The notes beneath the pieces are model-generated. The model was not told the origin of the DNA and ran no database searches. It saw only the letters and a list, made by a program, of their open reading frames with translations. The position numbers and the translations under genes were made by a program. Positions 1 through 64,000 of a DNA stretch of 64,000 nt are shown piece after piece. Numbering within the stretch: the first letter of the stretch is position 1; each line of letters opens with the position of its first letter. Where the stretch lies: assembly GCA_024958655.1 (NCBI GenBank), contig JANWUR010000009.1, positions 62,001 through 126,000 of the forward strand, read 5' to 3'. The DNA comes from Cyanobium sp. FGCU6. GTDB lineage: Bacteria > Cyanobacteriota > Cyanobacteriia > PCC-6307 > Cyanobiaceae.

Positions 1-1
1 C

Positions 2-1168
2 CCAGGGAATCACGAGCAACGCATTGCGCCCTCCACGCAGCTTGAGCGACGGCTTCATGCGCTCTGGGCCGAGGTGCTTGGCCACCGTGATTTCGGCGTC
101 AGCGACAACTTCTTCCTCGTGGGCGGGCATTCGCTCAGCAGCGCCCGATTGTCGGCTCTGATCGAACGGCAACTCGGTCGCCGACTGCCCCTCTCGGTTC
201 TGTTCCAACGGCCCACGCTGAGGGAACTCAGCGGTTGGCTGGAATCCGGCGACACTCCCGCCGCCGGCTCTCCCGCCGCCGATACTCCCGCCAGCGTGAC
301 CGGCTTCCGCTCGCTGGTCACCCTCCAGCACCATGGTGAGGCTCCGCCGCTGTTCGTGGTCCATGGCGGCCACGGCGATGTGTACATCCACCTCCAGTTG
401 GCGCGCTGCCTGGCGCCCCATCGCCCTGTCTACGGACTGCAGGCGGTGGGATTCGATGGCAGCGCCCCGCGCCACCAGAGCGTTGCGGAGATGGCCGTGC
501 ACTACGCCGACGAGATCCTGCGCTTTCAGCCCCGTGGTCCTTATCACCTGCTGGGCTATTCCGGTGGCGGATGGTATGCCTGGGCTGTGGCCGCCGAGCT
601 GCACAGGCGCGGCGCCACCATGGGTCTGATCGGCCTGGTGGACACGGGTGCCACCTCCGACCTCCATCGCCGGCTGCGCTTTCGGCAACTGGTCCGACGC
701 CAGTGGCAGCTCCTTCCCTGTCGGGCCCGCTCCCTGGCTGCCACCCATTTCAGCCGCTGGCCCGCCGCCCTGGCCAGAAAGCGCCAGGCCTTGCACTTCG
801 TCGCCTGGACCCTGCTGCGCCCGCAGGAAAGTTCCGCGCCCCAGGGGCTTAGTCCAATGGCCGCTCCCAGGCCCACCCAGCCCATGCGCGGGGATTACTT
901 CCTCCAGCTCCATACCTATTTCCGCCCGCCAAGGCTTCCCCTTCGCGCCGATGTCTTCGCAGCACGCTCGCGGATGAAACAGTTCCAGAAGCTCTGGAAT
1001 TTTTATGCGCAGGGCCAGGCTGTCCTCCACCCGAGCCTGGAGGGTCATGACGATTATTACAATGCCGACTGGACCGCCAGATTCGCTCCCTACCTGGAGA
1101 ATGTTCTCGCTCGGATTGAAGCGGGCTCTCCTCGCGAGATGGGTCCCCCGCCATCGAGGTTCCTCTGA
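2..1168 (+). CDS. Nonribosomal peptide synthetase, C-terminal carrier and thioesterase domains (5' part outside window)
   Basis: The reading frame is open from base 2, so the gene begins upstream of the window. The GTG at 74 is an internal codon. The first part is a peptidyl-carrier domain with the GGHS phosphopantetheine site, whose serine is at 131-133. A Pro/Ala/Thr-rich linker follows (about 250-300) and then a thioesterase of the alpha/beta-hydrolase type. The thioesterase shows VVHGGHG (oxyanion region), GYSGGG with the nucleophile serine at 560-562, and a late EGHDDYY that should supply the catalytic histidine (1046-1048). In the family this pair of domains ends the last module and releases the finished peptide by hydrolysis or cyclisation. 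The product cannot be predicted because no adenylation domain is in view. A polyketide or mixed line would look the same at this end. Confidence 0.9.
   Translation, partial: PGNHEQRIAPSTQLERRLHALWAEVLGHRDFGVSDNFFLVGGHSLSSARLSALIERQLGRRLPLSVLFQRPTLRELSGWLESGDTPAAGSPAADTPASVTGFRSLVTLQHHGEAPPLFVVHGGHGDVYIHLQLARCLAPHRPVYGLQAVGFDGSAPRHQSVAEMAVHYADEILRFQPRGPYHLLGYSGGGWYAWAVAAELHRRGATMGLIGLVDTGATSDLHRRLRFRQLVRRQWQLLPCRARSLAATHFSRWPAALARKRQALHFVAWTLLRPQESSAPQGLSPMAAPRPTQPMRGDYFLQLHTYFRPPRLPLRADVFAARSRMKQFQKLWNFYAQGQAVLHPSLEGHDDYYNADWTARFAPYLENVLARIEAGSPREMGPPPSRFL
254..298 (+). repeat. Three 15-bp tandem repeats in the carrier-thioesterase linker
   Basis: Three imperfect 15-base units (254-268, 269-283, 284-298) share the core CTCCCGCC. 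They encode TPAAG, SPAAD and TPASV, a flexible linker between the two domains. The copies keep the reading frame, so changes in copy number would only change linker length. Confidence 0.75.
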
Positions 1169-1290
1169 TCTGGTCGGCCAGCCGCATGCTCCGCACACGA
1201 AGAGGGACCTGAAACGAGGCATGTCGTTCCATGGCTGCGTCGGTGTGTCCTGTGCGCAGATGCCCGTGCCAATTCGATGATCACCACGCC

Positions 1291-1319
1291 GCCGCTGGCC
1301 CTCATGAAGGGCCAGCGGC
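1291..1319. terminator. Hairpin between convergent genes, possible bidirectional terminator
   Basis: A perfect 12-bp inverted repeat (arms 1291-1302 and 1308-1319, arm sequence GCCGCTGGCCCT) surrounds a 5-base loop. It lies between the end of the peptide synthetase gene and the end of the vapC-like gene, where a terminator for both would be expected. No T-run follows on either strand, so it is not a classical intrinsic terminator. The rest of 1169-1354 shows nothing recognisable. Confidence 0.5.
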
Positions 1320-1354
1320 TTGCAACAGCCTCAAGCTTGCGGTGGTGGGCTTGG

Positions 1355-1750
1355 CTACGCCAGCCGCACGCGCTTCACATCGGTGAAGGCGAAGTCATCC
1401 CCCTTGAACAGCAGCGGCGCCTCCAGGGTTCGCGCCAGCCCGTAGCTGAAGCAATCCCCCAGGTTCAACGCTGCCCTGTGGCGCCCCTTGCTGTAGCGGC
1501 GCCAGCCTTCCAGCGCCCAGTGCACGTGGGCCAGCTCCAGTGGTAGGGGAGTGATGGTGGCCGCGGCCAGCAGGCGATCGAGTTCGGCCTGGCCGGGGGC
1601 CCCGATCTGGCGCTCCACCACCAGGCGGGTTTCCAGCAGGGTGGCGGTGGAGATCCACTTCACACCCTCCTGGCTCAACACGGCCACCAGGGCGAGGGCC
1701 TCTGGCTCCACCTTGAGAATGGCCAGCAGGGCTGAGGTGTCGATCACCAT
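1355..1750 (-). CDS. vapC: PIN-domain ribonuclease toxin, VapC family
   Basis: This 131-residue protein is the usual length for VapC toxins, Mg2+-dependent ribonucleases that cleave tRNA or rRNA when free of antitoxin. The acidic PIN residues are visible: Asp4 in [11 protein letters not shown], Glu in the TLLETR segment near residue 40, and Asp in LNLGDCFSYGLA near residue 98. The start ATG shares its A with the TGA stop of the upstream gene (TGATG at 1748-1752), so translation is almost certainly coupled to the antitoxin. The RNA target cannot be told from sequence. Confidence 0.88.
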   Translation of the reverse strand: MVIDTSALLAILKVEPEALALVAVLSQEGVKWISTATLLETRLVVERQIGAPGQAELDRLLAAATITPLPLELAHVHWALEGWRRYSKGRHRAALNLGDCFSYGLARTLEAPLLFKGDDFAFTDVKRVRLA

Positions 1751-2016
1751 CAGATCGGCAATCCGGTTTCGTCATAGAGATCGGCCTGGAGTTCGCTGCT
1801 GCTCTGCCCATCGGGCCAGGGCAGCTGGCGGCAACGGCTGAGCAATTGCTGCAGGGCATCCATCCGGGCAGCCTCTTCCTGATCCACTGTTCCGGGGCAT
1901 CGCTCCAGCTCCGCCTGGAGGGCCTGACGCACCGCATCGGTGACGCTGGTGCCCCGACGGGCCGCCAGCTCCCGAGCCATGGCATGGACCTTCGGGTCCT
2001 TGATGTTCATCCCCAT
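1750..2016 (-). CDS. vapB: VapB-type antitoxin
   Basis: A small acidic protein (88 residues from the ATG at 2016, 86 from the ATG at 2010) directly upstream of, and 1 nt overlapping, the PIN toxin. The N-terminus [31 protein letters not shown] matches the PSK/Rv0623-like antitoxins that bind DNA by a ribbon-helix-helix and neutralise VapC with their C-terminal tail (ending [10 protein letters not shown]). The frame stays open further upstream, but those codons lie across the rsmH start, so the short start is preferred. Such pairs usually autoregulate; the 85 bp between this gene and rsmH would hold both promoters. Confidence 0.82.
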
Positions 2017-2101
2017 GGGTGGTGCAAAGGTAGAACTCTCGAGCGATTCTACCCAGTCTCCTGCTCCTTGTTCCTGGCCCCGCTCGCCTAAGACAGAGGG
2101 C

Positions 2102-2998
2102 ATGACCACCACCTTCACCCACCAGAGCGTGTTGGCAGCGAGGGTGGTGGAGGCCTTCGCCGCCCTGCCGCCGCCGCTGGATGGAGCCCCGCCCCGGCTG
2201 ATCGATTGCACCCTGGGCGGCGGCGGCCACAGCTCCCTGCTGCTCGTGGCCCACCCCACCCTGGAGGTGATTGGCCTGGATCAGGATCCCCAGGCCAGGG
2301 CCGCTGCCGCCGAGCGACTGCTGCCCTGGGGAGAGCGGGTGCGAATCGAGGCCACCAACTTCGCCGCCTTCCGGCCGGAGCAGCTGGTGCAGGGGGTGCT
2401 GGCCGACCTGGGCGTGAGCAGCCCCCAGCTCGATGGGGCGGAGCGGGGCTTCAGCTTCCGCATCGATGGCCCACTCGACATGCGCATGAACCCCGAAGCC
2501 GGCGAAACGGCAGGTGAACTGATTGACCGCCTGGAGGAGACGGCGCTGGCCGATCTGATCTACGCCTATGGCGAGGAGCGCCTCTCCCGCCGCATCGCCC
2601 GCCGCCTCAGGGAGCAGGGCCCCTGGGGGGATCCGGCTCGCCCCCGCGGCACCGCCGATCTCGCCTACACCGTGGCCGGCTGCTACCCGCCACGGGCCCG
2701 CCATGGCCGCATCCATCCGGCCACCCGCACCTTCCAGGCCCTGCGGATCGCGGTCAACGACGAACTCGGGGCCCTCGAACGCCTGCTGGAGCGAGCCCCC
2801 GACTGGCTGGCGCCCGGCGGCATCCTGGCGATCATCAGCTTCCACTCGCTCGAAGACCGCCGGGTGAAGACGGCCTTCCTCGCTGATCCCCGTCTGGAGC
2901 GCCTCACGCGCAGGCCCCTCGTGGCTGACGAGGCCGAGGTGGCGGCCAACCCCCGCAGCCGTTCCGCCAAGCTGCGGGTGGCCCGCCGTCTGCCATGA
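2102..2998 (+). CDS. rsmH: 16S rRNA (cytosine1402-N4)-methyltransferase
   Basis: RsmH (MraW) methylates N4 of C1402 in the decoding centre of 16S rRNA using S-adenosylmethionine. The protein has the family opening [19 protein letters not shown], the SAM-binding [12 protein letters not shown], the [13 protein letters not shown] and [16 protein letters not shown] motifs, and the C-terminal [11 protein letters not shown]. Its length of 298 residues is normal. The ATG at 2102 is chosen because homology begins there, although the frame is open back to 1940. It overlaps the next gene by 4 nt (ATGA). It is not next to cell-wall genes, unlike mraW in many other bacteria. Confidence 0.96.
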
Positions 2999-3564
2999 CC
3001 CTCGCCCTTCCGCCTCTGCCGGAGATCGGTCGCACCGACATCCTCTGGTGGTCGTCCCTGGCCGTGCAGCTGCTCGCCGTACCCGGCACGCTCCTGCCGG
3101 TGCTGCCGGGGCTCGCCCTGCTGCCCCTCGGCGCCCTGCTCTGGGTGTGGGCGGTGGGCTGGAGCGCCGGCTGGCCGGTGCTGGCCCTGGCAGGCGCCAT
3201 CCTGCTGCTGGGCTGGGGGGCCGATGCCCTTGGCCTGGTGTTGGGGGCAGCCCGGATGCAGGCCACCCGCTGGGCTTACATCGGCTCCGGGATCGGCCTG
3301 CTGGTGGGGTTGCTGGGCCTGCTGCCGGCTCTGCCAGTGGGGGGGCCGCTGGTGGGAGCCCTGCTCGGCCCCCTGCTCGGGGCCTCGATCGGCGAACTGT
3401 TCTCAGCACCCACATCTCTCGGCCCGTTCGGCCTTCTCCGCCTGCGGCGCTCCCTGCTGGTGGGCCTGGCGGTCGTGACCGGGATGCTGGTGAGCCGGGT
3501 CGCCCAGTTCCTGCTGTCGCTGGTGGGGATCCTCGGCTTCCTGATCCTCAGCACCCGTTCCTGA
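2995..3564 (+). CDS. DUF456 family membrane protein
   Basis: This 189-residue, strongly hydrophobic protein has about five to six membrane segments rich in Leu, Gly and Ala. The glycine-rich repeats ([27 protein letters not shown]) and the loop GELFS are typical of DUF456 proteins, whose function is not established. The start ATG overlaps the rsmH stop by 4 nt, so the two genes are probably cotranscribed. The stop lies 10 bp from the stop of the convergent gene. Confidence 0.8.
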
Positions 3565-3573
3565 GGGCCTGTC

Positions 3574-4353
3574 TCAACCGGTCTGGCGTGTGAAGCCGAG
3601 CCGGTCGCCGCCGCCGGCCAGCTGGCGCCAGGCTGCAGTGGAGATGCAGCTGACCACCGGCAGAGCCACGAAGACCCCCACCAGGCAGGCCAGAACCCCG
3701 ATCAGGATCAGCAGCGCCTGGAGCAGGTGCAGCAGCAGCACCTGCGCCCACTGGGGGTCCACCACCTCACGGCCTCGCAGCAGGGTGCGCCAGGGCCCCG
3801 GGCCCTCGAGCAGAGCGATCTGGCCCAGGAAGCTCTGATTCACCGCCAGATACAGACCAACCCCCAGGCCGATGGCCAGAGCCGCCGCTCCCAGGGGTGT
3901 GACGGGCAGGGTGGCGGGCAGCCGGCTGGCGGCGGCCTCCTCAAGGGCGGTCACGATCGGCTGCAGGACCGGACCGAAGGGCAGGAGCAGCAGGGCCAGC
4001 AGCAGCGCCAGCAGCAGCGTGGCCAGCAGGAGGCGCCACAGGGCGGCACCGTCCCAGTGCAGCAGGTTGCCCAGCCGGGGCCGGCCCCCCTCCAGGGCGA
4101 TCCAGGCACCCCGCACCAGTCCGGCGATGCCCCAGAGGTTCACCAGGGTGGCCAGCAGGGACAGCAGCAGCGAGAGCAGCAGGGCTGACGGTGCGGCCCC
4201 CTGACTGCGGGCGACGCTCACGTTGTCCTGGAGCACGTTGATGGGCAGCTGCAGCAGGGCCACCAGCAGGCTGAAGGCCACGAAGGACACCGGTGCCTGC
4301 CGGAAGGCCATCCACCCCTCCCGCATCGCCTGACCGACGCGCAGCTCACCCAT
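3574..4353 (-). CDS. Multi-spanning membrane protein of unknown function
   Basis: This 259-residue protein has five or six hydrophobic stretches, separated by short loops and including a long Leu/Ala run (LLLATLLLALLLALLLLPFG). The N-terminus MGELRVGQAMREGWMAFRQAPVSFVAF resembles membrane proteins of the DUF4013/GlpM-like kind, but I cannot assign a family with confidence. It follows the cysteine desulfurase gene by 26 bp on the same strand and is probably cotranscribed with it. Upstream in-frame codons belong to an antisense frame of the desulfurase gene, so the ATG at 4353 is taken as the start. Confidence 0.7.
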   Translation of the reverse strand: MGELRVGQAMREGWMAFRQAPVSFVAFSLLVALLQLPINVLQDNVSVARSQGAAPSALLLSLLLSLLATLVNLWGIAGLVRGAWIALEGGRPRLGNLLHWDGAALWRLLLATLLLALLLALLLLPFGPVLQPIVTALEEAAASRLPATLPVTPLGAAALAIGLGVGLYLAVNQSFLGQIALLEGPGPWRTLLRGREVVDPQWAQVLLLHLLQALLILIGVLACLVGVFVALPVVSCISTAAWRQLAGGGDRLGFTRQTG

Positions 4354-4379
4354 GCCTGAGGCCCCCGCCTGGCCGCAAG

Positions 4380-5522
4380 TTAGGCAGCGCGGCGCATCTC
4401 GGCCACCGCTTCCGCCACCGCCGCCACGGCCGTGGCGATGTCCTCCCCGGTGGTGTCCCGACCGAGGCCGAAGCGGATGGAGGCGGCCGCCTCCGCCCGG
4501 CTGCGGCCCAGGGCCGCCAGCACATGGGAGGGACTGCCCTGGCTGCAGGCCGAGCCGCTGCTCACGGCCAGCCTGCGCCGCAGGAGCCGGTGCAGGTCGG
4601 CGCCATCCACCCCGCTCACCGTGACGTTGAGGTTGTGAGGCAGGCAGCGCCCGGCATTGCCGTTGCGGCAGATCCCGCCCAGGCTCTCCAGTCCGTCCCA
4701 GAGTCGCTCCCGCAGACCGGCCAGGCGTTCGGCCCGCCCCTCCCTGTCGGCGAGGGCCGTCTGGACGGCCGCCCCCAGGCCCACGATCAGCGGCACCGCC
4801 AGCGTGCCGGCGCGCCGTCCGTCCTCCTGGCCGCCGCCGTGCATCTGGGGCGCGACGCGCACACCTTCCCCCACCACCAGGGCGCCGATGCCCTTGGGGC
4901 CGTAAAGCTTGTGGCCGCTGAGGCTGAGCAGGTCGATCCCCAGGCCGGTGGGCTCGAGGGGGACGTGGCCCACCGCCTGGGCGGCGTCGCAGTGGAAGTG
5001 GATGCCCCGGGCCCGGCAGAGCGCACCGATCGTCTCCAGCGGCTGCAGCACGCCGATCTCGTTGTTGGCCGCCATCACCGACACCAGCAGGGTGTCCGGT
5101 CCGAGGGCGTCGTCCAGCCGGCCAGGGTCCAACAGTCCATCGGCTTGCACCGGCAGCACCGTGAGCGGAAAGCCGTGGCGCGCCAGCCAGGCCAGGGGAT
5201 CGAGCACGGCACGGTGCTCGGTGGCCAGGGTCACCAGGCCCCGCCGCGGATCCCCCCGTTCGAGGGCTGCCTCGGCCAGGCCCTTGAGGGCCAGGTTGTT
5301 GGCCTCCGTGGCGCCGCTGGTGAACACCACCGCTGCCGGGGGCATCGCCAGGGCGGCCGCCAGCCGCCCCCGGGCCTGTTCCACCGCCGCGGCGGCCTCG
5401 AGTCCGGCACGGTGCTGACGGCTGGAGGGGTTGGCGAAGTGCTCCCGCCACCAGGGCGCCATCGCTGCCAGAACCGCGGCGTCACAGGGGGTGGTGGCGT
5501 GGTGATCGAGGTAGGTCAGCAT
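4380..5522 (-). CDS. Cysteine desulfurase (NifS/IscS family)
   Basis: A PLP-dependent enzyme that removes sulfur from cysteine for iron-sulfur cluster and thiocofactor assembly. Motifs are clear: YLDHHATTP at the N-terminus, TSGATEANNLAL, ATEHRAVLDP, HCDAAQAVGH, the PLP lysine in SLSGHKLYGPKGIG, and the active-site cysteine in SSGSACSQGSPSHVL, a loop resembling the NifS/IscS (group I) type. Length is 380 residues. The start ATG lies six bases from the start of the divergent exported-protein gene, which leaves almost no room for separate promoters. It could serve housekeeping cluster assembly; no isc or nif genes adjoin. Confidence 0.93.
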   Translation of the reverse strand: MLTYLDHHATTPCDAAVLAAMAPWWREHFANPSSRQHRAGLEAAAAVEQARGRLAAALAMPPAAVVFTSGATEANNLALKGLAEAALERGDPRRGLVTLATEHRAVLDPLAWLARHGFPLTVLPVQADGLLDPGRLDDALGPDTLLVSVMAANNEIGVLQPLETIGALCRARGIHFHCDAAQAVGHVPLEPTGLGIDLLSLSGHKLYGPKGIGALVVGEGVRVAPQMHGGGQEDGRRAGTLAVPLIVGLGAAVQTALADREGRAERLAGLRERLWDGLESLGGICRNGNAGRCLPHNLNVTVSGVDGADLHRLLRRRLAVSSGSACSQGSPSHVLAALGRSRAEAAASIRFGLGRDTTGEDIATAVAAVAEAVAEMRRAA

Positions 5523-5528
5523 GGCCCC

Positions 5529-6059
5529 ATGCTGAATCCTTCCCAGGGCGCCGTCGCTGCCCCCAGGCTGCTGCCGCTGCTGTTGGCCCTGGCGGTCTCG
5601 CTGCCGACGCAGGTCCGCGCCCAGGCCCAGCCCTCCGCCGCGGAGGACGCCCGCAAGCCGCGGCCGCCAGGCCTGGTGATCCTGCAGGAGAAAGTGAGCA
5701 TGGCGGGCACCCAGGTGATCGGGGTGTTCGGGGCCATGGCCGATCCTTCCATTCCTGGGCTCTGGAGCGTGCGGGTGTGGGATGAGCGCCGGGATCAGGT
5801 GTTCGTGGCCACCGACAAGCTGCGCTGCTCGCCGGATGCCCCGATGCGCATCACCGGCCAGGGGGGGCAGGTGCTGATGCGCGAACTGAATCCGGGCGGT
5901 CCGATCACCCCGGCCAACCGCCTCGATCATCTGATCTGGTGGGCCGTGTGCCATCCCGAGCAGGCCGGGAAGGACCCTGCAGGCCTCTCGGCCCTGGCCC
6001 GCAGCCTCGGCTATCCCGGCACCCTGCCGGAGCGCGAGCAGATCCTGCCAGGGCGCTGA
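5529..6059 (+). CDS. Exported protein of unknown function
   Basis: This 176-residue protein begins with a typical Sec signal peptide: a hydrophobic core LLPLLLALAVSLPT followed by a cleavage-like AQA near residues 31-33. The mature part has two cysteines (LRCSPD and WAVCHPEQAG) that could form a disulfide. I do not recognise a domain. The ATG at 5529 is only 6 bp from the divergent desulfurase start, so either the transcript is nearly leaderless or the promoter lies inside the desulfurase gene. The long upstream open frame is antisense to that gene and is not counted. Confidence 0.65.
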   Translation: MLNPSQGAVAAPRLLPLLLALAVSLPTQVRAQAQPSAAEDARKPRPPGLVILQEKVSMAGTQVIGVFGAMADPSIPGLWSVRVWDERRDQVFVATDKLRCSPDAPMRITGQGGQVLMRELNPGGPITPANRLDHLIWWAVCHPEQAGKDPAGLSALARSLGYPGTLPEREQILPGR

Positions 6060-6117
6060 TCCATGGATGCGCGGCCCCCGGGCTGGCCGACGGGCGGATC
6101 GAGGATAGATTTCGCCC

Positions 6118-6900
6118 ATGGCATCCGATCCCGGGTCCGGCCCAGCCGGTTCCACCGCCGCCGATGCGGCCCCCTCCGATGCGGCCCCTGAGGCTGCCGA
6201 AGCTCCCAAGCCACCCGTGCGCCTGCTGCTCGTCGATGACGAGCCGGGCCTGCGCACCGCCGTGAAGGCCTATCTCGAGGACGAGGGCTTCGTGGTCACC
6301 ACCGCCAACGACGGCGAGGAGGGTTGGACCGTGGCCCAGGAGCTGATCCCCGATGTGGTGATCAGCGACGTGATGATGCCCCGCTGCGACGGCTACGGCC
6401 TGCTCAAACGGCTGCGGGCCGACGAGCGGCTCGGCGGCACCCCGGTGATCTTCCTCACGGCCAAGGGGATGACCGCGGATCGCATCGCCGGTTTCCAGGC
6501 CGGCGCCGACGACTACATCCCCAAGCCGTTCGATCCCGACGAACTGGTGGCCCGCGTCCACAACGTGGTGCGACGCCAGGAGCGGCTGCTGGCGGAGGCG
6601 GCCCGCTTCGCCGACGCCGACATCGGGGCGATGGCGAAGCAGATCACCGAGATCCGCTCGATGCTCGGCACCGGCGGCGCGAAGAAAGCGGCGCCCGATG
6701 TGAAACTCGACTTCACCCCCCGCGAGGCCTCGGTGCTGCAGCTGGTGGCCGAGGGGATGATGAACAAGGAGATCGCCCGCCGGCTGGAAACCTCGATCCG
6801 CAACGTCGAGAAGTACGTGAGCCGCCTGTTCATCAAAACGGGCACCTCCAGTCGCACCGAACTGGTGCGCTACGCCCTCGAGCACGGCCTGGTGGAATGA
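6118..6900 (+). CDS. Two-component response regulator, receiver plus LuxR/NarL-type DNA-binding domain
   Basis: A disordered Ala/Pro-rich N-terminus (about 33 residues) precedes a receiver domain with the acidic pair Asp40-Asp41, the phospho-acceptor Asp84 in VISDVMMP, Thr114 and Lys136 (DDYIPKPF). The last 65 residues form a LuxR-type helix-turn-helix (FTPREASVLQLVAEGMMNKEIARRL). The architecture resembles Ycf29-type regulators of cyanobacteria and red algal plastids, but that identity is not certain. No histidine kinase is nearby, so it is an orphan regulator. Its stop overlaps the next ATG by 4 nt. Confidence 0.9.
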   Translation: MASDPGSGPAGSTAADAAPSDAAPEAAEAPKPPVRLLLVDDEPGLRTAVKAYLEDEGFVVTTANDGEEGWTVAQELIPDVVISDVMMPRCDGYGLLKRLRADERLGGTPVIFLTAKGMTADRIAGFQAGADDYIPKPFDPDELVARVHNVVRRQERLLAEAARFADADIGAMAKQITEIRSMLGTGGAKKAAPDVKLDFTPREASVLQLVAEGMMNKEIARRLETSIRNVEKYVSRLFIKTGTSSRTELVRYALEHGLVE

Positions 6901-7373
6901 CGACTCCCTCCCGCGCCACCGCCGCAGCAGTTCTGGCCGCGGCTTCCCTGCTGTTTGTCGCTCCCCCCGAGGCCGGGGCCCAGCAGAACTGCCGCTTCCT
7001 GCTGCCCCTCGGCGGCGGCGGCGAGCCGGTGGTGAGCAAGCGCATCGGGCCCGACCGCCTGCTGGGCCGCACCAACTGGAACACCGATTTCATCGTCGAC
7101 CAGCCCTTCAGCAGCTACCGCTTCTTCTTCACCTCCGCCTCCAGCGAGCGGGCCACGTTCCCGGTGTCCGGCTTCATGCGTTTCACCGATGGCACCAGCC
7201 TGCAGGTCATCAATGAAGCCCCCACCTTTGAACCTGGCACGGGTCGCATGTTCGGGCCCTTCCCGGCCGTGCCCGGCAAGCGCACCAAGCTCATGAACTT
7301 CCGGGTGGGCTCCAGCACCCAGCCCGCCGCCCTCGGCTTCAGCTACCGGATCTCCGTTCAGGGGTGCAACTGA
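6897..7373 (+). CDS. Small exported protein of unknown function, coupled to the response regulator
   Basis: This 158-residue protein has a signal peptide (AAAVLAAASLLFVAPPEAGA, likely cut after Ala28). The mature region looks like a single beta-rich domain with Gly/Phe/Ser-rich strands and only two cysteines, Cys32 near the start and one at the very end (QGCN), which suggests a disulfide closing the fold. No known family was recognised. Its ATG overlaps the response regulator stop (ATGA), so the two are translated together and the regulator may govern its own operon. Confidence 0.72.
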   Translation: MTTPSRATAAAVLAAASLLFVAPPEAGAQQNCRFLLPLGGGGEPVVSKRIGPDRLLGRTNWNTDFIVDQPFSSYRFFFTSASSERATFPVSGFMRFTDGTSLQVINEAPTFEPGTGRMFGPFPAVPGKRTKLMNFRVGSSTQPAALGFSYRISVQGCN

Positions 7374-7395
7374 GTCCGCACCGGCTGCGCTCCTG

Positions 7396-8397
7396 ATGGT
7401 CGGGGACTGGCTGCCGCCCGCCCTCAACGGCGGCTGGATCTATCGCGACCGGATCCCCACCTCCTGGGATGGCGTGCGCGTCACGGCCTACTACGCCAGC
7501 TGCTACAGCCATTCGCCTCCCGGGGCCTGGGCACGGCGCCTGATCGCCGGCGAGATCGAGCGCAACGGCCGGCCGCTGCGGCGAGATGTGGCACTGGCGC
7601 CGGGCGATCGCCTGGCCTGGCATCGGCCCCCCTGGCGGGAGGAGGCCGCTCCGTCCCTGCCCCAACCTCTGCTCGACGACGGCGACCTGCTGGTGCTCGA
7701 CAAGCCCTCCGGCCTGCCCGTCCTGCCGGCGGGAGGCTGGCTGGAGCACACCGCGCTGCGCCAGCTCGAACAGCGGCATACAGACGATCCCGCAGGCCTG
7801 CCGCGGCCGGTGCACCGCCTCGGCCGCTTCACCTCCGGTCTACTGGTCTGCGCCCGCAGGCCGGCGTCGCGGGCCTGGCTCAGCGCTCTGCTGCGCGAGA
7901 GCACGGGGGGCCGCGGCGACGGCGGCATCCCGGATGGGGGGAGCTGCCGCAAGCTATATCGCGCCCTCACGACCCCGCTCCCCTCCCACCGGCCCTTCGC
8001 GCTCGGAGAAGCGGTGCCGATCTGCGTGCCGATCGGCCGGCAGGCCCATCCCCTGCTCGGCAGCCTGTGGTGTGCGGCCGCTCCGGAGGATCCGCAGGCC
8101 ATGCCGGCGCACAGCACCCTCACCCTGCTGGAGTGCCGGCCGGAGGGCGCCCTGGTGGAGGTGGCCATTGCCAGCGGCCGTCCCCACCAGATCCGCATCC
8201 ACACCGCCGTCCTCGGGGCCCCGCTCCTGGGCGATCCCCTTTATCTCCCCGGGGGCCTGGCCCGGGGAGAGGCGCTGCCCGGGGAGGGCGGCTATCTCCT
8301 CCATGCCCACCGGCTCCGCCTGCCGCTGCCCCATGGGCGGGAGCTGGAGCTGGAGGCGCCCCTGCCGCTGCGGTTGCGGCGGCAGGGGGAGGGCTGA
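7396..8397 (+). CDS. RluA-like RNA pseudouridine synthase with a glycine at the catalytic aspartate position
   Basis: The protein (333 residues) has an N-terminal S4-like segment (RLIAGEIERNGRPLRRDVALAPGDRLAWH), the LLDDGDLLVLDKPSGLPVLP motif and the C-terminal GRPHQIRIHTAVLGAPLLGDPLY of RluA-type synthases, which turn specific uridines in rRNA or tRNA into pseudouridine. The catalytic motif normally reads HRLDRxTSG; here it is HRLGRFTSG, with Gly143 encoded by GGC at 7822-7824 in place of the nucleophilic aspartate. A one-base change (GAC) would restore the standard residue. I recall a similar glycine in some plant and cyanobacterial members, but I am not certain of it. Activity is therefore doubtful. 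Confidence 0.82.
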   Translation: MVGDWLPPALNGGWIYRDRIPTSWDGVRVTAYYASCYSHSPPGAWARRLIAGEIERNGRPLRRDVALAPGDRLAWHRPPWREEAAPSLPQPLLDDGDLLVLDKPSGLPVLPAGGWLEHTALRQLEQRHTDDPAGLPRPVHRLGRFTSGLLVCARRPASRAWLSALLRESTGGRGDGGIPDGGSCRKLYRALTTPLPSHRPFALGEAVPICVPIGRQAHPLLGSLWCAAAPEDPQAMPAHSTLTLLECRPEGALVEVAIASGRPHQIRIHTAVLGAPLLGDPLYLPGGLARGEALPGEGGYLLHAHRLRLPLPHGRELELEAPLPLRLRRQGEG

Positions 8398-8405
8398 GGC
8401 GCCAC

Positions 8406-10331
8406 TCAGGCCCTGCCGAGGATGTGGGCCGCGAGGATGTCGCGGTTCACGGCCAGGTTGGCGGGCACGAAGTAGGAGCCGTGGGCGCAGCCCAGGTCGT
8501 AGCCCCAGAGCCGCCGCGGGCAGCCCACCGGCACCAGTTCCGTGCAGTCCTTCTGCACGGGGAAGCGGCTGCGCAGGGGGCCGCCCACCAGGTCGCCGCG
8601 GGCATCGAGGTTGACCCAGTTCCGCACCAGGGCCGGGTAGGCAGCCCGCCGTCCCCCGTCGGGCCGGTTCTCGGGCCTCAGGCTGTCCTGCACCGGGCCG
8701 ATCGATAGGGCGCTGCCGATCGTGAACCAGTTCGCCACCTGCCCGGCCAGCCCCCCGTTCTCCAGTTCGCGCAGCCCCTCATAGGCCACCACCGTTCCCC
8801 AGCTGTGGGACATCACGTCCACCGTGGTGCCGCTGGCGAGCAGGGGGCGCACCACGTCGGTGAAGCGCTGGAGGATCTGGCGCCGCTTCTCCGGTACCGC
8901 CATGTAGAGGAGGAAATCATCGATCGCCAGGCCACCGCCCCTGGCGCCGGGGGGCGGGTCGGCCCCCGGACCGGCCTCCTGGGCCCGCCGGTCCTCGATC
9001 ACCGCTTCGATCTCCCGGCGCAGCCGCTCCACCTCCTCGGCCACCGCGGCATCCCGGCTGCCTTCGAGACCCCGGTTCACCAGGTCGCTCCAGGTCACCT
9101 CCCACCGGTCCACACCGAGCGTGCCCCGGCCATAGGTGGTCCCCACGTGGGGAGCCAGCGACGTCCACCAGCCCTGGGACCAGCCGGGCCGGTGGGTGCT
9201 GATGCCGTGCACGCACACCAGCACCCGCTCGCCGGAGCGGGCCCCGGCCTCCTTCGCGGTGCCGGCCGCTGCGGCGGCCGCCTCCCCCGTCTCCAGGGCC
9301 AGCACGGTGTCCAGCAGGTGGCGGTAGGCCTGGATCAGTTCGTGCTGGATCAGGCGGCGCCCGTCGCCGTCGTCTGCCGTCTGTGCAGCGGCGGCCGGCA
9401 GGCTCGGCGCGACGAGGAGATCGGCATCCTCAGGGGGCGTATCCTGCCGCCCACCCCGGCCCGCCCCGAAGATCGGCCCCCGCAGCGCGCCTCCCTCGTG
9501 CACGGGCACCTGCTCATAGCTTCCACGCAGCCTGGCGGCCACGGCCTCGATCAGCGGCCGGCTGTCCAGGTCGCGCTGCTGCCGCAGCACCGCACAGAGG
9601 GCGGCGGTGAAGGCACCCTGGAACCGGCCGTCCACATAGGCATCGGCAGCCGTCTGATCCTCACGGCAGGCCATCAGGTTGAGGTTGCGGGCCTCCCGCA
9701 GCCGGCTGGGACGCAACGTCGGGGCTGGCCCGGCCCCCCGCAATCCACCACCGGGCAGATCGGGGGGAGCCAGGTAGCGGGCGTTGGTCACCTGCTCTTC
9801 GGTCACCGTTTCACCGGAGGGCACGGAACGGGAGCGGGGACCGTCGACGAGCACCTGCCGCGTCCGGCCCTCGGCGTCGAGCACCGTCATCGCCCGACTG
9901 CTGCCGCCGGAATGGCAGGTGTCCTTGATCACGATCAGGCGGGCCGCTTCATTCACCCTCTGCACCCAGGCGAACCACTCGTCGTCGCTGAGATACGTGC
10001 CCGGATTGCCGAAGTCCATGTCGGCCAGGCAGGTGATCTCGTCGCGCCCGTCGCCGGTCTCGTCGCCGCTGAGGTCGGGCACGTTCGAGCCGTGGCCGGA
10101 GATGTGGAACACCAGGGTGTCACCGGCGCCGGCTCCGGCGGTGAGCCACTGCCATTCCCGCTGCAGGTTGGTCTTCACCACCTCGGCGTCCCGCAGCAGG
10201 TGGATGTCATCCGGACGGAAGCCGTAGGTCTCGAGCAGCAGACGCCGCAGGTTCTCGGCGTCATTGATGCAGCCCTTCAGCGGGGCGGTCGCATAGGCGT
10301 TGATGCCACAGAGAACGGCTTTGCGTGCCAT
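8406..10331 (-). CDS. Caspase-like (metacaspase, peptidase C14) protein fused to an alpha/beta-hydrolase domain
   Basis: A 641-residue two-domain protein. Residues 1-290 are a metacaspase-type peptidase: MARKAVLCGINAYATAPLKGCINDA, the catalytic histidine His80 in HISGHGS and the catalytic cysteine Cys139 in DTCHSGG. Residues about 369-641 look like a lipase/esterase-type alpha/beta hydrolase: VCVHGI near 373-377, nucleophile Ser510 in MSHSWGT, candidate Asp576 or Asp580, and His617 in GCAHGSY. An acidic/Ala-rich linker and a charged helical stretch (about 425-455) lie between. Metacaspases cleave after Arg or Lys and are linked to stress responses or cell death in cyanobacteria. No signal peptide is seen, so it is probably cytoplasmic. 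The ATG at 10331 is chosen because the caspase fold begins there. Confidence 0.88.
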   Translation of the reverse strand: MARKAVLCGINAYATAPLKGCINDAENLRRLLLETYGFRPDDIHLLRDAEVVKTNLQREWQWLTAGAGAGDTLVFHISGHGSNVPDLSGDETGDGRDEITCLADMDFGNPGTYLSDDEWFAWVQRVNEAARLIVIKDTCHSGGSSRAMTVLDAEGRTRQVLVDGPRSRSVPSGETVTEEQVTNARYLAPPDLPGGGLRGAGPAPTLRPSRLREARNLNLMACREDQTAADAYVDGRFQGAFTAALCAVLRQQRDLDSRPLIEAVAARLRGSYEQVPVHEGGALRGPIFGAGRGGRQDTPPEDADLLVAPSLPAAAAQTADDGDGRRLIQHELIQAYRHLLDTVLALETGEAAAAAAGTAKEAGARSGERVLVCVHGISTHRPGWSQGWWTSLAPHVGTTYGRGTLGVDRWEVTWSDLVNRGLEGSRDAAVAEEVERLRREIEAVIEDRRAQEAGPGADPPPGARGGGLAIDDFLLYMAVPEKRRQILQRFTDVVRPLLASGTTVDVMSHSWGTVVAYEGLRELENGGLAGQVANWFTIGSALSIGPVQDSLRPENRPDGGRRAAYPALVRNWVNLDARGDLVGGPLRSRFPVQKDCTELVPVGCPRRLWGYDLGCAHGSYFVPANLAVNRDILAAHILGRA

Positions 10332-10437
10332 GGGTGAAGCAGGGGTTGATCTTCTCCCTGTAGCCATGGGGTGGAGGTGCGTCCATGGCTGGAGCACGGA
10401 CGCTTCGAACCGCTGCAGTTCGCTGCCTTCGAGCGCG

Positions 10438-11169
10438 TCAGCCGCGCTCGAAGGCGATCAGGCGTGAGAAGTAGAAGGGGGCCTGGTTGAGGCTGCGCCG
10501 CACCGGGCGGAACCCGCAGGAGGCGGCCGTCGCCACGATCCCCTCCTCGCGCAGGGTATAGGCGCGGGTGGTGCGGCTGGGGCCGGGGAACAGCTGGCCG
10601 ATGCTCTTGAGGATTGCCAACAGCGGCGTGTAGGGCGCGAAGCTCACGATCAGGTGGTGCTCGGCCAGGCCGGCCAGGTGCCGCACCATCTCCTCGGCGG
10701 CCGGCTGCGGGTAGTGGATGAAGACATCCAGGCAGATCACGGTGTCGAAGCGGCCCTGCAGGCTCTCGAGATCGGAGGCGCCGAAGCGCAGCCGCTCCGC
10801 CGGGATGCCCGCCTCCCGGGCCCGCCGTTCGGCCTCGCTCACCATCGCTTCGGAAAGATCGCTGGCCTCCACGGAGCCGGCGCCCATGGCCGCCAGTGGA
10901 ATCGCCAGGCTGCCCACGCCGCAGCCCGCATCGCAGAAGCTGCGGCCGGCCAGGTCGCCCTGCTCCTCCACCCAGTGCAGCACCTCGTCCACCGTCTTCT
11001 GGTGGCCGAGGCGAATGTTGCGCTGAACGTTGTTGACCTCGTCGCTGTCGCTGTAGATGCGCTTCCAGCGCTCGAAGCCGGTGCTTTCGAAGTAGCCCTT
11101 CACCTCGGCCTTCTCGGTCGCCTTCGGGCAGTCGGCCGGCGCGATGGACGGCTCCAGGTCGGCGGGCAT
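10438..11169 (-). CDS. chlM: Magnesium-protoporphyrin IX methyltransferase
   Basis: ChlM/BchM transfers a methyl group from S-adenosylmethionine to the propionate of Mg-protoporphyrin IX, an early committed step of chlorophyll synthesis. The 243-residue protein carries the family signature KGYFESTGFERWKRIYSD and VNNVQRNIRLGHQKTVDEVL, the SAM-binding loop FCDAGCGVGSLAIPL, and the C-terminal APFYFSRLIAFER. The ATG at 11169 gives the usual length. It lies downstream of nagA on the same strand with a gap of about 45 bp. Confidence 0.95.
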   Translation of the reverse strand: MPADLEPSIAPADCPKATEKAEVKGYFESTGFERWKRIYSDSDEVNNVQRNIRLGHQKTVDEVLHWVEEQGDLAGRSFCDAGCGVGSLAIPLAAMGAGSVEASDLSEAMVSEAERRAREAGIPAERLRFGASDLESLQGRFDTVICLDVFIHYPQPAAEEMVRHLAGLAEHHLIVSFAPYTPLLAILKSIGQLFPGPSRTTRAYTLREEGIVATAASCGFRPVRRSLNQAPFYFSRLIAFERG

Positions 11170-11213
11170 CGGGGCGGAACAGGTGGGGCGGATCCTAGGG
11201 GCGAGGCAGGGGC

Positions 11214-12407
11214 TCAGGCCGCCCGCTGCCAGCGCAGGCCGTCGGGTCCCTCCTGCCAACGCAGAAGCTCGCCCAGGGGGCGCCCCATCAGCAGGTCCGG
11301 CAGCGAGCGCCGCTCCCCCAGCACCCGCCGTGGCAGCACGGTGGCGGCGGCGATTGCACGGCCCGGCCTGCCGCTCCAGCGCGCCAGCCGCACCACGCCC
11401 TCCAGCAGCGGCAGGGTGACGCCGGCCAGGGTGCCGTCTTCCAGGCGGCAGCTGCCGCCCTGCACGATCAGGGGGCGCTGGTCCCAGCGGTGCATCCCCT
11501 CCGCCAGGCCGTAGGGGGCCAGGGCATCGCTGACGATCACCACCTGGTCGGGCGCCAGTCGCTGCAGCAGCACCGCCATGGTGGGCGCCACATGCACGCC
11601 GTCGGCGATCAGGCCGAGGGCCACGTCGCCGCGCAGGGCCGCCGCCGCCACCGGACCCGGGGCGCGGCGGTGCATATCGGGCATGGCGTTGAAGGCATGG
11701 GTCACCATCGCCACCCCGGAGGCATAGGCCTGGGCCGCCTGGGCTTCATCGGCGGCGCTGTGGCCCAGGCTCACCACCACGTTCCGCTCCCGCAGGGCTG
11801 CGATCACCGCATCAGCCCCCCCCAGCTCCGGCGCCAGGGTCATCAGGGCGATGTCGGCGTCCGGGCCGCCGCGGAAGCCGCCGATCCGCTCCTCCAGCGC
11901 CGCCGGGTCTGGAGCCGCCAGGTGCTCCAGAGGATGGGCCCCCCGCCGCTCCGGCGCCAGGAACGGTCCCTCCAGATGGGCGCCCAGCAGCCGGCAGCGC
12001 CCGGGGCGGTGCTCCGCCCGGGCCACGGCCAGCACGTCCAGGGCCTGGCGCAGCGGCGCCACCGCACAGGTCACCAGGGTGGGACAGATCGCCTCGACCC
12101 CGTCGTCCCAGAGCAGGGCCAGCAGCTCCCGCAGCCGCGGCAGGTCGCCGGGCACCAGTTCGGGGAAGGCCAGGCCGAGTCCGCCGTTGATCTGCAGATC
12201 CACCCCCGCCGGTGAGAGCCAGTCGCCGCGCCAGTCTTCGCCGGAGGCGTGGCTGCCCGCCGGGATCGGGTCCACGGCGGCCACGTGACCGTCGTCGTCG
12301 AGGCCCAGGCGCCAGCGCCGGCCGCCGCCAGGGCCGGCGGGTTCAGGTTCGGGCAGACGGACGTTGCGGAGCCAGCGCACGGCAGCAGGCGGCGGGGAGG
12401 GGACCAT
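11214..12407 (-). CDS. nagA: N-acetylglucosamine-6-phosphate deacetylase
   Basis: NagA removes the acetyl group from GlcNAc-6-phosphate, feeding amino-sugar recycling. The amidohydrolase metal-site motifs are present: [40 protein letters not shown] and the catalytic aspartate in [10 protein letters not shown]. Length is 397 residues. It starts 30 bp from the divergent purE gene, so the two share a short promoter region. No nagB is nearby in the window. Confidence 0.93.
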
Positions 12408-12437
12408 GCCATCCTCTACGGCCCATGCCCTGCCGTC

Positions 12438-13025
12438 ATGGCCGACGTCCCGCCGGCGACCGCCCACCCCTCAGGTCCCGCCCCAGAGGGCGCCCCGGCC
12501 CCAGCCCATGCAGCGGTGGCGGTGATCATGGGCAGCGACTCCGACCTGCCCACGATGGAGCCGGCGGTGCGCATCCTGGCGGAGCTGGGGGTGGCCAGCG
12601 AAGTGCGGGTGCTCTCGGCCCATCGCACGCCCCTCGAGATGGTGGCGTTCGCCCGCGCCGCCGCTGGGCGGGGGGTGCGGGTGATCATCGCCGGCGCCGG
12701 CGGGGCCGCCCACCTGCCGGGGATGGTGGCCTCGCTCACCACCCTGCCGGTGATCGGGGTGCCGGTGCAGAGCCGGGCGCTCTCCGGCGTCGATTCGCTG
12801 CACTCGATCGTGCAGATGCCTGCGGGCATCCCGGTGGCCACCGTGGCGATCGGCGGCGGCGCCAATGCGGGCCTGCTGGCGGCGCGGATCCTGGCGATCG
12901 CCGATCCCGCCCTGGCAGCCCGGCTGCAGGCCCATGCCGACGGCCTGCATGATCAGGTGGTGGCCAAGGATGCGCGGCTCCAGGCTCTCGGCAGTGCCGC
13001 CTACCTGGCGGGGATGGGCGCCTGA
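12438..13025 (+). CDS. purE: N5-carboxyaminoimidazole ribonucleotide mutase
   Basis: PurE moves the carboxyl group from N5-CAIR to form CAIR in purine synthesis. The sequence has [22 protein letters not shown], the conserved SAHRTP loop, [16 protein letters not shown] and the [14 protein letters not shown] helix. Length is 195 residues including an Ala/Pro-rich N-terminal tail of about 27 residues; the core is normal. No purK is adjacent. Confidence 0.95.
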
Positions 13026-13088
13026 GGGCCGCCGCCATGGTGTGTCGGAGACGACATCTCTAGGATCCAGGCGGTCTGTCCCGAGCCC

Positions 13089-13709
13089 GTGCCCCTCCGC
13101 TCTCCCCTTGCCCGCCTGCTGGGTGTTGCGGTGGTTCCGGCGCTGGTGGTCTACGTGGCCGCCCTGGTGCTGAGCCGGGCGGCCGGGATTGATGATCTGG
13201 AGCTGGTGATCCGCGACCTGGCCCAGACCTGCGAACGGCCGCTGGCCGTGGGCCTGATCTCCAATCTCGGCTACCTGCTCTGGATGGCGGCCGCCACGGT
13301 GTGCCTCTTCAGTGTGTTCTCGGGTCTGGCGGGCGGCGGGCGGCGGGTGCGGGAGCTGCTGTTGTGCGGCGGTGTGTTCTCGCTGCTGCTCTGTCTCGAC
13401 GACATGTTCCTGCTGCACGATAAGTACATCGGTGCTGATTTCCTTTACATCACCTATGCGATCTTCGCCCTGCTGATTCTGTTCCGCTACCGCGATCTCG
13501 TGGTCTGGCTGGGCGGTCCCACGTTTATTGCCGCTGTTGCGCTGTTGGGCGGTTCCATTGTGCTCGACAAGATCCAGAATCACCTGCCCTGGAACTACGC
13601 CGACGTGCAGCTGGTGGAGGAGGGGCTGAAGTTCCTGGGCATCGCCTGCTGGCTCTGCTTCTGGTGGCAGGCCTCCGCGGCTGCCGCCAAGCTGAAGCCC
13701 GGTACCTGA
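13089..13709 (+). CDS. Integral membrane protein of unknown function
   Basis: This 206-residue protein has about six hydrophobic segments. A cluster of acidic and aromatic residues sits near the centre (CLDDMFLLHDKYIGADFLYITY). It begins at GTG and lies 63 bp after purE and 21 bp before the AI-2E-type permease gene on the same strand, so it may be cotranscribed with the latter. I do not recognise a family. Confidence 0.65.
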   Translation: MPLRSPLARLLGVAVVPALVVYVAALVLSRAAGIDDLELVIRDLAQTCERPLAVGLISNLGYLLWMAAATVCLFSVFSGLAGGGRRVRELLLCGGVFSLLLCLDDMFLLHDKYIGADFLYITYAIFALLILFRYRDLVVWLGGPTFIAAVALLGGSIVLDKIQNHLPWNYADVQLVEEGLKFLGIACWLCFWWQASAAAAKLKPGT

Positions 13710-13730
13710 CTCCCTCCCGGTCTTCGCGCC

Positions 13731-14861
13731 ATGCTCGAGCGGCTGGTCCTGCCCCCCTGGCTGCGGTTCAGCCTGGCGCTGCCGCTGCTGGTGCTCAACC
13801 TCTGGGTGCTGCGCCAGCTGCTGATGCCGCTCGCCCCCTTCCCGGCCCTGTTCCTCACGGCCGCGCTGATCGCCTTCCTGCTCGACATCCCCACCCGCTG
13901 GCTCACCGAGCAGGGGATGCCCCGTGCCCTGGCCCTGCTGCTGGTGCTGGGCTTCGGCCTTGGGCTCACGGTGCTGGCGGTGCTCTGGCTGGTGCCGCGG
14001 CTGCTGCAGCAGCTCGATGATCTGGTCACCGCCCTGCCCACCTGGCTGGCGGAGGGCGAAACCCTGCTGGGTGAACTGCAGGAGTGGGCGATGCAGCGCG
14101 GCCTGCCCACGGATTTCGGTGATCTCAGCAGCGAGCTGATCACGCGCACCAGCAAGCTCGCCACCCAGATGAGCCAGCGGGTGCTGGGGATCCTCGGCGC
14201 CACGGTGGGCGTCACGGTGAACGCGGTGATCGTGCTGGTGCTCACGGTGTTCCTGCTGCTGGGGGGCGAACGCATCGCCGCGGGGCTGGCCGAATGGCTG
14301 CCGGCCTCGGTCCGGCCTCTGGTCACCACCACCCTGTTCCGCACCTTCCGCGGCTACTTCGGCGGCCAGGTGGTGCTGGCGCTGATCCTCAGCGGCCTGC
14401 AGATGGTGGTCTTCACCCTGCTCGGCATTCCCTACGGCGTGCTGTTCGCCGTGGCCATCGGCTTCACCACCCTCATCCCCTACGCCAGTGCCCTCACGAT
14501 CGTGCTGGTGAGCGTGCTGCTGGCGCTGGAGGATCCGCGCACGGGGCTGGAGGTGCTGGTCACCGCGATCACCGTGGGTCAGGTGGTGGATCAGGTGATC
14601 CAGCCCCGACTGATGGGCAGCATCGTGGGGCTGCAGCCCGCCTGGCTGCTGATCAGCCTGCCGATCGGCGCCAGGCTGGGCAGCCTGATGGGGCTGGGGG
14701 AACTTCTTGGCCTGCTGCTGGCCGTGCCCCTCGCCAGTTGCGGCAAGACCTTCCTCGATGCCTGGGCCCTGCGACTGCGGGCCGCCGAATCCGCGGTCAC
14801 CGGGGATGCCGCCCTGCCGCCGCCGGCTGAGGGGCTCAGGCGTCCGTCGGGGCCGGGATGA
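13731..14861 (+). CDS. AI-2E/PerM-type transporter family membrane protein
   Basis: This 376-residue membrane protein fits the AI-2E exporter (UPF0118/PerM) family: paired N-terminal helices, a soluble central stretch ([26 protein letters not shown]), then a C-terminal membrane bundle with the conserved [14 protein letters not shown] and [23 protein letters not shown] motifs. Family members export varied small molecules or act as antiporters; the substrate here is unknown. Its 3' end overlaps the convergent cysC gene by 26 nt. Confidence 0.87.
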
Positions 14862-15465
14862 TGCCCGCCTGCTCGAGGTAAGCCAGCACCTGGGCCACGC
14901 AGGCCTCCAGATCGCCATGGCCCGTGTCCACCCGCAGTTCCGGGGTTTCCGGGGCCTCGTAGGGGCTGGAGATGCCGGTGAACTCCTTGATCTCGCCGGC
15001 CCGCGCCTTGGCGTAGAGCCCCTTGGTGTCGCGGCTCTCGCACACCTCCAGATCGGCGGCGCAGTGGATCTCGATGAAATCGCCCGGCTCCACCAGGGCC
15101 CGGGCCCGGTCGCGGTCGGCCCGGAACGGAGACACGAAGGCCGTCAGCACCACCACGCCGGCATCGAGGAACAGCTTGGCCACCTCGCCGATCCGGCGGA
15201 TGTTCTCCTCCCGGTCGGCGTCGGAGAAGCCCAGGTCGTTGCAGAGGCCGTGGCGGACGTTGTCGCCATCGAGCACGTAGCAGCTGAGGCCCTGCTCGAA
15301 CAGGGCCGAATTCACCGCATTGGCCAGGGTGCTCTTGCCGGCGCCCGAGAGGCCTGTGAACCAGAGGATGGCGCTGCGGTGGCCGCGCTGGTGGGCCCGG
15401 GCCGCGCGGGTCACGGTGGAGTGGTGCCAGACGATGTTGGTCGCTTTCGGGGCGCTGGCGGTCAT
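14836..15465 (-). CDS. cysC: Adenylylsulfate kinase
   Basis: CysC phosphorylates APS to PAPS in sulfate activation. The Walker A loop GLSGAGKST spans residues 38-46, followed by [32 protein letters not shown] and [23 protein letters not shown], all standard APS-kinase motifs. Length is 209 residues from the ATG at 15465. There is an in-frame ATG ten codons upstream, which would only add an unconserved tail. Confidence 0.95.
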
Positions 15466-15513
15466 GGCGTCTCGGCGGGCGGAGCTGGCCGCCATTGTCC
15501 ATCCGGGCGATCC

Positions 15514-16428
15514 TCACAGTCCCAGCAGCAATCCCACCTCCGCCGCGGCGCGGAACACCAGGCCGTGGCGGGCCACCAGCGCAGCCAGGTCGTCGTACCC
15601 GCCGCCGATCACGGTGGCCACAGGGATACCGCGCCGCAGGCAGGTTTCCAGCACCATCCGATCCCGCAGCAGCAGGCCGGTGTCACTGAGGGCCAGGTGG
15701 CCGAGTCGGTCGTCGCGGTGGGGATCGACGCCGGCGTTGTAAAGCACCAGCTCGGGGCGGGCCTGCTCCAGCAGTTCCGGCAGCAGGCCCCCGATCAGAG
15801 CCAGGTAGCCGTCGTCCTCGAGCCCATCGGCCAGGGATAGATCGTGGTCGCTCGTCTGTTTGCGCAGCGGAAAGTTGCTGGCGGCGTGGGCCGAGAAGGT
15901 GACCACCCGAGGCTCGGCCGCGAAGATCGCCGCGGTGCCGTCGCCCTGGTGCACATCCAGATCCACCACCATCAGCCGTGTCACGGCACCTTCGGCCAGC
16001 AGCAGGCGGGCCGTCACGGCCACGTCGTTGAAGATGCAGAAGCCGCTGCCGTAGGCGGGAAACGCGTGATGGGTGCCGCCCGCCAGGTGGCAGGCCAGGC
16101 CGTGGCGCAGAGCCAGACGGGCGGTGAGAAGCGTGCCGCCCACCGCCAGCCAGCTGCGCCGCACCAGCGGCCGGGTGGCCGGCAGGCCGATGCGGCGCTG
16201 GTCGGCTGCGCTGAGCCGATTCTGTGAGAAGCCCTCGTGGTAGGCCCGGTTGTGGACCAGCTCCAGGGCCCGGCGCGGGATCGGCAGCGGCTCATGCAGC
16301 TGCTCGGGCCGGGCCAGGTCGTGCCGCCGCAGATGGTCGTGCAGCAGCCGGAACTTGGCCATCGGAAAGCGATGGCTGCTGGGCAGCGGCGCCGAGTAGG
16401 CCTGGTGGTACACCAGCGGTGGCCGCAT
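15514..16428 (-). CDS. Histone deacetylase-like (acetylpolyamine/acetoin-utilisation family) hydrolase
   Basis: A zinc amidohydrolase of the arginase/deacetylase fold, 304 residues. Key elements are the paired histidines in GGTHHAFPAYGSGFCIFND, zinc ligands in VVDLDVHQGDGT and the aspartate of NAGVDPHRDDRLG, and the GGGY loop. Bacterial members remove acetyl groups from small amines or proteins. It sits between cysC and the SUI1 gene on the same strand. The true substrate is unknown. Confidence 0.88.
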   Translation of the reverse strand: MRPPLVYHQAYSAPLPSSHRFPMAKFRLLHDHLRRHDLARPEQLHEPLPIPRRALELVHNRAYHEGFSQNRLSAADQRRIGLPATRPLVRRSWLAVGGTLLTARLALRHGLACHLAGGTHHAFPAYGSGFCIFNDVAVTARLLLAEGAVTRLMVVDLDVHQGDGTAAIFAAEPRVVTFSAHAASNFPLRKQTSDHDLSLADGLEDDGYLALIGGLLPELLEQARPELVLYNAGVDPHRDDRLGHLALSDTGLLLRDRMVLETCLRRGIPVATVIGGGYDDLAALVARHGLVFRAAAEVGLLLGL

Positions 16429-16436
16429 GGCCCCCC

Positions 16437-16763
16437 TCAGCCCCCCGCCTGCTTCGGCCGGAAGCCCTCCTTCTCCAGGACCGTCATCGCTGCCGCCACC
16501 TGGTCGCCCTGCAGTTCGATCACCCCGTCCTTGAGGGTGCCGCCGGTGCCGGCGGTGGCCTTGAGGGTCTTCAGCAGCGTTTTCGCCTCGGCTTCAGGGA
16601 CCTCCAGGCCGGTGATCGCCGTCACCAGCTTGCCGCCCTTGCCCGCTTTGGTGCGCTGCACCCGCACCCGCTGTTGCGCCTTGGGCGTGTCCGCCGCGAC
16701 CGGGACCGGGCGGGCCGTGCTCCCGGGACTGGAGAATTCCTGCCAGCCGCCCTTGGTGGCCAT
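16437..16763 (-). CDS. SUI1/eIF1-like translation factor (YciH family)
   Basis: This 108-residue protein has an unstructured N-terminal third and a SUI1 domain (RVRVQRTKAGKGGKLVTAITGLE, then LLKTLKATAGTGGTLKDGVIELQGDQ). Bacterial SUI1 proteins resemble eIF1 and are thought to influence start-site choice on the ribosome. The ATG at 16763 gives the typical length. It lies 8 bp upstream of the HDAC-like gene on the same strand. Confidence 0.92.
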   Translation of the reverse strand: MATKGGWQEFSSPGSTARPVPVAADTPKAQQRVRVQRTKAGKGGKLVTAITGLEVPEAEAKTLLKTLKATAGTGGTLKDGVIELQGDQVAAAMTVLEKEGFRPKQAGG

Positions 16764-16818
16764 CGCCGCTGCCGTTGATCTGGTGTTGATTCTGGCCGGA
16801 GGCCGTTGCGGCAGGAAC

Positions 16819-18096
16819 TCAGCCGATCCACTGACCATTGGCGAAACGCAGGGCGTAGATCACCAGCAGCAGGGCACCGAATCCCACCAGGAAGCGCAGC
16901 CAGCGGGGGTGTTCGTGGAACCAGGCCCCATGGAGCATCAGCAGCGGCACCGTGGCGAAGATGTGCCGCTCCAGGCTCATGGTGTGCTGCTTCAGCAGAT
17001 AAGCCACCAGGCTGGCGGCGCCGAAGGCCCACACCTCCAGAGGCAGACGGCTCAGACCCCAGCCGCTCAGCAGCAGGGCGCCCACCACCACCAGCAGGCT
17101 CAGGCCCGACATGCCGGCCACCAGCCAGTAGGCCAGGAAGGCCACCAGGGAGAGCGCAAAGCTGCTGCCGGGATGGCGCCGCCGCAGACCAAAGGCCAGA
17201 GCACCCGTACCGAGCACCGCGCAGAACTGGGCGGGATAGCTGCCGTCGATCAAGGCGCTCGCCTTGGTGTTGGCCGGGCCGAGGAACACCTTCGACAGCC
17301 GTTCCAGCCAGAACGGCAGCCCCGAGAGATTGAAGCCGGGGCGCACCTCCCAGGCCTGCTGTGCATGCAGAAAGGCCAGCGGGTCGCCGCTTAGCCACCA
17401 GTTGAGCAGGGCGACCGCTCCCAGCCCCCCCAGGGCCCCCAGGCCGGCCACCAGCCCGGCAACAGCACGGCGCTGCCGCGCGAACGCGATCAGGATCGAA
17501 GGCAGGATCACCACGCCGGTGGGCCGGGTGGCGCTGCTCAGGGCACCAAGCAGCGCAGCTCCGGGGACCTGCAGGCGGGGGCTCACCAGCTGGAGCAGCG
17601 TCAGGCCCGTCACCAAAAGATAGAAGGCTTCGGTATAGGGGATCGCGAAGAAGATGCTCATCGGGTTGAAGCAGGTGAGCAGCACCACGGCCCGGGCGGC
17701 CCCCGCACCCAGGCATCGCCGGCTCAGCCGCTCGATCACCACCAGGGCCGCCAGGAAGGCGCCATTGCTGAGCATCAGCGCCACGGGCAGCGGTGCCAGG
17801 TGCAACAGCCCCGCCACCGCTTTTGTGGCCGCGGGGAAGAGCGGGAAGAAGGCGAAGTTGTCGCCGGAGTACCCCTCGGTCACGATCTGCAGGTAGTGGG
17901 CGGCATCCCACTGACGGAGCCGTTCCGCCAGTTCCCCGGGCTCCCGCAGCTGCACGGAGATCGCCAAAGGCAGGAAGAACAGCAGCCGGCTGATCAGCCA
18001 GCTCCAGCCGACCAGCGCCGGCATTCCCGCAGCGGTCCGAGCCATGGCTCGGATCCCCCGGGCTGGTCGCTGGGGAAGCTTGAACGGACTGCTCAC
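16819..18096 (-). CDS. PIG-V-like membrane mannosyltransferase (predicted GT-C fold)
   Basis: This 425-residue protein (408 from the alternative ATG at 18045) has about ten membrane segments. The first loop contains RQWDAAHYLQIVTEGY, the WDxxHYxxIA-like motif of PIG-V mannosyltransferases, followed by FFPLFPAATKA and NPMSIFFAIPYTEAFYLL. Such GT-C enzymes transfer sugars from polyprenyl-phosphate donors outside the cytoplasmic membrane. The GTG at 18096 gives the longest frame. The acceptor is unknown. Confidence 0.8.
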   Translation of the reverse strand: MSSPFKLPQRPARGIRAMARTAAGMPALVGWSWLISRLLFFLPLAISVQLREPGELAERLRQWDAAHYLQIVTEGYSGDNFAFFPLFPAATKAVAGLLHLAPLPVALMLSNGAFLAALVVIERLSRRCLGAGAARAVVLLTCFNPMSIFFAIPYTEAFYLLVTGLTLLQLVSPRLQVPGAALLGALSSATRPTGVVILPSILIAFARQRRAVAGLVAGLGALGGLGAVALLNWWLSGDPLAFLHAQQAWEVRPGFNLSGLPFWLERLSKVFLGPANTKASALIDGSYPAQFCAVLGTGALAFGLRRRHPGSSFALSLVAFLAYWLVAGMSGLSLLVVVGALLLSGWGLSRLPLEVWAFGAASLVAYLLKQHTMSLERHIFATVPLLMLHGAWFHEHPRWLRFLVGFGALLLVIYALRFANGQWIG

Positions 18097-18196
18097 GGAG
18101 AACCAGGGCGATCGGACCGCCCGGCCGGATCCGTTCCCGGAGCGCTGGTCCGTGCGGGAGCCAACCTACGGGGGCAGTCGCGTGTCGCCCGTCGTC

Positions 18197-19189
18197 TCAG
18201 GGTAAAAGCCCTCCAAGGCGCCTGCGGGCGGCGCTCACGATCCGCTCGGACAGGGGCCTGGTCTGCGCCTCTGGTGGCAGCGACGGGGGTTCGGAAAAAT
18301 CCAGACCTTCGCCCACCCGATAGGGCGCCATCGCCCGGTGGGCGGCCGCGGCCGTGTAATGGCAGACGTAGGAGCGGCGGGTGAGGTCTGGGTTGCGCAT
18401 CGGCGTGCCGCCGTGGATCAGGGCGCCGTGCCAGATCAGCAGGTCGCCACGGCGGGGCAGGTAAACACTCGGCTCCCATCCCTGACTCTGGATCAGATTA
18501 TCGAGATAGAGCCCATAGTTGATGGCTATTTGATTGTCGCAGTCCCGGCCGGCAAGGATGTTGCCACCGCCCCAGTCGAAGAACTGCTGGTCTGTGAGGA
18601 GATGGGAGCCTTTGTAGTAAACGAGTGGTCCTGAATCTGGATGGATGTCCTCGAGGGGGATCCAGGCAGCCGCTAAGTGGCCGAGCCTATGGTGATGATG
18701 AACGAAGGAAAAATCCTGATGGAGGCTTTGTTCGCTGCTCTTCCAGAACGTGAGGGATTGAATCAGGGCGGATTCGGATCCGAAGAGTTCATCCAGGAAG
18801 CAGATGATCGGCGCGGAAAATGCCAGCGCCCGTGCGGATGCAAAGTAGCGGTGGAGGTCGTTGAGCTTGAGTCCGGGAGGGGCCTGGCGAAAGTCGGTGA
18901 TTCCCAGATTCGTAAGATTGCGGAGCACTCTGGCTTTGTAGTGCTCTGCTTTGCCGTCAACGCCAATCAGCCCATGGACCAGTGAACTTTCCGCGAGCGC
19001 TGGCAGGTTGTTAAGGTCGTCATCGTAGCGGTCCAGAAGACCGGAATCGATCACCTGGGGCAGGATGACGACTCCATCTCGCAGGAAGTCAAGAATTTGC
19101 GATGAGTAGATTTTCGGTGGGAGTTCGGGTTGATCGCGATGGAGCTGCTCCGACAGGGTGAGGGAAGAGAGATAGTCGTTCGGAAGCAT
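18197..19189 (-). CDS. Phytanoyl-CoA dioxygenase (PhyH) family non-haem iron oxygenase
   Basis: This 330-residue protein has the Fe(II)/2-oxoglutarate oxygenase signature of the PhyH family: His157 and Asp159 in SLHQDFSF, the core LAAAWIPLEDIHPDSGPLVYYKGSH, and the distal histidine (His259) in GDLLIWHGALIHGGTPMRNP followed by RRSYVCHYT. The family hydroxylates lipids or secondary metabolites; no substrate can be proposed. The 5' two thirds are visibly AT-richer than the flanks, which suggests transfer. It lies 101 bp downstream of the methyltransferase gene. Confidence 0.85.
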   Translation of the reverse strand: MLPNDYLSSLTLSEQLHRDQPELPPKIYSSQILDFLRDGVVILPQVIDSGLLDRYDDDLNNLPALAESSLVHGLIGVDGKAEHYKARVLRNLTNLGITDFRQAPPGLKLNDLHRYFASARALAFSAPIICFLDELFGSESALIQSLTFWKSSEQSLHQDFSFVHHHHRLGHLAAAWIPLEDIHPDSGPLVYYKGSHLLTDQQFFDWGGGNILAGRDCDNQIAINYGLYLDNLIQSQGWEPSVYLPRRGDLLIWHGALIHGGTPMRNPDLTRRSYVCHYTAAAAHRAMAPYRVGEGLDFSEPPSLPPEAQTRPLSERIVSAARRRLGGLLP

Positions 19190-19290
19190 GTGCCTGTCGA
19201 TGCTGCCGCCACGTTAGCCCGCCAGGATCAGCTCGGACTGCTGTTTTTGCCTCCTGTCAGGGTTGATTCCAGCGGCGCTCGTGTAGGGCT

Positions 19291-20118
19291 TCACCGGCTG
19301 CCTGGTGCCGGGCCGGGCTTGCGCGCCCAGCCAAACACCAGATGGCGCTTCAGCTGAATGCCTTCCTCATCGGTATGGGCCGCGAGGGCATCGCGCAGGG
19401 GTTGCTGCAGGGGGCCCTCGAGGTCGAGGTGGGGCAGGAAGTTGCCGAAGTAGGAACTCTGATTCCACCGCAGCAGGTGCTCCAGATCGACGAAACGGTC
19501 GTGGAAGCGGACCGGGCTGATCCGGATCCTCTCGAAGCCGGCCTGATTCAGCAGCTGCTGGAGGCGCTCCTCGTTGATCCGGTGGGGGGGCACCAGTCCC
19601 GCCTGATCCTTCACCCCCTGGCGGGCCAGGGCTCTGCTGAGCAGGGCGACGAACTCATGGGGCCGGTCGGGGTCGGCGCTGTTCACCGCCAGCTGGCCTC
19701 CAGGCTTCAGCACGCGCCTTGCCTCGGCCAGGGCCGCGGCTTGATCGGCGATCCAGTGCAGCACGCTGTTCATCACCACGGCATCGACGTGATCGTCGGG
19801 GATGTCCGTGAGGTTTTCGGCCCATGCCTGGATCACCCGAACCTGCCCGCCGTCGCCTGCCCTGGCGCGGGCCCGCACCACCCGATCGGCGAGGGGCTCC
19901 ACGGCCAGCACCTCACCAGCCGCCCCCACCCATTCGGCCAGGTGCAGGGACAGGCGGCCCGTGCCGGCTCCCACGTCCAGCACCCGGTCGCCAGGTCGCA
20001 GCCTCAGCTCCGCCACGAGCTGCTTGCCGTGCTCGAACTGGAAGTCGCTGCCGGTGTCGTAAGCGCTGGCCAGGTCGGCCGTGTCGTGGGCGTAGGAGAC
20101 CGGGGAGGGCTCAGGCAT
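19291..20118 (-). CDS. Class I SAM-dependent methyltransferase
   Basis: This 275-residue protein (278 from the GTG at 20127) has methyltransferase motif I DRVLDVGAGTGRLSLHLAE, an acidic post-I motif LAVEPLAD, and EARRVLKPGGQLAVNSADP. It is UbiE/Methyltransf_11-like but cannot be tied to quinone synthesis because the specific ubiE motifs are missing. It follows the SfnB-like gene by about 27 bp on the same strand and may form an operon with it and the ssuA-like gene. Confidence 0.85.
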   Translation of the reverse strand: MPEPSPVSYAHDTADLASAYDTGSDFQFEHGKQLVAELRLRPGDRVLDVGAGTGRLSLHLAEWVGAAGEVLAVEPLADRVVRARARAGDGGQVRVIQAWAENLTDIPDDHVDAVVMNSVLHWIADQAAALAEARRVLKPGGQLAVNSADPDRPHEFVALLSRALARQGVKDQAGLVPPHRINEERLQQLLNQAGFERIRISPVRFHDRFVDLEHLLRWNQSSYFGNFLPHLDLEGPLQQPLRDALAAHTDEEGIQLKRHLVFGWARKPGPAPGSR

Positions 20119-20145
20119 CGCGGGCACAGGGGGGCGGGTGAGGGA

Positions 20146-21390
20146 TCAGAGGTAGAAGTCGGGCGCCGGCAGCTGCCGCCTCAGACCCCAGGCCCCCAGA
20201 GCCTCCACCTTGCGGGTGTCGGGATCATGCAGGCTGAGCGTGCGCAGGTTGCGCCAGTGGCGATCGAGCCCCAGGCTGCGGCTGACGCCGCGGGCGCCCA
20301 CCAGCTCGAACAGGCGGCTGGTGATCGCCAGGCCCGCCCGGGAGGCCGTCACCTTGGCGGCGGCGATCTGCACGGCACAACGGCCCCGCTCCTCCGCCGT
20401 GATATCAGGGCCCTTCTCCCAGGCCTGCTGGAGCGGCAGCGCCGCCTGTTCCACCAGGGCGATGGCGGCCTGGAGCTGCAGCCAGAGCTCGCCGAACAGC
20501 TGGATCACATGGGGATCCCCGCAGCGGCTGCTGGCGGCCGGGGAGCCGGGTCCAGGATCCGGTTGCCCCAGCAGGACGGTCCGGGCTTCCTCCAGGGCCC
20601 CTTCGGCGATCCCCAGGAAGATGTGGGCCAGGTTGAGCTGGGTGAGGCAGGCCCGGAACGTCCGGAACGGGCTGGGCGCCGCGCTGCGGCTGCCCAGCAC
20701 CTCCTCGCGCAACACCCGCACCGCTTCGAAGCGCACCGAGCCGCTGTCGGTCTGGCGCTGGCCGATCGCGTCCCAGTCGTGCTGGAGCTGGATGCCCTCG
20801 CGATCAGCGGGCAGGACCACCACCACCAGATCGCCGCTGGCCGGGTCCACCGCGCCGACCGGCAGGATCTCGGCGTCGTGGGAGCCTGAGCAGAAGCGCT
20901 TCACGCCCTCGAGCCTGAACTCGCTGCCATCGGCCACCAGCACAGCGCGGCGATCGAGGGGGTTGAGGGCATTGCCCCACCACCAGCCTTCGCGGACCGT
21001 GGCCGTTTCGAAGTGGACCCGCTGCTGCTCGCTGCCGAAGAGATGGGGGATGACCACCCCGAGGTTGTGGTACGAGTAGACATGCGCCAGGGAGGCATCC
21101 ACCCGGGCCAGTCGGCGCGAGAGATCAAAGGCGGTGACCCAGCTGGCGCCCTGGCCGCCCCTTTGCCTGGGGATCATCAGCGTCAGCAGGCCTGCCGACC
21201 GGATGCGGTCCCGCTCGGCCTTCGGAGTTCCCCCCTGCTGGTCGCGGGCCACGGCCGTGCTTCTGAACTCCTCGACCAGTTCGTCGATCAGCACCCGGGG
21301 GTCGGACGGGGCCGCCGCCGGGGCGGCCGGTGATGCAAGCGATTCCGGCACCGCTTCAGGGGCCCAGATCGACGACGATGTCGGAGACAC
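20146..21390 (-). CDS. Acyl-CoA dehydrogenase-fold flavin monooxygenase, SfnB/DszC-like
   Basis: A 414-residue protein of the acyl-CoA dehydrogenase superfamily in the branch that includes SfnB and DszC, which use reduced flavin to oxygenate organosulfur compounds rather than dehydrogenating acyl-CoA. Visible features are LVEEFRSTAVARDQQGGTPKAERDRIRSAGLL, IPRQRGGQGASW, SYHNLGVVIPHLFGS, and the C-terminal LFELVGARGVSRSLGLDRHWRNLRTLSLHDP typical of this branch. The GTG start lies 35 nt inside the upstream ssuA-like gene, which implies coupling. No flavin reductase gene is adjacent. Confidence 0.82.
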   Translation of the reverse strand: MSPTSSSIWAPEAVPESLASPAAPAAAPSDPRVLIDELVEEFRSTAVARDQQGGTPKAERDRIRSAGLLTLMIPRQRGGQGASWVTAFDLSRRLARVDASLAHVYSYHNLGVVIPHLFGSEQQRVHFETATVREGWWWGNALNPLDRRAVLVADGSEFRLEGVKRFCSGSHDAEILPVGAVDPASGDLVVVVLPADREGIQLQHDWDAIGQRQTDSGSVRFEAVRVLREEVLGSRSAAPSPFRTFRACLTQLNLAHIFLGIAEGALEEARTVLLGQPDPGPGSPAASSRCGDPHVIQLFGELWLQLQAAIALVEQAALPLQQAWEKGPDITAEERGRCAVQIAAAKVTASRAGLAITSRLFELVGARGVSRSLGLDRHWRNLRTLSLHDPDTRKVEALGAWGLRRQLPAPDFYL

Positions 21391-22384
21391 GGATCGGAGC
21401 GGGGATCAGTTTGAGCTTGACGAAGGCATCAGCCAGCCTCTGCTGATCCCGCAGTCCCCCCGGCTGAATCGGGGACACCTGATAGCGGCCGAGGCGCCGC
21501 CGCTCCGAAACCTCGAGCACCGGCAGGGGCACCTTGGTGGCTTCGGACAGGAACCGGGCTGATTCCCCTGGGTTCCTGAGGGCCCACTGGCCCGCCGCCC
21601 GCAGGTCGCGGATCAGGGGCTGCAGCAGCCCGGGGTTCGCGTCTGCGAAATCGCTGTTGGCCAGAAAGTAGAGGCGGAAGCTGGTGAGTCCCCGGCCATT
21701 CACCAGCACGCGGGCATTGCCCCCGACCTGGGCGGCGGCATAGAAGGGATCCCAGACAGCCCAGGCATCGAGCTTGCCGGATTCGAAGGCCACCCGGCCC
21801 TCGGGCGGCTGTAGATAGACGGGCGTGATGTCGGACAGCTTGAGATCGGCTCTGGCCAGCGCATTCACCACCAGCGGAACGGCGCTGGACCCCTTGGCGA
21901 ACGCCACCTTCTTGCCCCGCAGATCAGCAACGCTGCGGATCGGGGAGTTCTGTCGCACCAGGATGGCGACGGCTTCCGGGTTGGGCTGGGACTGGCCGAA
22001 GTACACGACCGGTGCCTTCTTCGACTGGGCGAAGATCACCGGCGCATCGCCTGTTTCTCCCACATCCACCTTGCCGGCGGCCAGGGCCTCCAGCAGGGGT
22101 GGTCCGGAAGTGAATTCCGCCCAGGTCACCTTGATGCCCTGGCGTTCGAGGCGTCGGGCCAGATCGCCGCGGGCGCGCAGGATATTGAAGGTGGATGATT
22201 TCTGCAGGCCCACCCTCAGCACCTTCGTCTGCACCTGATTGGCGTTGCGGGCGGCGGCCAGGCCAGCCAACCCCCCCACGCCGGCCAGAAGGCCCGTGCT
22301 CCCCAGCAGGGCCCCCAGGGAGATCAGCAGTCTCCGGCGCGTCGAGGTGGGGCCGGACGGACGGGCTGGCGAAGATTGGGGCAT
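21356..22384 (-). CDS. SsuA-like aliphatic sulfonate ABC transporter substrate-binding protein
   Basis: The protein (342 residues from the ATG at 22384; 348 from an ATG six codons upstream) opens with an Arg-rich stretch and hydrophobic segment TSTRRRLLISLGALLGSTGLLAG, a secretion signal. The mature domain has LRVGLQKSSTFNILRARGDLARRLERQGIKVTWAEFTSGPPLLEALAAGKVDVGETGDAPVIFAQ, the classic SsuA/TauA/NMT1 sequence that binds sulfonates or related anions in the periplasm. The permease and ATPase (SsuC, SsuB) are not in the window. It overlaps the SfnB-like gene by 35 nt and is divergent from the broken amidohydrolase. Confidence 0.88.
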   Translation of the reverse strand: MPQSSPARPSGPTSTRRRLLISLGALLGSTGLLAGVGGLAGLAAARNANQVQTKVLRVGLQKSSTFNILRARGDLARRLERQGIKVTWAEFTSGPPLLEALAAGKVDVGETGDAPVIFAQSKKAPVVYFGQSQPNPEAVAILVRQNSPIRSVADLRGKKVAFAKGSSAVPLVVNALARADLKLSDITPVYLQPPEGRVAFESGKLDAWAVWDPFYAAAQVGGNARVLVNGRGLTSFRLYFLANSDFADANPGLLQPLIRDLRAAGQWALRNPGESARFLSEATKVPLPVLEVSERRRLGRYQVSPIQPGGLRDQQRLADAFVKLKLIPAPIRVSDIVVDLGP

Positions 22385-22561
22385 GGAGGAAGGACGCGGC
22401 AAATCTGGAGGCGTTTCTGGGCAGGCGTTGCCGGATGTGGTGTGCCTCAGGTGGTGTTGAGTGCCTGATCTGTCCCCGGGAAGGTGTAAGCCCGGACTGT
22501 CAGTTCAACTCCTCTGGAACGCCTGCAATCAGCCCCGACCCTGGCAGCGCGCCTTGGGGCC

Positions 22562-22583
22562 CGGTGTGCCTCGAGGCACACCG
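22562..22583. promoter_or_regulatory. Perfect 22-bp palindrome, candidate operator
   Basis: The left half CGGTGTGCCTC is followed immediately by its exact reverse complement, giving an uninterrupted 22-bp palindrome. It lies in the 248-bp region between the divergent ssuA-like gene and the amidohydrolase remnant, 49 bp before the latter's ATG. No T-run follows, so a dimeric repressor or activator site is more likely than a terminator. No adjacent regulator gene is visible. Confidence 0.55.
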
Positions 22584-22632
22584 ATCAGGCGCCGCTGGCA
22601 CCCACAGTTGTTCTGATTTCCTTCCTGCCTGC

Positions 22633-23439
22633 ATGGCCGCCGGTGTGCCGTTACTCGCTGATCACCATCCGGCCGATCAGCAGCAGATGGCGGAGGTGGA
22701 GGCTCACTTCCGCTCCGCGAGCAAGAAGCTGGGCCGGTCGTACTTCGTGATCGATTGCGACCGCCACATCATCGAACCGCCGGAAGCCTTCACGCGCTAT
22801 CTCGATCCGCAATGGTGCGATCAGGCTCCGCGTCTGGTCCGTGACAACCGCGGTGCTCCCCGACTGATGATCGAGGGCTGTCTGGCAGACCATGGAGGAC
22901 CTGGGCATGGCGCTGGTCTTCCATGAGGCGACGGGCACCTACAACGCCACCTACAGCACCGATTACAAATTCGACCGCTACTGGCTGGCCCATGCCGTCT
23001 CCCATCCGCTGGAGATGGCCACCGCCCTTTCGGCGATCATCGGCTATGGGGTGCTCGAACGCCATCCTCGCCTTCAGGTGCTGTTCTGCGAAGGCGGGGC
23101 CACCTGGGTTCCCTATATGCTCTTTTTCGCCTCGACAATCACTATCAGGCCAGACCCAGTGAAATGGAGGATCTGACGATCCCTCCCTCCGATTACTTCC
23201 GGCGCCAGTGCGTGATCTGCTCCTTCGAGCCCGAGGAGGCCCTGTTGCGCGAAACCATGGCCTGGCTCGACGGCCGCCACATGGCCTGCACCAGCGATTA
23301 CCCCCACTGGGACTCCAGCGGGGTCTCCGGGGTGGTGCGCTATCTGGAGAACTATCCCGAGATCAGTGAGCAAACGCGGGTGAATTTCTTCTCGCGCAGC
23401 GCGATCCATGCCCTGGGCCTCCAGGCTCGGATGCGATGA
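22633..23439 (+). pseudogene. Broken TIM-barrel amidohydrolase (amidohydrolase_2 family)
   Basis: Three pieces of one metal-dependent hydrolase lie in different frames. Piece 1 (22633-about 22880) gives YFVIDCDRHIIEPPEAFTRYLDP with the DxxxH-like opening. Piece 2 (from about 22880, WQTMEDLGMALVFHEATGTYNATYS, RYWLAHAVSHPLEM, GVLERHPRLQVLFCEGGATWVPYML) is in the next frame. Piece 3 begins after a one-base loss in a run of five Ts at 23123-23127 and continues RLDNHYQ to ACTSDYPHWDSS, ending at 23439. A central segment of roughly 100 residues seems to be missing at the first junction. The gene therefore looks inactivated by an internal deletion plus frameshifts, although the T-run shift alone could be a sequencing error. 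The stop overlaps the Rieske gene start (ATGA). Confidence 0.8.
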
Positions 23440-23795
23440 GCGCCTCCTCCCACGAATCTCTGCCCCGGGGCCCGCTCGAGCGGCTGGCGCTGGACCTGGT
23501 CTCCGACGTGAACCTGCCGGAAGCCGGCGCCATCGTGGAGGTGACCGCTCTCGATGGCCGGCAGGTCTGCCTGGCCCGGCTCGCCGGTGGTGAGCTGACC
23601 GCGTTCGAGCCTCGCTGTCCCCATCGCGGTGTGCCCCTCTGCCATGGGGGGCTGGAGGGGGAGCAGGTCATCTGCCTCGAGCATTTCTGGCGCTGGCAGG
23701 TCCGCGACGGTCAGCCCCTGGGCTCCGGCCATCCGCCCCTGGGCACCTATCGCGTGGATCCGCAGGGCCAGCGGCTGATGCTGCTGCCGGTCTGA
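23436..23795 (+). CDS. Rieske [2Fe-2S] ferredoxin-like protein
   Basis: This 119-residue protein has the two Rieske ligand motifs: Cys61-Pro-His63 (RCPHRGVPL) and Cys80-Leu-Glu-His83 (CLEHFWRW), and no catalytic domain. Free-standing Rieske ferredoxins pass electrons to ring-hydroxylating oxygenases or similar enzymes. Its ATG overlaps the stop of the amidohydrolase remnant, so the two were once one operon. Translation may now suffer because the upstream reading frame is broken. No terminal oxygenase is seen. Confidence 0.87.
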   Translation: MSASSHESLPRGPLERLALDLVSDVNLPEAGAIVEVTALDGRQVCLARLAGGELTAFEPRCPHRGVPLCHGGLEGEQVICLEHFWRWQVRDGQPLGSGHPPLGTYRVDPQGQRLMLLPV

Positions 23796-23830
23796 GGGGC
23801 CCTGGCCCGCCCGCACCTGCGCCGCTGCCC

Positions 23831-24064
23831 CTACTGCTGCACCGGCAGCGGCACCGGTCCCACCGTGCGGGTCCCGGTGCGCATCGAGCAGCGGCCGGAC
23901 CCCTCAAGGCCGTGCTGGGCTTCGAAGCGCTCGATCCCCTCCAGCAGCCAGCGCTCGCGGAGCGTCGCCTCCGCGATCCCCGCATGGGCCGCGGCAGCAG
24001 CGATCCGGGCGGAGAGGGCCGGGGCTTCCGTCGCGGTGTCGGGGACTGGGATCGGAGACGTCAT
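23831..24064 (-). CDS. Small conserved-looking protein of unknown function
   Basis: A 77-residue frame divergent from trpB, starting at the ATG at 24064. It has a Pro/Thr/Ala-rich head, a helical centre (SARIAAAAAHAGIAEATLRERWLLEGIERFEAQHG) and a Cys plus Pro-rich tail. The helical segment has a charge pattern typical of a real protein. I recognise no family, and the assignment is tentative. Confidence 0.45.
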   Translation of the reverse strand: MTSPIPVPDTATEAPALSARIAAAAAHAGIAEATLRERWLLEGIERFEAQHGLEGSGRCSMRTGTRTVGPVPLPVQQ

Positions 24065-24195
24065 GGCCGGGCGAAGGGCGACAGCGTTGCTGACATTGTG
24101 CGCCCACCGGGCCCCGGGGCGCCGCTCCCTGCGATCAGGATTGCCGTGATCGGGGGGGGCTATGCCTACGCTGGATCGATCCCGCCCCGCCGCCG

Positions 24196-25479
24196 GTGAC
24201 CAGCACCGCCCCCTCCACCAGCCTCCATCCGAGCGGCACCGGCACCGATCCCTCCGCCCTTGCACCGTCAGTCCGCCCCGATCCCCTCGGGCGCTTCGGG
24301 GCCTTCGGCGGCCAGTACGTGCCGGAAACCCTGATGCCCGCCCTGGCGGAGCTGGAGACGGCCGCCGCCGCGGCCTGGGCCGATCCCGCCTTCACCGAAC
24401 GGCTCAATCACCTGCTGCGCCACTACGTGGGCCGGCCCAGCCCTCTGTACGAGGCCGAGCGCCTCACGGAGCACTACCGGCGGCCCGAGGGGGGCCCCCG
24501 TATCTGGCTGAAGCGCGAAGACCTCAACCACACCGGCGCCCACAAGATCAATAACGCCCTCGGCCAGGCCCTGCTCGCCCTGCGGATGGGCAAGCAGCGG
24601 ATCATCGCCGAAACCGGCGCCGGCCAGCACGGCGTCGCCACCGCCACCGTGTGCGCCCGCTTCGGCCTGGAGTGCGTGATCTACATGGGCGCCGAAGACA
24701 TGCGCCGCCAGGCCCTGAACGTGTTCCGCATGCGCCTGCTGGGGGCCACGGTGCAGCCGGTCACCGCCGGCACCGCCACCCTCAAGGACGCCACCAGCGA
24801 GGCGATCCGCGACTGGGTGACGAACGTGGAGAGCACTCACTACATCCTCGGTTCGGTGGCCGGGCCCCATCCCTACCCGATGCTGGTGCGCGATTTTCAC
24901 GCCTGCATCGGCCTGGAGGCGAAGCAGCAGTGCGCCGAGGCCTTCGGCCGGCTGCCGGATGTGCTCGTGGCCTGTGTGGGCGGAGGTTCCAACGCCATGG
25001 GGCTGTTCCATCCCTTCGTGCAGGACACCTCCGTGCGCCTGATCGGCGTGGAGGCCGCCGGCGATGGGGTCGCCACCGGCCGCCATGCGGCCACGATCAC
25101 CGAAGGCCGGGTGGGGGTGCTGCACGGCGCCATGAGCCTGCTGCTGCAGGACGCTGAGGGCCAGGTGCAGGAGGCCCATTCGATCAGTGCCGGCCTCGAC
25201 TACCCCGGCGTGGGGCCGGAGCACAGCTACCTGAAGACCATCGGCCGCGCCGAGTACGGCGCCGTCACCGACGAGGAGGCGCTGGCGGCCCTGCAGCTGC
25301 TCTGCCGCCTCGAGGGCATCATCCCGGCCCTGGAAACGGCCCACGCCTTCGCCTGGCTGGAGAAGCTCTGCCCCACTCTTGCCCCCGGCACCGAGGTGGT
25401 GGTGAATCTCTCCGGCCGCGGCGACAAGGACGTCAACACCGTGGCCGACCGGCTGGGCGGTGCCTTGGGGAGGGGGTGA
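24196..25479 (+). CDS. trpB: Tryptophan synthase beta chain
   Basis: TrpB condenses indole and serine to tryptophan using PLP. The 427-residue protein shows [19 protein letters not shown], the PLP lysine in [32 protein letters not shown], and the [13 protein letters not shown] phosphate-binding loop. The GTG at 24196 gives a 30-residue variable N-terminus. trpA is not adjacent, as is usual in cyanobacteria. Confidence 0.97.
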
Positions 25480-25604
25480 AGGCCCAGCACGGAGCTTCCC
25501 CAGCAAGGGGCAATACTAGTGACTGTTGATTGGAAAAGCTGCTGCGCCAATTCTTCTGGCGGTAGAGCAGTAGAGGGTTCTCCATGTTTTTCACGCTGCT
25601 GTGA

Positions 25605-27638
25605 CTACCGTAAGACTCCTGTCGTTCTCAGTTTCCGAAGAATCACGTCACCAGCCATGAGGGCTGCTTCAACGGATGGATGTCCATTGCCATCGCGATA
25701 AAGCATGGTTCCATCCAGGCTCTGAAAAGTGCAACGATCTTGTGGGCAGAACAAAGGCATTAAATCAATGACAATCACTCCCTGACTTCTCTCCAGGCGG
25801 GCGAGTCCTCTGGTTAGTGGTGCCATCCTTGCAGTCGTGTATTGTTTGCTATGAAATAAGCATGGCCCGCCAAACCCATTGAACCATTGTTCTTGTGCCA
25901 CGTTTGGCATGCAACCTGATTCACGAATGAATGGAGTCGCGTTGATGATCGCAAGAGATTGGCCCCGAGCCTTGAGTTCTCGTCCTAGCGAAGCCAGGCC
26001 TGTATTGAGCTGAGCCAGAGTGGCCGATGCTGGCGCGTTGATGTCATGAGGCAGTAATAAGCCAAGTTCATTCACGATTAACACTATATCCCCCTTGTGT
26101 AATTGCAAAAGAAGATCAGGTACCACTTTGCTCCAGTAATAATCATTGGCTTTGGCCCATGGAGTCTTGTTGGCTATCTCTGCTACCGGAGATGAGCCAT
26201 AGCTTGCCACAATGATTACATCTGTCCTGCCTCCAGAAGTCAGTTTCGCAAGGCCAGGCACCATTGCTGCAGCAACGGAATTCCCTAGAACAAGGATCTT
26301 GCGATTTGAAGTAACATTACTACCAAGAGTGCAATCAGCACGATTAATCTTCTTGCCAACATCCTGATTGCTGGCAAGCAAGCAATCCTCCCCCATCCAG
26401 CCTTTGTTGCTGGTGCCTTGGATGCGATAGGGTGTTGAAAGTGCTGGTTGATTGACCAAACCCTTTATGGACTTATCGCCAGTATACAATGTTCTGTCTG
26501 GCAATATTCCTATTCCAATTTGAGCAGCGGAGGCTAAGGCAACCGAAATGAAGCCAATACGAATATCTCCAAGGGTTGTTTGAGACCAGTTAGCTTTCCT
26601 TAAAGGCTGTTCAATCCAGTAGTAGGATGCTAAAGAAAGAAGCAGAACTGCTGCCAATTGAAAGGGTGCCGTCCATGGATGAATACCTACCGTCCATCGA
26701 CTTATTACAAGTACACTCCAGTGCCAAAGGTACAGTGAATAAGATAGCAACCCTATTTTGCGAATGGGAGATACTGAAAGAATATTCGCAGCCAGTTGCC
26801 CTTTTTTAAGAGATCCAATGGCAAGCATGGTGAGTAAAGCAATCAAAATTGTATTCAGCACCTCTGCTTCTTTAGGGCGATTCAATACTGTAATAATTAG
26901 CCCAAGAAAGAGCAGAGACAGGATTGGTCTTAACCGTTGCAGCAACTGAGGTTGCCGTGAGCCTAAGGTGCCCAAAATGCTGATTACGCAACCCAAGCCG
27001 ATTTCCCAGAAGCGGTATGGTGTTAGAAAATATGCGGCCGAAGGATTTGTTTCATAAAAACTGATGAAAAGTAACAAGGAAGCAAGACTTAAAACAGTGA
27101 TGGCGAATAAAAGTCTGTTGACATTCTTCGCACTGTGTAGATTTCGCGTAACAAAAATCCAGAATAAAAATGGATAGAGAAGATAGAATTGCTCCTCAAC
27201 TCCAAGAGACCAAGTGTGAGTAAATCCATTAAGCTCATTCAGAGGTGAAAAGTATGAAAGTGATAGTGAATAAAGATAGATGTTTGACGCCCCAAAGATG
27301 CTTGTCAGCCCTGTTCGCAGCGTTACCCCAGGACTGGGATCAAATAAACATAAAATCAGGCTTGTTATCAATACACAGGCAATCAATGCAGGCAGTATGC
27401 GCTTGAAGCGGCGTGCATAAAATCCCTGAATAAAATCAACAAAGTTTTTGCAAGGCCTTCTGGTTAATGATTCGGTAATGACATAGCCGGATATTACAAA
27501 GAATATGTCAACACCAAGATACCCGGATGACAGTAAGCGGGAGTTGAAATGATTGATAATGACGGCTATGACAGCCAAGGCCCTTAGTCCGTCGATCTCA
27601 CTGCGATACGAAGCATTGGAACCATTAATGTGAGACAT
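25605..27638 (-). CDS. Acyltransferase-3 (OafA/YrhL-like) with C-terminal SGNH-like domain, copy 1
   Basis: A 677-residue membrane acyltransferase. Residues 1-350 have the acyltransferase-3 signature: EIDGLRALAVIAVIINHFN with the expected His30, GYLGVDIFFVISGYVIT, YARRFKRILPAL and HTWSLGVEEQFYLLYPF. About ten membrane helices are expected. A C-terminal extracytoplasmic SGNH-like domain begins near VLGNSVAAAMVPGL, where the usual GDS is GNS, and ends with DGNGHPSVEAAL. Such proteins O-acetylate surface polysaccharides. The gene is AT-rich relative to its neighbours and lies 5 bp downstream of a clear paralogue on the same strand. Confidence 0.9.
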   Translation of the reverse strand: MSHINGSNASYRSEIDGLRALAVIAVIINHFNSRLLSSGYLGVDIFFVISGYVITESLTRRPCKNFVDFIQGFYARRFKRILPALIACVLITSLILCLFDPSPGVTLRTGLTSIFGASNIYLYSLSLSYFSPLNELNGFTHTWSLGVEEQFYLLYPFLFWIFVTRNLHSAKNVNRLLFAITVLSLASLLLFISFYETNPSAAYFLTPYRFWEIGLGCVISILGTLGSRQPQLLQRLRPILSLLFLGLIITVLNRPKEAEVLNTILIALLTMLAIGSLKKGQLAANILSVSPIRKIGLLSYSLYLWHWSVLVISRWTVGIHPWTAPFQLAAVLLLSLASYYWIEQPLRKANWSQTTLGDIRIGFISVALASAAQIGIGILPDRTLYTGDKSIKGLVNQPALSTPYRIQGTSNKGWMGEDCLLASNQDVGKKINRADCTLGSNVTSNRKILVLGNSVAAAMVPGLAKLTSGGRTDVIIVASYGSSPVAEIANKTPWAKANDYYWSKVVPDLLLQLHKGDIVLIVNELGLLLPHDINAPASATLAQLNTGLASLGRELKARGQSLAIINATPFIRESGCMPNVAQEQWFNGFGGPCLFHSKQYTTARMAPLTRGLARLERSQGVIVIDLMPLFCPQDRCTFQSLDGTMLYRDGNGHPSVEAALMAGDVILRKLRTTGVLR

Positions 27639-27643
27639 ATATA

Positions 27644-29830
27644 CTACTGAATTCGGGGTGTTAATACTGATTTTACGTCAGACTTTGATGGCTGTTCCCT
27701 GCCTGGTTTGATGGCTGCTAACAGGGCGTCAAAGAAAAGGTCGTGACCGTAGGGGGTTAAGTGATGATCATCGCTATACAAAAATTTGTTTGCTTTTGTC
27801 AGGATGCATTTATTCTCGGAATTGCAGATATAAGGGCGCAGTGAAATATATTTGTGTGGAGACCATGATCCAGCGATGTGCTGCAAGTGGGAGTCAAGCT
27901 TAGTAAAATAAATTGAGAGTTGCCCATTGTTCAAGTCTAGATCTTCCTTGCGGTTCCATGCATTGAACCACTCGGGCCGCAAAGCCATCAACTCCTGTGT
28001 GGACAGTGTGGGATTGGGGCCAACCACCACTACCCTAGCCCCGCGTTCAGAAATTCTAGCAAGAAAGCTTTGTAATGCCTTGTCGTAGGCATCAGGCCTC
28101 GGCTGGGTATGACCGGTGGGATACCTAACATAGCTGCGATTGGGAAGATGTATTCTCAGCAGCACCACATCTCCTGGTCGCAGAGACTTCAGAAGCGCTG
28201 CCTCGAGAAGGTCTTCATCGATGTAGCGGCAGGATGGGAAGCTGGGATTGAAGATCAGGCTTGAACGCAGTGGGTAGGGGCAGCCATAGCCAAAGATGGC
28301 GCCAAAGCCATGGTCGGTTTTGACAGAAATCAGTGCTGCATGGGGGAGGAGTTTTTCTGCGAAGCTGTCGCCAACCACAATCAGGTTGGGCTTGGTGGTC
28401 CTCGCTTCCTCGGGTCCACGGATGCACTTCTGGATGAAGGGCTCATCGACAGGGCCCGTGAGTTGTCTGCTGTTTTGACCCAGAAGAAATGGGGTGATGT
28501 TGCAATCAAGCATGTGCTTGTCAGCCATCGACTTGGCGAGTAACAAGTCTTTGTCATTGCTTTTCGCTTCTACCACCCCCGAGACCATGCGCTTCTGTTC
28601 GGCTGCTCGCCCGCCGTTACCGAGAAAAAGCTTGCCTTCCAAGGGCCTGCCGAGCGTGATCAGTGCCACTATTCCTGCCAAAGTTGCCAACAGCCCCTTG
28701 ACCAAGGTCAGCCACTCAAAGCGGCTCCATTGGACATGCCTCAGTGGCTTCTCGATGCCGTAGTAGGAGATGGTGGCTAACACAATCATAATCAATAGCT
28801 GAAAAGGCCAAGTCCACCATTGAATGCCAATCGTCCATCGGCTAAGGCTGATAATCGACCAGTGCCAGAGATAAAGGGAATATGAAATCAAGCCAATCCA
28901 GACTGCGAGCGGGTTCGCCAGCAGTGACATGACTAATTGATTGGATCGGACTGTTGCGATCAGGATCGTTGTCAGTGCGATCACGGAAATGGTGGCGAAT
29001 ACTGCATGGTCCTGAGATGCATGAAAGACCAGAAAGAAGCCGATTACTGAAGCCAGGGGTAGGCCCGATCTAAGTCGCAGGCCCAGCTTTTTGGAGCCAT
29101 TGATTTTCTGCTCAGCAATCGCCAGCAGGCAGCCGCTTCCCAACTCCCAGAAACGAGCAGGCATCAAAAAATAAGCGGCGGATGCGTTAACCGCATAGGC
29201 GGCACTGAAGGCAATTAATGATATGACGGAAAGGGCAAATATGATAAAGAAGAGCTTTTTTTGGGCCTGGGGCTTGGTTTGATTGATATTCACTTGATCA
29301 CCTGCCCAGAAGCCAGCCACAAGGAGAAGTGCTGGAAAGATCAGGTAAAACTGCTCTTCAACTCCAAGCGACCATGTCTGGGTAAACATATTCATCTCGC
29401 TTGAGGGTGCAAAATAGTCGGTTGACTGAGAAAACAGGTAGAGATTGGAAAGCCCCAAAAGAGCGAAAAGCCCTGTCTGCAGCGAGACTCCTGGAGCGGG
29501 GTCAAAAAAGCAAGCAATGATCGCCGTCACGACAACGCAGAACACAAGCGCCGGCACGAGCCTTTTGATGCGGCGTGCATAGAAGCCGACGATTCCCTGG
29601 CGAAATGACTGCTGCTTCCGCTTGAGTAGCGACTTGGTGATCACGTAACCTGAAATCACAAAGAAGATGTCTACTCCGAGGTAGCCACTTGGAAGCAGGC
29701 TGGCATTGAAATGGTTAATGATGACTGCGATTAACGCCAGTGCACGCAAGCCATCCACTTCCGGCCTGTATGTAGCTCCTGAGGCCTCTGGGCTAACCTG
29801 TTCAAGCCTGATTGGTGAAGTCATTGACAT
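27644..29830 (-). CDS. Acyltransferase-3 (OafA/YrhL-like) with C-terminal SGNH domain, copy 2
   Basis: A 728-residue paralogue of the preceding protein, with the same order of motifs: EVDGLRALALIAVIINHFN, GYLGVDIFFVISGYVIT, YARRIKRLVPALVF, TQTWSLGVEEQFYLIFP. The C-terminal SGNH domain is complete by eye: nucleophile GDSFAEKLLPH and the late DDHHLTPYGHDLF carrying the Asp/His pair. It should acylate a sugar on the outer face of the membrane. The gene is AT-rich. The ATG at 29830 is 47 bp downstream of the anbu gene end, all on the minus strand. Confidence 0.91.
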   Translation of the reverse strand: MSMTSPIRLEQVSPEASGATYRPEVDGLRALALIAVIINHFNASLLPSGYLGVDIFFVISGYVITKSLLKRKQQSFRQGIVGFYARRIKRLVPALVFCVVVTAIIACFFDPAPGVSLQTGLFALLGLSNLYLFSQSTDYFAPSSEMNMFTQTWSLGVEEQFYLIFPALLLVAGFWAGDQVNINQTKPQAQKKLFFIIFALSVISLIAFSAAYAVNASAAYFLMPARFWELGSGCLLAIAEQKINGSKKLGLRLRSGLPLASVIGFFLVFHASQDHAVFATISVIALTTILIATVRSNQLVMSLLANPLAVWIGLISYSLYLWHWSIISLSRWTIGIQWWTWPFQLLIMIVLATISYYGIEKPLRHVQWSRFEWLTLVKGLLATLAGIVALITLGRPLEGKLFLGNGGRAAEQKRMVSGVVEAKSNDKDLLLAKSMADKHMLDCNITPFLLGQNSRQLTGPVDEPFIQKCIRGPEEARTTKPNLIVVGDSFAEKLLPHAALISVKTDHGFGAIFGYGCPYPLRSSLIFNPSFPSCRYIDEDLLEAALLKSLRPGDVVLLRIHLPNRSYVRYPTGHTQPRPDAYDKALQSFLARISERGARVVVVGPNPTLSTQELMALRPEWFNAWNRKEDLDLNNGQLSIYFTKLDSHLQHIAGSWSPHKYISLRPYICNSENKCILTKANKFLYSDDHHLTPYGHDLFFDALLAAIKPGREQPSKSDVKSVLTPRIQ

Positions 29831-29876
29831 TTGATCGTTGTTTGTTGCCGGCTTGCTGAGCGCTCCTGCTGGCGCC

Positions 29877-30650
29877 TCAGAGCGGATCCTCCTCCCAGCT
29901 GAAACGAGGCAGCTTCGCGATCGCTTCCTTCATGTTGCGGGCCCAGATCTCCATGGAGCGAACCACCTGGCTGTCATCCTTCTCCAGCTTGAGTCGGCGT
30001 GAAACCCGCCGTTCATTGGCGGGCACCAGGGCAATCTCGAACGGTGGGCCCACCGTGAGATTGGAACGGCGCGTGACGATCTGCGACACCAGGCAGAGGC
30101 GGGCCGCATCCTCCAGCGAAAGGTCGGGATGGCCCACATAGTCGAGCGGTGGCTTGCCGTACTTGCTCTCGCCGATCTGCAGGAACGGGGTCTCCTTGGT
30201 GGCCATCACGGCGTTGCCCTGCGGATAGATCAGATAGAGGCCATGTCGCTCCTCACCGATCTGACCCCCGAGGATGAAGCTGGCTTCGCCCGTGGCCCCG
30301 GTTTCCCGCAGCGAGATCGCGTACTGGCGCTGGACAGCCACGCTGAGCTGTCCCACATAGTCGGCGGCCTCAAACAGATAGCGGGCGCTGCGCAGATCGG
30401 GAACGGCCGCCCCGTCCTCCTTCGTCGGCGGGGGAGGAGACTCGCGATCGAGGTCGCGGCGGATGCGGTTGAGCACGGCCTGGGTGGTGCCCAGGTTCCC
30501 GGCGGCCATCAGCACGAACAACCTGTCGGCGGCCGGCTGGAAGACATGCATCTTGCTGTAGGTGGAGATGTAATCCACCCCGGCATTGGTGCGGGAATCA
30601 GAAGCGAAAACAAGCCCCTTCTCCAACAGAAAGGCAACGCAGTAAGTCAT
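29877..30650 (-). CDS. Anbu-like proteasome-type peptidase
   Basis: This 257-residue protein matches the Anbu (bacterial proteasome homologue) family: MTYCVAFLLEKGLVFASDSRTNAGVDYIS with Thr2 as the expected N-terminal nucleophile after Met removal, KMHVFQPAADRLFVLMAAGNLG, and ATGEASFILGGQIGEERHGLYLIYPQGN. Anbu subunits self-assemble into rings or helices. In other bacteria anbu usually sits with alpha-E, transglutaminase-like and ATP-grasp genes; here it lies 11 bp downstream of hrcA instead. Confidence 0.9.
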   Translation of the reverse strand: MTYCVAFLLEKGLVFASDSRTNAGVDYISTYSKMHVFQPAADRLFVLMAAGNLGTTQAVLNRIRRDLDRESPPPPTKEDGAAVPDLRSARYLFEAADYVGQLSVAVQRQYAISLRETGATGEASFILGGQIGEERHGLYLIYPQGNAVMATKETPFLQIGESKYGKPPLDYVGHPDLSLEDAARLCLVSQIVTRRSNLTVGPPFEIALVPANERRVSRRLKLEKDDSQVVRSMEIWARNMKEAIAKLPRFSWEEDPL

Positions 30651-30661
30651 CGGGTGGGGCC

Positions 30662-31663
30662 TCAGCTCAGCAGCCGCTGCAGGATCGTGGCCACCGACCG
30701 CACCGCCGAGCGGGCTGTGGCATAGGCCATGCGCATCGGGCCCACCAGCGCCACCTGGCCCTCACCGCCGTCGCCGGTGCGATAGGTGGCCTGCACCACG
30801 CTGCACTGCCCGAGCGCCGGCTCGGGATGCTCGCTGCCGATCCAGATCGCCTCCCCCGGTCCCAGAACCTGCTCGGGCTGCTTCTCGACCAACTGCACCA
30901 GTGGCAGCAGGGTGGAAGTGCGGCCGAACTCCGGCTGGCCCAGCAGGCCTCCCAGCCCGGCCGCCACCACGCCATCGGGGGCGTTGGCGCCGCTTCTGGC
31001 GTGGTTCTCCAGCGCCTGGCGCAGCAGGTCACCGCTGCCCCGCAGTTCCGCCGGCATCCGATCCCAGGAGATGCTGCCTGGCCGCCCCTGGCCCAACTGG
31101 CCGTTCGTCCAGCGCTCCAGCACCGGCAGGGTGTCGACCCCGCCACGGGGGAGCCGCAGGTTGAGGCTGGTGGTCAGGGCCGGGCCCTGGACCAGAAACA
31201 CCAGCAGCCGCTCGGCGCTGGCCACCAGCCGGATCTCCTGGAGCTCCGGCCGCTGCCGCCGCGGCCGGGTGATCAGGCTCAGCAGACCCGTGAAGTCGGC
31301 GAGGCGGCGGGCCAGATGCAGCAGCAGATCATCGAGGGCAGCCCACTGCAGGCTGAGGCCGGCCAGTTCGCGATCGAGCTGGAGGGCCGCCGAGCCGGGG
31401 GCCGGCAGAAGCCGGTCCACGTAGTGGCGGTACCCGAGCTGGCTGGGGATCCGACCGGCAGAGGTGTGGGGCTGGGTCAGCAGACCGCGCAGCTCCAGTG
31501 CCCCCATCGCCGAACGCACGGTGGCGGGGCTGGCGGGCAGGCCGAAGCGGCGCACCAGCGTGGTGCTGCCCACTGGCTCCATGGTGTCGACGTAATGCCG
31601 CACCGTGGCCTGGAGCACCTCCTGTTGTCGGCGCGGCAGCGACTCCACGGCGGTGGGCAACAC
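30662..31663 (-). CDS. hrcA: Heat-inducible transcription repressor HrcA
   Basis: HrcA represses groE and sometimes dnaK operons by binding the CIRCE inverted repeat, and it depends on GroEL for folding. The N-terminal winged helix LPRRQQEVLQATVRHYVDTMEPVGSTTLVRRFGLPASPATVRSAMGALELRGLLTQPHTSAGRIPSQLGYRHYVD is diagnostic. Length is 333 residues from the GTG at 31663. It is probably cotranscribed with the downstream anbu gene. No CIRCE element was spotted in the 84 bp upstream. Confidence 0.94.
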   Translation of the reverse strand: MLPTAVESLPRRQQEVLQATVRHYVDTMEPVGSTTLVRRFGLPASPATVRSAMGALELRGLLTQPHTSAGRIPSQLGYRHYVDRLLPAPGSAALQLDRELAGLSLQWAALDDLLLHLARRLADFTGLLSLITRPRRQRPELQEIRLVASAERLLVFLVQGPALTTSLNLRLPRGGVDTLPVLERWTNGQLGQGRPGSISWDRMPAELRGSGDLLRQALENHARSGANAPDGVVAAGLGGLLGQPEFGRTSTLLPLVQLVEKQPEQVLGPGEAIWIGSEHPEPALGQCSVVQATYRTGDGGEGQVALVGPMRMAYATARSAVRSVATILQRLLS

Positions 31664-31747
31664 GCGGAAAACTGCTGGATCGTAGGGACAAGACGATCGG
31701 CTTCGCTGGGGGGGAGACCGTCCCGTTCACCGGATCAGTCGCGGGTC

Positions 31748-32092
31748 TCAGTAGCGGGGCACCGACGGGTCGGCCTCCACGCTCCAGGCGTCGATGCCGC
31801 CCTGCAGGTTCCACACCTCTTCATAGCCGTGCTCCTGGATCAGCCAGCAGCCGAAGTTCCAGCTGCGCACCCCCGCATGGCAGAGCACCGCGACCGGTCG
31901 CTCCCGGTCCAGCCGTTCGTTCACCGTGGCGATCCACTCGGTGGAACGGCTCAGGGGCAGATGCACCACGGCGTGGGGCAGTCGGGCCATCGTCAGCTCC
32001 TGCTCCTCCCGCACATCCACCAGCTGGATCGGCTCGCCCCGCTCCAGCCGCTCTTGGAGGTCGAGGGCGCGGATCGATCGGGGCTGGCTCAT
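31748..32092 (-). CDS. Rhodanese-domain protein
   Basis: A single rhodanese domain of 114 residues. It shows PIQLVDVREEQELTMARLPHAVVHLPLS, the catalytic cysteine Cys71 in VLCHAGVRSWN (loop CHAGVR), and the closing NLQGGIDAWS. Single-domain rhodaneses carry persulfide sulfur. The ATG at 32092 matches the start of the domain and lies 55 bp from the divergent DUF3352 gene. Confidence 0.92.
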   Translation of the reverse strand: MSQPRSIRALDLQERLERGEPIQLVDVREEQELTMARLPHAVVHLPLSRSTEWIATVNERLDRERPVAVLCHAGVRSWNFGCWLIQEHGYEEVWNLQGGIDAWSVEADPSVPRY

Positions 32093-32147
32093 GGGAGGCG
32101 GGGCTGCGTCGGCGGGGGCAGGATGGAGTCCATCCTGATGGAGATGC

Positions 32148-33761
32148 ATGAAGGCCCGCCCGTTCCTCGCGGTGCTGCTGGCGGTTGTGGTGGCCGTCCT
32201 CGGTCTCGGGCTCGGCGGTTGGTGGCTGGTCTGGCAGCGCAGCCCCCTGCAGTTGGCCCGTCGGCCCCTGGACGCGCCGCGCGCCGCCCGCTTCGTGCCC
32301 CGCCAGGCCCCCCTCGCCCTCTACCTTTTCACCGACGGGGAGGAGCCCGTGGCCTATGCCCGGGCCGTCGCCGACGGCCGCCGCCGCCGCGAGGCCGCTG
32401 ACGCTGTCGCCCGGCTACGGGACGGGGCCTTTGCCGCCGCGGGCCTCGACTACCCCAACGAACTGGCGGGTTGGCTCGATGCGCCCGTTGGCCTCGCCCT
32501 GTTCGACGCTCCCTCCCCGGGGGTGCAGGACCCTGAGGCGTCGTCCGGGGCCGGGGGCTGGCTGCTCGTGCTCGGCAGCCGCGACGAGGACGGGGCCCGC
32601 CGCTTCCTCCAACGCTTCTGGCAGACCCGCAGCCTGGCCGGCACCGATCTGCAGGTGAGCCGCTATCGGGGCATGGGCCTGATCAGCGGTCGCGGCGCCC
32701 TGGTGGGCCAGAAACCGATGCCCCTGGCTACGGCCCTGGTCGACGACGACCTGGTGCTGATCGCCTCGGGTCGGGGCATTCTCGAGCAGGCGCTCGATGT
32801 GTCCCAGATCGACGAACTGAACCAGGCAGGACAGCCTGGCTTCGCCGGCAGCCTCGAGCAGCTCGGGCCGGCCGCAGCCCTGCTGCTCGCCCGCCCCCAG
32901 GCGATCGAGCACTGGCTGGGCCTGGCTCTGCCGGATGACCCGGCGGATCGGCCCACCCGTCTGATCGCGGCGCTGCGGCCGGAAGGCCGTGGTCTGGCGC
33001 TGCGGGGGCGGCTGGATCTCTCCACCCCGCTGCCGCCCGCTTCCACCCTCCCGGTGGGCCGGCGTGAGGCCCTGCTGGCCGGCCGCCGCGGCGATGCCGC
33101 CAGCCTGGCGTTGCTGCACGACCCCGCCGGTCTGGTTCAGGTGCCCCTCCTGGCCCCCCTGCTGTCCCGCTCCCTCGCTCCGGTCGCCGCGGCGGCGGCG
33201 GGTCCCCTGCCGGCCCTTGTGGCGGGCGCCGATCGCGGTGCCCTGCTGGCGGCTGATGGCGGCGATGGGTGGTTGCTGGGCACAGCCGGCGACCAACCCG
33301 ACCCGGCTGCCCTGGAGGCCCCACTGGCGGCGGAGGGCCTGATTCCAGCGCCAGTGGAACTCGCGGATCACTCCCTGCTGGTCTGGACCCGCCTGGCCGC
33401 GACCACCCGGGGTTCCCGCCGCGGGGTAGACGACAGCCTGCAGGCCTCCCTGGCCGGATGGCGGACCGTGGAGAACGGACTGGCCTGGTGGGGTGGGCGT
33501 CTCGAACTGCTGGATGCCCGCACCGGTGCGGAGGGCGGGCGGCGCACGCGTCAGCTCGAGGAGCTGGACCGGCCTTCGGCTCCCTTCCAGTGGGCCCTCG
33601 CCCCGGCCCCGGCGCGTGCTCTGCTCCATGATCTGTCCCCCTGGCGGTTGCTCGGCGTCCTCGCCGGCGGCAGCTTCGAAGACCCTGTGCAGGGACTGGC
33701 CCTCGCCATCGAGCCGGAGGGCGCCGGCCTCCGGCTCGATGGCCGGATCGATTTCGACTGA
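32148..33761 (+). CDS. DUF3352 family membrane-anchored protein
   Basis: This 537-residue protein starts with a hydrophobic anchor (FLAVLLAVVVAVLGLGLGGWWLVW) followed by a large, probably periplasmic domain. RFVPRQAPLALYLFTD and LLVLGSRDEDGARRFLQRFW are typical of the cyanobacterial DUF3352 group, whose function is unknown. It precedes sixA by 6 bp and so is likely in one operon with it. Confidence 0.8.
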   Translation: MKARPFLAVLLAVVVAVLGLGLGGWWLVWQRSPLQLARRPLDAPRAARFVPRQAPLALYLFTDGEEPVAYARAVADGRRRREAADAVARLRDGAFAAAGLDYPNELAGWLDAPVGLALFDAPSPGVQDPEASSGAGGWLLVLGSRDEDGARRFLQRFWQTRSLAGTDLQVSRYRGMGLISGRGALVGQKPMPLATALVDDDLVLIASGRGILEQALDVSQIDELNQAGQPGFAGSLEQLGPAAALLLARPQAIEHWLGLALPDDPADRPTRLIAALRPEGRGLALRGRLDLSTPLPPASTLPVGRREALLAGRRGDAASLALLHDPAGLVQVPLLAPLLSRSLAPVAAAAAGPLPALVAGADRGALLAADGGDGWLLGTAGDQPDPAALEAPLAAEGLIPAPVELADHSLLVWTRLAATTRGSRRGVDDSLQASLAGWRTVENGLAWWGGRLELLDARTGAEGGRRTRQLEELDRPSAPFQWALAPAPARALLHDLSPWRLLGVLAGGSFEDPVQGLALAIEPEGAGLRLDGRIDFD

Positions 33762-33767
33762 ACCCCC

Positions 33768-34286
33768 ATGGCCGCCGACCTGCTGCTCCTGCGCCACGGC
33801 ATCGCCATCGAGCGCAGTCCCTCCAGGCCCGATGACGGCCGCGAGCTCACCGAGGCCGGTCGGCGGCGCACCCGGGCGGTCCTCGACCGGCTGGTGGACT
33901 CGGGATTGCGGGCCGACCGCCTGCTGGCCAGCCCCCTCGCCCGGGCCCGCCAGACCGCTGAGCTGGCGGTGGCCGCGGGCCTGGCTCCCAGGCTGGAACT
34001 GGCGGAGGCCCTGGCCCCCGGGGGGGATCCCCTCCCCCTGATCGGCACCTGGTTGGCAGAGCTGGGCGTCACCGGCGTCGGCCGGCGCCGGCTGGCCCTG
34101 GTGGGCCATGAACCGGATCTGGGCCTGCTGGTGGCCCATCTGATCGGTGCCGTGCCTGGATCGATCGATCTGCGCAAGGCCGGCGTCGCCGTGCTGCGCC
34201 TGCCCGGGCCCGCCACCTCGGGGCTTGCAGGGCGGGCCCGGTTGCGGCTGTTGCTGGCCCCCCGCCTGCTGCTGGCGGGGGTCTGA
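33768..34286 (+). CDS. sixA: SixA-type phosphohistidine phosphatase
   Basis: A histidine-phosphatase-superfamily protein of 172 residues. The phosphate-accepting His10 is in LLLLRHGIAIE, followed by SPLARARQTAELA and a second histidine in LALVGHEPDLGLL. SixA proteins remove phosphate from phosphohistidine of phosphorelay or phosphotransfer proteins. The short size fits SixA rather than phosphoglycerate mutase. Confidence 0.86.
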   Translation: MAADLLLLRHGIAIERSPSRPDDGRELTEAGRRRTRAVLDRLVDSGLRADRLLASPLARARQTAELAVAAGLAPRLELAEALAPGGDPLPLIGTWLAELGVTGVGRRRLALVGHEPDLGLLVAHLIGAVPGSIDLRKAGVAVLRLPGPATSGLAGRARLRLLLAPRLLLAGV

Positions 34287-34388
34287 GGCCGGAGCTGTCG
34301 CTGGGAGAGCGCACAGAACCCGGCAGCCAGCGCTACGGCGCTGGGGCAAGGCGCCCACCTAGGTTCTCGGAAGCTCTCAGCCTTTGGT

Positions 34389-35630
34389 ATGGACGCGGTA
34401 ACCCCCGGAGAGGCAACCCCCGGAGGGGCAACCCCCGGAGAGGCCGCGGCTGGGAGCCGCGGCCCTGAGTCGGCCGCGGGGGTCCCGTTCCGGCCCGGCC
34501 TCGAGGGGGTACCCGCCACCCAGTCGGCCATCTGTGACATCGATGGCAACCGTGGCCTGCTCACCTACCGCGGCTATCCACTCGAGCAACTGGCCCAGCG
34601 CAGCAGCTTTCTGGAGACGGCCTACCTCCTGATCTGGGGTGAGCTGCCCACGATCTTCCAGCTGCGGGAGTTCGAGCAGGAGGTGCAGATGCACCGGCGG
34701 GTGAGTTTCCGCATCCGCGACATGATGAAGTGCTTCCCGGCCACGGGGCACCCGATGGATGCGCTGCAGGCCAGCGCCGCTTCCCTGGGTCTTTTCTATT
34801 CGCGCCGCGCCCTCAACGACCCGCAATACATCTTTGATGCGGTGGTGCGGCTGATCGCCAAGATCCCCACAATGGTGGCGGCCTTCCAGCTGATCCGCAA
34901 AGGCCAGGATCCGATCCAGCCCCGCGATGATCTCCCCTACGCGGCGAACTTCCTCTACATGCTCACCGAGCGTGAGCCGGATCCGATGGCGGCCCGTCTG
35001 TTTGACGCCTGCCTCATTCTCCATGCCGAGCACAGCCTCAATGCCAGCACCTTCAGTGCCCGGGTGACGGCCAGCACGCTCACCGATCCCTACGCGGTGG
35101 TGGCCTCGGCCGTGGGCACCCTCGCTGGGCCGCTCCACGGCGGTGCCAACGAGGACGTGCTCGACATGCTCGAGCAGATCGGCAGCGTCGACCGGGTGGA
35201 GGCCTGGCTGGATGAGGCGATCGCCTCCAGGCAGAAGATCATGGGTTTCGGTCACCGCGAATACCGGGTCAAGGATCCGCGGGCGGTGATCCTCCAGGGC
35301 CTGGCCGAAGACCTTTTCCAGCGCTTCGGCCACGACGAGATGTACGACGTGGCGCAGCGGCTGGAGGCGGCCGCCGCCGAGCGGCTCGGCCCCAAGGGCA
35401 TCTATCCCAACGTCGACTTCTACTCCGGGCTGGTCTACCGGAAGCTCGGCATCCCTCGCGATCTGTTCACACCGATCTTCGCGATCGCCCGAACCGCCGG
35501 GTGGCTGGCCCACTGGCGTGAGCAGATCGGCGCCAACCGCATCTTCCGCCCCACCCAGATCTACACCGGATACCCCCCGCGCGACTGGCTGCCGCTGGAG
35601 AGCCGGCCGATGGCGCCCGTTCCGGCCTAA
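34389..35630 (+). CDS. gltA: Citrate synthase
   Basis: GltA makes citrate from oxaloacetate and acetyl-CoA at the entry of the cyanobacterial citric acid branch. The 413-residue protein shows [54 protein letters not shown] with its active-site histidine, [13 protein letters not shown] and YPNVDFYSG. The N-terminus holds a triplicated 5-residue unit encoded by a 15-bp repeat. It lies 25 bp before ndhA on the same strand; I recall gltA next to ndhA as a common picocyanobacterial order. Confidence 0.96.
34401..34445 (+). repeat. Three 15-bp tandem repeats at the start of gltA
   Basis: Units at 34401-34415, 34416-34430 and 34431-34445 each read ACCCCCGGAGAGGCA with one change per later copy. They encode [10 protein letters not shown] and TPGEA. 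The near identity suggests recent expansion by slippage. The repeat is in frame and lies before the conserved catalytic part. Confidence 0.9.
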
Positions 35631-35655
35631 GTTGCCTCCCGCGGTGCCCTCCTCA

Positions 35656-36792
35656 ATGGTGACGACTCCGGTATTGAGTTCCGGCCTGGACCTCCAGGCC
35701 AGCTTCGTGGAGGCCCTCGCCGGCATGGGCGTAGCCCCCGGGGTCGCCCGTCTGCTCTGGCTGCCCCTGCCCATGGTCACCGTGCTGGTGGCCGCTGTCG
35801 TGGGTGTGCTGGTGAACGTCTGGCTGGAGCGCAAGATCTCGGCCGCCGTCCAGCAGCGCATCGGCCCCGAATACGCCGGCCCGCTCGGGGTTCTGCAGCC
35901 GATGGCCGACGGCCTCAAGCTGGTGTTCAAGGAGGACATCATCCCGGCCCGGGCCGACGGCCTGCTGTTCACCCTGGGCCCGGTGCTGGTGCTGGTCCCG
36001 GTGATCCTGTCCTGGCTGGTCGTGCCCTTCGGCCAGAACCTGCTGATCAGCAACGTGGGCGTGGGGATCTTCCTCTGGATTGCCCTGAGTTCGATTCAGC
36101 CCATCGGCCTTCTGATGAGCGGCTATTCCAGCAACAACAAGTACTCGCTTCTGGGCGGGTTGCGGGCTGCCGCCCAGTCGATCAGCTATGAGATCCCCCT
36201 GGCTCTGGCCGTGCTGGCGGTGGTGATGATGAGCAACTCTCTCAGCACCGTCGACATCGTCGACCAGCAGTCTGGAGCCGGCATCTTCAGCTGGAACATC
36301 TGGCGACAACCGGTGGGCTTCGTGATCTTCTGGATCTGCGCCCTTGCAGAATGTGAGCGCCTGCCCTTTGACCTCCCGGAGGCTGAGGAGGAGCTTGTGG
36401 CCGGTTACCAGACCGAGTACTCCGGCATGAAGTTCGCCCTCTTCTACCTGGGCAGCTACATCAATCTCGTCCTCTCGGCCCTGTTGGTGGCGGTTCTCTA
36501 CCTCGGCGGCTGGAGCTTCCCTGTGCCGGTGGAGTGGATTGCCGGCTGGTTTCACATCCCCATCGACGCGCCGGCTCTGCAGGTCGTCACCGGCACCCTC
36601 GGGATTGTGATGACCGTGCTCAAGGCCTACCTGCTTGTTTTCTTCGCGATTCTGCTGCGCTGGACCGTCCCGAGGGTGCGGATCGACCAACTGCTGGATC
36701 TGGGCTGGAAGTTCCTGCTGCCGATCGCTCTGGTCAACCTGCTGGTCACCGCCGCTCTCAAGCTCGCCTTCCCGGCCGTCTTCGGCGGCTGA
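35656..36792 (+). CDS. ndhA: NAD(P)H-quinone oxidoreductase (NDH-1) subunit 1
   Basis: NdhA is a membrane subunit that joins the hydrophilic and membrane arms of the thylakoid NDH-1 complex and forms part of the plastoquinone site. Recognisable stretches are [63 protein letters not shown] and [28 protein letters not shown]. Length is 378 residues with about eight helices. The ATG at 35656 begins just after gltA, and the gene heads the ndhA-I-G-E operon. Confidence 0.97.
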
Positions 36793-36860
36793 TCCTCGTC
36801 GTCGCTTTTCCGCTCAAGGGGCCATCATGGTCCCACTCCCGTTCCCCGCCTGTTGCCCCG

Positions 36861-37463
36861 ATGTTCGGGTTCCTCAAAAAAGTCGGTGATTACACCAAAG
36901 ATGCCGTGGGTGCGGCCCAGTACCTCACCCAGGGGCTTTCGGTCACCTTCGATCACCTGCGCCGCCGGCCGATCACGGTGCAATATCCCTATGAGAAGCT
37001 GATTCCCTCAGAGCGGTACCGCGGGCGCATCCACTACGAATTTGATAAGTGCATCGCCTGCGAGGTGTGCGTCCGTGTTTGTCCGATCAATCTGCCGGTG
37101 GTGGATTGGGTGATGAACAAGGCCACCAAGAAGAAAGAGTTGCGGAACTACTCGATTGATTTCGGGGTATGCATCTTCTGTGGCAACTGCGTGGAGTACT
37201 GCCCCACCAACTGCCTCTCCATGACAGAGGAGTACGAACTGGCTGCCTTCGATCGCCACAGTCTCAACTACGACAACATCGCGCTTGGCCGTCTGCCCAC
37301 CAGCGTCACCAGCGACCCCGCCGTGTTTGCCCTGCGCGAACTGGCCTACCTGCCCAAGGGTGTCATGGATCCCCATGGCGTCCCCGACACCGACCCGCGG
37401 GCGGGCAAAGTGCCCGAGTCCGTCGGCGCCTCCAACTCCTCCGCCAACGGAGATCCCTCCTGA
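36861..37463 (+). CDS. ndhI: NDH-1 subunit I, two-cluster ferredoxin-like subunit
   Basis: NdhI carries two [4Fe-4S] clusters that pass electrons to quinone. Both motifs are seen: [12 protein letters not shown] and [12 protein letters not shown]. The N-terminal [60 protein letters not shown] is typical. Length is 200 residues. It follows ndhA by 68 bp and its TGA shares one base with the ndhG ATG. Confidence 0.97.
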
Positions 37464-38083
37464 TGACGATCGCTTCCACCACCCAGCAGATCTGCTTCGT
37501 TCTGCTTTCGGCTGCTGTCGTGCTCGGATCGCTGGGCGTGGTGCTGTTGCCCAACATCGTGTATTCCGCCTTCCTTCTGGGCGGCGTGTTCCTCTCTGTC
37601 AGCGGGCTCTACCTGCTGCTCAATGCCAGCTTCGTGGCCGCCGCCCAGATCCTTGTGTACGTGGGCGCCGTGAATGTGCTGATCCTGTTCGCCATCATGC
37701 TGGTGAACAAGAAGGAAAATCTCTCAGCCATCCCTGGCCTGGCCCTGCGCCGTGTGCTCTCCGGCCTGGTCTGCGCAGGATTGTTCGGGTTGATCATGAG
37801 GGTCGCCTTCACGACGGCCTGGGCGCTTCCCGGTCCGGTGCCGGTGGGTGAGGAGGCCACCATCCGGATCGGTGAGCATCTCTTCAGCGACTATCTTCTC
37901 CCCTTCGAACTGGCTTCGGTGCTGCTGCTGATGGCCATGATCGGCGCCATCGTGCTCGCCCGCCGCGATGTCTTCGCCAGCGACGTGATCACCGGCGAGC
38001 CTGTTGATCAGGGTCTGATCGAGAAGGCCCGCACCCCCTTGCTGATCGAAACCCCCAACCCCCAGCTCCAGGAGACCCGCTGA
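37463..38083 (+). CDS. ndhG: NDH-1 subunit 6
   Basis: A 206-residue membrane subunit (NuoJ homologue) with about five helices. The conserved segment [28 protein letters not shown] is diagnostic. Its start and stop each share a single base with the neighbouring genes (TGATG), so ndhI, ndhG and ndhE are translationally coupled. Confidence 0.96.
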
Positions 38084-38403
38084 TGACCGCCTCCCCCATC
38101 CCCCTGCAGGCCTTCCTCACCGTCGCTGCCGTGCTTTTCTGCACGGGCGTCTGGGGTCTGATCAACAGCCGCAATGCCGTGCGCGTGCTGATGAGCATCG
38201 AGCTGATGCTCAATGCGGTGAACATCAACCTGATGGCCTTCTCCAGCTACGTCGATGGCCAGCTGATCCGCGGGCAGGTGTTCGCCATCTTCGTGATCAC
38301 GGTGGCCGCAGCCGAGGCGGCGGTGGGTCTGGCGATCCTGCTCTCCCTCTACCGCAACCGCGAGACGGTCGATATGGAGCGCTTCAACCTTCTTCGCTGG
38401 TAG
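38083..38403 (+). CDS. ndhE: NDH-1 subunit 4L
   Basis: A 106-residue NuoK homologue with three helices and the family core [35 protein letters not shown], including the membrane glutamate used in proton transfer, then [26 protein letters not shown]. Last gene of the ndhA-I-G-E set; the NAD kinase gene follows after 12 bp. Confidence 0.97.
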
Positions 38404-38415
38404 CGCACCGGCTCC

Positions 38416-39348
38416 GTGCAGCTTCGCCGTGTCTGGCTGATTGTCCGCACTGCAAGCCCTGCGGCCCAGCGACAGGCTGCCCTGTGTGCATCCGAACTGC
38501 GGAATCAGAGGGTGCATGTGACGATCGCCGCCAGTGGGCCTGCCGCTGATCCCTTCCCAGGGCTGCTGGCCACCGAAGCTGAGCTCCCCGATCTGGCTGT
38601 TGTGCTGGGTGGGGATGGAACGGTTCTGGGGGCCGCACGCCATCTGGCCTGTCATGGCGTCCCCCTGTTGAGCTTCAACGTGGGCGGCCATCTCGGCTTT
38701 CTCACCCACGACCCTCGCCTGCTGCGGGGTGAGGAGGCGGCCGAAGCCGGTGGAGCCTCCCTCTGGCGACGCCTGGTTCAGGATCGGTTCGCCCTGGAGC
38801 GGCGGATGATGCTCGAGGCTCGCGTCGATCGGGGAGACGGTCTCGAGGAGCGCGACCTCGCCCATGTGGCCCTCAACGACCTCTATCTGCGCCCCTGCCT
38901 GGAGGCCAATGCCACCACCTGCGTTCTGGAGCTGGAGATCGATGGCGAGATCGTCGACCAGTACCGCGGCGATGGCCTGATCTTCGCCACCCCCACGGGA
39001 TCCACCGGCTACGCGATGGCCGCCGGTGGCCCCATCCTCCATCCCGGCATCGAGGCGATCGTGGTGACGCCCATCTGCCCGATGAGTCTGTCCAGCAGGG
39101 CGGTGGTGGTTCCGCCACGCTCGCGATTGAGCGTCTGGCCCCTGGGGCCCAGCGGGCGCCGGGTGCGTCTCTGGCAGGACGGCGCCCCGGCCACTGATCT
39201 TGAGCCTGGCGATCGCTGCATCGTGCAGCGTTCCGCTGATCCTGCCCTGCTGGTGGTGCTCGATCAGAGTCCGTCGTACTACCGCACCCTCACCCACAAG
39301 TTGCACTGGGCCGGCAGCATCACCGCGGCTGCGCCGGGCGAGAACTGA
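38416..39348 (+). CDS. nadK: NAD kinase
   Basis: NadK phosphorylates NAD(H) to NADP(H). The 310-residue protein has [19 protein letters not shown] (Asp67 of GGDGT), [39 protein letters not shown] and the C-terminal beta domain. It starts at GTG 12 bp behind ndhE, so it probably shares the NDH operon, which fits a link between NADPH supply and the complex. Confidence 0.94.
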
Positions 39349-39430
39349 TTGAGCGGTGCCTGCCGGACTCCGCCCGCCGGCCAGAATGGCGCGGGCACCG
39401 CATCCGGGGCCTCCCCCTGGTGCGGCGGCG

Positions 39431-39997
39431 ATGGCCCTGGAGATCGAGCGAAGGTTCCTGGTGAGCGGTGACGCCTGGCGCTCGCACGTGCTCTGGCAGG
39501 CGGACCTGCGCCAGGGCTATCTTCTCGCCGATGGCCAGGGCCGGACGGTGCGGGTGCGGCTGAGTGAGCGGGAAAGGGAAGCGCGGGCCTGGCTGACCCT
39601 CAAGGCGCCCCAGCCTGCCGGGAGCGGCGATGACGATGGGGCCATCACCCGTCTGGAGTTCGAGTATCCGATCCCCCCGGAGGACGCCCGGGCTCTGCTG
39701 CACCTGGCCCCCCACGAGCTGGTCAAGCAGCGCCACGGACTGGATCTGCCTGGCGGTGAGTGGGTGCTTGACGTGTTTGAGGGGGCCAACGCTCCTTTGG
39801 TGGTTGCGGAGGTGGAGCTGGCGTCCGCCGCCAGCCCGGTGGAGCTGCCGGCGTGGTGCGGCAGGGAGATCAGCGGCCGCCACGAGCTCAGCAATGCCGC
39901 CCTGGCCCGTCGCCCCCTGTCCCTCTGGAGTGCTGCCGAACGCGACGCCCTGTTCGCTGCTTCAGCGCCGGGCGACGGTGAGCCTCCCACGGGATAG
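39431..39997 (+). CDS. CYTH domain protein (triphosphate tunnel metalloenzyme-like)
   Basis: This 188-residue protein opens with MALEIERRFLV, containing the ExExR motif of CYTH proteins, and continues with QGYLLADGQGRTVRVRLSERE, AWLTLKAPQ, LEFEYPIP and WVLDVFEGANAPLVVAEVEL. Bacterial members hydrolyse inorganic triphosphate or similar compounds. The upstream frame is open to 39356 without conserved sequence, so the ATG at 39431 is used. Confidence 0.9.
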   Translation: MALEIERRFLVSGDAWRSHVLWQADLRQGYLLADGQGRTVRVRLSEREREARAWLTLKAPQPAGSGDDDGAITRLEFEYPIPPEDARALLHLAPHELVKQRHGLDLPGGEWVLDVFEGANAPLVVAEVELASAASPVELPAWCGREISGRHELSNAALARRPLSLWSAAERDALFAASAPGDGEPPTG

Positions 39998-40179
39998 GGC
40001 CGACTCCGAAGGAAATCGCAAGGGGCTTCTGGGCACCGGCCAGTCTGGGGTACGCCGAGTTCTTCACCCCGCAGGCCGACAGCTTCACCTTGATGAGCCT
40101 GGAGAGGGTGTCGGGCGTCGAACGATCAGCCGGCGACGGGAGCAGCAGGGCTCGGCTGGCTGGCACCGCCTGAGCGGCT

Positions 40180-40455
40180 CTACCCGGCCTCCCGGCCAGG
40201 GATGTGGGTGTCCAGGGCGCAGCAGTTGAAGCCGTCGCGGCAGATCTTGCCGTTGTCCATCGCCCAGTTCAACAGAGCCACCCGGTTCTTGGCGCCGGTC
40301 TTGGTGAAGATGTTGCTCACGTGGTTGTCGACCGTGCGCTTGCTGATCGTGAGTTGCTCGGCGATCTCCTGATTGGTGAGTCCTGTGGCCACCAGTTCGA
40401 TGATCTCCAGCTCCCGCTCCGAAAGGTCGTGGCGGGGAGACTCCCGCTCGGGCAT
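40180..40455 (-). CDS. pedR: LuxR-type regulator PedR
   Basis: A 91-residue protein that is almost only a LuxR helix-turn-helix: LSERELEIIELVATGLTNQEIAEQLTISKRTVDNHVSNIFTKTGAKNRVALLNWAMDNGKICRDGFNCC. The size and C-terminal cysteines match PedR, the cyanobacterial regulator that senses photosynthetic electron flow through thioredoxin. It is divergent from metF, and its targets probably lie elsewhere. Confidence 0.85.
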   Translation of the reverse strand: MPERESPRHDLSERELEIIELVATGLTNQEIAEQLTISKRTVDNHVSNIFTKTGAKNRVALLNWAMDNGKICRDGFNCCALDTHIPGREAG

Positions 40456-40500
40456 GGGAATGCTGGCGGCGAAGCCTCACTGTAGGCAGGGTTCTGCTCC

Positions 40501-41457
40501 ATGATGGCCAGGCGATGCGAGTGCGCGGTGGGGTTGCGAGAGGCTTTGGTGGAGAGGCGTTTCGCGGTCACCGCCGAGGTGACTCCACCCCGTGGTGCCG
40601 ATGTCCGCCGGACCCTTGAGGCTGCGGAGACGCTGCGTGGCTGGGTCGATGCGGTGAACGTCACCGACGGCAGCCGGGCGGTGATGCGGATGAGCAGCCT
40701 GGCGGTGGGCCGTCTGCTGCTCGAAGCGGGTCTCGAGCCCGTGCTGCAGCTCACCTGCCGGGATCGCAACCGCATTGCCCTTCAGGCTGAGCTGCTCGGG
40801 GCCCATGCCCTCGGCCTGCCCAACGTTCTCTGCCTCACCGGGGATCCGGTGCGGGCGGGGGATCAGCCCGCTGCCCGACCCGTCAATGAGCTGGAGGCCG
40901 TGCGCTTGCTGCAGCTGGTGGCAGCCTTCAACGAAGGTCGGGATCCCGTGGAGGGATCGCTGCCCGATGGCGCCACCAACCTGTACGCCGGGGCGGCCGC
41001 CGATCCCCAGTCCTCCAGCTGGAGCGGCCTGGTGACGAGGGTGAAGCGCAAGCGAGCGGCAGGTGCTCGCTTTATCCAGACCCAGATGGTGATGGATGCG
41101 CGCTGCCTGCGCCGGTTCGTCGAGGAGGTCACCGGTCCCATGGACCTGCCGGTTCTCGCCGGGGTGTTCCTGCTCAAGTCCGCCAGAAATGCCCGCTTCA
41201 TCAATCGAGTGGTGCCTGGGGCTTTGATCCCGGAGGCGGTGATCGAGCGCCTGGAATCCGCCAGCGATCCTGCGGCCGAAGGCGTGGTGATCGCCGCCGA
41301 GCAGGTGGCCACCTATCGGGACATCGCTCAGGGTGTGCATGTGATGGCGGTGAAGGCCGAGGAGCGGATCCCGGAGATCCTCCGTCAGGCCGGGCTAGTT
41401 CGGGTTGAGGGCGAGATCGGTACCCAGCAGCTCCGCCATGGCCTTCTGCTGCGGTGA
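40501..41457 (+). CDS. metF: Methylenetetrahydrofolate reductase
   Basis: A FAD-dependent enzyme that reduces methylene-THF to methyl-THF for methionine synthesis. The 318-residue protein shows FAVTAEVTPPRGADVRRTLE, VNVTDGSRAVMRMSS, LTCRDRNRIALQAELLGAHALGLPNVLCLTGDP and GARFIQTQMVMD. The start could be the ATG at 40501 or 40504. The 3' end overlaps the convergent nucleotidyltransferase gene by 63 nt. Confidence 0.92.
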   Translation: MMARRCECAVGLREALVERRFAVTAEVTPPRGADVRRTLEAAETLRGWVDAVNVTDGSRAVMRMSSLAVGRLLLEAGLEPVLQLTCRDRNRIALQAELLGAHALGLPNVLCLTGDPVRAGDQPAARPVNELEAVRLLQLVAAFNEGRDPVEGSLPDGATNLYAGAAADPQSSSWSGLVTRVKRKRAAGARFIQTQMVMDARCLRRFVEEVTGPMDLPVLAGVFLLKSARNARFINRVVPGALIPEAVIERLESASDPAAEGVVIAAEQVATYRDIAQGVHVMAVKAEERIPEILRQAGLVRVEGEIGTQQLRHGLLLR

Positions 41458-42573
41458 CGGGGCGACCACATCCTGCCGACGGGCATCGGTGATCAGCCAG
41501 TCGAGGGCAGCTTCCTGCAGGTCGAAGTGGTCGCCATTGCGGTCCACGCAGTAGCGGCCAAATACCAGTTTCTCCACCAGCCGCACGCCGGGACCGATGC
41601 GCGAGTAGTCGAAGATGATGGAATTGTCGATCGTGGCGCCTGCGCAGATGTGGCAGCTGGGCCCGATCATCGCCGGACCGATGATGGTGGCCCCGTCTTC
41701 GATCCGGGTCATGCCACCCACATAGATCGGGCCCTGCACTCGGATCCGGTCCCAGTCAGCGGCCACGTTGAGCCCAGTGAAGATGCCAGGCCGCACCTGT
41801 TTGCCTGGGATCTGAACCTGGCGAACATCACCCTGCAGCACGCTGCGGATCGCCTGCCAGTAGTCGGGTACCTTGCCGATGTCCACCCACTCGAATTCCA
41901 TCGGCAGAGCATAGAAAAGAGCTTCGGCCTCCACCAGCTTGGGGAAGAGATCGGAGCCGATGTCGAAGGCCGTGCCACTGGGGATGAAATCCAGCACTTC
42001 GGGCTCGAAAATATAAATGCCTGTGTTGATCATGTCGCTGGCGGCCTCCTCCACTGCCGGCTTCTCCTGGAAGGAGCGCACGCGGCCATCGGGATCGGTC
42101 ACCACCACCCCGTAGCTGCTCACCTGGTCGTGGGAAACCCGCTTGGCGATCAGGCTGGCCATCGCCCCCTTCTCCTTGTGCCGCCGTACAGCCTCGGTGA
42201 GATCGAGATCGATCAGGGCGTCACCGCACAGCACCACGAAGGTGTCGTCGAAGAAGTGATTGAAATCCTGGATCCGCCGCAGGCCCCCTGCCGATCCAAG
42301 AGCGTCACCGATCAGCTCCCCGTCCTCAATGCGGCCTTCAAAGCTGTAAGCGATCTGAACCCCGAAGCGCTGGCCATCGCGGAAGTAGCTCTCAATCTCC
42401 TCAGCCAGGTGGGAAACATTCACCATGATCTCGTTGAAGCCGTGCTGGCGCAGCAGCTCCAGGAGGAATTCCATCACCGGCTTCTGCAGGATGGGGATCA
42501 TGGGCTTGGGTGTGGTGTGCGTGATCGGACGCACCCGCGTGCCCTTGCCTGCCGCCAGGATCATCGCCTTCAT
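41395..42573 (-). CDS. Sugar-phosphate nucleotidyltransferase (NDP-sugar pyrophosphorylase family)
   Basis: A 392-residue protein. The N-terminal catalytic domain has MKAMILAAGKGTRVRPITHTTPKPMIPILQKPVMEFLLELL, the GxGTRxxPxT and lysine motif of NDP-sugar synthases, with VVLCGDALIDLDL as metal site. A left-handed beta-helix (hexapeptide) follows: GGMTRIEDGATIIGPAMIGPSCHICAGATIDNSIIF. It is most like mannose-1-phosphate guanylyltransferases or glucose-1-phosphate enzymes; the nucleotide and sugar cannot be decided. Confidence 0.9.
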   Translation of the reverse strand: MKAMILAAGKGTRVRPITHTTPKPMIPILQKPVMEFLLELLRQHGFNEIMVNVSHLAEEIESYFRDGQRFGVQIAYSFEGRIEDGELIGDALGSAGGLRRIQDFNHFFDDTFVVLCGDALIDLDLTEAVRRHKEKGAMASLIAKRVSHDQVSSYGVVVTDPDGRVRSFQEKPAVEEAASDMINTGIYIFEPEVLDFIPSGTAFDIGSDLFPKLVEAEALFYALPMEFEWVDIGKVPDYWQAIRSVLQGDVRQVQIPGKQVRPGIFTGLNVAADWDRIRVQGPIYVGGMTRIEDGATIIGPAMIGPSCHICAGATIDNSIIFDYSRIGPGVRLVEKLVFGRYCVDRNGDHFDLQEAALDWLITDARRQDVVAPSPQQKAMAELLGTDLALNPN

Positions 42574-42619
42574 AGGCAGCGTTTATCCACCATCGGTCGC
42601 GCAAGCCTAGGGACTTGCC

Positions 42620-43507
42620 TCAGGCCGCCAGCAGTTCGCGAGCCGGCCCCCGAGCTGACCCCTGGCCTTGCCCCCAGCCTGCGACCACGGCCTCCGCGGT
42701 CTCGCCCAGAGCGCGCAACCGCAACGGGCCGAACAGTCCTCCCTCCTGATCCAGTTCCACCCTCCCCTGGGCACAGAGGAAGAGCAGCGCCCAGAACACC
42801 CCCACCCGGTCCCGGTCCAGGTCGTCGGCGCCTCCCGCCGGCGCCGCCTCCTGCCACAGGCGCACCAGATCCTCGAAGCTCAGCCAGGTCCCGCCATGGG
42901 CCGGACCGTTCTCGGCCGCCAGGAACAGGCTGAGGGCGGCGGTGGTTTCCGGCAGCTTCTCCCGGTGCGCCAGTCCCGCCACCTGGGCGATGGCGGCCCG
43001 CTCGCTGTAGCGACGGGACCGGGGGCGATGGCGGGCGCCGCCGGCGTCATGCTCCAGTCGCTCGGCGATGTCCTCGAGCTGGCGGATCAGTTCTCCCAGG
43101 GTCACGGGCCGCTGCAGGGGCGGTGGCGCCACCGGACGACGGCGCAGATGGCGCTCCGGTCGGGACGGCAGCATCATCGCGGCTCCGTTCGGTCCATCTG
43201 GTTCGTCGTCGGCGGCGTCATCGGGGCCGAACAGGGGATCGGGGGGGAAGGTGGCCGCCTCCAGGACTTCCGCCTTCAGGCCCACCAGTACCGAGGCGGC
43301 CAGAAAGGCCTCACTGCTCTCGGCCAGATCCTGCTCGTAGCTGCCGCCCACCAGGGCGGCGATGCGGGGCTGTTCGATCCTGTGGCGCAACTGGTCGAGG
43401 AAGCCGTCGATCACACCGATCACGTCCACGTCCCAGGGGTCGATCTCCCCCCGCATCGCCGCATCCTGCAAGAGGCGGATCGCCAGCCTCGCCCCTGCTT
43501 CAGCCAC
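42620..43507 (-). CDS. scpA: Segregation and condensation protein A
   Basis: ScpA is the kleisin that closes the SMC ring with ScpB for chromosome segregation. The 295-residue protein begins LAIRLLQDAAMRGEIDPWDVDVIGVIDGFLDQL, has LAESSEAFLAASVLVGLKAEVL, and ends with the winged helix VGVFWALLFLCAQGRVELDQEGGLFGPLRL. A Pro/Arg-rich and acidic middle is typical for cyanobacterial ScpA. It starts at GTG. scpB is not in the window. Confidence 0.9.
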   Translation of the reverse strand: MAEAGARLAIRLLQDAAMRGEIDPWDVDVIGVIDGFLDQLRHRIEQPRIAALVGGSYEQDLAESSEAFLAASVLVGLKAEVLEAATFPPDPLFGPDDAADDEPDGPNGAAMMLPSRPERHLRRRPVAPPPLQRPVTLGELIRQLEDIAERLEHDAGGARHRPRSRRYSERAAIAQVAGLAHREKLPETTAALSLFLAAENGPAHGGTWLSFEDLVRLWQEAAPAGGADDLDRDRVGVFWALLFLCAQGRVELDQEGGLFGPLRLRALGETAEAVVAGWGQGQGSARGPARELLAA

Positions 43508-43590
43508 GCGCCCCCGGCTACGACTGGGTGATGGAACGCTACCGGCGGTGCACCGCGCCCGCCAGGGAGCTCCCGGAAGGGTGGCTCCCT

Positions 43591-43971
43591 CTACTCCACC
43601 GTGACCGCGACCGTTTCGGAGCCGGCTTTGCCTGAGGATTCTCCCGCTGCGGGCAGCAGGCCAAGTTGGGCATCCACGGTGGCCCGGTAGCGCTGAAGAT
43701 CATTCTCGAGCTCGCGGATGCGCACCTGCTGGGCCTCGCGCTCGCCTTCGTCCTGGAGGGTCTCCACTTTCTTCACCACTCCAGTCCAGACCGCGAAGAT
43801 CCAGGCGGCCGTAGCCCCGATCCCCCCGACCACCAGCAACAGCACGGCCAACGGCAGGGTGGAGCTGACCCCGGGCAGGAAGTGCACGGTGGTGGAGGCC
43901 GTGTTCTCCAGGGTGAACATCACCATCGCCAGGGCGAAGCTGAAGATCAGCAGAAAGTTCAGCTGACGCAT
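43591..43971 (-). CDS. LapA-domain (DUF1049) membrane protein
   Basis: This 126-residue protein has two N-terminal membrane helices (LNFLLIFSFALAMVMFTLEN and LPLAVLLLVVGGIGATAAWIF) with TTVHFLPGVSSTLPLAVLL between, the LapA pattern. A helical tail that is probably coiled-coil (KKVETLQDEGEREAQQVRIRELENDLQRYRA) follows. LapA-type proteins relate to membrane or lipopolysaccharide assembly in other bacteria; the role here is unknown. Confidence 0.85.
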   Translation of the reverse strand: MRQLNFLLIFSFALAMVMFTLENTASTTVHFLPGVSSTLPLAVLLLVVGGIGATAAWIFAVWTGVVKKVETLQDEGEREAQQVRIRELENDLQRYRATVDAQLGLLPAAGESSGKAGSETVAVTVE

Positions 43972-44076
43972 CGTTCGTGCGGGGCAGGCAAGCTTTTGGA
44001 TCCGGTGGAGCGTAGGCGCAGCTCTGGGGAGATGAGGCCTCTGAGCCCAGGGTGCACAGGTTCGTTACCCGAACCT

Positions 44077-45684
44077 TCAGGCAAGTCCTGGAGCTTGTAA
44101 GGGCGCCACTGCCGGAAGGCCTGCCGGAACTGCGCCGCTCCGCATCACCACTCTGCCCGGAGGAGAGGAGACCCGGGTGAGGGCGCCGGCTTCGCGGCCC
44201 ACCAGGGCCTCGATCGAGGCCCGGTAACTGTCGGTGAGGATGCGGGGGTAGAGGCCGATGCCGATGATCGGGACCAACAGGCAGGAGATCACGTAGATCT
44301 CACGGGGCTCGGCATCCACCAGATGGGTGTGGGAGGCAAGTTCAGCATTTTCTTTGCCGAAGAAGATCTCCCTCAGCATCGAAAGCAGATAGATCGGGGT
44401 GAGGATCACCCCAACGGCCGCCAGCACAGCCATCACGATGCGAAAACTGAGGCTGTAGGTTTCGCTCGTGGCGAAGCCCACGAACACCATCAGTTCGGAG
44501 ACGAATCCGCTCATGCCTGGCAGCGCCAGTGAAGCGAGCGAACAGACGGTCCATAGGGCGAACATCTTGCGCATCTTCTGGCCCACGCCCCCCATTTCAT
44601 CAAGCTGAAGTGTGTGAGTGCGGTCGTAGGTAGCACCCACCAGGAAGAACAGCGAGGCGCCGATCAGGCCATGGCTCACCATCTGCAACATTGCTCCGCT
44701 GGTGCCGAGGGCGCTGAAGCTGCCGATGCCGATCAGCACGAAACCCATATGGCTGATTGAGCTGTAGGCGATCTTGCGTTTTAGATTGCGCTGGGCAAAT
44801 GAAGTGAGAGCCGCATAGATGATGTTCACCACCCCGAGAACCACCAGCAACGGCGCGAACTGCACGTGTGCTTCCGGCAGGATCTGGACGTTGAAGCGGA
44901 GCAGGGCATAGCCACCCATCTTCAGCAGAATTCCGGCCAGCAGCATGTGCACCGGTGCGGTGGCTTCGCCGTGGGCATCTGGCAGCCACGTGTGCAGCGG
45001 CACAATCGGCAGTTTGACGCCGAAGGCGATCAGCAGCGCGGCATAACAGAGCACCTGGAAGCCCACCGGGAAGCCCTTGGCTGCCAGGGCGGTGTACTCG
45101 AAGCTCGGGGCTCCCCCACCAAAGAAACCCATCGCCAGCGCCGCCAACAGGATGAAGAGGGAACTGCCGGCGGTGTAGAGGATGAACTTCGTGGCCGCAT
45201 ACTGACGCTTTTTCCCCCCCCAGATGGCGAGGAGAAGATAGACCGGGATCAGCTCCAGTTCCCAGGCCAGGAAGAAGAGAAGCATGTCCTGCACTGCGAA
45301 GACGGCGATCTGGCCCCCGTCCATCGCCAACAGCAGGAAGTAAAAGAGACGCGGCTTGAACGACACCGGCCAGGCTGCCAGGCAGGCGAGGGCGGTGATG
45401 AAGCTGCTGAGCAGGATCAGCGGCATCGACAAGCCGTCGGCGCCCACCGACCATGCCAGCCCCAGATCCGGCAGCCAGGACACCCGCTCCACCAACTGCA
45501 GACCAGGATCGGCCGGGTCATAGCCGTTCAGGTACCCGCCCACCGTGAACAGGAAGGTGATCAGGGCCACCCCGAGGGCATACCAGCGAACACGCCGCCC
45601 GTCGCCGGCATCGGGAACGAAGGGAATCAGCAGGGAGGCCGCAATCGGGAAGAGGATTGCAGCGCTCAACCAAGGAAAGGACAC
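44077..45684 (-). CDS. ndhD: NDH-1 subunit 4 (NdhD1-type)
   Basis: A proton-pumping membrane subunit of 535 residues with about 14 helices. Conserved stretches are [103 protein letters not shown] and [20 protein letters not shown]. The GTG at 45684 is used. In most cyanobacteria ndhD1 directly follows ndhF1; here they are separated by 2.6 kb. Confidence 0.95.
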
Positions 45685-46011
45685 AACCCGCAGGCACCAT
45701 CTGTTGGGAGTGTAGAAATCGCACGTGCTGGGGCACTGCGCGCATGCGGGATATCACACAGATTGTGGTGAGAGCCGGCAGCCCACACGCGAGGGGGCGG
45801 GAGGCCCGAGAACAGCTCCCCAAGGTTCAGGAAGGAAATCTCAGGCGTATCGTTGCGGGAACAGCGCAAGAATCAGTGGTTATCGAGCGGCCAGAGCGCA
45901 TGACTGGCGGGCGTTCTCGGGATCCGGTTTGCTGATCTTGCCTTCAACCTGGGCTTGATGGTTGATCCCATACAAGTGATTCTGTAACTTAGGGCCATGA
46001 TAGCCAGATCG
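45685..46011. other. 327-bp gap with no convincing gene
   Basis: Short open frames occur on both strands, but none has recognisable protein character or a good start. The base composition drops towards the sugar cassette. The gap should carry the ndhD promoter on the minus strand and may mark one edge of the insertion between ndhD and ndhF. Confidence 0.6.
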
Positions 46012-46815
46012 CTAGATGTCTTTGAACGAACATAAACGATAGGGTCCACCTTCGATGATGGTCTGGCAACGCTCAAGCAGAGCAAGATCTTCTTCATACC
46101 CATGCTGACCAGGATGACACATCAACTCGATGGATGAGGATCGTTGAAAGGGTTTCCTCCGGGAATCTTCGAGAAAGACATCCAGTCCGGTGAATACCTG
46201 CGGCATCCGGCTTCCCCGCAACCGGCAGGTGGCTGACCAGGCCTTCTTGGCCAGGATTCTTGTGAGGGGTGGCGTGCTGTGGAGCCTGCGGCCGTAAACG
46301 TTCATGGTGGCACGCATCCGCCAGATTCCATGCTGCTGCTGGAGCCTGCGGATCACCGGCAGCATCCAGGGGATGGTATGCACATGATGGTGCGAATCGA
46401 AATGAGAAATTTCTACTCCCAGGGAGCGGGCTTGCCGAATCTGGGCATCCAGTTCGCGAAAGCATGCGGCCATCAGATCCCTGTCGCCCTTGAGTTGGCG
46501 GATGGAGCCCGAGAATGCCCCCTCCTCATTCAGCAATCCGTGAGTCGCCAGCGCAGAAGGATCGGAGAGGGGTTGGAACTCGGTGAGATTCAGATGAATG
46601 CCGAAGCCTGCCCTCGCTTGGTGCCGGTGCGCAAGGGCCGCACCTTCGTTGCAGCAAGGGCCGTTGGCCATGAGCGTGGCACTGCTGATCCACCCATGCA
46701 CCAAAGCTTTTTCGATGGACTGGTTCACTTGTTGGGAGAACCCAAGATCATCGGCATTGATGATCAGGCGCTGAAGGCCCAGGTGGTGGTCCTGTGAGGT
46801 TGTTGGAGGAATCAA
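46012..46815 (-). CDS. ChbG/YdjC-like carbohydrate deacetylase
   Basis: This 267-residue protein has the YdjC/ChbG metal-site motifs: LIINADDLGFSQQVNQSIEKAL near the N-terminus, GIHLNLTEFQPL, and HFDSHHHVHTIPWML. Family members remove acetyl groups from chito-oligosaccharides or glycolipid sugars. It lies 3 bp downstream of the glycosyltransferase gene on the same strand, which suggests they act on the same glycan. Confidence 0.88.
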   Translation of the reverse strand: MIPPTTSQDHHLGLQRLIINADDLGFSQQVNQSIEKALVHGWISSATLMANGPCCNEGAALAHRHQARAGFGIHLNLTEFQPLSDPSALATHGLLNEEGAFSGSIRQLKGDRDLMAACFRELDAQIRQARSLGVEISHFDSHHHVHTIPWMLPVIRRLQQQHGIWRMRATMNVYGRRLHSTPPLTRILAKKAWSATCRLRGSRMPQVFTGLDVFLEDSRRKPFQRSSSIELMCHPGQHGYEEDLALLERCQTIIEGGPYRLCSFKDI

Positions 46816-46818
46816 GGC

Positions 46819-48045
46819 TCACCTCAGGGTGGGCTGGTCGCGACATACCTTGTCAAGGGCCTGCCGCAGGCTTGCCGTGATTCCAGCATAGGAGAAGTGG
46901 CAGACGTGGTTGCGAGCCTTCTCCCCGATCTGATGGAGATGTTTTCGATCCGCAATTGCATCCTCAAGACAGTTCGTGAGTGCCTGAATATTGCCTGTGG
47001 GGAAGACCCAGCCTGTTTGTCCTGGCACTACAAGGTCGTAGGCGCATCCCACGTGATCGCTGACTATGGCTGGGCAGGCAAGGTTCATGGCTTCATTGAC
47101 CACCAGTCCCCAGGTTTCGCTTTCCGATGGCAGGGCAAGCAGGTCTCCCATGCTGTAGACAGCGGGCATCATGCTCTGGTTCTGGAACGGCAGGAAATGA
47201 ACGCCATCCAGGCCGAGATGCTGTGCGTGAGTGCGAATGGATTCTTCTAGATGGCCTTCGCCAACGAAAACAATTTTTGATGATGCGATCAATGGGGTGG
47301 GTAAGTTGGCGTAGGCGTAAAGAAGGTCAAGTGGGCGTTTCACAGCAACAAACTTGCCCACAAAGAGAATGACGATCTCCTGGCCAATACCGATGCTTTC
47401 GCGAAGGGTCAGTGCCGTCGCTGCGGCAGTGGTTCCGGCGGCGGCAAAGCGGGCATTGTCGACGGCATGCCGACCCATGAACAGCTTTGAGGTCGGTACA
47501 CCATTGCTGCGGTAGTACTGATGATTAGCGCTGCCAACCACGAGAAAAGCCGCGAACCTTCTGAATAGAAAGCTGCGACCTAGCTGGTTGAGCTTGCTCT
47601 TCAGGCCTTGCTTCCTGTTCAGATTGTGTGAGTCGCCGCGCAGCAGAAAGGGAATCTTCCAGAAGCGAGGATCCAGCAGTAGCAAAATATAAGTGAGAAA
47701 GGCATAATTCATCAACAGGATGGCGTCGGGTCGCCAGGCTGCCAGGCGGGGCGCAAGGCCGGGGTTGATGTAGCCAAAAAAGTGTTGATTGCCTGGTTTT
47801 GTTGCCCTGTTAGGGATGAACTCGTATTCGTGACCTTCAAGCAGTGGGATGTCCCATTGCAAGGGCCTGCCGAATCCAGGGTCATTGGCAGTGGAAACTC
47901 CAAGATCCCAGAGATAGAACACTTTGAGATCAACGCCGGCGTTGTCGGCCAGTCCATTGAGCCAGGGGGAGATGTATTGCACCGGATGGCCGGCAACGAT
48001 AGCCAGCCTGCGCTTCGGCTGGCTAGGGGTTTGCCTGGGTTCCAT
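46819..48045 (-). CDS. Glycosyltransferase, GT4-like (GT-B fold)
   Basis: This 408-residue protein (438 from the in-frame start at 48135) opens with RRLAIVAGHPVQYISPWLNGLADNAGVDLKVFYLWD and has the donor-binding Rossmann half ILFVGKFVAVKRPLDLLYAYANL, VFVGEGHLEESIRTHA and the Ex7E-type motif SESETWGLVVNEAMNLACPAIVSDHVG. It should add a sugar from a nucleotide donor to a surface glycan or lipid. The lower GC than the flanking ndh genes suggests transfer. The ATG at 48045 is chosen because conserved sequence starts a few codons later. Confidence 0.88.
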   Translation of the reverse strand: MEPRQTPSQPKRRLAIVAGHPVQYISPWLNGLADNAGVDLKVFYLWDLGVSTANDPGFGRPLQWDIPLLEGHEYEFIPNRATKPGNQHFFGYINPGLAPRLAAWRPDAILLMNYAFLTYILLLLDPRFWKIPFLLRGDSHNLNRKQGLKSKLNQLGRSFLFRRFAAFLVVGSANHQYYRSNGVPTSKLFMGRHAVDNARFAAAGTTAAATALTLRESIGIGQEIVILFVGKFVAVKRPLDLLYAYANLPTPLIASSKIVFVGEGHLEESIRTHAQHLGLDGVHFLPFQNQSMMPAVYSMGDLLALPSESETWGLVVNEAMNLACPAIVSDHVGCAYDLVVPGQTGWVFPTGNIQALTNCLEDAIADRKHLHQIGEKARNHVCHFSYAGITASLRQALDKVCRDQPTLR

Positions 48046-48310
48046 GGCCCTGGCCGGTGTTCCGGCCCTCAAGGATGGAATGGGTGGTTTCGCCCGAGAC
48101 CGCCAAGGCCAACTCACACCCAAAAGGCGAAGCATTCATATCCTGCTGCTTTGTATCGGGCTTGAAACTGCATCAATCTTCCTGGGTTTCCTGAAGAAAG
48201 CATGGTTATGGCGAGGGCATGCGGAGTGACTGTGAATCGATTGATTGTTTGCTCGCCGTCCTGCCTACTATCCCACCGATTCACCGCCAGGTGCTGGTGT
48301 TGGCGGCGGC
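48046..48310. other. 265-bp gap upstream of the glycosyltransferase, downstream of ndhF
   Basis: This stretch is AT-richer than the flanking ndhF gene. It contains a possible 30-codon N-terminal extension of the glycosyltransferase (to 48135) and otherwise no recognisable gene, repeat or terminator. It is probably the other edge of the inserted cassette. Confidence 0.5.
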
Positions 48311-50314
48311 TCAGCCGAAGGCCCCGAACAGCACGACGAGGGCGATCACGCCGCCGAACACGATCAGGGCATAGAACTGGGCACGGCCGGTTTCGAAGTA
48401 CTTGAGCCCCTCACCGCTGCCAAGGGTGAGCAGCCCCGTGAGGTTCACCACCCCATCCACCACCTTGGCGTCCACCTCCAGCACCTGGCGGGCGAGCCGG
48501 CGGCTGCCCTGCACGAACAGGCGCTCATTGATGGCATCGAGGTACCACTTGTTGGCGAGGAAGGCGTTCACGGCAGGAAAACGGGCTGCTACGGCCTGGC
48601 CCAGATCGATGCGGCGCAGGGCGTAGGCCGTTACCGCCAGCGCGATGCCGGTGAGGGAGATCGCCACCGAGGCGCCTGCCAGGGGCAGGAATTCTCCCCA
48701 GGAGAAGTGCTCCGCCATCTCGGCGGCCTCGTGCGGATCGAGCAGGCCGGCGAAACGACTGTTCCAGGGAGTGCCCAGCAGGCCGATCAGCACGGAGGGA
48801 ACCGCCAGCACCGCCAGGGGCAGGGTCATCTGCCAGGCGGATTCATGGGGGTGGTCAGCGTGGGCGTGCTGGTCATCGCCGCCGGAAGCCTTGCCTGCCG
48901 CCGAAAGCAGCTGGGCGGCGATCGCTCTGTCGTTGCCGCGGAACTCGCCCTCGAAGGTGAGGAAGTACAGGCGGAACATGTAGAAGGCGGTCATGCCGGC
49001 CGTCACGAAGCCCATTCCCCAAAGCAGGGGGTAGGTGGCGAAGGCCTGGCCGAGGATCTCATCTTTGCTCCAGAAGCCGGCGAGGGGAGGGATGCCGGCG
49101 ATGGCGATGCAGCCGATCAGGAAGGTGATGGCTGTGATCGGCATGTGCTTGCGCAGGCCGCCCATCAGGCGCATGTCCTGGGCGAGCACGGGCTCGTGGC
49201 CCACCACCTCTTCCATGGCGTGGATCACCGAGCCCGAGCCGAGGAAGAGCATCGCCTTGAAGAAGGCGTGGGTGACCAGGTGGAACATGCCGGCCACCGG
49301 GGCGCCGCAGCCCATCGCCAGCATCATGTAACCCAGCTGCGACACGGTGCTGTAGGCCAGCCCCTTCTTGAGATCCTGCTGGGTGAGAGCGATCGAGGCT
49401 CCCAGGAACAGAGTGATGGTGCCGATCACGGCGATCACCACCTGCACAGCAGGAAATGGGGCGTAGACGGGTTGAAGCCGGGCCACCAGGAACACACCGG
49501 CGGCCACCATCGTGGCGGCGTGGATCAGGGCGGAGATGGGGGTAGGGCCCTCCATGGCGTCCGGCAGCCACACATGAAGCGGGAACTGGGCCGACTTGGC
49601 CATCGGCCCCATGAACACCAGCAGGCAGAGCAGCACCGCCACGCCATTGGACAGACTGCCAACGGCCACCGCCTCGCTGAGGCGGCTGCCGATCTCCTCG
49701 AAGCCGAAGCTGCCGGTGGCCCAGAACAGGCCCAGGATGCCCAGCAGCAGGCCGAAGTCGCCTACCCGGTTCACCACGAAGGCCTTCTGGGCGGCGTTGG
49801 CGGCGCCGTCGCGGTCGTACCAGAAGCCCACGAGCAGGTAGGAGCACATGCCCACCAGCTCCCAGAACACGTAGATCTCCAGCAGGTTGGGGCTGATCAC
49901 CAGGCCGAGCATCGAGCTGCTGAACAGGGCCAGATAGGTGAAGAAGCGCACATAGCCCTTGTCATGGGCCATGTACCCATCGGAGTACACCATCACCAGC
50001 AGGGCGATGGTGGTGACCAGCGACAGCATCACGGCGCCGAGGGCATCGACCCGGAAGCCCATCTGCAGGTTGAAGGTGCCGGCCGACGCCCAGTCGAACA
50101 GCACCTCCCGTGGCCCGGCACCGGCCAGTTGTTCAGCCAGCACCGCGAAGCTGAGCACCGCGGCGGCCCCCACGCAACTGAGCAGTAGCACTGCCACCGG
50201 TTTGCGGAGGCGGTTGACCGTCCGGTTGAAGGTGATCAGTCCAAGGCCGGAGAGACAGGCGCCCACAAGGGGAAGTACCGGAATCAACCAGGCGAGTTCG
50301 GCAGCGGAGGGCAT
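48311..50314 (-). CDS. ndhF: NDH-1 subunit 5 (NdhF1-type)
   Basis: The largest membrane subunit of NDH-1, 667 residues with about 16 helices. Landmarks are GFRVDALGAVMLSLVTTIALLVMVYSDGYMAHDKGYVRFFTYLALFSSSMLGLV, FWELVGMCSYLLVGFWYDR, AAQKAFVVNRVGDFGLLLGI, FPLHVWLPDAMEGPTPISALIHAATMVAAGVFLVARL and LAYSTVSQLGYMMLAMG. Its length and NdhF1-like C-terminus fit the respiratory/cyclic electron flow form rather than the CO2-uptake form. The ATG at 50314 is used. Confidence 0.96.
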   Translation of the reverse strand: MPSAAELAWLIPVLPLVGACLSGLGLITFNRTVNRLRKPVAVLLLSCVGAAAVLSFAVLAEQLAGAGPREVLFDWASAGTFNLQMGFRVDALGAVMLSLVTTIALLVMVYSDGYMAHDKGYVRFFTYLALFSSSMLGLVISPNLLEIYVFWELVGMCSYLLVGFWYDRDGAANAAQKAFVVNRVGDFGLLLGILGLFWATGSFGFEEIGSRLSEAVAVGSLSNGVAVLLCLLVFMGPMAKSAQFPLHVWLPDAMEGPTPISALIHAATMVAAGVFLVARLQPVYAPFPAVQVVIAVIGTITLFLGASIALTQQDLKKGLAYSTVSQLGYMMLAMGCGAPVAGMFHLVTHAFFKAMLFLGSGSVIHAMEEVVGHEPVLAQDMRLMGGLRKHMPITAITFLIGCIAIAGIPPLAGFWSKDEILGQAFATYPLLWGMGFVTAGMTAFYMFRLYFLTFEGEFRGNDRAIAAQLLSAAGKASGGDDQHAHADHPHESAWQMTLPLAVLAVPSVLIGLLGTPWNSRFAGLLDPHEAAEMAEHFSWGEFLPLAGASVAISLTGIALAVTAYALRRIDLGQAVAARFPAVNAFLANKWYLDAINERLFVQGSRRLARQVLEVDAKVVDGVVNLTGLLTLGSGEGLKYFETGRAQFYALIVFGGVIALVVLFGAFG

Positions 50315-50392
50315 CCGGCACGGTCGCAATCTTCGGGAGTGTAGGCAGATCGGCCCGCTGCTCTGGGGACTGTGCGGGTTGGGCCATCGCTG

Positions 50393-51142
50393 TCACCCCA
50401 GCCAGTGGGCCAGGGCGGTGCGGGAGAAGGCGGTGGCCCCCAGGCCAATGAAGCGGTGGGCCCACCAGAACACCCCCACGGCGATGGCGATCCCCAGCTG
50501 GGCCGGACGCAGGAACTCGCCGGCCAACAGCTGCTGACGCCCGTCCAGCACCGCGCGGAAGGGAATCACCGAGGTGCTGGCCCTGAGTTCCTCGAAGGCT
50601 TCTCCGAAGCGGTGGCGCAGGCGGCGGTCGCCGTTCCAGATCGCGAACAGGTGGTGCGCGACCAGGCCCGCGCAGGTGGCCACCATGAAGCTGCTGCCGA
50701 TCCAGAGCAGGTGGGTGGCACACCAGAGAATCTGCCCGACCGCCTGGGGATGGCGGCTCACCCGGATGATCCCGGTGGCGTAGAGCCGCACCTGCGGCTT
50801 CAGCACTGCCGGGATCTCCAGCAGGTTGTAGGTGGCCGGGTAGAGGAACAGGAAGCTGATGGCCGTGCCGACCCACACCAGCGGCACGACCCAGGGCTGG
50901 TCCTGCAGATTCCACAGCCTTTGCCCGTCGTAGCGGTGGGCGAGGAAGTAAGCAATCACCACCACCGCCGAGGGGATGCTCACGGCGGCGAACAGCAGCC
51001 GCCAGGCCCGTTCGCCGATGCGCTCCGCCCCCCAGGCCCGCAGCGAGGCCCCGCCGCTGTGCAGCACGGCGAACACCAGCAGCAGCCCGAGCATCACCCA
51101 GCTGCTGTGGTGCAGGCCGAGGGCGTTGGCCGTGGTGGTCAT
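50393..51142 (-). CDS. NnrU-family membrane protein, probable 15-cis-zeta-carotene isomerase
   Basis: This 249-residue protein has about six helices and the NnrU/Z-ISO core: [55 protein letters not shown] and [31 protein letters not shown], with conserved histidines for haem binding in Z-ISO. It lies about 2.3 kb from crtP and crtB, which fits a role in carotene isomerisation between phytoene desaturase and zeta-carotene desaturase. The family also contains denitrification proteins, so the assignment is a strong inference. Confidence 0.78.
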
Positions 51143-51260
51143 GGGCGGGGACCGGGTTGTGAAGGGCGATTCTCGCCACCGGCCCCTCCCCCTAGAGTTC
51201 CTCGAGGCCCCAGCCTGCATCGGCAGGCCGATGCCCCGACCCCGGTCGCTGCCCGCTCCT

Positions 51261-52247
51261 ATGGCTGATCTGCCGTTCACCCTCGATCAGCTGCGGATCC
51301 TTCGCGCCATCGCCAGCGAAGGCAGCTTCAAGAAGGCGGCCGACAGCCTCTACGTCACCCAGCCGGCCGTGAGTCTGCAGATCCAGAACCTGGAGAAGCA
51401 ACTGGATGTGTCCCTGTTCGACCGTGGTGGCCGCAAGGCCCAGCTCACCGAAGCCGGTCACCTGTTGCTGAGCTACTGCGACCGGATCCTCAGCCAGTGC
51501 CAGGAGGCCTGCCGCGCCCTCGACGACCTGCACAACCTCCGGGGCGGCTCCCTGATCGTGGGCGCCAGCCAGACCACCGGCACGTACCTGATGCCGCGGA
51601 TGATCGGTCTGTTCCGCCAGAAGTACCCGGAAGTGGCGGTGCAGCTTCAGGTGCACAGCACCCGGCGCACCGGCTGGAGCGTGGCCAATGGCCAGATCGA
51701 TCTGGCGATCATCGGCGGGGAGCTCCCCGGCGATCTCAACGACCTGCTCCAGGTGGTGCCTTACGCCAACGACGAACTGGCCCTGGTGCTCCCCCCGAAG
51801 CATCCGTTGGCACGGCTGCCGGAACTCACCAAGGACGACCTCTACCGCCTGGGCTTCGTCTGCCTGGATGCCCAGTCCACCACCCGCAAGATGGTGGACC
51901 AGCTGCTCGGCCGCTCCAAGCTGGAGGTGCAGCGGATCAAGATCGAGATGGAGCTCAACTCCTTCGAGGCGATCAAGAATGCTGTACAGGCCGGCCTGGG
52001 CGCCGCGTTTCTGCCGGTGGTGTCGATCGAGCGGGAACTGGCGGCCGGCACCCTGCATCGCCCCCAGGTGGCTGATCTGATGGTGCGGCGGCAGCTGAAG
52101 CTGATCACCCACCCGGCGCGCTACTGCTCCCGGGCGGCCGAGGCTTTCCGGCGGGAGGTGCTGCCGGTCTTCGCCAGCCCCGACAGCCCCCTGCGGCAGG
52201 CGACCCAGGTCCGGGTCGAGGCCCAGACCCCCGCGGGCACCACCTGA
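51261..52247 (+). CDS. rbcR: LysR-type transcriptional regulator RbcR
   Basis: A 328-residue LysR protein. Its helix-turn-helix [59 protein letters not shown] and the effector domain [56 protein letters not shown] closely match cyanobacterial and algal RbcR/Ycf30, an activator of Rubisco genes. It is divergent from the carotene isomerase-like gene with about 120 bp between them. Confidence 0.93.
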
Positions 52248-52287
52248 GGAGCTCCCGCGGGGCGGATCAGCCTCAGAGGGGAAACGA

Positions 52288-52979
52288 TCAGAACTGATCG
52301 CCTTCCGGCGTCACCCCCACGCTGTCATCGGCGGCTCCGGCCACGCCGGGGGTCTGGAACTTGTTGCCACTGATGTCCGTCTGATAGACGCAGCGCACGA
52401 TCGGCTTGTCACGGATCGAGCCGATGTAGGCGAAGGTGTTCATCCGCTGCTTGCACTCGCGCATCTGCTCGGCGGTCACCGCCCCCTGCTTCTGCAGCAC
52501 CGCCCAGTTCTCCCGGCGGATCACGCAGCCCGGCTGCAGCGTGGGCTGGGTCACGAAGCTGCTGCTGGGGTTCATCGTGGTGTACAGCTCGATGTCCATC
52601 ACGAAGGCGCTGGCCCCCCACTGCTTGCAGAACTCGGGATCGGGCACGGCCATGTCGAGCTGCTGGCTGGAGGCGATGTTGCCCTGGTTGCCGGCGGTGT
52701 TGCTGGAGACGGCGGTGCCGATGCCGATGCCCAGCACGAGCACGCCCGCAAGCACCGCGATGGTCGACACGTTGAACTGGATGCCGCCGGGACCTCCACC
52801 CGAGCCCCCCGTCGGGCCGCCGGACCGTCCGCCGGGACCGGCGCCGTTGCGGCGTGGCCCATCCGAACCCCACGACTCCCGCGGAGCGGTGCGGTTGCGG
52901 CTGCCGACCTCCTCGCGGCCGTAGCGCGAGGCTGGCTCTTCATAGCTGCGGTCGTAGCGACCGGGGCCGCGGGAGCGGG

Positions 52980-52983
<4 letters not shown>
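52288..52983 (-). CDS. DUF3172 family membrane protein
   Basis: A 231-residue protein with an Arg/Gly/Ser-rich cytoplasmic N-terminus, one membrane helix ([23 protein letters not shown]) and a conserved C-terminal domain ([55 protein letters not shown]) with several cysteines. This is the cyanobacterial DUF3172 pattern, function unknown. Its GTG overlaps the ndhM stop by 4 nt, so it is coupled to ndhM. Confidence 0.85.
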
Positions 52984-55824
<2,841 letters not shown>

Positions 55825-55833
55825 GCCGGCCGC

Positions 55834-56811
55834 TCAGGCCAGCCCCAGCCAGTCCAGCAGAATCGGGTTCACCAGCTCGGGGGCCTCGTCGTGGGGGCAG
55901 TGGCCCAGGCCTGGCAGCACCCTGAGCTCCCGGATGCAGGGGAGCCGGTCGCGCCAGCGTGCCGCCTCCGCCGGATCCTCCCAGGGATCGCTTGCCCCCC
56001 AGATCATGCGGACCGGTACCGGCAGCTCCTCCATCAGATCGGGAGCCAGGTGGTCGTCGAACAGGTTCACGAAGCCGCGGAAGCACTCCACCGCTCCTGG
56101 ATCGCCCGCCGGCCGCAGCAGCAGTGCCACCAGGTCGTCGTCGACATGGGCGCCGCTGGGATAGGCCTGCCCCAGCACCCGGCGCACCACCTGTGGCCGG
56201 GCAAGCAGCCGGAACAGGGGTGAGAGCAGCCAGCGTTCGCGCACCAGGGCCCGCAGGAGCGGCCGGCCTGCACGCTCCCAGGGGGGCAGTTCCGCCACCC
56301 GCTTCTCGTCGAGGGTGCGCTGGGCGCAGTCGATCAGCACCACCTGGGCCGGCGGTCGGCCCCGTTCCACCAGCAGTCGTGCCGCCCTGAGGGCCACCAC
56401 GCCGCCGATCGAATTGCCGATCAGATGAACCGGACGGGGCCCGGCGGCCAGCACGACCGCTTCGACGAAGTCGGCCACCTGGGCGCCCCAGAGGTCGAAG
56501 CTGTAGCGGACGGCGCCTTCCTGTGGCTCCTCGCCCGCCAGTTGGGAGCGGGGTTTGTCGCTGGCGCCGAAGCCCAGCAGGTCGAGGGCATAGGCCTGGC
56601 AGTGGGGGGCCAGAGCGGGCAGGTTGTGACGCCAGTGGCCGATCGAGGCGCCGAAGCCGTGGATCAGCACCGCCGCCGGGCTGCAGCCCGCGGGGTCTGG
56701 CGTGCATGTCCAGACGACACTATGGCCCCGCCAGCACCATCTGGACGGGACCAGGGGATCCGAAGCCGGGGAGATCGGCGACGCGGGGTCGCCGGGCACC
56801 GCTTCAGACAC
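55834..56811 (-). CDS. Alpha/beta-hydrolase fold protein
   Basis: A 325-residue hydrolase with VLIHGFGASIGHWRHNLPALA, LDLLGFGASDKP, the nucleophile elbow LIGNSIGGVVALRAA and the histidine region LPGLGHCPHDEAPELVNP. The substrate is unknown; plant and cyanobacterial relatives include pheophytinase-like enzymes, but the elbow alone does not decide. A GTG at 56811 overlaps the end of the RNA-binding protein gene by 8 nt. The longer open frame upstream is out-of-frame sequence of that gene. Confidence 0.85.
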   Translation of the reverse strand: MSEAVPGDPASPISPASDPLVPSRWCWRGHSVVWTCTPDPAGCSPAAVLIHGFGASIGHWRHNLPALAPHCQAYALDLLGFGASDKPRSQLAGEEPQEGAVRYSFDLWGAQVADFVEAVVLAAGPRPVHLIGNSIGGVVALRAARLLVERGRPPAQVVLIDCAQRTLDEKRVAELPPWERAGRPLLRALVRERWLLSPLFRLLARPQVVRRVLGQAYPSGAHVDDDLVALLLRPAGDPGAVECFRGFVNLFDDHLAPDLMEELPVPVRMIWGASDPWEDPAEAARWRDRLPCIRELRVLPGLGHCPHDEAPELVNPILLDWLGLA

Positions 56812-57232
56812 CGACCTTCTGATCGGCCAGGAGGCTCTTGAGCTTGGCCAGTTCACCGGCCCAGCGGGGATCGGGGGCTTCGCTGTCGACGCTGTCGGCG
56901 TGCACCACCTTGTTCGCGGACTTGCGGGCGACCGTGCTGGGGGTGATGCCGTTACGGCGCTCGGCAGGAGCGCCGCTGCGGCTGTCGCGACGCTCGGAGA
57001 TCTCAATGCGCAGGCTGTTGCCGCCGAAGTCGCGGCCGTTCAGCTGCTCGATCACGGTGTCGGCGAGCTTCTGATCGTCGACGTTGGCGAAGCCGAAACC
57101 GCGGCAGACACCCGTGTCACGGTCGTTGACCGCCTTGAAGCGCACCCCCTCCCCGACGCTGGTGAACAGAGCTTCAAGCTCTTTGGCATCAAAAGACTGC
57201 GGCAGGTTGCCGACATAGAGACGAATGCTCAT
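56804..57232 (-). CDS. RNA-recognition-motif RNA-binding protein (Rbp type)
   Basis: This 142-residue protein has one RRM: RNP2 as LYVGNLP at residues 5-11 and RNP1 as CRGFGFANV near 44-52, then a basic/Ser-rich tail. Cyanobacterial Rbps bind single-stranded RNA, and several are cold-induced or localise thylakoid mRNAs. The tail ends WAGELAKLKSLLADQKVGV, unlike the glycine-rich tail of many Rbps. The ATG at 57232 starts the RRM directly. Confidence 0.92.
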   Translation of the reverse strand: MSIRLYVGNLPQSFDAKELEALFTSVGEGVRFKAVNDRDTGVCRGFGFANVDDQKLADTVIEQLNGRDFGGNSLRIEISERRDSRSGAPAERRNGITPSTVARKSANKVVHADSVDSEAPDPRWAGELAKLKSLLADQKVGV

Positions 57233-57290
57233 GGGAGGGAGGGCAGGAGAAAAATCTGGCAGGCGAAGGAACACGCCGTTGCCTGTGAAG

Positions 57291-58544
57291 TTAACCATGG
57301 CGACCCTCCCGCTCCGCCAGCCATCGCTGCGCGCAGGTCAAGGTCTGCGCATCGGAGCCCCCCGCGGCCCTCAGCCGGCCGAAAGCCCGCTCCTGGGTCA
57401 GATGATCGATCAGACGCCCCAGTTCCGGTCCGGCTCCCAGCCCCAGCGCCTCCTGCAGCGCTCGCCCATCCAGGGGGGTACGGGGGTGGAACAGGGGATC
57501 GGACGGATCCCGCCAGCGTTGAAGGGCGCAGCGGGCCGCTGCAATCGGCAGGCGCAGAAGCCAGGCCGGCAGATCCGCCTCCAGTTGCCGTTGCAGGGTG
57601 AGGCGTTCGGGCTCCGCCAACCGGGCCAGGGGATCGGTCTCGCCGCCCGCGCCCGTAGCCCCGCCGGTCTCCAGCAGCTCCCAGTGACGCCGCAGCTGGG
57701 CGGCGCGCTGCTGGAGGCGCCGGCTGGCCCGCAGAACGGCCAGGGCCGGCCCATCGAGCACGGTGGCCAGCCTGGCCAGGGGCAGGGCCCACTCCGCTTC
57801 CTGCGGGCTCAGGCCCCGCAGCTCGGCAGCCTCAGGCGTGAGCCCCGCCAGGGCAGGAGGAGCCGGTGCCGGGGCCCCCCAGGGGGCCAGCAGAGACTCA
57901 TCCACGGCCCGGGCCAGCCAACGTTCCCCCCCTCGGGCCACGGCAGCCAGGCGCTCCAGCTCCGCCAGCACCCGCTCCCCGGCCACGGAGCCGCAGCGAG
58001 CACTGTGGTGGCGGATCCAGACGGCTGTGCCGCTCTCCAGCTCGAACCCCAGCTCCGCGGCCAGGCGCAGGCCCCGCAGCAGCCGCAGGGGATCGTCGAG
58101 CAGGTTGGCCTCGCCGATCGCCCGCAGGTGCCCGGCGGCCAGATCCGCCAGACCCCCCTGAGGATCGATCAGCTCGCGGGGCTGATCCGCACCGGCCAGG
58201 GGCAGGGCGATGGCGTTGATGCTGTAGTCGCGGCGGGCCAGGTCGGTGGCCAGGTCGTCGCCGACCCGGCGGGCCAGGTCGATCGTCCAGCCCTGCACCA
58301 CCAGCCGGGCGATCGAACGCTCGCGATCCAGCACCACGCAGCTGCCGCGGTGCCGCCCCGCCAGGCAGCGCGTGAGGGCAATCGCGTCCCCTCCCACCAC
58401 CAGATCAAGGTCGGGCTGTTCTGCCAAGCGATCCAGCAGGCCATCGCGCACGGCACCGCCCACCAGGGCCGTGCCGGCGGGGAAGGCGTCCGGTGGAACC
58501 GGCCAGCGCTCCGGCTCCAGCCGCCGCCACAGCCGGCGGGCCAT
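57291..58544 (-). CDS. cca: tRNA nucleotidyltransferase / poly(A) polymerase family (CCA-adding type)
   Basis: This enzyme adds or repairs the 3' CCA of tRNA. Motifs: GTALVGGAVRDGLLDRLAEQPDLDLVVGGD (nucleotidyltransferase GG plus DxD), ATDLARRDYSINAIALPL, DPLRLLRGLRLAAELGFELE. The protein is 417 residues from the ATG at 58544; a start at 58601 would overlap ycf34 and is not preferred. Cyanobacteria may split CCA and A-adding roles between paralogues, so it could be one of two partners. Confidence 0.9.
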   Translation of the reverse strand: MARRLWRRLEPERWPVPPDAFPAGTALVGGAVRDGLLDRLAEQPDLDLVVGGDAIALTRCLAGRHRGSCVVLDRERSIARLVVQGWTIDLARRVGDDLATDLARRDYSINAIALPLAGADQPRELIDPQGGLADLAAGHLRAIGEANLLDDPLRLLRGLRLAAELGFELESGTAVWIRHHSARCGSVAGERVLAELERLAAVARGGERWLARAVDESLLAPWGAPAPAPPALAGLTPEAAELRGLSPQEAEWALPLARLATVLDGPALAVLRASRRLQQRAAQLRRHWELLETGGATGAGGETDPLARLAEPERLTLQRQLEADLPAWLLRLPIAAARCALQRWRDPSDPLFHPRTPLDGRALQEALGLGAGPELGRLIDHLTQERAFGRLRAAGGSDAQTLTCAQRWLAEREGRHG

Positions 58545-58593
58545 CTCCCCGCGGTCGCAGGTCACAATGGGCGTCCGCGAGCGTGCCGGCGGC

Positions 58594-58845
58594 ATGTGCA
58601 TCTGCGTGGATTGCCACTGGGTCGACCGCTGTCAGGCCTACCACGCGGTCGAGCGGCAGCACGGTGTTCCCCACCTCTGCGATTCCCCGGATCTGCGGCC
58701 CCTTTCGCCCCGGATCCATGTGCAGGTCCGCGATCTTCCGGGTGGACAAGTGGGAGTGGAATGGGACGTGCGCGCCTGTGACGACTTCCGCGCCGACCCC
58801 GGACGCTGGGCTCGCCTCAGGCCCGGAGCTCCCCTGCCCCCATGA
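58594..58845 (+). CDS. ycf34: Ycf34 family iron-sulfur protein
   Basis: An 83-residue protein opening MCICVDCHWVDRCQAYHAVERQHGVPHLC, with Cys2, Cys4, Cys7, Cys13 and Cys29, the pattern of Ycf34, a plastid/cyanobacterial protein that binds an Fe-S cluster and influences photosynthetic performance. An upstream in-frame ATG (58567) would add nine unconserved residues. Its stop overlaps the tsaB ATG (58842-58845). Confidence 0.92.
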   Translation: MCICVDCHWVDRCQAYHAVERQHGVPHLCDSPDLRPLSPRIHVQVRDLPGGQVGVEWDVRACDDFRADPGRWARLRPGAPLPP

Positions 58846-59516
58846 GTTCTCCCCCGCCGGGACCCCTGCTTCTGGCCCTGCACAGCTCCAGCGACACCCT
58901 CGGGGTGGCGGCCCAGACGCTGGCCCTCGAACCGGAGCCTGCGCGCCTGGCCGCCTTCCCCCTGGGGCGGGCTCTCTCCAACCAACTGCTGACCTGCCTC
59001 GAAACCGTGCTGCCCGCCGCTGTATGGCCCCGCCTGGCCCGCCTGGCGGTGGCCACGGGGCCGGGGGGGTTCACCGGCACACGCCTCACGATCGTGGTGG
59101 CCCGAACCCTTGCCCAGCAGCTGGCGGTCCCCCTCGATGGCATCAGCAGCTTCCGGCTGATCGCCCGGCGCCTTCACCGCCAGGGGGCGGCCCCGGCTAG
59201 GGGCCCGTTCTGGCTGCTGCAGGATCTGCCCCGTCACGGCCAGGTGGCTGGTCTGTATGCGGCCGATCCCCAGGCCCTTGGCGGCATCGCCGAAGCACTG
59301 CCGCCTTGCCTCTACCGGCAGAACCGCGACCTGGACGCGGCCGCCGAGCGGGCCGGTGCCGTTGCGGCGCCGCGCTGCGCGGCCGTGCCGGAATTGCCCC
59401 AGGATGCTGCTGAATTGCTGGTCTTCGGCCAGGATGCGGCCCGCCGCCGCCTGAGTGCCCCGTGGGCGCCGGTGCTGCCGCTCTACCCCACCAGTCCGGT
59501 CGGCACGGGGGTGTGA
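58842..59516 (+). CDS. tsaB: tRNA threonylcarbamoyladenosine biosynthesis protein TsaB
   Basis: TsaB is the inactive ASKHA-fold partner of TsaD in t6A37 tRNA modification. The 224-residue protein shows LLLALHSSSDTLGVAAQ, RALSNQLLTCLETVLP and the motif VATGPGGFTGTRLTIVVARTLAQQL, diagnostic for TsaB. Its first bases overlap ycf34 and its stop overlaps the next GTG by 4 nt. Confidence 0.92.
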   Translation: MSSPPPGPLLLALHSSSDTLGVAAQTLALEPEPARLAAFPLGRALSNQLLTCLETVLPAAVWPRLARLAVATGPGGFTGTRLTIVVARTLAQQLAVPLDGISSFRLIARRLHRQGAAPARGPFWLLQDLPRHGQVAGLYAADPQALGGIAEALPPCLYRQNRDLDAAAERAGAVAAPRCAAVPELPQDAAELLVFGQDAARRRLSAPWAPVLPLYPTSPVGTGV

Positions 59517-60190
59517 GGGTGCGTCGTAGCGTCCACCGGCGGCCGTCCGCGCCTCGCGCCGCCGACCCCCCGACCCCCCGCAAACGCCTGTCGCCACCGC
59601 CGCGCCGCCGCCGCTCCCATGGCCTCTGGTGGCTCGCTGCGGCCGGGACCACGCTGCTGTGGCTGTCGCGCGGCTGGTGGTGGCCCACTCCGCCGCCTCC
59701 CCAGATGATCCTGGTGCTGGGCGGCGACGTCGACCGGGAGAAGGCCGCGGCCCGGCTGGCCCGCGCCGACGGGCTGCCGGTGGTGGTGAGCGGCGGCACC
59801 AATCCGGAGTACGCCACCTGGCTGTTCCGGGAGCAGCAGGGACTTCCGGCTCACCGGGTGCGGCTCGACTACCGGGCGGTGGACACGGTCTCGAACTTCA
59901 CCTCCCTGATCGACGACCTGCGCCGGGCCCGCATCCGCCATGCCCTGCTGGTCACCAGCAGCGACCACATGCAGCGGGCGCTGCTGGTGGGGCGGATCGT
60001 GGCCGGCAGCCGCGGCATCCACCTCACGCCGGTGCCGGTGCCCTGCGGCGAGCTGTGCGTGCAGGAAGGCCGGCGCAAGCTATGGGGGGATGCGGCCCGG
60101 GCGGTGGTCTGGGTGATCAGCGGTCGGGATCTGCGCCGCTGGGCGGCAACGCATCTCTCTCCCTGGCTGGAGCGAGCTGGCGTCCACTGA
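59513..60190 (+). CDS. YdcF-like DUF218 membrane protein
   Basis: A 225-residue protein with an Arg/Pro-rich start, one membrane helix (GLWWLAAAGTTLLWLSRGWWW) and a DUF218 domain: MILVLGGDVDREKAAARLARADGLPVVVSGGT, DTVSNFTSLIDDLRRARIRHALLVTSSDHMQRA. DUF218 proteins include SanA and YdcF, of loosely defined envelope roles. The GTG at 59513 overlaps tsaB by 4 nt. The 3' end overlaps the convergent plsC gene by 74 nt. Confidence 0.82.
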   Translation: MRVRRSVHRRPSAPRAADPPTPRKRLSPPPRRRRSHGLWWLAAAGTTLLWLSRGWWWPTPPPPQMILVLGGDVDREKAAARLARADGLPVVVSGGTNPEYATWLFREQQGLPAHRVRLDYRAVDTVSNFTSLIDDLRRARIRHALLVTSSDHMQRALLVGRIVAGSRGIHLTPVPVPCGELCVQEGRRKLWGDAARAVVWVISGRDLRRWAATHLSPWLERAGVH

Positions 60191-60890
60191 TCAGGCCCAG
60201 ATCCAGCAGCTGGTTGATCTGCTCCTGGCAGGCGCGGGTGACGACATCGAGATCGGCGCGCCGCCGGGAGGCCGGAGGTGGGATCGGCGTGCCGATCCGG
60301 ATATGCACCGGTACCAGTCGCGGGCTGGATTGGCCGGGGCCCAGGGCACGGTGACTGTTCACGATTGCCACCGGCAGCAGGGGCACCCCCGCCCGGGCCG
60401 CCAGCAGGGCGGCGCCGGGCTGTGGATCGTTGACCCGGCCGTTCCGCTGGCGGGTGCCGTCGATGAATACACCGGTGGCCCAGCCCTGAAGCAGCCGGTC
60501 GGTGGCCACGCGGATCGCCTCGCGGTCGCTGGCTCCCCGGGCCACGGGGTAGGCCCCGCAGGCTCGGATGATCGGCCCCAGCAGCGGCACGCGGAACAGC
60601 TCGGCCTTGGCCATGAAGGCCACGGGGCGCCCGAGGGCGTGGCCGAGCAGGGGAGGGTCGATGTGGGAGCCGTGGTTGGCCACCACCACCACCGCCCCCT
60701 CCAGGGGGACGTTGTCGTTGCCGGCGGTGCGGCCCCGGAACAGCAGTCGGTACAGAGGGAAGACCAGCAGGTAGCTGATCAGTCGGTAGGTGAGGCTCGG
60801 CCGCGGGGTGCTCAGCAGGGCCGGGGGTTCCACCGGCCTGCGGCGACGGCCCAGCACCCGCCGCACCGGTCCGATCGGGGTGCCGCTCAT
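60117..60890 (-). CDS. plsC: 1-acylglycerol-3-phosphate O-acyltransferase
   Basis: PlsC adds the second acyl chain to make phosphatidic acid. The 257-residue protein has the HX4D motif in VVANHGSHIDPPLL, then AKAELFRVPLLGPIIRACGAYPVARG and VFIDGTRQRNGRV, where the usual EGTR is DGTR, and PLLPVAIVNSHR. It overlaps the fabD gene by 4 nt. Confidence 0.9.
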   Translation of the reverse strand: MSGTPIGPVRRVLGRRRRPVEPPALLSTPRPSLTYRLISYLLVFPLYRLLFRGRTAGNDNVPLEGAVVVVANHGSHIDPPLLGHALGRPVAFMAKAELFRVPLLGPIIRACGAYPVARGASDREAIRVATDRLLQGWATGVFIDGTRQRNGRVNDPQPGAALLAARAGVPLLPVAIVNSHRALGPGQSSPRLVPVHIRIGTPIPPPASRRRADLDVVTRACQEQINQLLDLGLISGRQLAPARERDALPPSGADPDR

Positions 60891-61786
60891 GCTCCCAGGT
60901 CGGCGGCGCCGGCCACCTGGGCCGTGGCCACCCCGTCGCAGCTCCGCCGGATCAGGCCGCTGAGCACGTTTCCCGGCCCGATCTCCACCGCCGTGTCCAC
61001 GCCATCGGCGGCCAGCTGCAGCATGATCTCGCGCCAGCGCACCCCGTGGGTCATCTGGGTGGTGAGCCGCCGCTTGAGGGCCTCGCCGGAGGTCTCGGGG
61101 GTGGGGTCGGTGTTGCTGAGCACCGGAATCACGGCATCGGCGAAGGGGATCGGTGCCAGTTCGGCGGTGAAGGCCGCCGCCGCCTCGGCCATGAACGGGG
61201 AATGGAAGGCCCCGCTCACCGGCAGCGGCACCGCCCGCTTGCAGGTGAGGGCGGCACAGACCGCCGCCACCGCCTCCCGGGTGCCGGAGAGCACCACCTG
61301 GGCCTCGCTGTTGTCGTTGGCGATCACCACCCCTTCGGTGTCGGCCACCTGCTCCTCGAGAGCATGGCGGTCAAAGCCGATCACCGCGGTCATGGCGCCG
61401 CCGCCGCCGGCGGCGGCCATCAGTTCGCTGCGGCGCTGCATCAGCCTCAGGCCCGTTTCCGCATCGAACACCCCAGCGGCGTAGAGGGCCACCAGCTCTC
61501 CGAGGCTGTGCCCGGCCACGCGATCGGCCTGGCGCCCCTGGGCGCGCAGGGCATCCACCAGCAGGCTCTCGACCACGAACAGGCCCGGTTGGGTGTTGCG
61601 GGTGTCGTTCAGATCGGCGAGGCCCTCGCCACCTTCGCCCTCGCCCTGGCAGATCGCCAGCAGGTCGCGGCCCAGCAGCTCGGAGGCGAGGGCAAAGCGT
61701 TCGCGGGCCCCAGGCAGGTCGAGCACACCGGCCGCCATGCCGGCCTTCTGAGAACCCTGACCGGGAAACACCCAGGCGATGCCCAT
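60887..61786 (-). CDS. fabD: Malonyl-CoA:ACP transacylase
   Basis: FabD loads malonyl groups on acyl carrier protein for fatty acid synthesis. The 299-residue protein has FPGQGSQKAGM, catalytic Ser94 in AGHSLGELVALYAAGV, the NTQPGLF segment, and PVSGAFHSPFM with the second catalytic residue His. It precedes plsC with a 4-nt overlap and follows fabH by about 60 bp on the same strand. Confidence 0.96.
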   Translation of the reverse strand: MGIAWVFPGQGSQKAGMAAGVLDLPGARERFALASELLGRDLLAICQGEGEGGEGLADLNDTRNTQPGLFVVESLLVDALRAQGRQADRVAGHSLGELVALYAAGVFDAETGLRLMQRRSELMAAAGGGGAMTAVIGFDRHALEEQVADTEGVVIANDNSEAQVVLSGTREAVAAVCAALTCKRAVPLPVSGAFHSPFMAEAAAAFTAELAPIPFADAVIPVLSNTDPTPETSGEALKRRLTTQMTHGVRWREIMLQLAADGVDTAVEIGPGNVLSGLIRRSCDGVATAQVAGAADLGA

Positions 61787-61847
61787 CGACGTTTGTGGCT
61801 CGGCGGAGGACGAGGCTACGCCGCTGACGACCGGGCTTCTGCCGACC

Positions 61848-62840
61848 TCAGTGGGCAGGTCCGCTCCAGCGCAGCAGCGCCCCTCCCCAGCTGAGGCCCG
61901 CGCCGAAGCCGCTGCTGGCGATCCGCTGGCCCGGCTGGATGCGGCCGTCGCGCACCGCCTCGTCCAGCATCAGCGGGATGGTGGCAGCGGAGGTGTTGCC
62001 GTAGGCGGCGAGGTTGCTGAGCACGCGCTCGGCGGGTACCGAGAAGCGCTCGGCCACCGCATCGAGGATGCGCTGGTTCGCCTGGTGCAACAGCAGCCAG
62101 TCGAGGTCGGCCGCCGTGATCCCGCAGCCTTCAAGCACCTCGGCCAGAACCGCCGGCACTTCGCGCACGGCGAACTTGTACACCTCCTGCCCGTTCATGT
62201 GGATCGGGGCGAAGCCGCCGGTCTGGGAGGAGAGCTCCCCGATCAGCGGACGGTGCTCCTCTGTCTGGGCGAGGGTGAGGCAGGCGTTGCGGCTGCCGTC
62301 GGAGCGCATGCGGAAGCCCAGCAGATCGTCGGGGCCACCCGAGTCGGCCTGAACCGCCACGGCGCCGGCGCCGTCGCCGAACAGCACACAGGTGCGTCGG
62401 TCGTCCCAGTCGACCCAGCGGCTGAGCTGGTCAGCGCCGATCACGAGCACCCGCTGGAAGGTGCCGCCGCGGATGTACTGGGCGGCGGTGATCAGGGCGA
62501 ACAGGAAGCCGCTGCAGGCCGCGGTGAGATCGAAGGCCACGGCCTTCCGCGCGCCCAGCGCCGCCTGAACCCTCGGTGCGGTGCCGAACAGGTCGTCGGG
62601 GCTGGAGGTGGCCAGCAGGATCAGATCGACGTCGCCGGGCTCCCAGCCGGCATGGTCCAGGGAGGCCCGGGCCGCATCCGTCGCCAGCGTGGTGACCGTC
62701 TCCCCGGGCCCGGCGACCCGCCGCGCGCCGATGCCGGTGCGGCTGCGGATCCATTCGTCGCTGGTGTCCACCCGGGCACTCAGCGCGTCATTGGCGATCG
62801 AGGCAACAGGAAGGGCGCTGCCGCAGCCCACAAGCCGCAT
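61848..62840 (-). CDS. fabH: 3-oxoacyl-[ACP] synthase III
   Basis: FabH starts fatty acid chains from acetyl-CoA. The 330-residue protein has DTSDEWIRSRTGI, the active-site Cys109 in DLTAACSGFLFAL, the His motif LLLHQANQRI and the Asn motif AAYGNTSAAT, and ends with SSGFGAGLSWGGALLRW. The ATG at 62840 fits the family start. plsX lies 68 bp upstream on the same strand. Confidence 0.96.
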   Translation of the reverse strand: MRLVGCGSALPVASIANDALSARVDTSDEWIRSRTGIGARRVAGPGETVTTLATDAARASLDHAGWEPGDVDLILLATSSPDDLFGTAPRVQAALGARKAVAFDLTAACSGFLFALITAAQYIRGGTFQRVLVIGADQLSRWVDWDDRRTCVLFGDGAGAVAVQADSGGPDDLLGFRMRSDGSRNACLTLAQTEEHRPLIGELSSQTGGFAPIHMNGQEVYKFAVREVPAVLAEVLEGCGITAADLDWLLLHQANQRILDAVAERFSVPAERVLSNLAAYGNTSAATIPLMLDEAVRDGRIQPGQRIASSGFGAGLSWGGALLRWSGPAH

Positions 62841-62908
62841 GCCCGGCGAACCGAGGCCTGTGTTGCCAGCACCGGACGCCACTCGATCAGCCCGCGGTTG
62901 GGGCTCAG

Positions 62909-63985
62909 TCAACCACAGGCGGCCGCGGCATCGGCGCCGCTGCCCTGCAGGGCGTGGAGGTCGTCCATCACGCCGTGGCTGGCTGCGGAATGGGCCAGGC
63001 GCAGGGCGCTCACCACCGAGAGGGCCTTGCTGCTGCCGTGGCCGATCACGCACACCCCGTCGACCCCCAGCAGGAGCGCGCCGCCATGCTCGGCATGGTC
63101 GAGCCGCTTCTTGATGCGCACCAGGTTGCTGCGCAGGAAGGCGGAGCCCACTTTGCCGCGGCGGCCGCGGGGCAGCTCCGCGCGCAGCACATCGAGGAGA
63201 ACGCCGCCCACCGACTCCAGGAATTTGAGCAGCACGTTGCCGGTGAAGCCGTCGCACACCACCACATCGAAGTCGCCGGAGAGCACGTCGCGGCCTTCGC
63301 AGTTGCCCGCAAAGCGGATGCGCGGTTCGGCCACCAGCAGCGGATGGGTGCGCAGGGCCAGATCGTTGCCCTTGCACTCCTCCTCGCCGATGTTGAGAAG
63401 GCCGATGCGGGGGCGCTTCACCTGCAGTACATCGCGGCTGTAGATGTTGCCGAGCAGGGCGAACTGGTGCAGCCAGTCGGGCTTGCAGTCCATGTTGGCC
63501 CCCACGTCGAGCACGAGCACCTGCTGATCCGGGTCTTTCGTGGGGAAGAGGGCGCCGATGGCGGGACGGTCGATGCCCGGCAGCCGGCCCAGGCGGAAGA
63601 TGGCCGAGGCCATCACCGCGCCGGAGTTGCCGGCGGAATACACCGCGGTGGCCCGACCCTGCTTCACCAGGTCCATGGCCAGGTTGATGCTGGCGTCGCG
63701 TTTGCGCCGCACCACGGTGGCCTCTTCGTTCATCTCCACCGACGGCCCGCTGGGCACGATCTGGATCAGTCCAAGGGCCACGGCCACGTCGAGCTCGTCC
63801 TGGAGGCCCATGGTGCGGATGGCCTGCTGCAGCGGGCCGGTCTCGGCCACGAAGCGGATGCGCAGCGGCAGCAGCTCCACCGCCCGCAGGCAGCCCTCGA
63901 GGATCGGGCCCGGGGCGTGGTCGCCGCCCATGCCGTCGACCGCCACCCACAGCCGCTCGGCATCCCCCGCCGCCAGGGGCTCCAC
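62909..63985 (-). CDS. plsX: Phosphate acyltransferase PlsX (start near window edge)
   Basis: PlsX makes acyl-phosphate from acyl-ACP for phospholipid synthesis. The 358-residue protein shows VAVDGMGGDHAPGPILEGCLRAVE, AVYSAGNSGAVMASAIFRLGRLPGIDRPAIGALFP, VLDVGANMDCKPDWLHQFALLG and VCDGFTGNVLLKFLESVGG. A GTG at 63985 is a reasonable start, but the frame stays open to the window end, so the true start could lie outside. Confidence 0.94.
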   Translation of the reverse strand: MEPLAAGDAERLWVAVDGMGGDHAPGPILEGCLRAVELLPLRIRFVAETGPLQQAIRTMGLQDELDVAVALGLIQIVPSGPSVEMNEEATVVRRKRDASINLAMDLVKQGRATAVYSAGNSGAVMASAIFRLGRLPGIDRPAIGALFPTKDPDQQVLVLDVGANMDCKPDWLHQFALLGNIYSRDVLQVKRPRIGLLNIGEEECKGNDLALRTHPLLVAEPRIRFAGNCEGRDVLSGDFDVVVCDGFTGNVLLKFLESVGGVLLDVLRAELPRGRRGKVGSAFLRSNLVRIKKRLDHAEHGGALLLGVDGVCVIGHGSSKALSVVSALRLAHSAASHGVMDDLHALQGSGADAAAACG

Positions 63986-64000
63986 GCCGCCGGGGCCCTG

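Follow-up and report, generated by a model that had tools for sequence, protein, structure and literature searches.

Here, we show that a gene of the freshwater picocyanobacterium Cyanobium sp. FGCU6 encodes, in one chain, what its sequence identifies as a type-I-like metacaspase with an intact His80/Cys139 dyad, followed by what alignment and a structural model identify as a serine alpha/beta-hydrolase with the predicted triad Ser510-Asp580-His617. We tentatively interpret the protein as a caspase-gated pro-hydrolase that serves as an effector in cell suicide or defence, a reading to which we give a little less than an even chance. In our judgement, that the caspase controls the hydrolase is evenly balanced, and an outcome of cell death or defence is somewhat less probable than either.

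Two catalytic domains in one reading frame

The fusion gene lies on the minus strand of the window (the whole 64,000-nucleotide stretch analysed), running from position 10331 to its stop codon at 8406-8408 (8406..10331), and forms a single open frame of 641 codons plus the stop, with no internal stops. Its 5' neighbour, about 107 bases away on the same strand, is a methyltransferase-like gene (10438-11259), and a pseudouridine-synthase-like gene on the plus strand (7396-8397) converges with it, both identities being taken from the reading of the open reading frames. The window copy is solitary and flanked by housekeeping genes, and the same reading revealed no sensor or defence gene adjoining it. 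The source assembly (4.07 Mb) holds one second metacaspase match, which lacks the hydrolase (L002). By its sequence, the fusion is not an assembly artefact or a product of chance, because full-length fusions occur in 14 other genomes. Elsewhere in the window, inspection by eye only suggested the end of a carrier-protein/thioesterase protein of NRPS/PKS-like type (74-1168), followed on the opposite strand by a PIN-like toxin frame (1355-1750).

The metacaspase domain spans residues 1-290 (9462..10331, minus strand). Residues 3-280 match the Pfam family Peptidase C14 (PF00656) at E 1.6e-24 and 87.3 bits, against a curated cut-off of 21.4, and their closest PDB sequences are of yeast-type metacaspase-1 (E 8.5e-28). 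Fold comparison (VIA) of model residues 1-294 with metacaspases 1, 4 and 9 gave Z scores of 20.8-28, with rmsd 2.1-5.0 over 195-242 residues. The catalytic dyad named in the first-pass annotation was found at the very positions given and is conserved in the alignment: His80 (SGHGS; 10092..10094, minus strand) is invariant across the fusions except in one apparently dead planctomycete copy (L134), and Cys139 (DTCHSGG; 9915..9917, minus strand) is invariant.

The C-terminal domain comprises residues 369-641 (8409..9227, minus strand) and was recognised from its topology in the model, from our hydrolase profile (A3) and from weak similarity to Abhydrolase_6, DUF900 and LCAT. The AlphaFold model of the fusion, built on a 37-row alignment, has a mean pLDDT of 82.5 and a pTM of 0.50, which leaves the relative placement of the two domains uncertain; an earlier model from four sequences was poor (pLDDT 44.6). 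The structure prediction that the first-pass annotation had called for has, beyond residue 369, its strands and helices arranged in the order typical of an alpha/beta-hydrolase (strands 369-374, 409-412, 503-509, 531-538, 569-577 and 594-599), with Ser510 directly after strand 503-509, Asp580 after 569-577 and His617 after 594-599. The HGI oxyanion-hole motif (His375-Gly376; 9204..9209, minus strand), the nucleophile Ser510 in SHSWGT (8802..8804, minus strand), the catalytic acid Asp580 (8592..8594, minus strand) and the catalytic histidine His617 in CAHGSYF (8481..8483, minus strand) are invariant in 18 of 18 aligned domains, which descend to 27% identity and come from Cyanobacteria, Planctomycetota, Chloroflexota and Cloacimonadota. 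Asp580 is invariant in all hydrolase rows, and Ser510 in all but the dead copy. The annotation had left the acid as either Asp576 or Asp580; Ser510 and His617 stand as it proposed, and because the Asp576 position is N, H or Y in relatives, Asp580 is the predicted acid. Its description of one protein with two intact-looking sites thus agrees with the conserved catalytic residues and the single 641-residue frame.

No Pfam family matched the C-terminal part above its cut-off, and the remainder after the caspase falls in no curated family; the best match was Abhydrolase_6 (E 0.063, 14.4 bits against a cut-off of 26.3). Matches of the hydrolase family to the DUF900, LCAT, Abhydrolase_6 and Tle3 phospholipase models are likewise weak; they indicate a lipase/esterase type but no particular substrate. 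The fold search with the whole model mostly gave matches to the caspase half; among the matches listed, the only alpha/beta-hydrolase at E <1e-3 was a phage protein (E 1.3e-5).

Between the two domains lies a poorly conserved linker of low pLDDT (residues 291-368; 9228..9461, minus strand), within which the model places a helix (323-354) that the alignment shows to be kept in the solo hydrolases of Nostocales. Comparison of one pair of fusions (L070/L071) gave dN/dS values of 0.25 for the caspase, 0.29 for the hydrolase and 1.25 for the linker. In this pair, both domains are under purifying selection and the linker is not, and we regard it as nearly certain that both active sites are kept by selection. 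The first-pass annotation had also looked for cleavage sites in the Arg-rich middle; the SRSV and LREAR segments (residues 167-213) were rejected, as they are unconserved and sit inside the caspase p20-p10 loop, and the conserved candidate is instead Arg464 in the cap loop of the hydrolase.

Distribution of the fusion and exchange of its peptidase partner

A search for the same domain order elsewhere, which had been proposed from the window alone, recovered the 14 further full-length fusions. Related loci were retrieved with an alignment of the C-terminal domain as the query; the window protein alone as query retrieved none. The fusion is carried by six Cyanobium-group genomes (the window included), by Nostoc sp. 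LEGE 12450 and by eight planctomycetes (L082, L083, L129-L132, L134 and L219), and there were no relatives among the viral contigs searched. Within the genus of the window it is patchy (5 of at least 40 genomes), one carrier being a MAG named Cyanobium sp. (L070, genome G024); a review (PMC7475262) gives Cyanobium and Prochlorococcus as lacking caspase-domain proteins. In the caspase tree, the cyanobacterial fusions except L005 form one group with full support. Judged from these sequences, the fusion is old and maintained. The planctomycete copy L134 (G991) is dead at both sites, with His80 changed to Cys in the caspase, and HG changed to PD and Ser510 to Gly in the hydrolase; it has lost Arg464 too, and is possibly a joint pseudoenzyme.

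Hydrolases without a caspase record the loss of one partner and the arrival of others. The solo genes of Nostocales open with MPxPQQENQxRNGSI, a stretch that corresponds in the alignment to the caspase end (QIPQHEGQVRNGPIF in L078), and the match continues upstream through stop codons; these genes have therefore lost a caspase. They also nest beside fused forms in the tree. In L150, L151, L074 and L076, fossils of the caspase end were seen both ahead of the solo hydrolase gene and at its beginning. A gene for an S8 subtilisin lies upstream of the solo hydrolase in L074 and L151, an M4 gene overlaps it on the other strand in L077, and two Nostocaceae (L075, L231) have a member of the close hydrolase family joined in one protein to an M4 thermolysin-type peptidase. 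Additionally, many proteins of the Cyanobium group and some from planctomycetes have a distant branch of the hydrolase (profile E about 1e-11 to 1e-15) in their N-terminal part, joined to an S8 subtilisin. These S8 fusions, of 730-870 residues, include L040, L042, L045, L047 and similar proteins in the Cyanobium group, L135 and L136 in planctomycetes, and L068, L093 and L094. The distant hydrolase occurs in 15 genomes of the genus of the window, none of which carries the caspase fusion, a lack of overlap (hypergeometric 0.08) from which we claim no mutual exclusion of the two.

Other peptidases occur beside the family as well. On an Agrobacterium conjugative plasmid (L217, 5500-8001), a distant hydrolase is followed 12 bases on by a trypsin/TPR-S gene, and the pair adjoins a DEAD/DEAH helicase. 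Genes for S41 and M6 peptidases precede a solo hydrolase in the planctomycete L081, and an S41 gene lies downstream of the fusion in L174. The hydrolase can also work alone, because hydrolases with no nearby peptidase exist (L080, L086). In one planctomycete (L139), a distant relative was read in one frame with an apparent metallophosphatase domain. As far as gene arrangement tells, the protease partner of this hydrolase family is exchangeable.

The neighbours of the family in other genomes point to conflict systems. Specifically, in L158 and L154 a large protein with DUF7379/LCAT hydrolase segments, CHAT and TPR-S is followed by a TPR-S protein and then by the fusion. With this arrangement (G106/L158), G106 further has a MoxR-type AAA gene, TIR-FGE proteins and a TIR-VMAP-C protein within about 15 kb, together with a second metacaspase, the VMAP-C/MoxR-type AAA/TIR system being about 13 kb from the fusion. 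Three genes follow one another on one strand in the planctomycete L168 (6223-11423): one for an S8 subtilisin, one for an MBL protein of the LmuA/Avs1a/RTasMBL kind (E 5e-34) and the caspase-hydrolase fusion. By reading, a hydrolase lies beside apparent type I restriction genes and a patatin in L165, and CHAT, caspase, amidase and hydrolase genes lie beside contractile-injection-like genes in the Chloroflexi locus L084 (727-12785). The solo hydrolase of L150 is near STAND and CHAT genes, and Streptomyces relatives (profile A3 E 3e-11 to 7e-14) are beside AAA ATPase or NACHT genes. A second kind of neighbour leaves open a reading in terms of lipid oxidation: in Nostoc LEGE 12450, the fusion has a RoxA-like cytochrome c and a catalase/animal-type haem peroxidase protein beside it; in the planctomycete G1011, a P450, a catalase-like protein and likewise a RoxA-like cytochrome c are near it; and L155 and L076 have DyP-type peroxidases upstream. 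Haem-enzyme genes recur near the caspase-hydrolase gene in L078 (1-4423; Nostoc) and L169 (287-12756; planctomycete).

Arg464 and the proposed control of the hydrolase

Two cap helices of the hydrolase are joined by a variable loop (residues 454-470) that is modelled with low confidence, appears disordered and holds the candidate caspase cut site, Arg464 (8940..8942, minus strand). Arg464, in alignment column 694, is the sole strongly conserved residue of this otherwise variable loop, and is R in 14 of 14 caspase-linked fusions, those with a caspase at present or in the recent past. The remaining rows carry S, A, L, L, A, G, R, P, P, R, P, N, K and L plus one gap, which is R in 2 of 14. The association with caspase presence has a Fisher p of 6e-6, a value that ignores kinship among related rows. 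Most relatives that lack a caspase have another residue at this position, as has the doubly dead L134, and the Arg was lost in separate lineages: in the solo clade of planctomycetes, in L133 and L134, among the solo genes of Nostocales and in the M4 fusions. In the Nostocales solo genes IER has become IEP, although L076 keeps R without a caspase and some solo hydrolases keep an Arg four residues before the position; the M4 fusions read LES in L075 and, by eye, IEH in L231. Contexts in the fusions include GAR|GGG, ATR|GFL, VAR|GSA, TSR|GVA, IIR|GVL and GTR|AVL, among others, and a planctomycete fusion found later (L219, close to L131) has GTR|AVL as well. The alignment of this low-complexity loop is uncertain, and the related sequences are not independent.

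Orthocaspases and other prokaryotic caspase homologues cleave C-terminal to positively charged residues, according to PMC6426788, and a second source describes the same preference (PMC7935541). Because of this specificity, Arg464 would look like an activation site or an inhibitory pseudo-substrate site. The N-terminal metacaspase would be expected to cut after basic residues, and the lipase/esterase-like serine hydrolase may be held in check by the disordered loop between its two cap helices. Stress or infection would trigger the caspase, which would then cut after Arg464, in cis or in a neighbouring copy; the cut might free or reshape the hydrolase active site, and the freed enzyme could attack membrane lipids or another ester and so kill or arrest the cell. 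That the protease controls the hydrolase had been proposed by the first-pass annotation, and we find it the best reading in view of the covariation of Arg464, the swapping of partners and the joint decay in L134. Counting against it are the Arg464 that L076 keeps and the earlier Arg of some solo Nostocales genes, the housekeeping surroundings of the window copy in a genome that gave no VMAP-C match, and the hydrolases that occur away from any peptidase.

It is also conceivable, if unlikely, that the two halves are independent destructive enzymes with bulk substrates of their own, the fusion only ensuring their joint production and placement, with no control by cleavage. The two intact sites, the neutral, flexible linker and the occurrence of the hydrolase without a caspase are all in line with this, as is the combined-weapon interpretation given to a caspase-GDSL lipase-amidase protein of Chitinophaga pinensis (Asplund-Samuelsson 2012, PMC3501461); however, such independence predicts neither the covariation of Arg464 with the caspase nor the repeated swap to other peptidases. 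Control might instead run in reverse, with the hydrolase producing or erasing a signal (a small ester, an acyl or lipid compound, or a protein acyl group) that switches a caspase effector. Caspases are the usual effectors of conflict systems (PMC7159879), and the STAND and CHAT genes near the solo hydrolase of L150 and the NACHT and AAA ATPase genes beside distant hydrolases could be taken in this sense, but in Nostocales it is the caspase, not the hydrolase, that was lost or exchanged, suggesting that the hydrolase is the constant, working part of the pair; we consider reverse control distinctly improbable.

The haem-enzyme loci listed above (Nostoc LEGE 12450, G1011, L155 and L076, with haem peroxidase, catalase-like, P450, RoxA-like and DyP genes) would suit an oxidised-lipid pathway, with the hydrolase supplying haem oxygenases with fatty acids and being regulated by the caspase during oxidative stress. 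We give this reading a low probability, as such neighbours occur in a minority of loci and none adjoins the window gene. We attach an equally small likelihood to a protein that serves in housekeeping or development instead of killing the cell, its hydrolase being a peptidase, a thioesterase or some other esterase that acts on substrates other than lipids. The solitary position between methyltransferase-like and pseudouridine-synthase-like genes and a hydrolase family with no assigned substrate are compatible with such a role, whereas the patchy distribution within the genus and the conflict-gene context in other genomes argue against it.

Relation to known systems and biological meaning

The pairing of a caspase with an alpha/beta-hydrolase is already known from neighbouring genes: VMAP caspases always neighbour an alpha/beta-hydrolase gene, which was read as the two working together (Kaur et al. 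2020, PMC7159879), and such hydrolases were later described as acting on membrane lipids (PMC8195603). The fusion resembles the VMAP ternary conflict systems in this partnership, here within one protein, but differs in that those systems hold caspase and hydrolase as separate genes with vWA, MoxR and VMAP, none of which accompanies the window fusion. The genome of the window gave no VMAP-C (PF20028) match, and a scan of 30 cyanobacterial VMAP loci revealed no caspase motif. Activation by proteolysis has been described for a pro-nuclease that a caspase cleaves (Tuck et al., PMC12799240); in the Canu and Hachiman/AVAST nuclease-protease pairs, the protease cuts an insertion that blocks the active site of the proenzyme, and several protease families are used. 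There the effector is an MBL nuclease, whereas here it is an alpha/beta-hydrolase, and fused. The reading of open frames revealed no MBL pro-nuclease gene adjoining the window fusion, and among its relatives only L168 has one adjacent.

Type I metacaspases and orthocaspases such as yeast Mca1 and Microcystis MaOC1 share the C14 fold, the His-Cys dyad and a p10-like end with QTAADA, but have other partner domains or none, and the surveys searched made no mention of an alpha/beta-hydrolase as a partner of cyanobacterial caspases. The Chitinophaga pinensis protein likewise joins a caspase homologue to a lipase-type enzyme, although the GDSL (SGNH) lipase has another fold and the protein is a single case with a peptidoglycan amidase as well. 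EACC1-associated caspases (Kaur 2020) are alike in placing the caspase N-terminal to a variable C-terminal effector; the window fusion, however, scores 37.4 bits against their model NF047832, below its cut-off of 140. As far as the literature searched shows, the single-chain fusion, the covarying candidate cut site Arg464 and the swapping of peptidases are new.

A broader generalisation, which we put forward with more doubt than the reading of the window protein itself, is a class of protease-gated alpha/beta-hydrolase effectors parallel to the nuclease-protease pairs. One family locked by its cap loop would be served by interchangeable proteases (caspase, thermolysin, subtilisin, trypsin), and the window protein would be its single-chain form, cut at Arg464. 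If caspase gating is true, a single bacterial protein would combine a caspase with its own membrane-attacking executioner, the cut site being predicted to the residue, in a parallel to the animal caspases that release death-dealing enzymes. The principle of protease-activated effectors, known for nucleases and gasdermins, would then extend to lipid or ester hydrolases, and picocyanobacteria would hold an easily testable switch for death or defence.

Follow-up and report, generated by a model that had tools for sequence, protein, structure and literature searches.

Amidohydrolase-fold oxygenases that work with Rieske proteins (AROs) have been defined, and found through neighbouring Rieske genes, in a study that counts very few of them as described so far (PMC10811679). 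One of them, SfbO, releases sulfoacetaldehyde by dealkylation of the sulfonate buffers MES and PIPES (PMC10811679). Another, AibH1H2, is a 2-aminoisobutyrate monooxygenase that is served by AibG as Rieske ferredoxin and AibF as reductase (PMC7782822, PMC10401708); among 555 AibH2-like proteins, a small Rieske protein was reported to be adjacent for 90% (PMC10401708). LynB7 and BarH are relatives tied to cyanobacterial peptides, LynB7 being itself cyanobacterial (PMC10127204). For Vulcanococcus limneticus LL, the cultivated strain that carries the closest intact counterpart of the locus below, the genome paper mentions sulfonate transporters and alkanesulfonate monooxygenases, and the words "amidohydrolase" and "Rieske" have 0 occurrences in its main text (PMC5902973).

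The ARO with its Rieske partner is thus a known kind of system, and the locus described here is probably a broken further member of it. It lies in a 64,000-nucleotide stretch of Cyanobium sp. FGCU6, called the window. We consider it likely that the window carries a recently inactivated ARO gene and its Rieske partner inside an inserted, probably horizontally acquired and probably organosulfur-related cassette, whose other four genes are open. The features are as follows (L047 denotes the V. limneticus LL locus).

19190–24195, no strand: insertion carrying the cassette, ~4.9 kb with approximate ends, between a PhyH-like gene and trpB
19291–20127, minus: SAM-dependent methyltransferase (PF08241, E=2.3e-21; 71% to L047)
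20146–21390, minus: SfnB/DszC-like flavin monooxygenase of the acyl-CoA dehydrogenase fold (NF043015, E=3.5e-94; TIGR04022, E=7.3e-71)
21356–22402, minus: SsuA-family aliphatic-sulfonate ABC substrate-binding protein (TIGR01728, 220.2 bits, cut-off 163.5; 76% to L047)
22633–22884, plus: putative ARO gene, piece 1, with the N-terminus and barrel strand 1, ligands D-x-H (VIDCDRHIIEP); aligns to L047 up to base 7577
22880–22884, plus: deletion junction, a single GTCTG against two copies 416 bp apart in the intact homologue; ~138 codons gone
22883–23125, plus: putative ARO gene, piece 2, in the other frame (WQTMEDLG...PYMLF), with His and Glu ligands; 80 codons compared with L047
23123–23127, plus: T-run with the frameshift, where DNA alignment gives a net +2 bases relative to the intact homologue
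23128–23439, plus: putative ARO gene, piece 3 (RLDNHY...SDYPHWD...LGLQARMR), with the last Asp and His ligands; 103 codons compared with L047
23436–23795, plus: small Rieske [2Fe-2S] ferredoxin-like gene, intact (PF00355, E=1.1e-11), with an ATGA overlap with the ARO gene

As the preliminary description of this DNA had proposed, the three pieces are the remains of one gene in their original order. They occupy two frames, pieces 1 and 3 sharing one and piece 2 being shifted. An uninterrupted homologue was found in V. limneticus LL (L047:7269-8546, 425 aa), and both lesions could be placed against it. The pieces match this protein in order at 55.8% (the N end, a segment running past the junction), 96.3% and 85.8% identity, which excludes a chance match; taken separately, they gave no Pfam match at E 0.01. 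The DNA aligned in two blocks by blastn, window 22696-22884 with L047 7389-7577 and window 22880-23796 with L047 7989-8891, so that window base 22884 pairs with 7577, base 22880 pairs with 7989, and 416 bp of L047 are missing with a 5-bp overlap. The central deletion suspected near 22875-22885 is therefore real relative to L047 and has its junction at 22880-22884. Because GTCTG stands at both of its ends in L047 (7573 and 7989), the simplest mechanism for the loss would be a deletion between these 5-bp direct repeats. The deletion spans residues ~104-241 of the L047 protein, in which strands 152-157, 193-198 and 220-223 are predicted, and by our reading of the model it would have taken out strands 2-4 of the eight-stranded barrel.

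The second lesion turned out differently from the early proposal of a one-base loss in the T-run at 23123-23127. The DNA alignment with L047 gives a net gain of two bases instead. A one-base loss is less likely, as it implies an extra residue that is absent from three intact close homologues (L047, L048 and L049), all of which read P-Y-(M/F)-L-F-R at this place. Together, the 416-bp deletion between the short repeats and the T-run frameshift would have put the oxygenase out of action, with the remaining four genes left open. The alternative of programmed frameshifting, or of a functional split or shortened protein, draws on a net length difference divisible by three and on pieces 1 and 3 lying in one frame; however, the first frame stops at 22924, ahead of the second shift, and ~138 codons with the predicted strands 2-4 are absent. 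Recoding would be unable to restore the protein because the deletion takes these three strands, and we regard this alternative, which the preliminary description had also raised, as hardly credible.

To estimate the age of the break, dN/dS was calculated piece by piece against L047 (NG86). The values were 0.19, 0.02 and 0.11 for pieces 1, 2 and 3 and 0.108 for all together; those of the neighbouring genes were 0.17 (SsuA-like), 0.30 (SfnB/DszC-like), 0.39 (methyltransferase) and 0.54 (Rieske). With L048 as the outgroup, 10 amino-acid and 27 silent changes fell on the window side and 8 and 31 on the L047 side (253 codons, 19 amino-acid positions unassignable), so that amino-acid changes are not in excess in the remnants (10 versus 8). 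Judged from these substitutions, constraint on the ARO gene probably lasted for almost the whole period since its divergence from L047. Since there is no excess, the lesions are either recent or artefacts.

The second possibility, that a chimeric join at the 5-bp repeat and a homopolymer miscall have disguised a gene that is really intact, is unlikely in our judgement. T-runs and short repeats are where errors typically arise, and remnants without relaxed selection are what a truly intact gene would leave. On the other hand, two errors would be needed inside one 0.8-kb gene, and in a filtered comparison with two genus relatives none of the coding-like window frames was split over two frames (0/36 and 0/33), so a frameshift-ridden assembly was not seen. 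In-frame stops occurred in 4 of the 36 and 5 of the 33 frames; going by coordinates, these are antisense to a longer ORF, precede a start, or come 18 bases short of an end. An unfiltered count flagged more ORFs for stops or two frames (6/28 and 7/20), many of which are probably antisense frames, as a high-GC genome has them. Its two-frame matches lay at 11.2-14.3 kb and 4.4-6.9 kb of the window; the former came from what by eye is a NagA-like gene together with an antisense stretch, and the latter still stands. We retain the apparently recent decay of one gene, whose frame is disrupted relative to intact homologues.

What did the intact gene encode? The label "amidohydrolase" given to it at first is probably misleading. 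The intact proteins of L047-L049 do match PF04909 (Amidohydro_2) at 49.2-52.2 bits (gathering cut-off 26.4), and the best PDB match by sequence is PtmU3 (E=7.7e-26). A PDB search with a profile built from the three sequences returned PtmU3, 8sm9, 4dzi, 8sm6 (SfbO), DitZ, 8sm7 and AibH2 as the first seven, five of which are described as AROs (PMC7782822, PMC10401708, PMC10811679). The entry 4dzi, which was among the top matches by both sequence and fold, is an uncharacterised protein. DitZ is named here after the title of its PDB entry. The L047 protein, modelled with AlphaFold2 (39 sequences, pLDDT 82.6, pTM 0.86), gave a similar picture. PtmU3 was first in Foldseek and is the closest solved fold (TM 0.70/0.83, Z 37.7); ranks 1-21 were AROs, AibH1H2 chains, DitZ or 4dzi, and decarboxylases began at rank 22. 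In VIA-align the same kinds of entries filled rows 1-13 at Z 33.3-37.7, with decarboxylases from Z 31.7. On the model, the fold alone thus separates AROs from decarboxylases weakly (33.3 versus 31.7).

AibH2 binds its metals through D25, H27, H211, E265, D337 and H340 (PMC7782822). By alignment their counterparts in L047 are D62, H64, H255, E311, D379 and H382, and D342 of AibH2 corresponds to D384; all six ligands are kept in the window remnants. The full seven-residue signature DHHEDHD was present in 111 of 125 aligned ORFs. The other 14 were seven window fragments, two truncated ORFs, one with E for D384, and four distant outgroups (L131-L134) in which H and Y replace E311 and H382. We take these four to be decarboxylase-like from their motif. 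Conservation of the six dinuclear ligands, the ARO-led sequence and fold matches and the Rieske neighbour lead us to read the product of the intact relatives as probably a dinuclear oxygenase of the amidohydrolase fold that would take electrons from a Rieske protein, rather than a hydrolase. In these relatives a two-metal site (Fe2 or Mn/Fe) within the PF04909 fold may oxidise a small molecule, and electrons would reach it from the small Rieske protein of the overlapping gene.

That partner is intact, as the preliminary description had said. The Rieske frame has 119 aa and, read from the sequence, keeps CxH-x16-CxxH. Its homologue in V. limneticus LL (L047:8543-8890, 62% identity) follows the oxygenase gene with the identical ATGA overlap. 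An adjacent small Rieske ferredoxin, as AROs have it, was found in the window and L047, and also in L049, a gammaproteobacterial MAG in which oxygenase, double-Rieske and ferredoxin-reductase-like genes stand in a row; in the close homologue L048 the nearest Rieske-like ORF lies 6.9 kb off, beyond the 4-kb range. On a haloarchaeal plasmid (H8), an amidohydrolase and a Rieske protein are annotated side by side. Of the 80 homologue loci kept, only two, L047 and L049, had a Rieske-motif ORF distinct from the oxygenase and no more than 4 kb away, some loci being cut by contig ends; a third Rieske-motif match, in L126, overlaps the oxygenase ORF itself.

Three points speak for an ordinary PF04909 hydrolase or decarboxylase with the Rieske gene as an accidental neighbour: 78 of the 80 loci lack such an ORF within that distance, the Pfam family is named Amidohydro_2, and decarboxylases share the fold with Z up to 31.7. 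It is nevertheless quite improbable, given that all six dinuclear ligands are kept whereas the outgroups L131-L134 carry H and Y for E311 and H382, that oxygenases were the best matches by sequence, profile, Foldseek and VIA-align, and that the ATGA overlap with the Rieske gene is kept in two genera, next to the gene row of L049. More generally, a gene that is named "amidohydrolase" and overlaps one for a Rieske protein probably encodes an oxygenase.

Several other copies were seen in the course of this comparison. The loci L050-L125, many and mostly cyanobacterial, are ~31-36% identical and keep the dinuclear ligands, with no Rieske-motif ORF within 4 kb. One homologue ORF, in Cyanothece sp. 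UBA12306 (L100, 8049-8531), is only 160 aa long well inside its contig and is perhaps another broken copy. The genome of Cyanobium sp. FGCU6 itself has a distant paralogue (L044, G000:C63:20407-21006) with a 349-aa open frame and 27% identity to the L018 protein.

Compared with the described systems, the locus shares with SfbO and other AROs the PF04909 fold, the conserved ligands and the small Rieske gene beside; it differs from SfbO in its low identity (21-22% in fold alignments), in the two sulfate-binding arginines and in that the window copy is broken. Among the residues with which SfbO binds sulfate, both arginines, R232 and R235, are not conserved, W341 is conserved, Y280 could not be placed and N67 lies outside the alignment; an SfbO-type sulfate pocket was rejected on the two arginines. 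AibH1H2-AibG-AibF likewise pairs an amidohydrolase-fold oxygenase having the same ligand set with a Rieske ferredoxin, but no counterpart of AibH1 or AibF was seen in the window cassette. PtmU3 of the platensimycin pathway has the same fold and ligands, with a biosynthetic substrate and 23-24% identity (fold alignments). LynB7 and BarH also share fold and ligands and differ in having biosynthetic substrates.

The five genes occupy window 19291-23795. The methyltransferase, SfnB/DszC-like and SsuA-family genes share one strand, opposite to that of the oxygenase and Rieske genes. V. limneticus LL has the full set in the same order and on the same strands, there intact and next to cobA- and nirA-like genes (by eye), whereas the window cassette adjoins trpB. 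The four window genes other than the oxygenase have full-length frames like those of L047. The host, probably a picocyanobacterium, has a genome of 4.07 Mb and belongs to the same family as V. limneticus LL. Across 300 genomes of this family, cassette DNA was present in three: the host's own, that of V. limneticus (G556, which carries the L047 protein at 100%), and one (G463) with the SsuA-like gene only. In the last (L145, 6687-7613), this gene is 76% identical and the other cassette genes were unmatched in the 12.7 kb examined.

The empty site is preserved in two syntenic genus relatives, in which window 19189-24245 corresponds to 165 bp (G008) and 19192-24242 to 159 bp (G018). As the matching places are only ~160 bp apart there, ~4.9 kb are extra in the window. 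No convincing flanking repeats or tRNA were found as an insertion footprint, and the G+C of the cassette is 0.68, that of the window 0.67. Near relatives yielded only 30-51 bp DNA matches to 22630-23800, in 9 of 59 genomes other than the host's own. A homologue scan with two peptide patterns, which was not exhaustive, confirmed 377 loci, of which 80 were kept; outside the family the nearest oxygenase homologues were betaproteobacterial (81%) and from the gammaproteobacterial MAG (72%), and the other 77 of the 80 loci had 34-47% identity in the best segment. Because the closest outside homologues are beta- and gammaproteobacterial and the remaining 77 loci are so much more distant, the cassette was probably acquired horizontally.

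A role in scavenging an organosulfur compound is probable from the neighbour genes, namely the SsuA-family and SfnB/DszC-like ones, and from a paralogous trio beside ssu genes in V. limneticus. There (L147, G556:C12, 923-11035), ssuA-ssuD-ssuC-ssuB-like genes and a further SsuA-like gene are followed by SfnB/DszC-like, methyltransferase-like and SsuA-like genes with 40-45% identity to those of the window. The inserted cassette of methyltransferase, SfnB/DszC-like, SsuA-family, ARO and Rieske genes would thus help to scavenge such a compound. The matches to the two known families have limits: the SsuA-family protein is below the NF008588 cut-off (242.4 of 299 bits), and the flavin enzyme, called "-like" for this reason, misses both equivalog cut-offs (315.9 of 850 bits for NF043015 and 239.1 of 430.9 bits for TIGR04022). 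Against a sulfur role speak the unconserved SfbO arginines and the surroundings of L049, which adjoins a TctC-type uptake protein, and of L048, which does likewise by eye, with no sulfur genes beside. The preliminary description had suggested that a degradation pathway for an aromatic or sulfonated compound was in the process of being lost. One gene has indeed decayed and the sulfonate link is plausible, but with the remaining four genes of full length, a loss of the entire pathway is not supported.

One possible interpretation, which we offer tentatively, is that the cassette is an unrecognised picocyanobacterial organosulfur module, in which the SsuA-family protein would deliver a sulfonate- or sulfone-type compound for oxidation by an ARO with its own Rieske donor, next to the SfnB/DszC-like flavin enzyme; such a module would move between genera and could lose its oxygenase step. 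A search of the open PMC literature, with subscription papers outside its scope, found no description of this cassette or its loss. The cassette offers a substrate lead, organosulfur compounds, together with an intact version in a cultivated strain. To judge from the window copy, the cassette can lose its oxygenase and yet keep its other genes.

A separate organosulfur locus is present elsewhere in the host genome (L146, G000:C41:66000-85000, at 5635-9865). It encodes an SfnG dimethylsulfone monooxygenase (609.9 bits, cut-off 382.95), an SsuE-type FMN reductase, an SsuA-family protein and a second SfnB/DszC-like protein.

Elsewhere in the window, a 663-aa ORF at 8406-10397 is caspase-like by eye and lies in a stretch (8361-10442) that did not align to the two relatives. 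A second insertion was seen beside trpB, since window positions 25459 and ~29870 are only 25-32 bp apart in both syntenic genus relatives; this interval, at 25460-29868, holds two tandem genes of 677 and 728 aa that are acyltransferase-like by eye.
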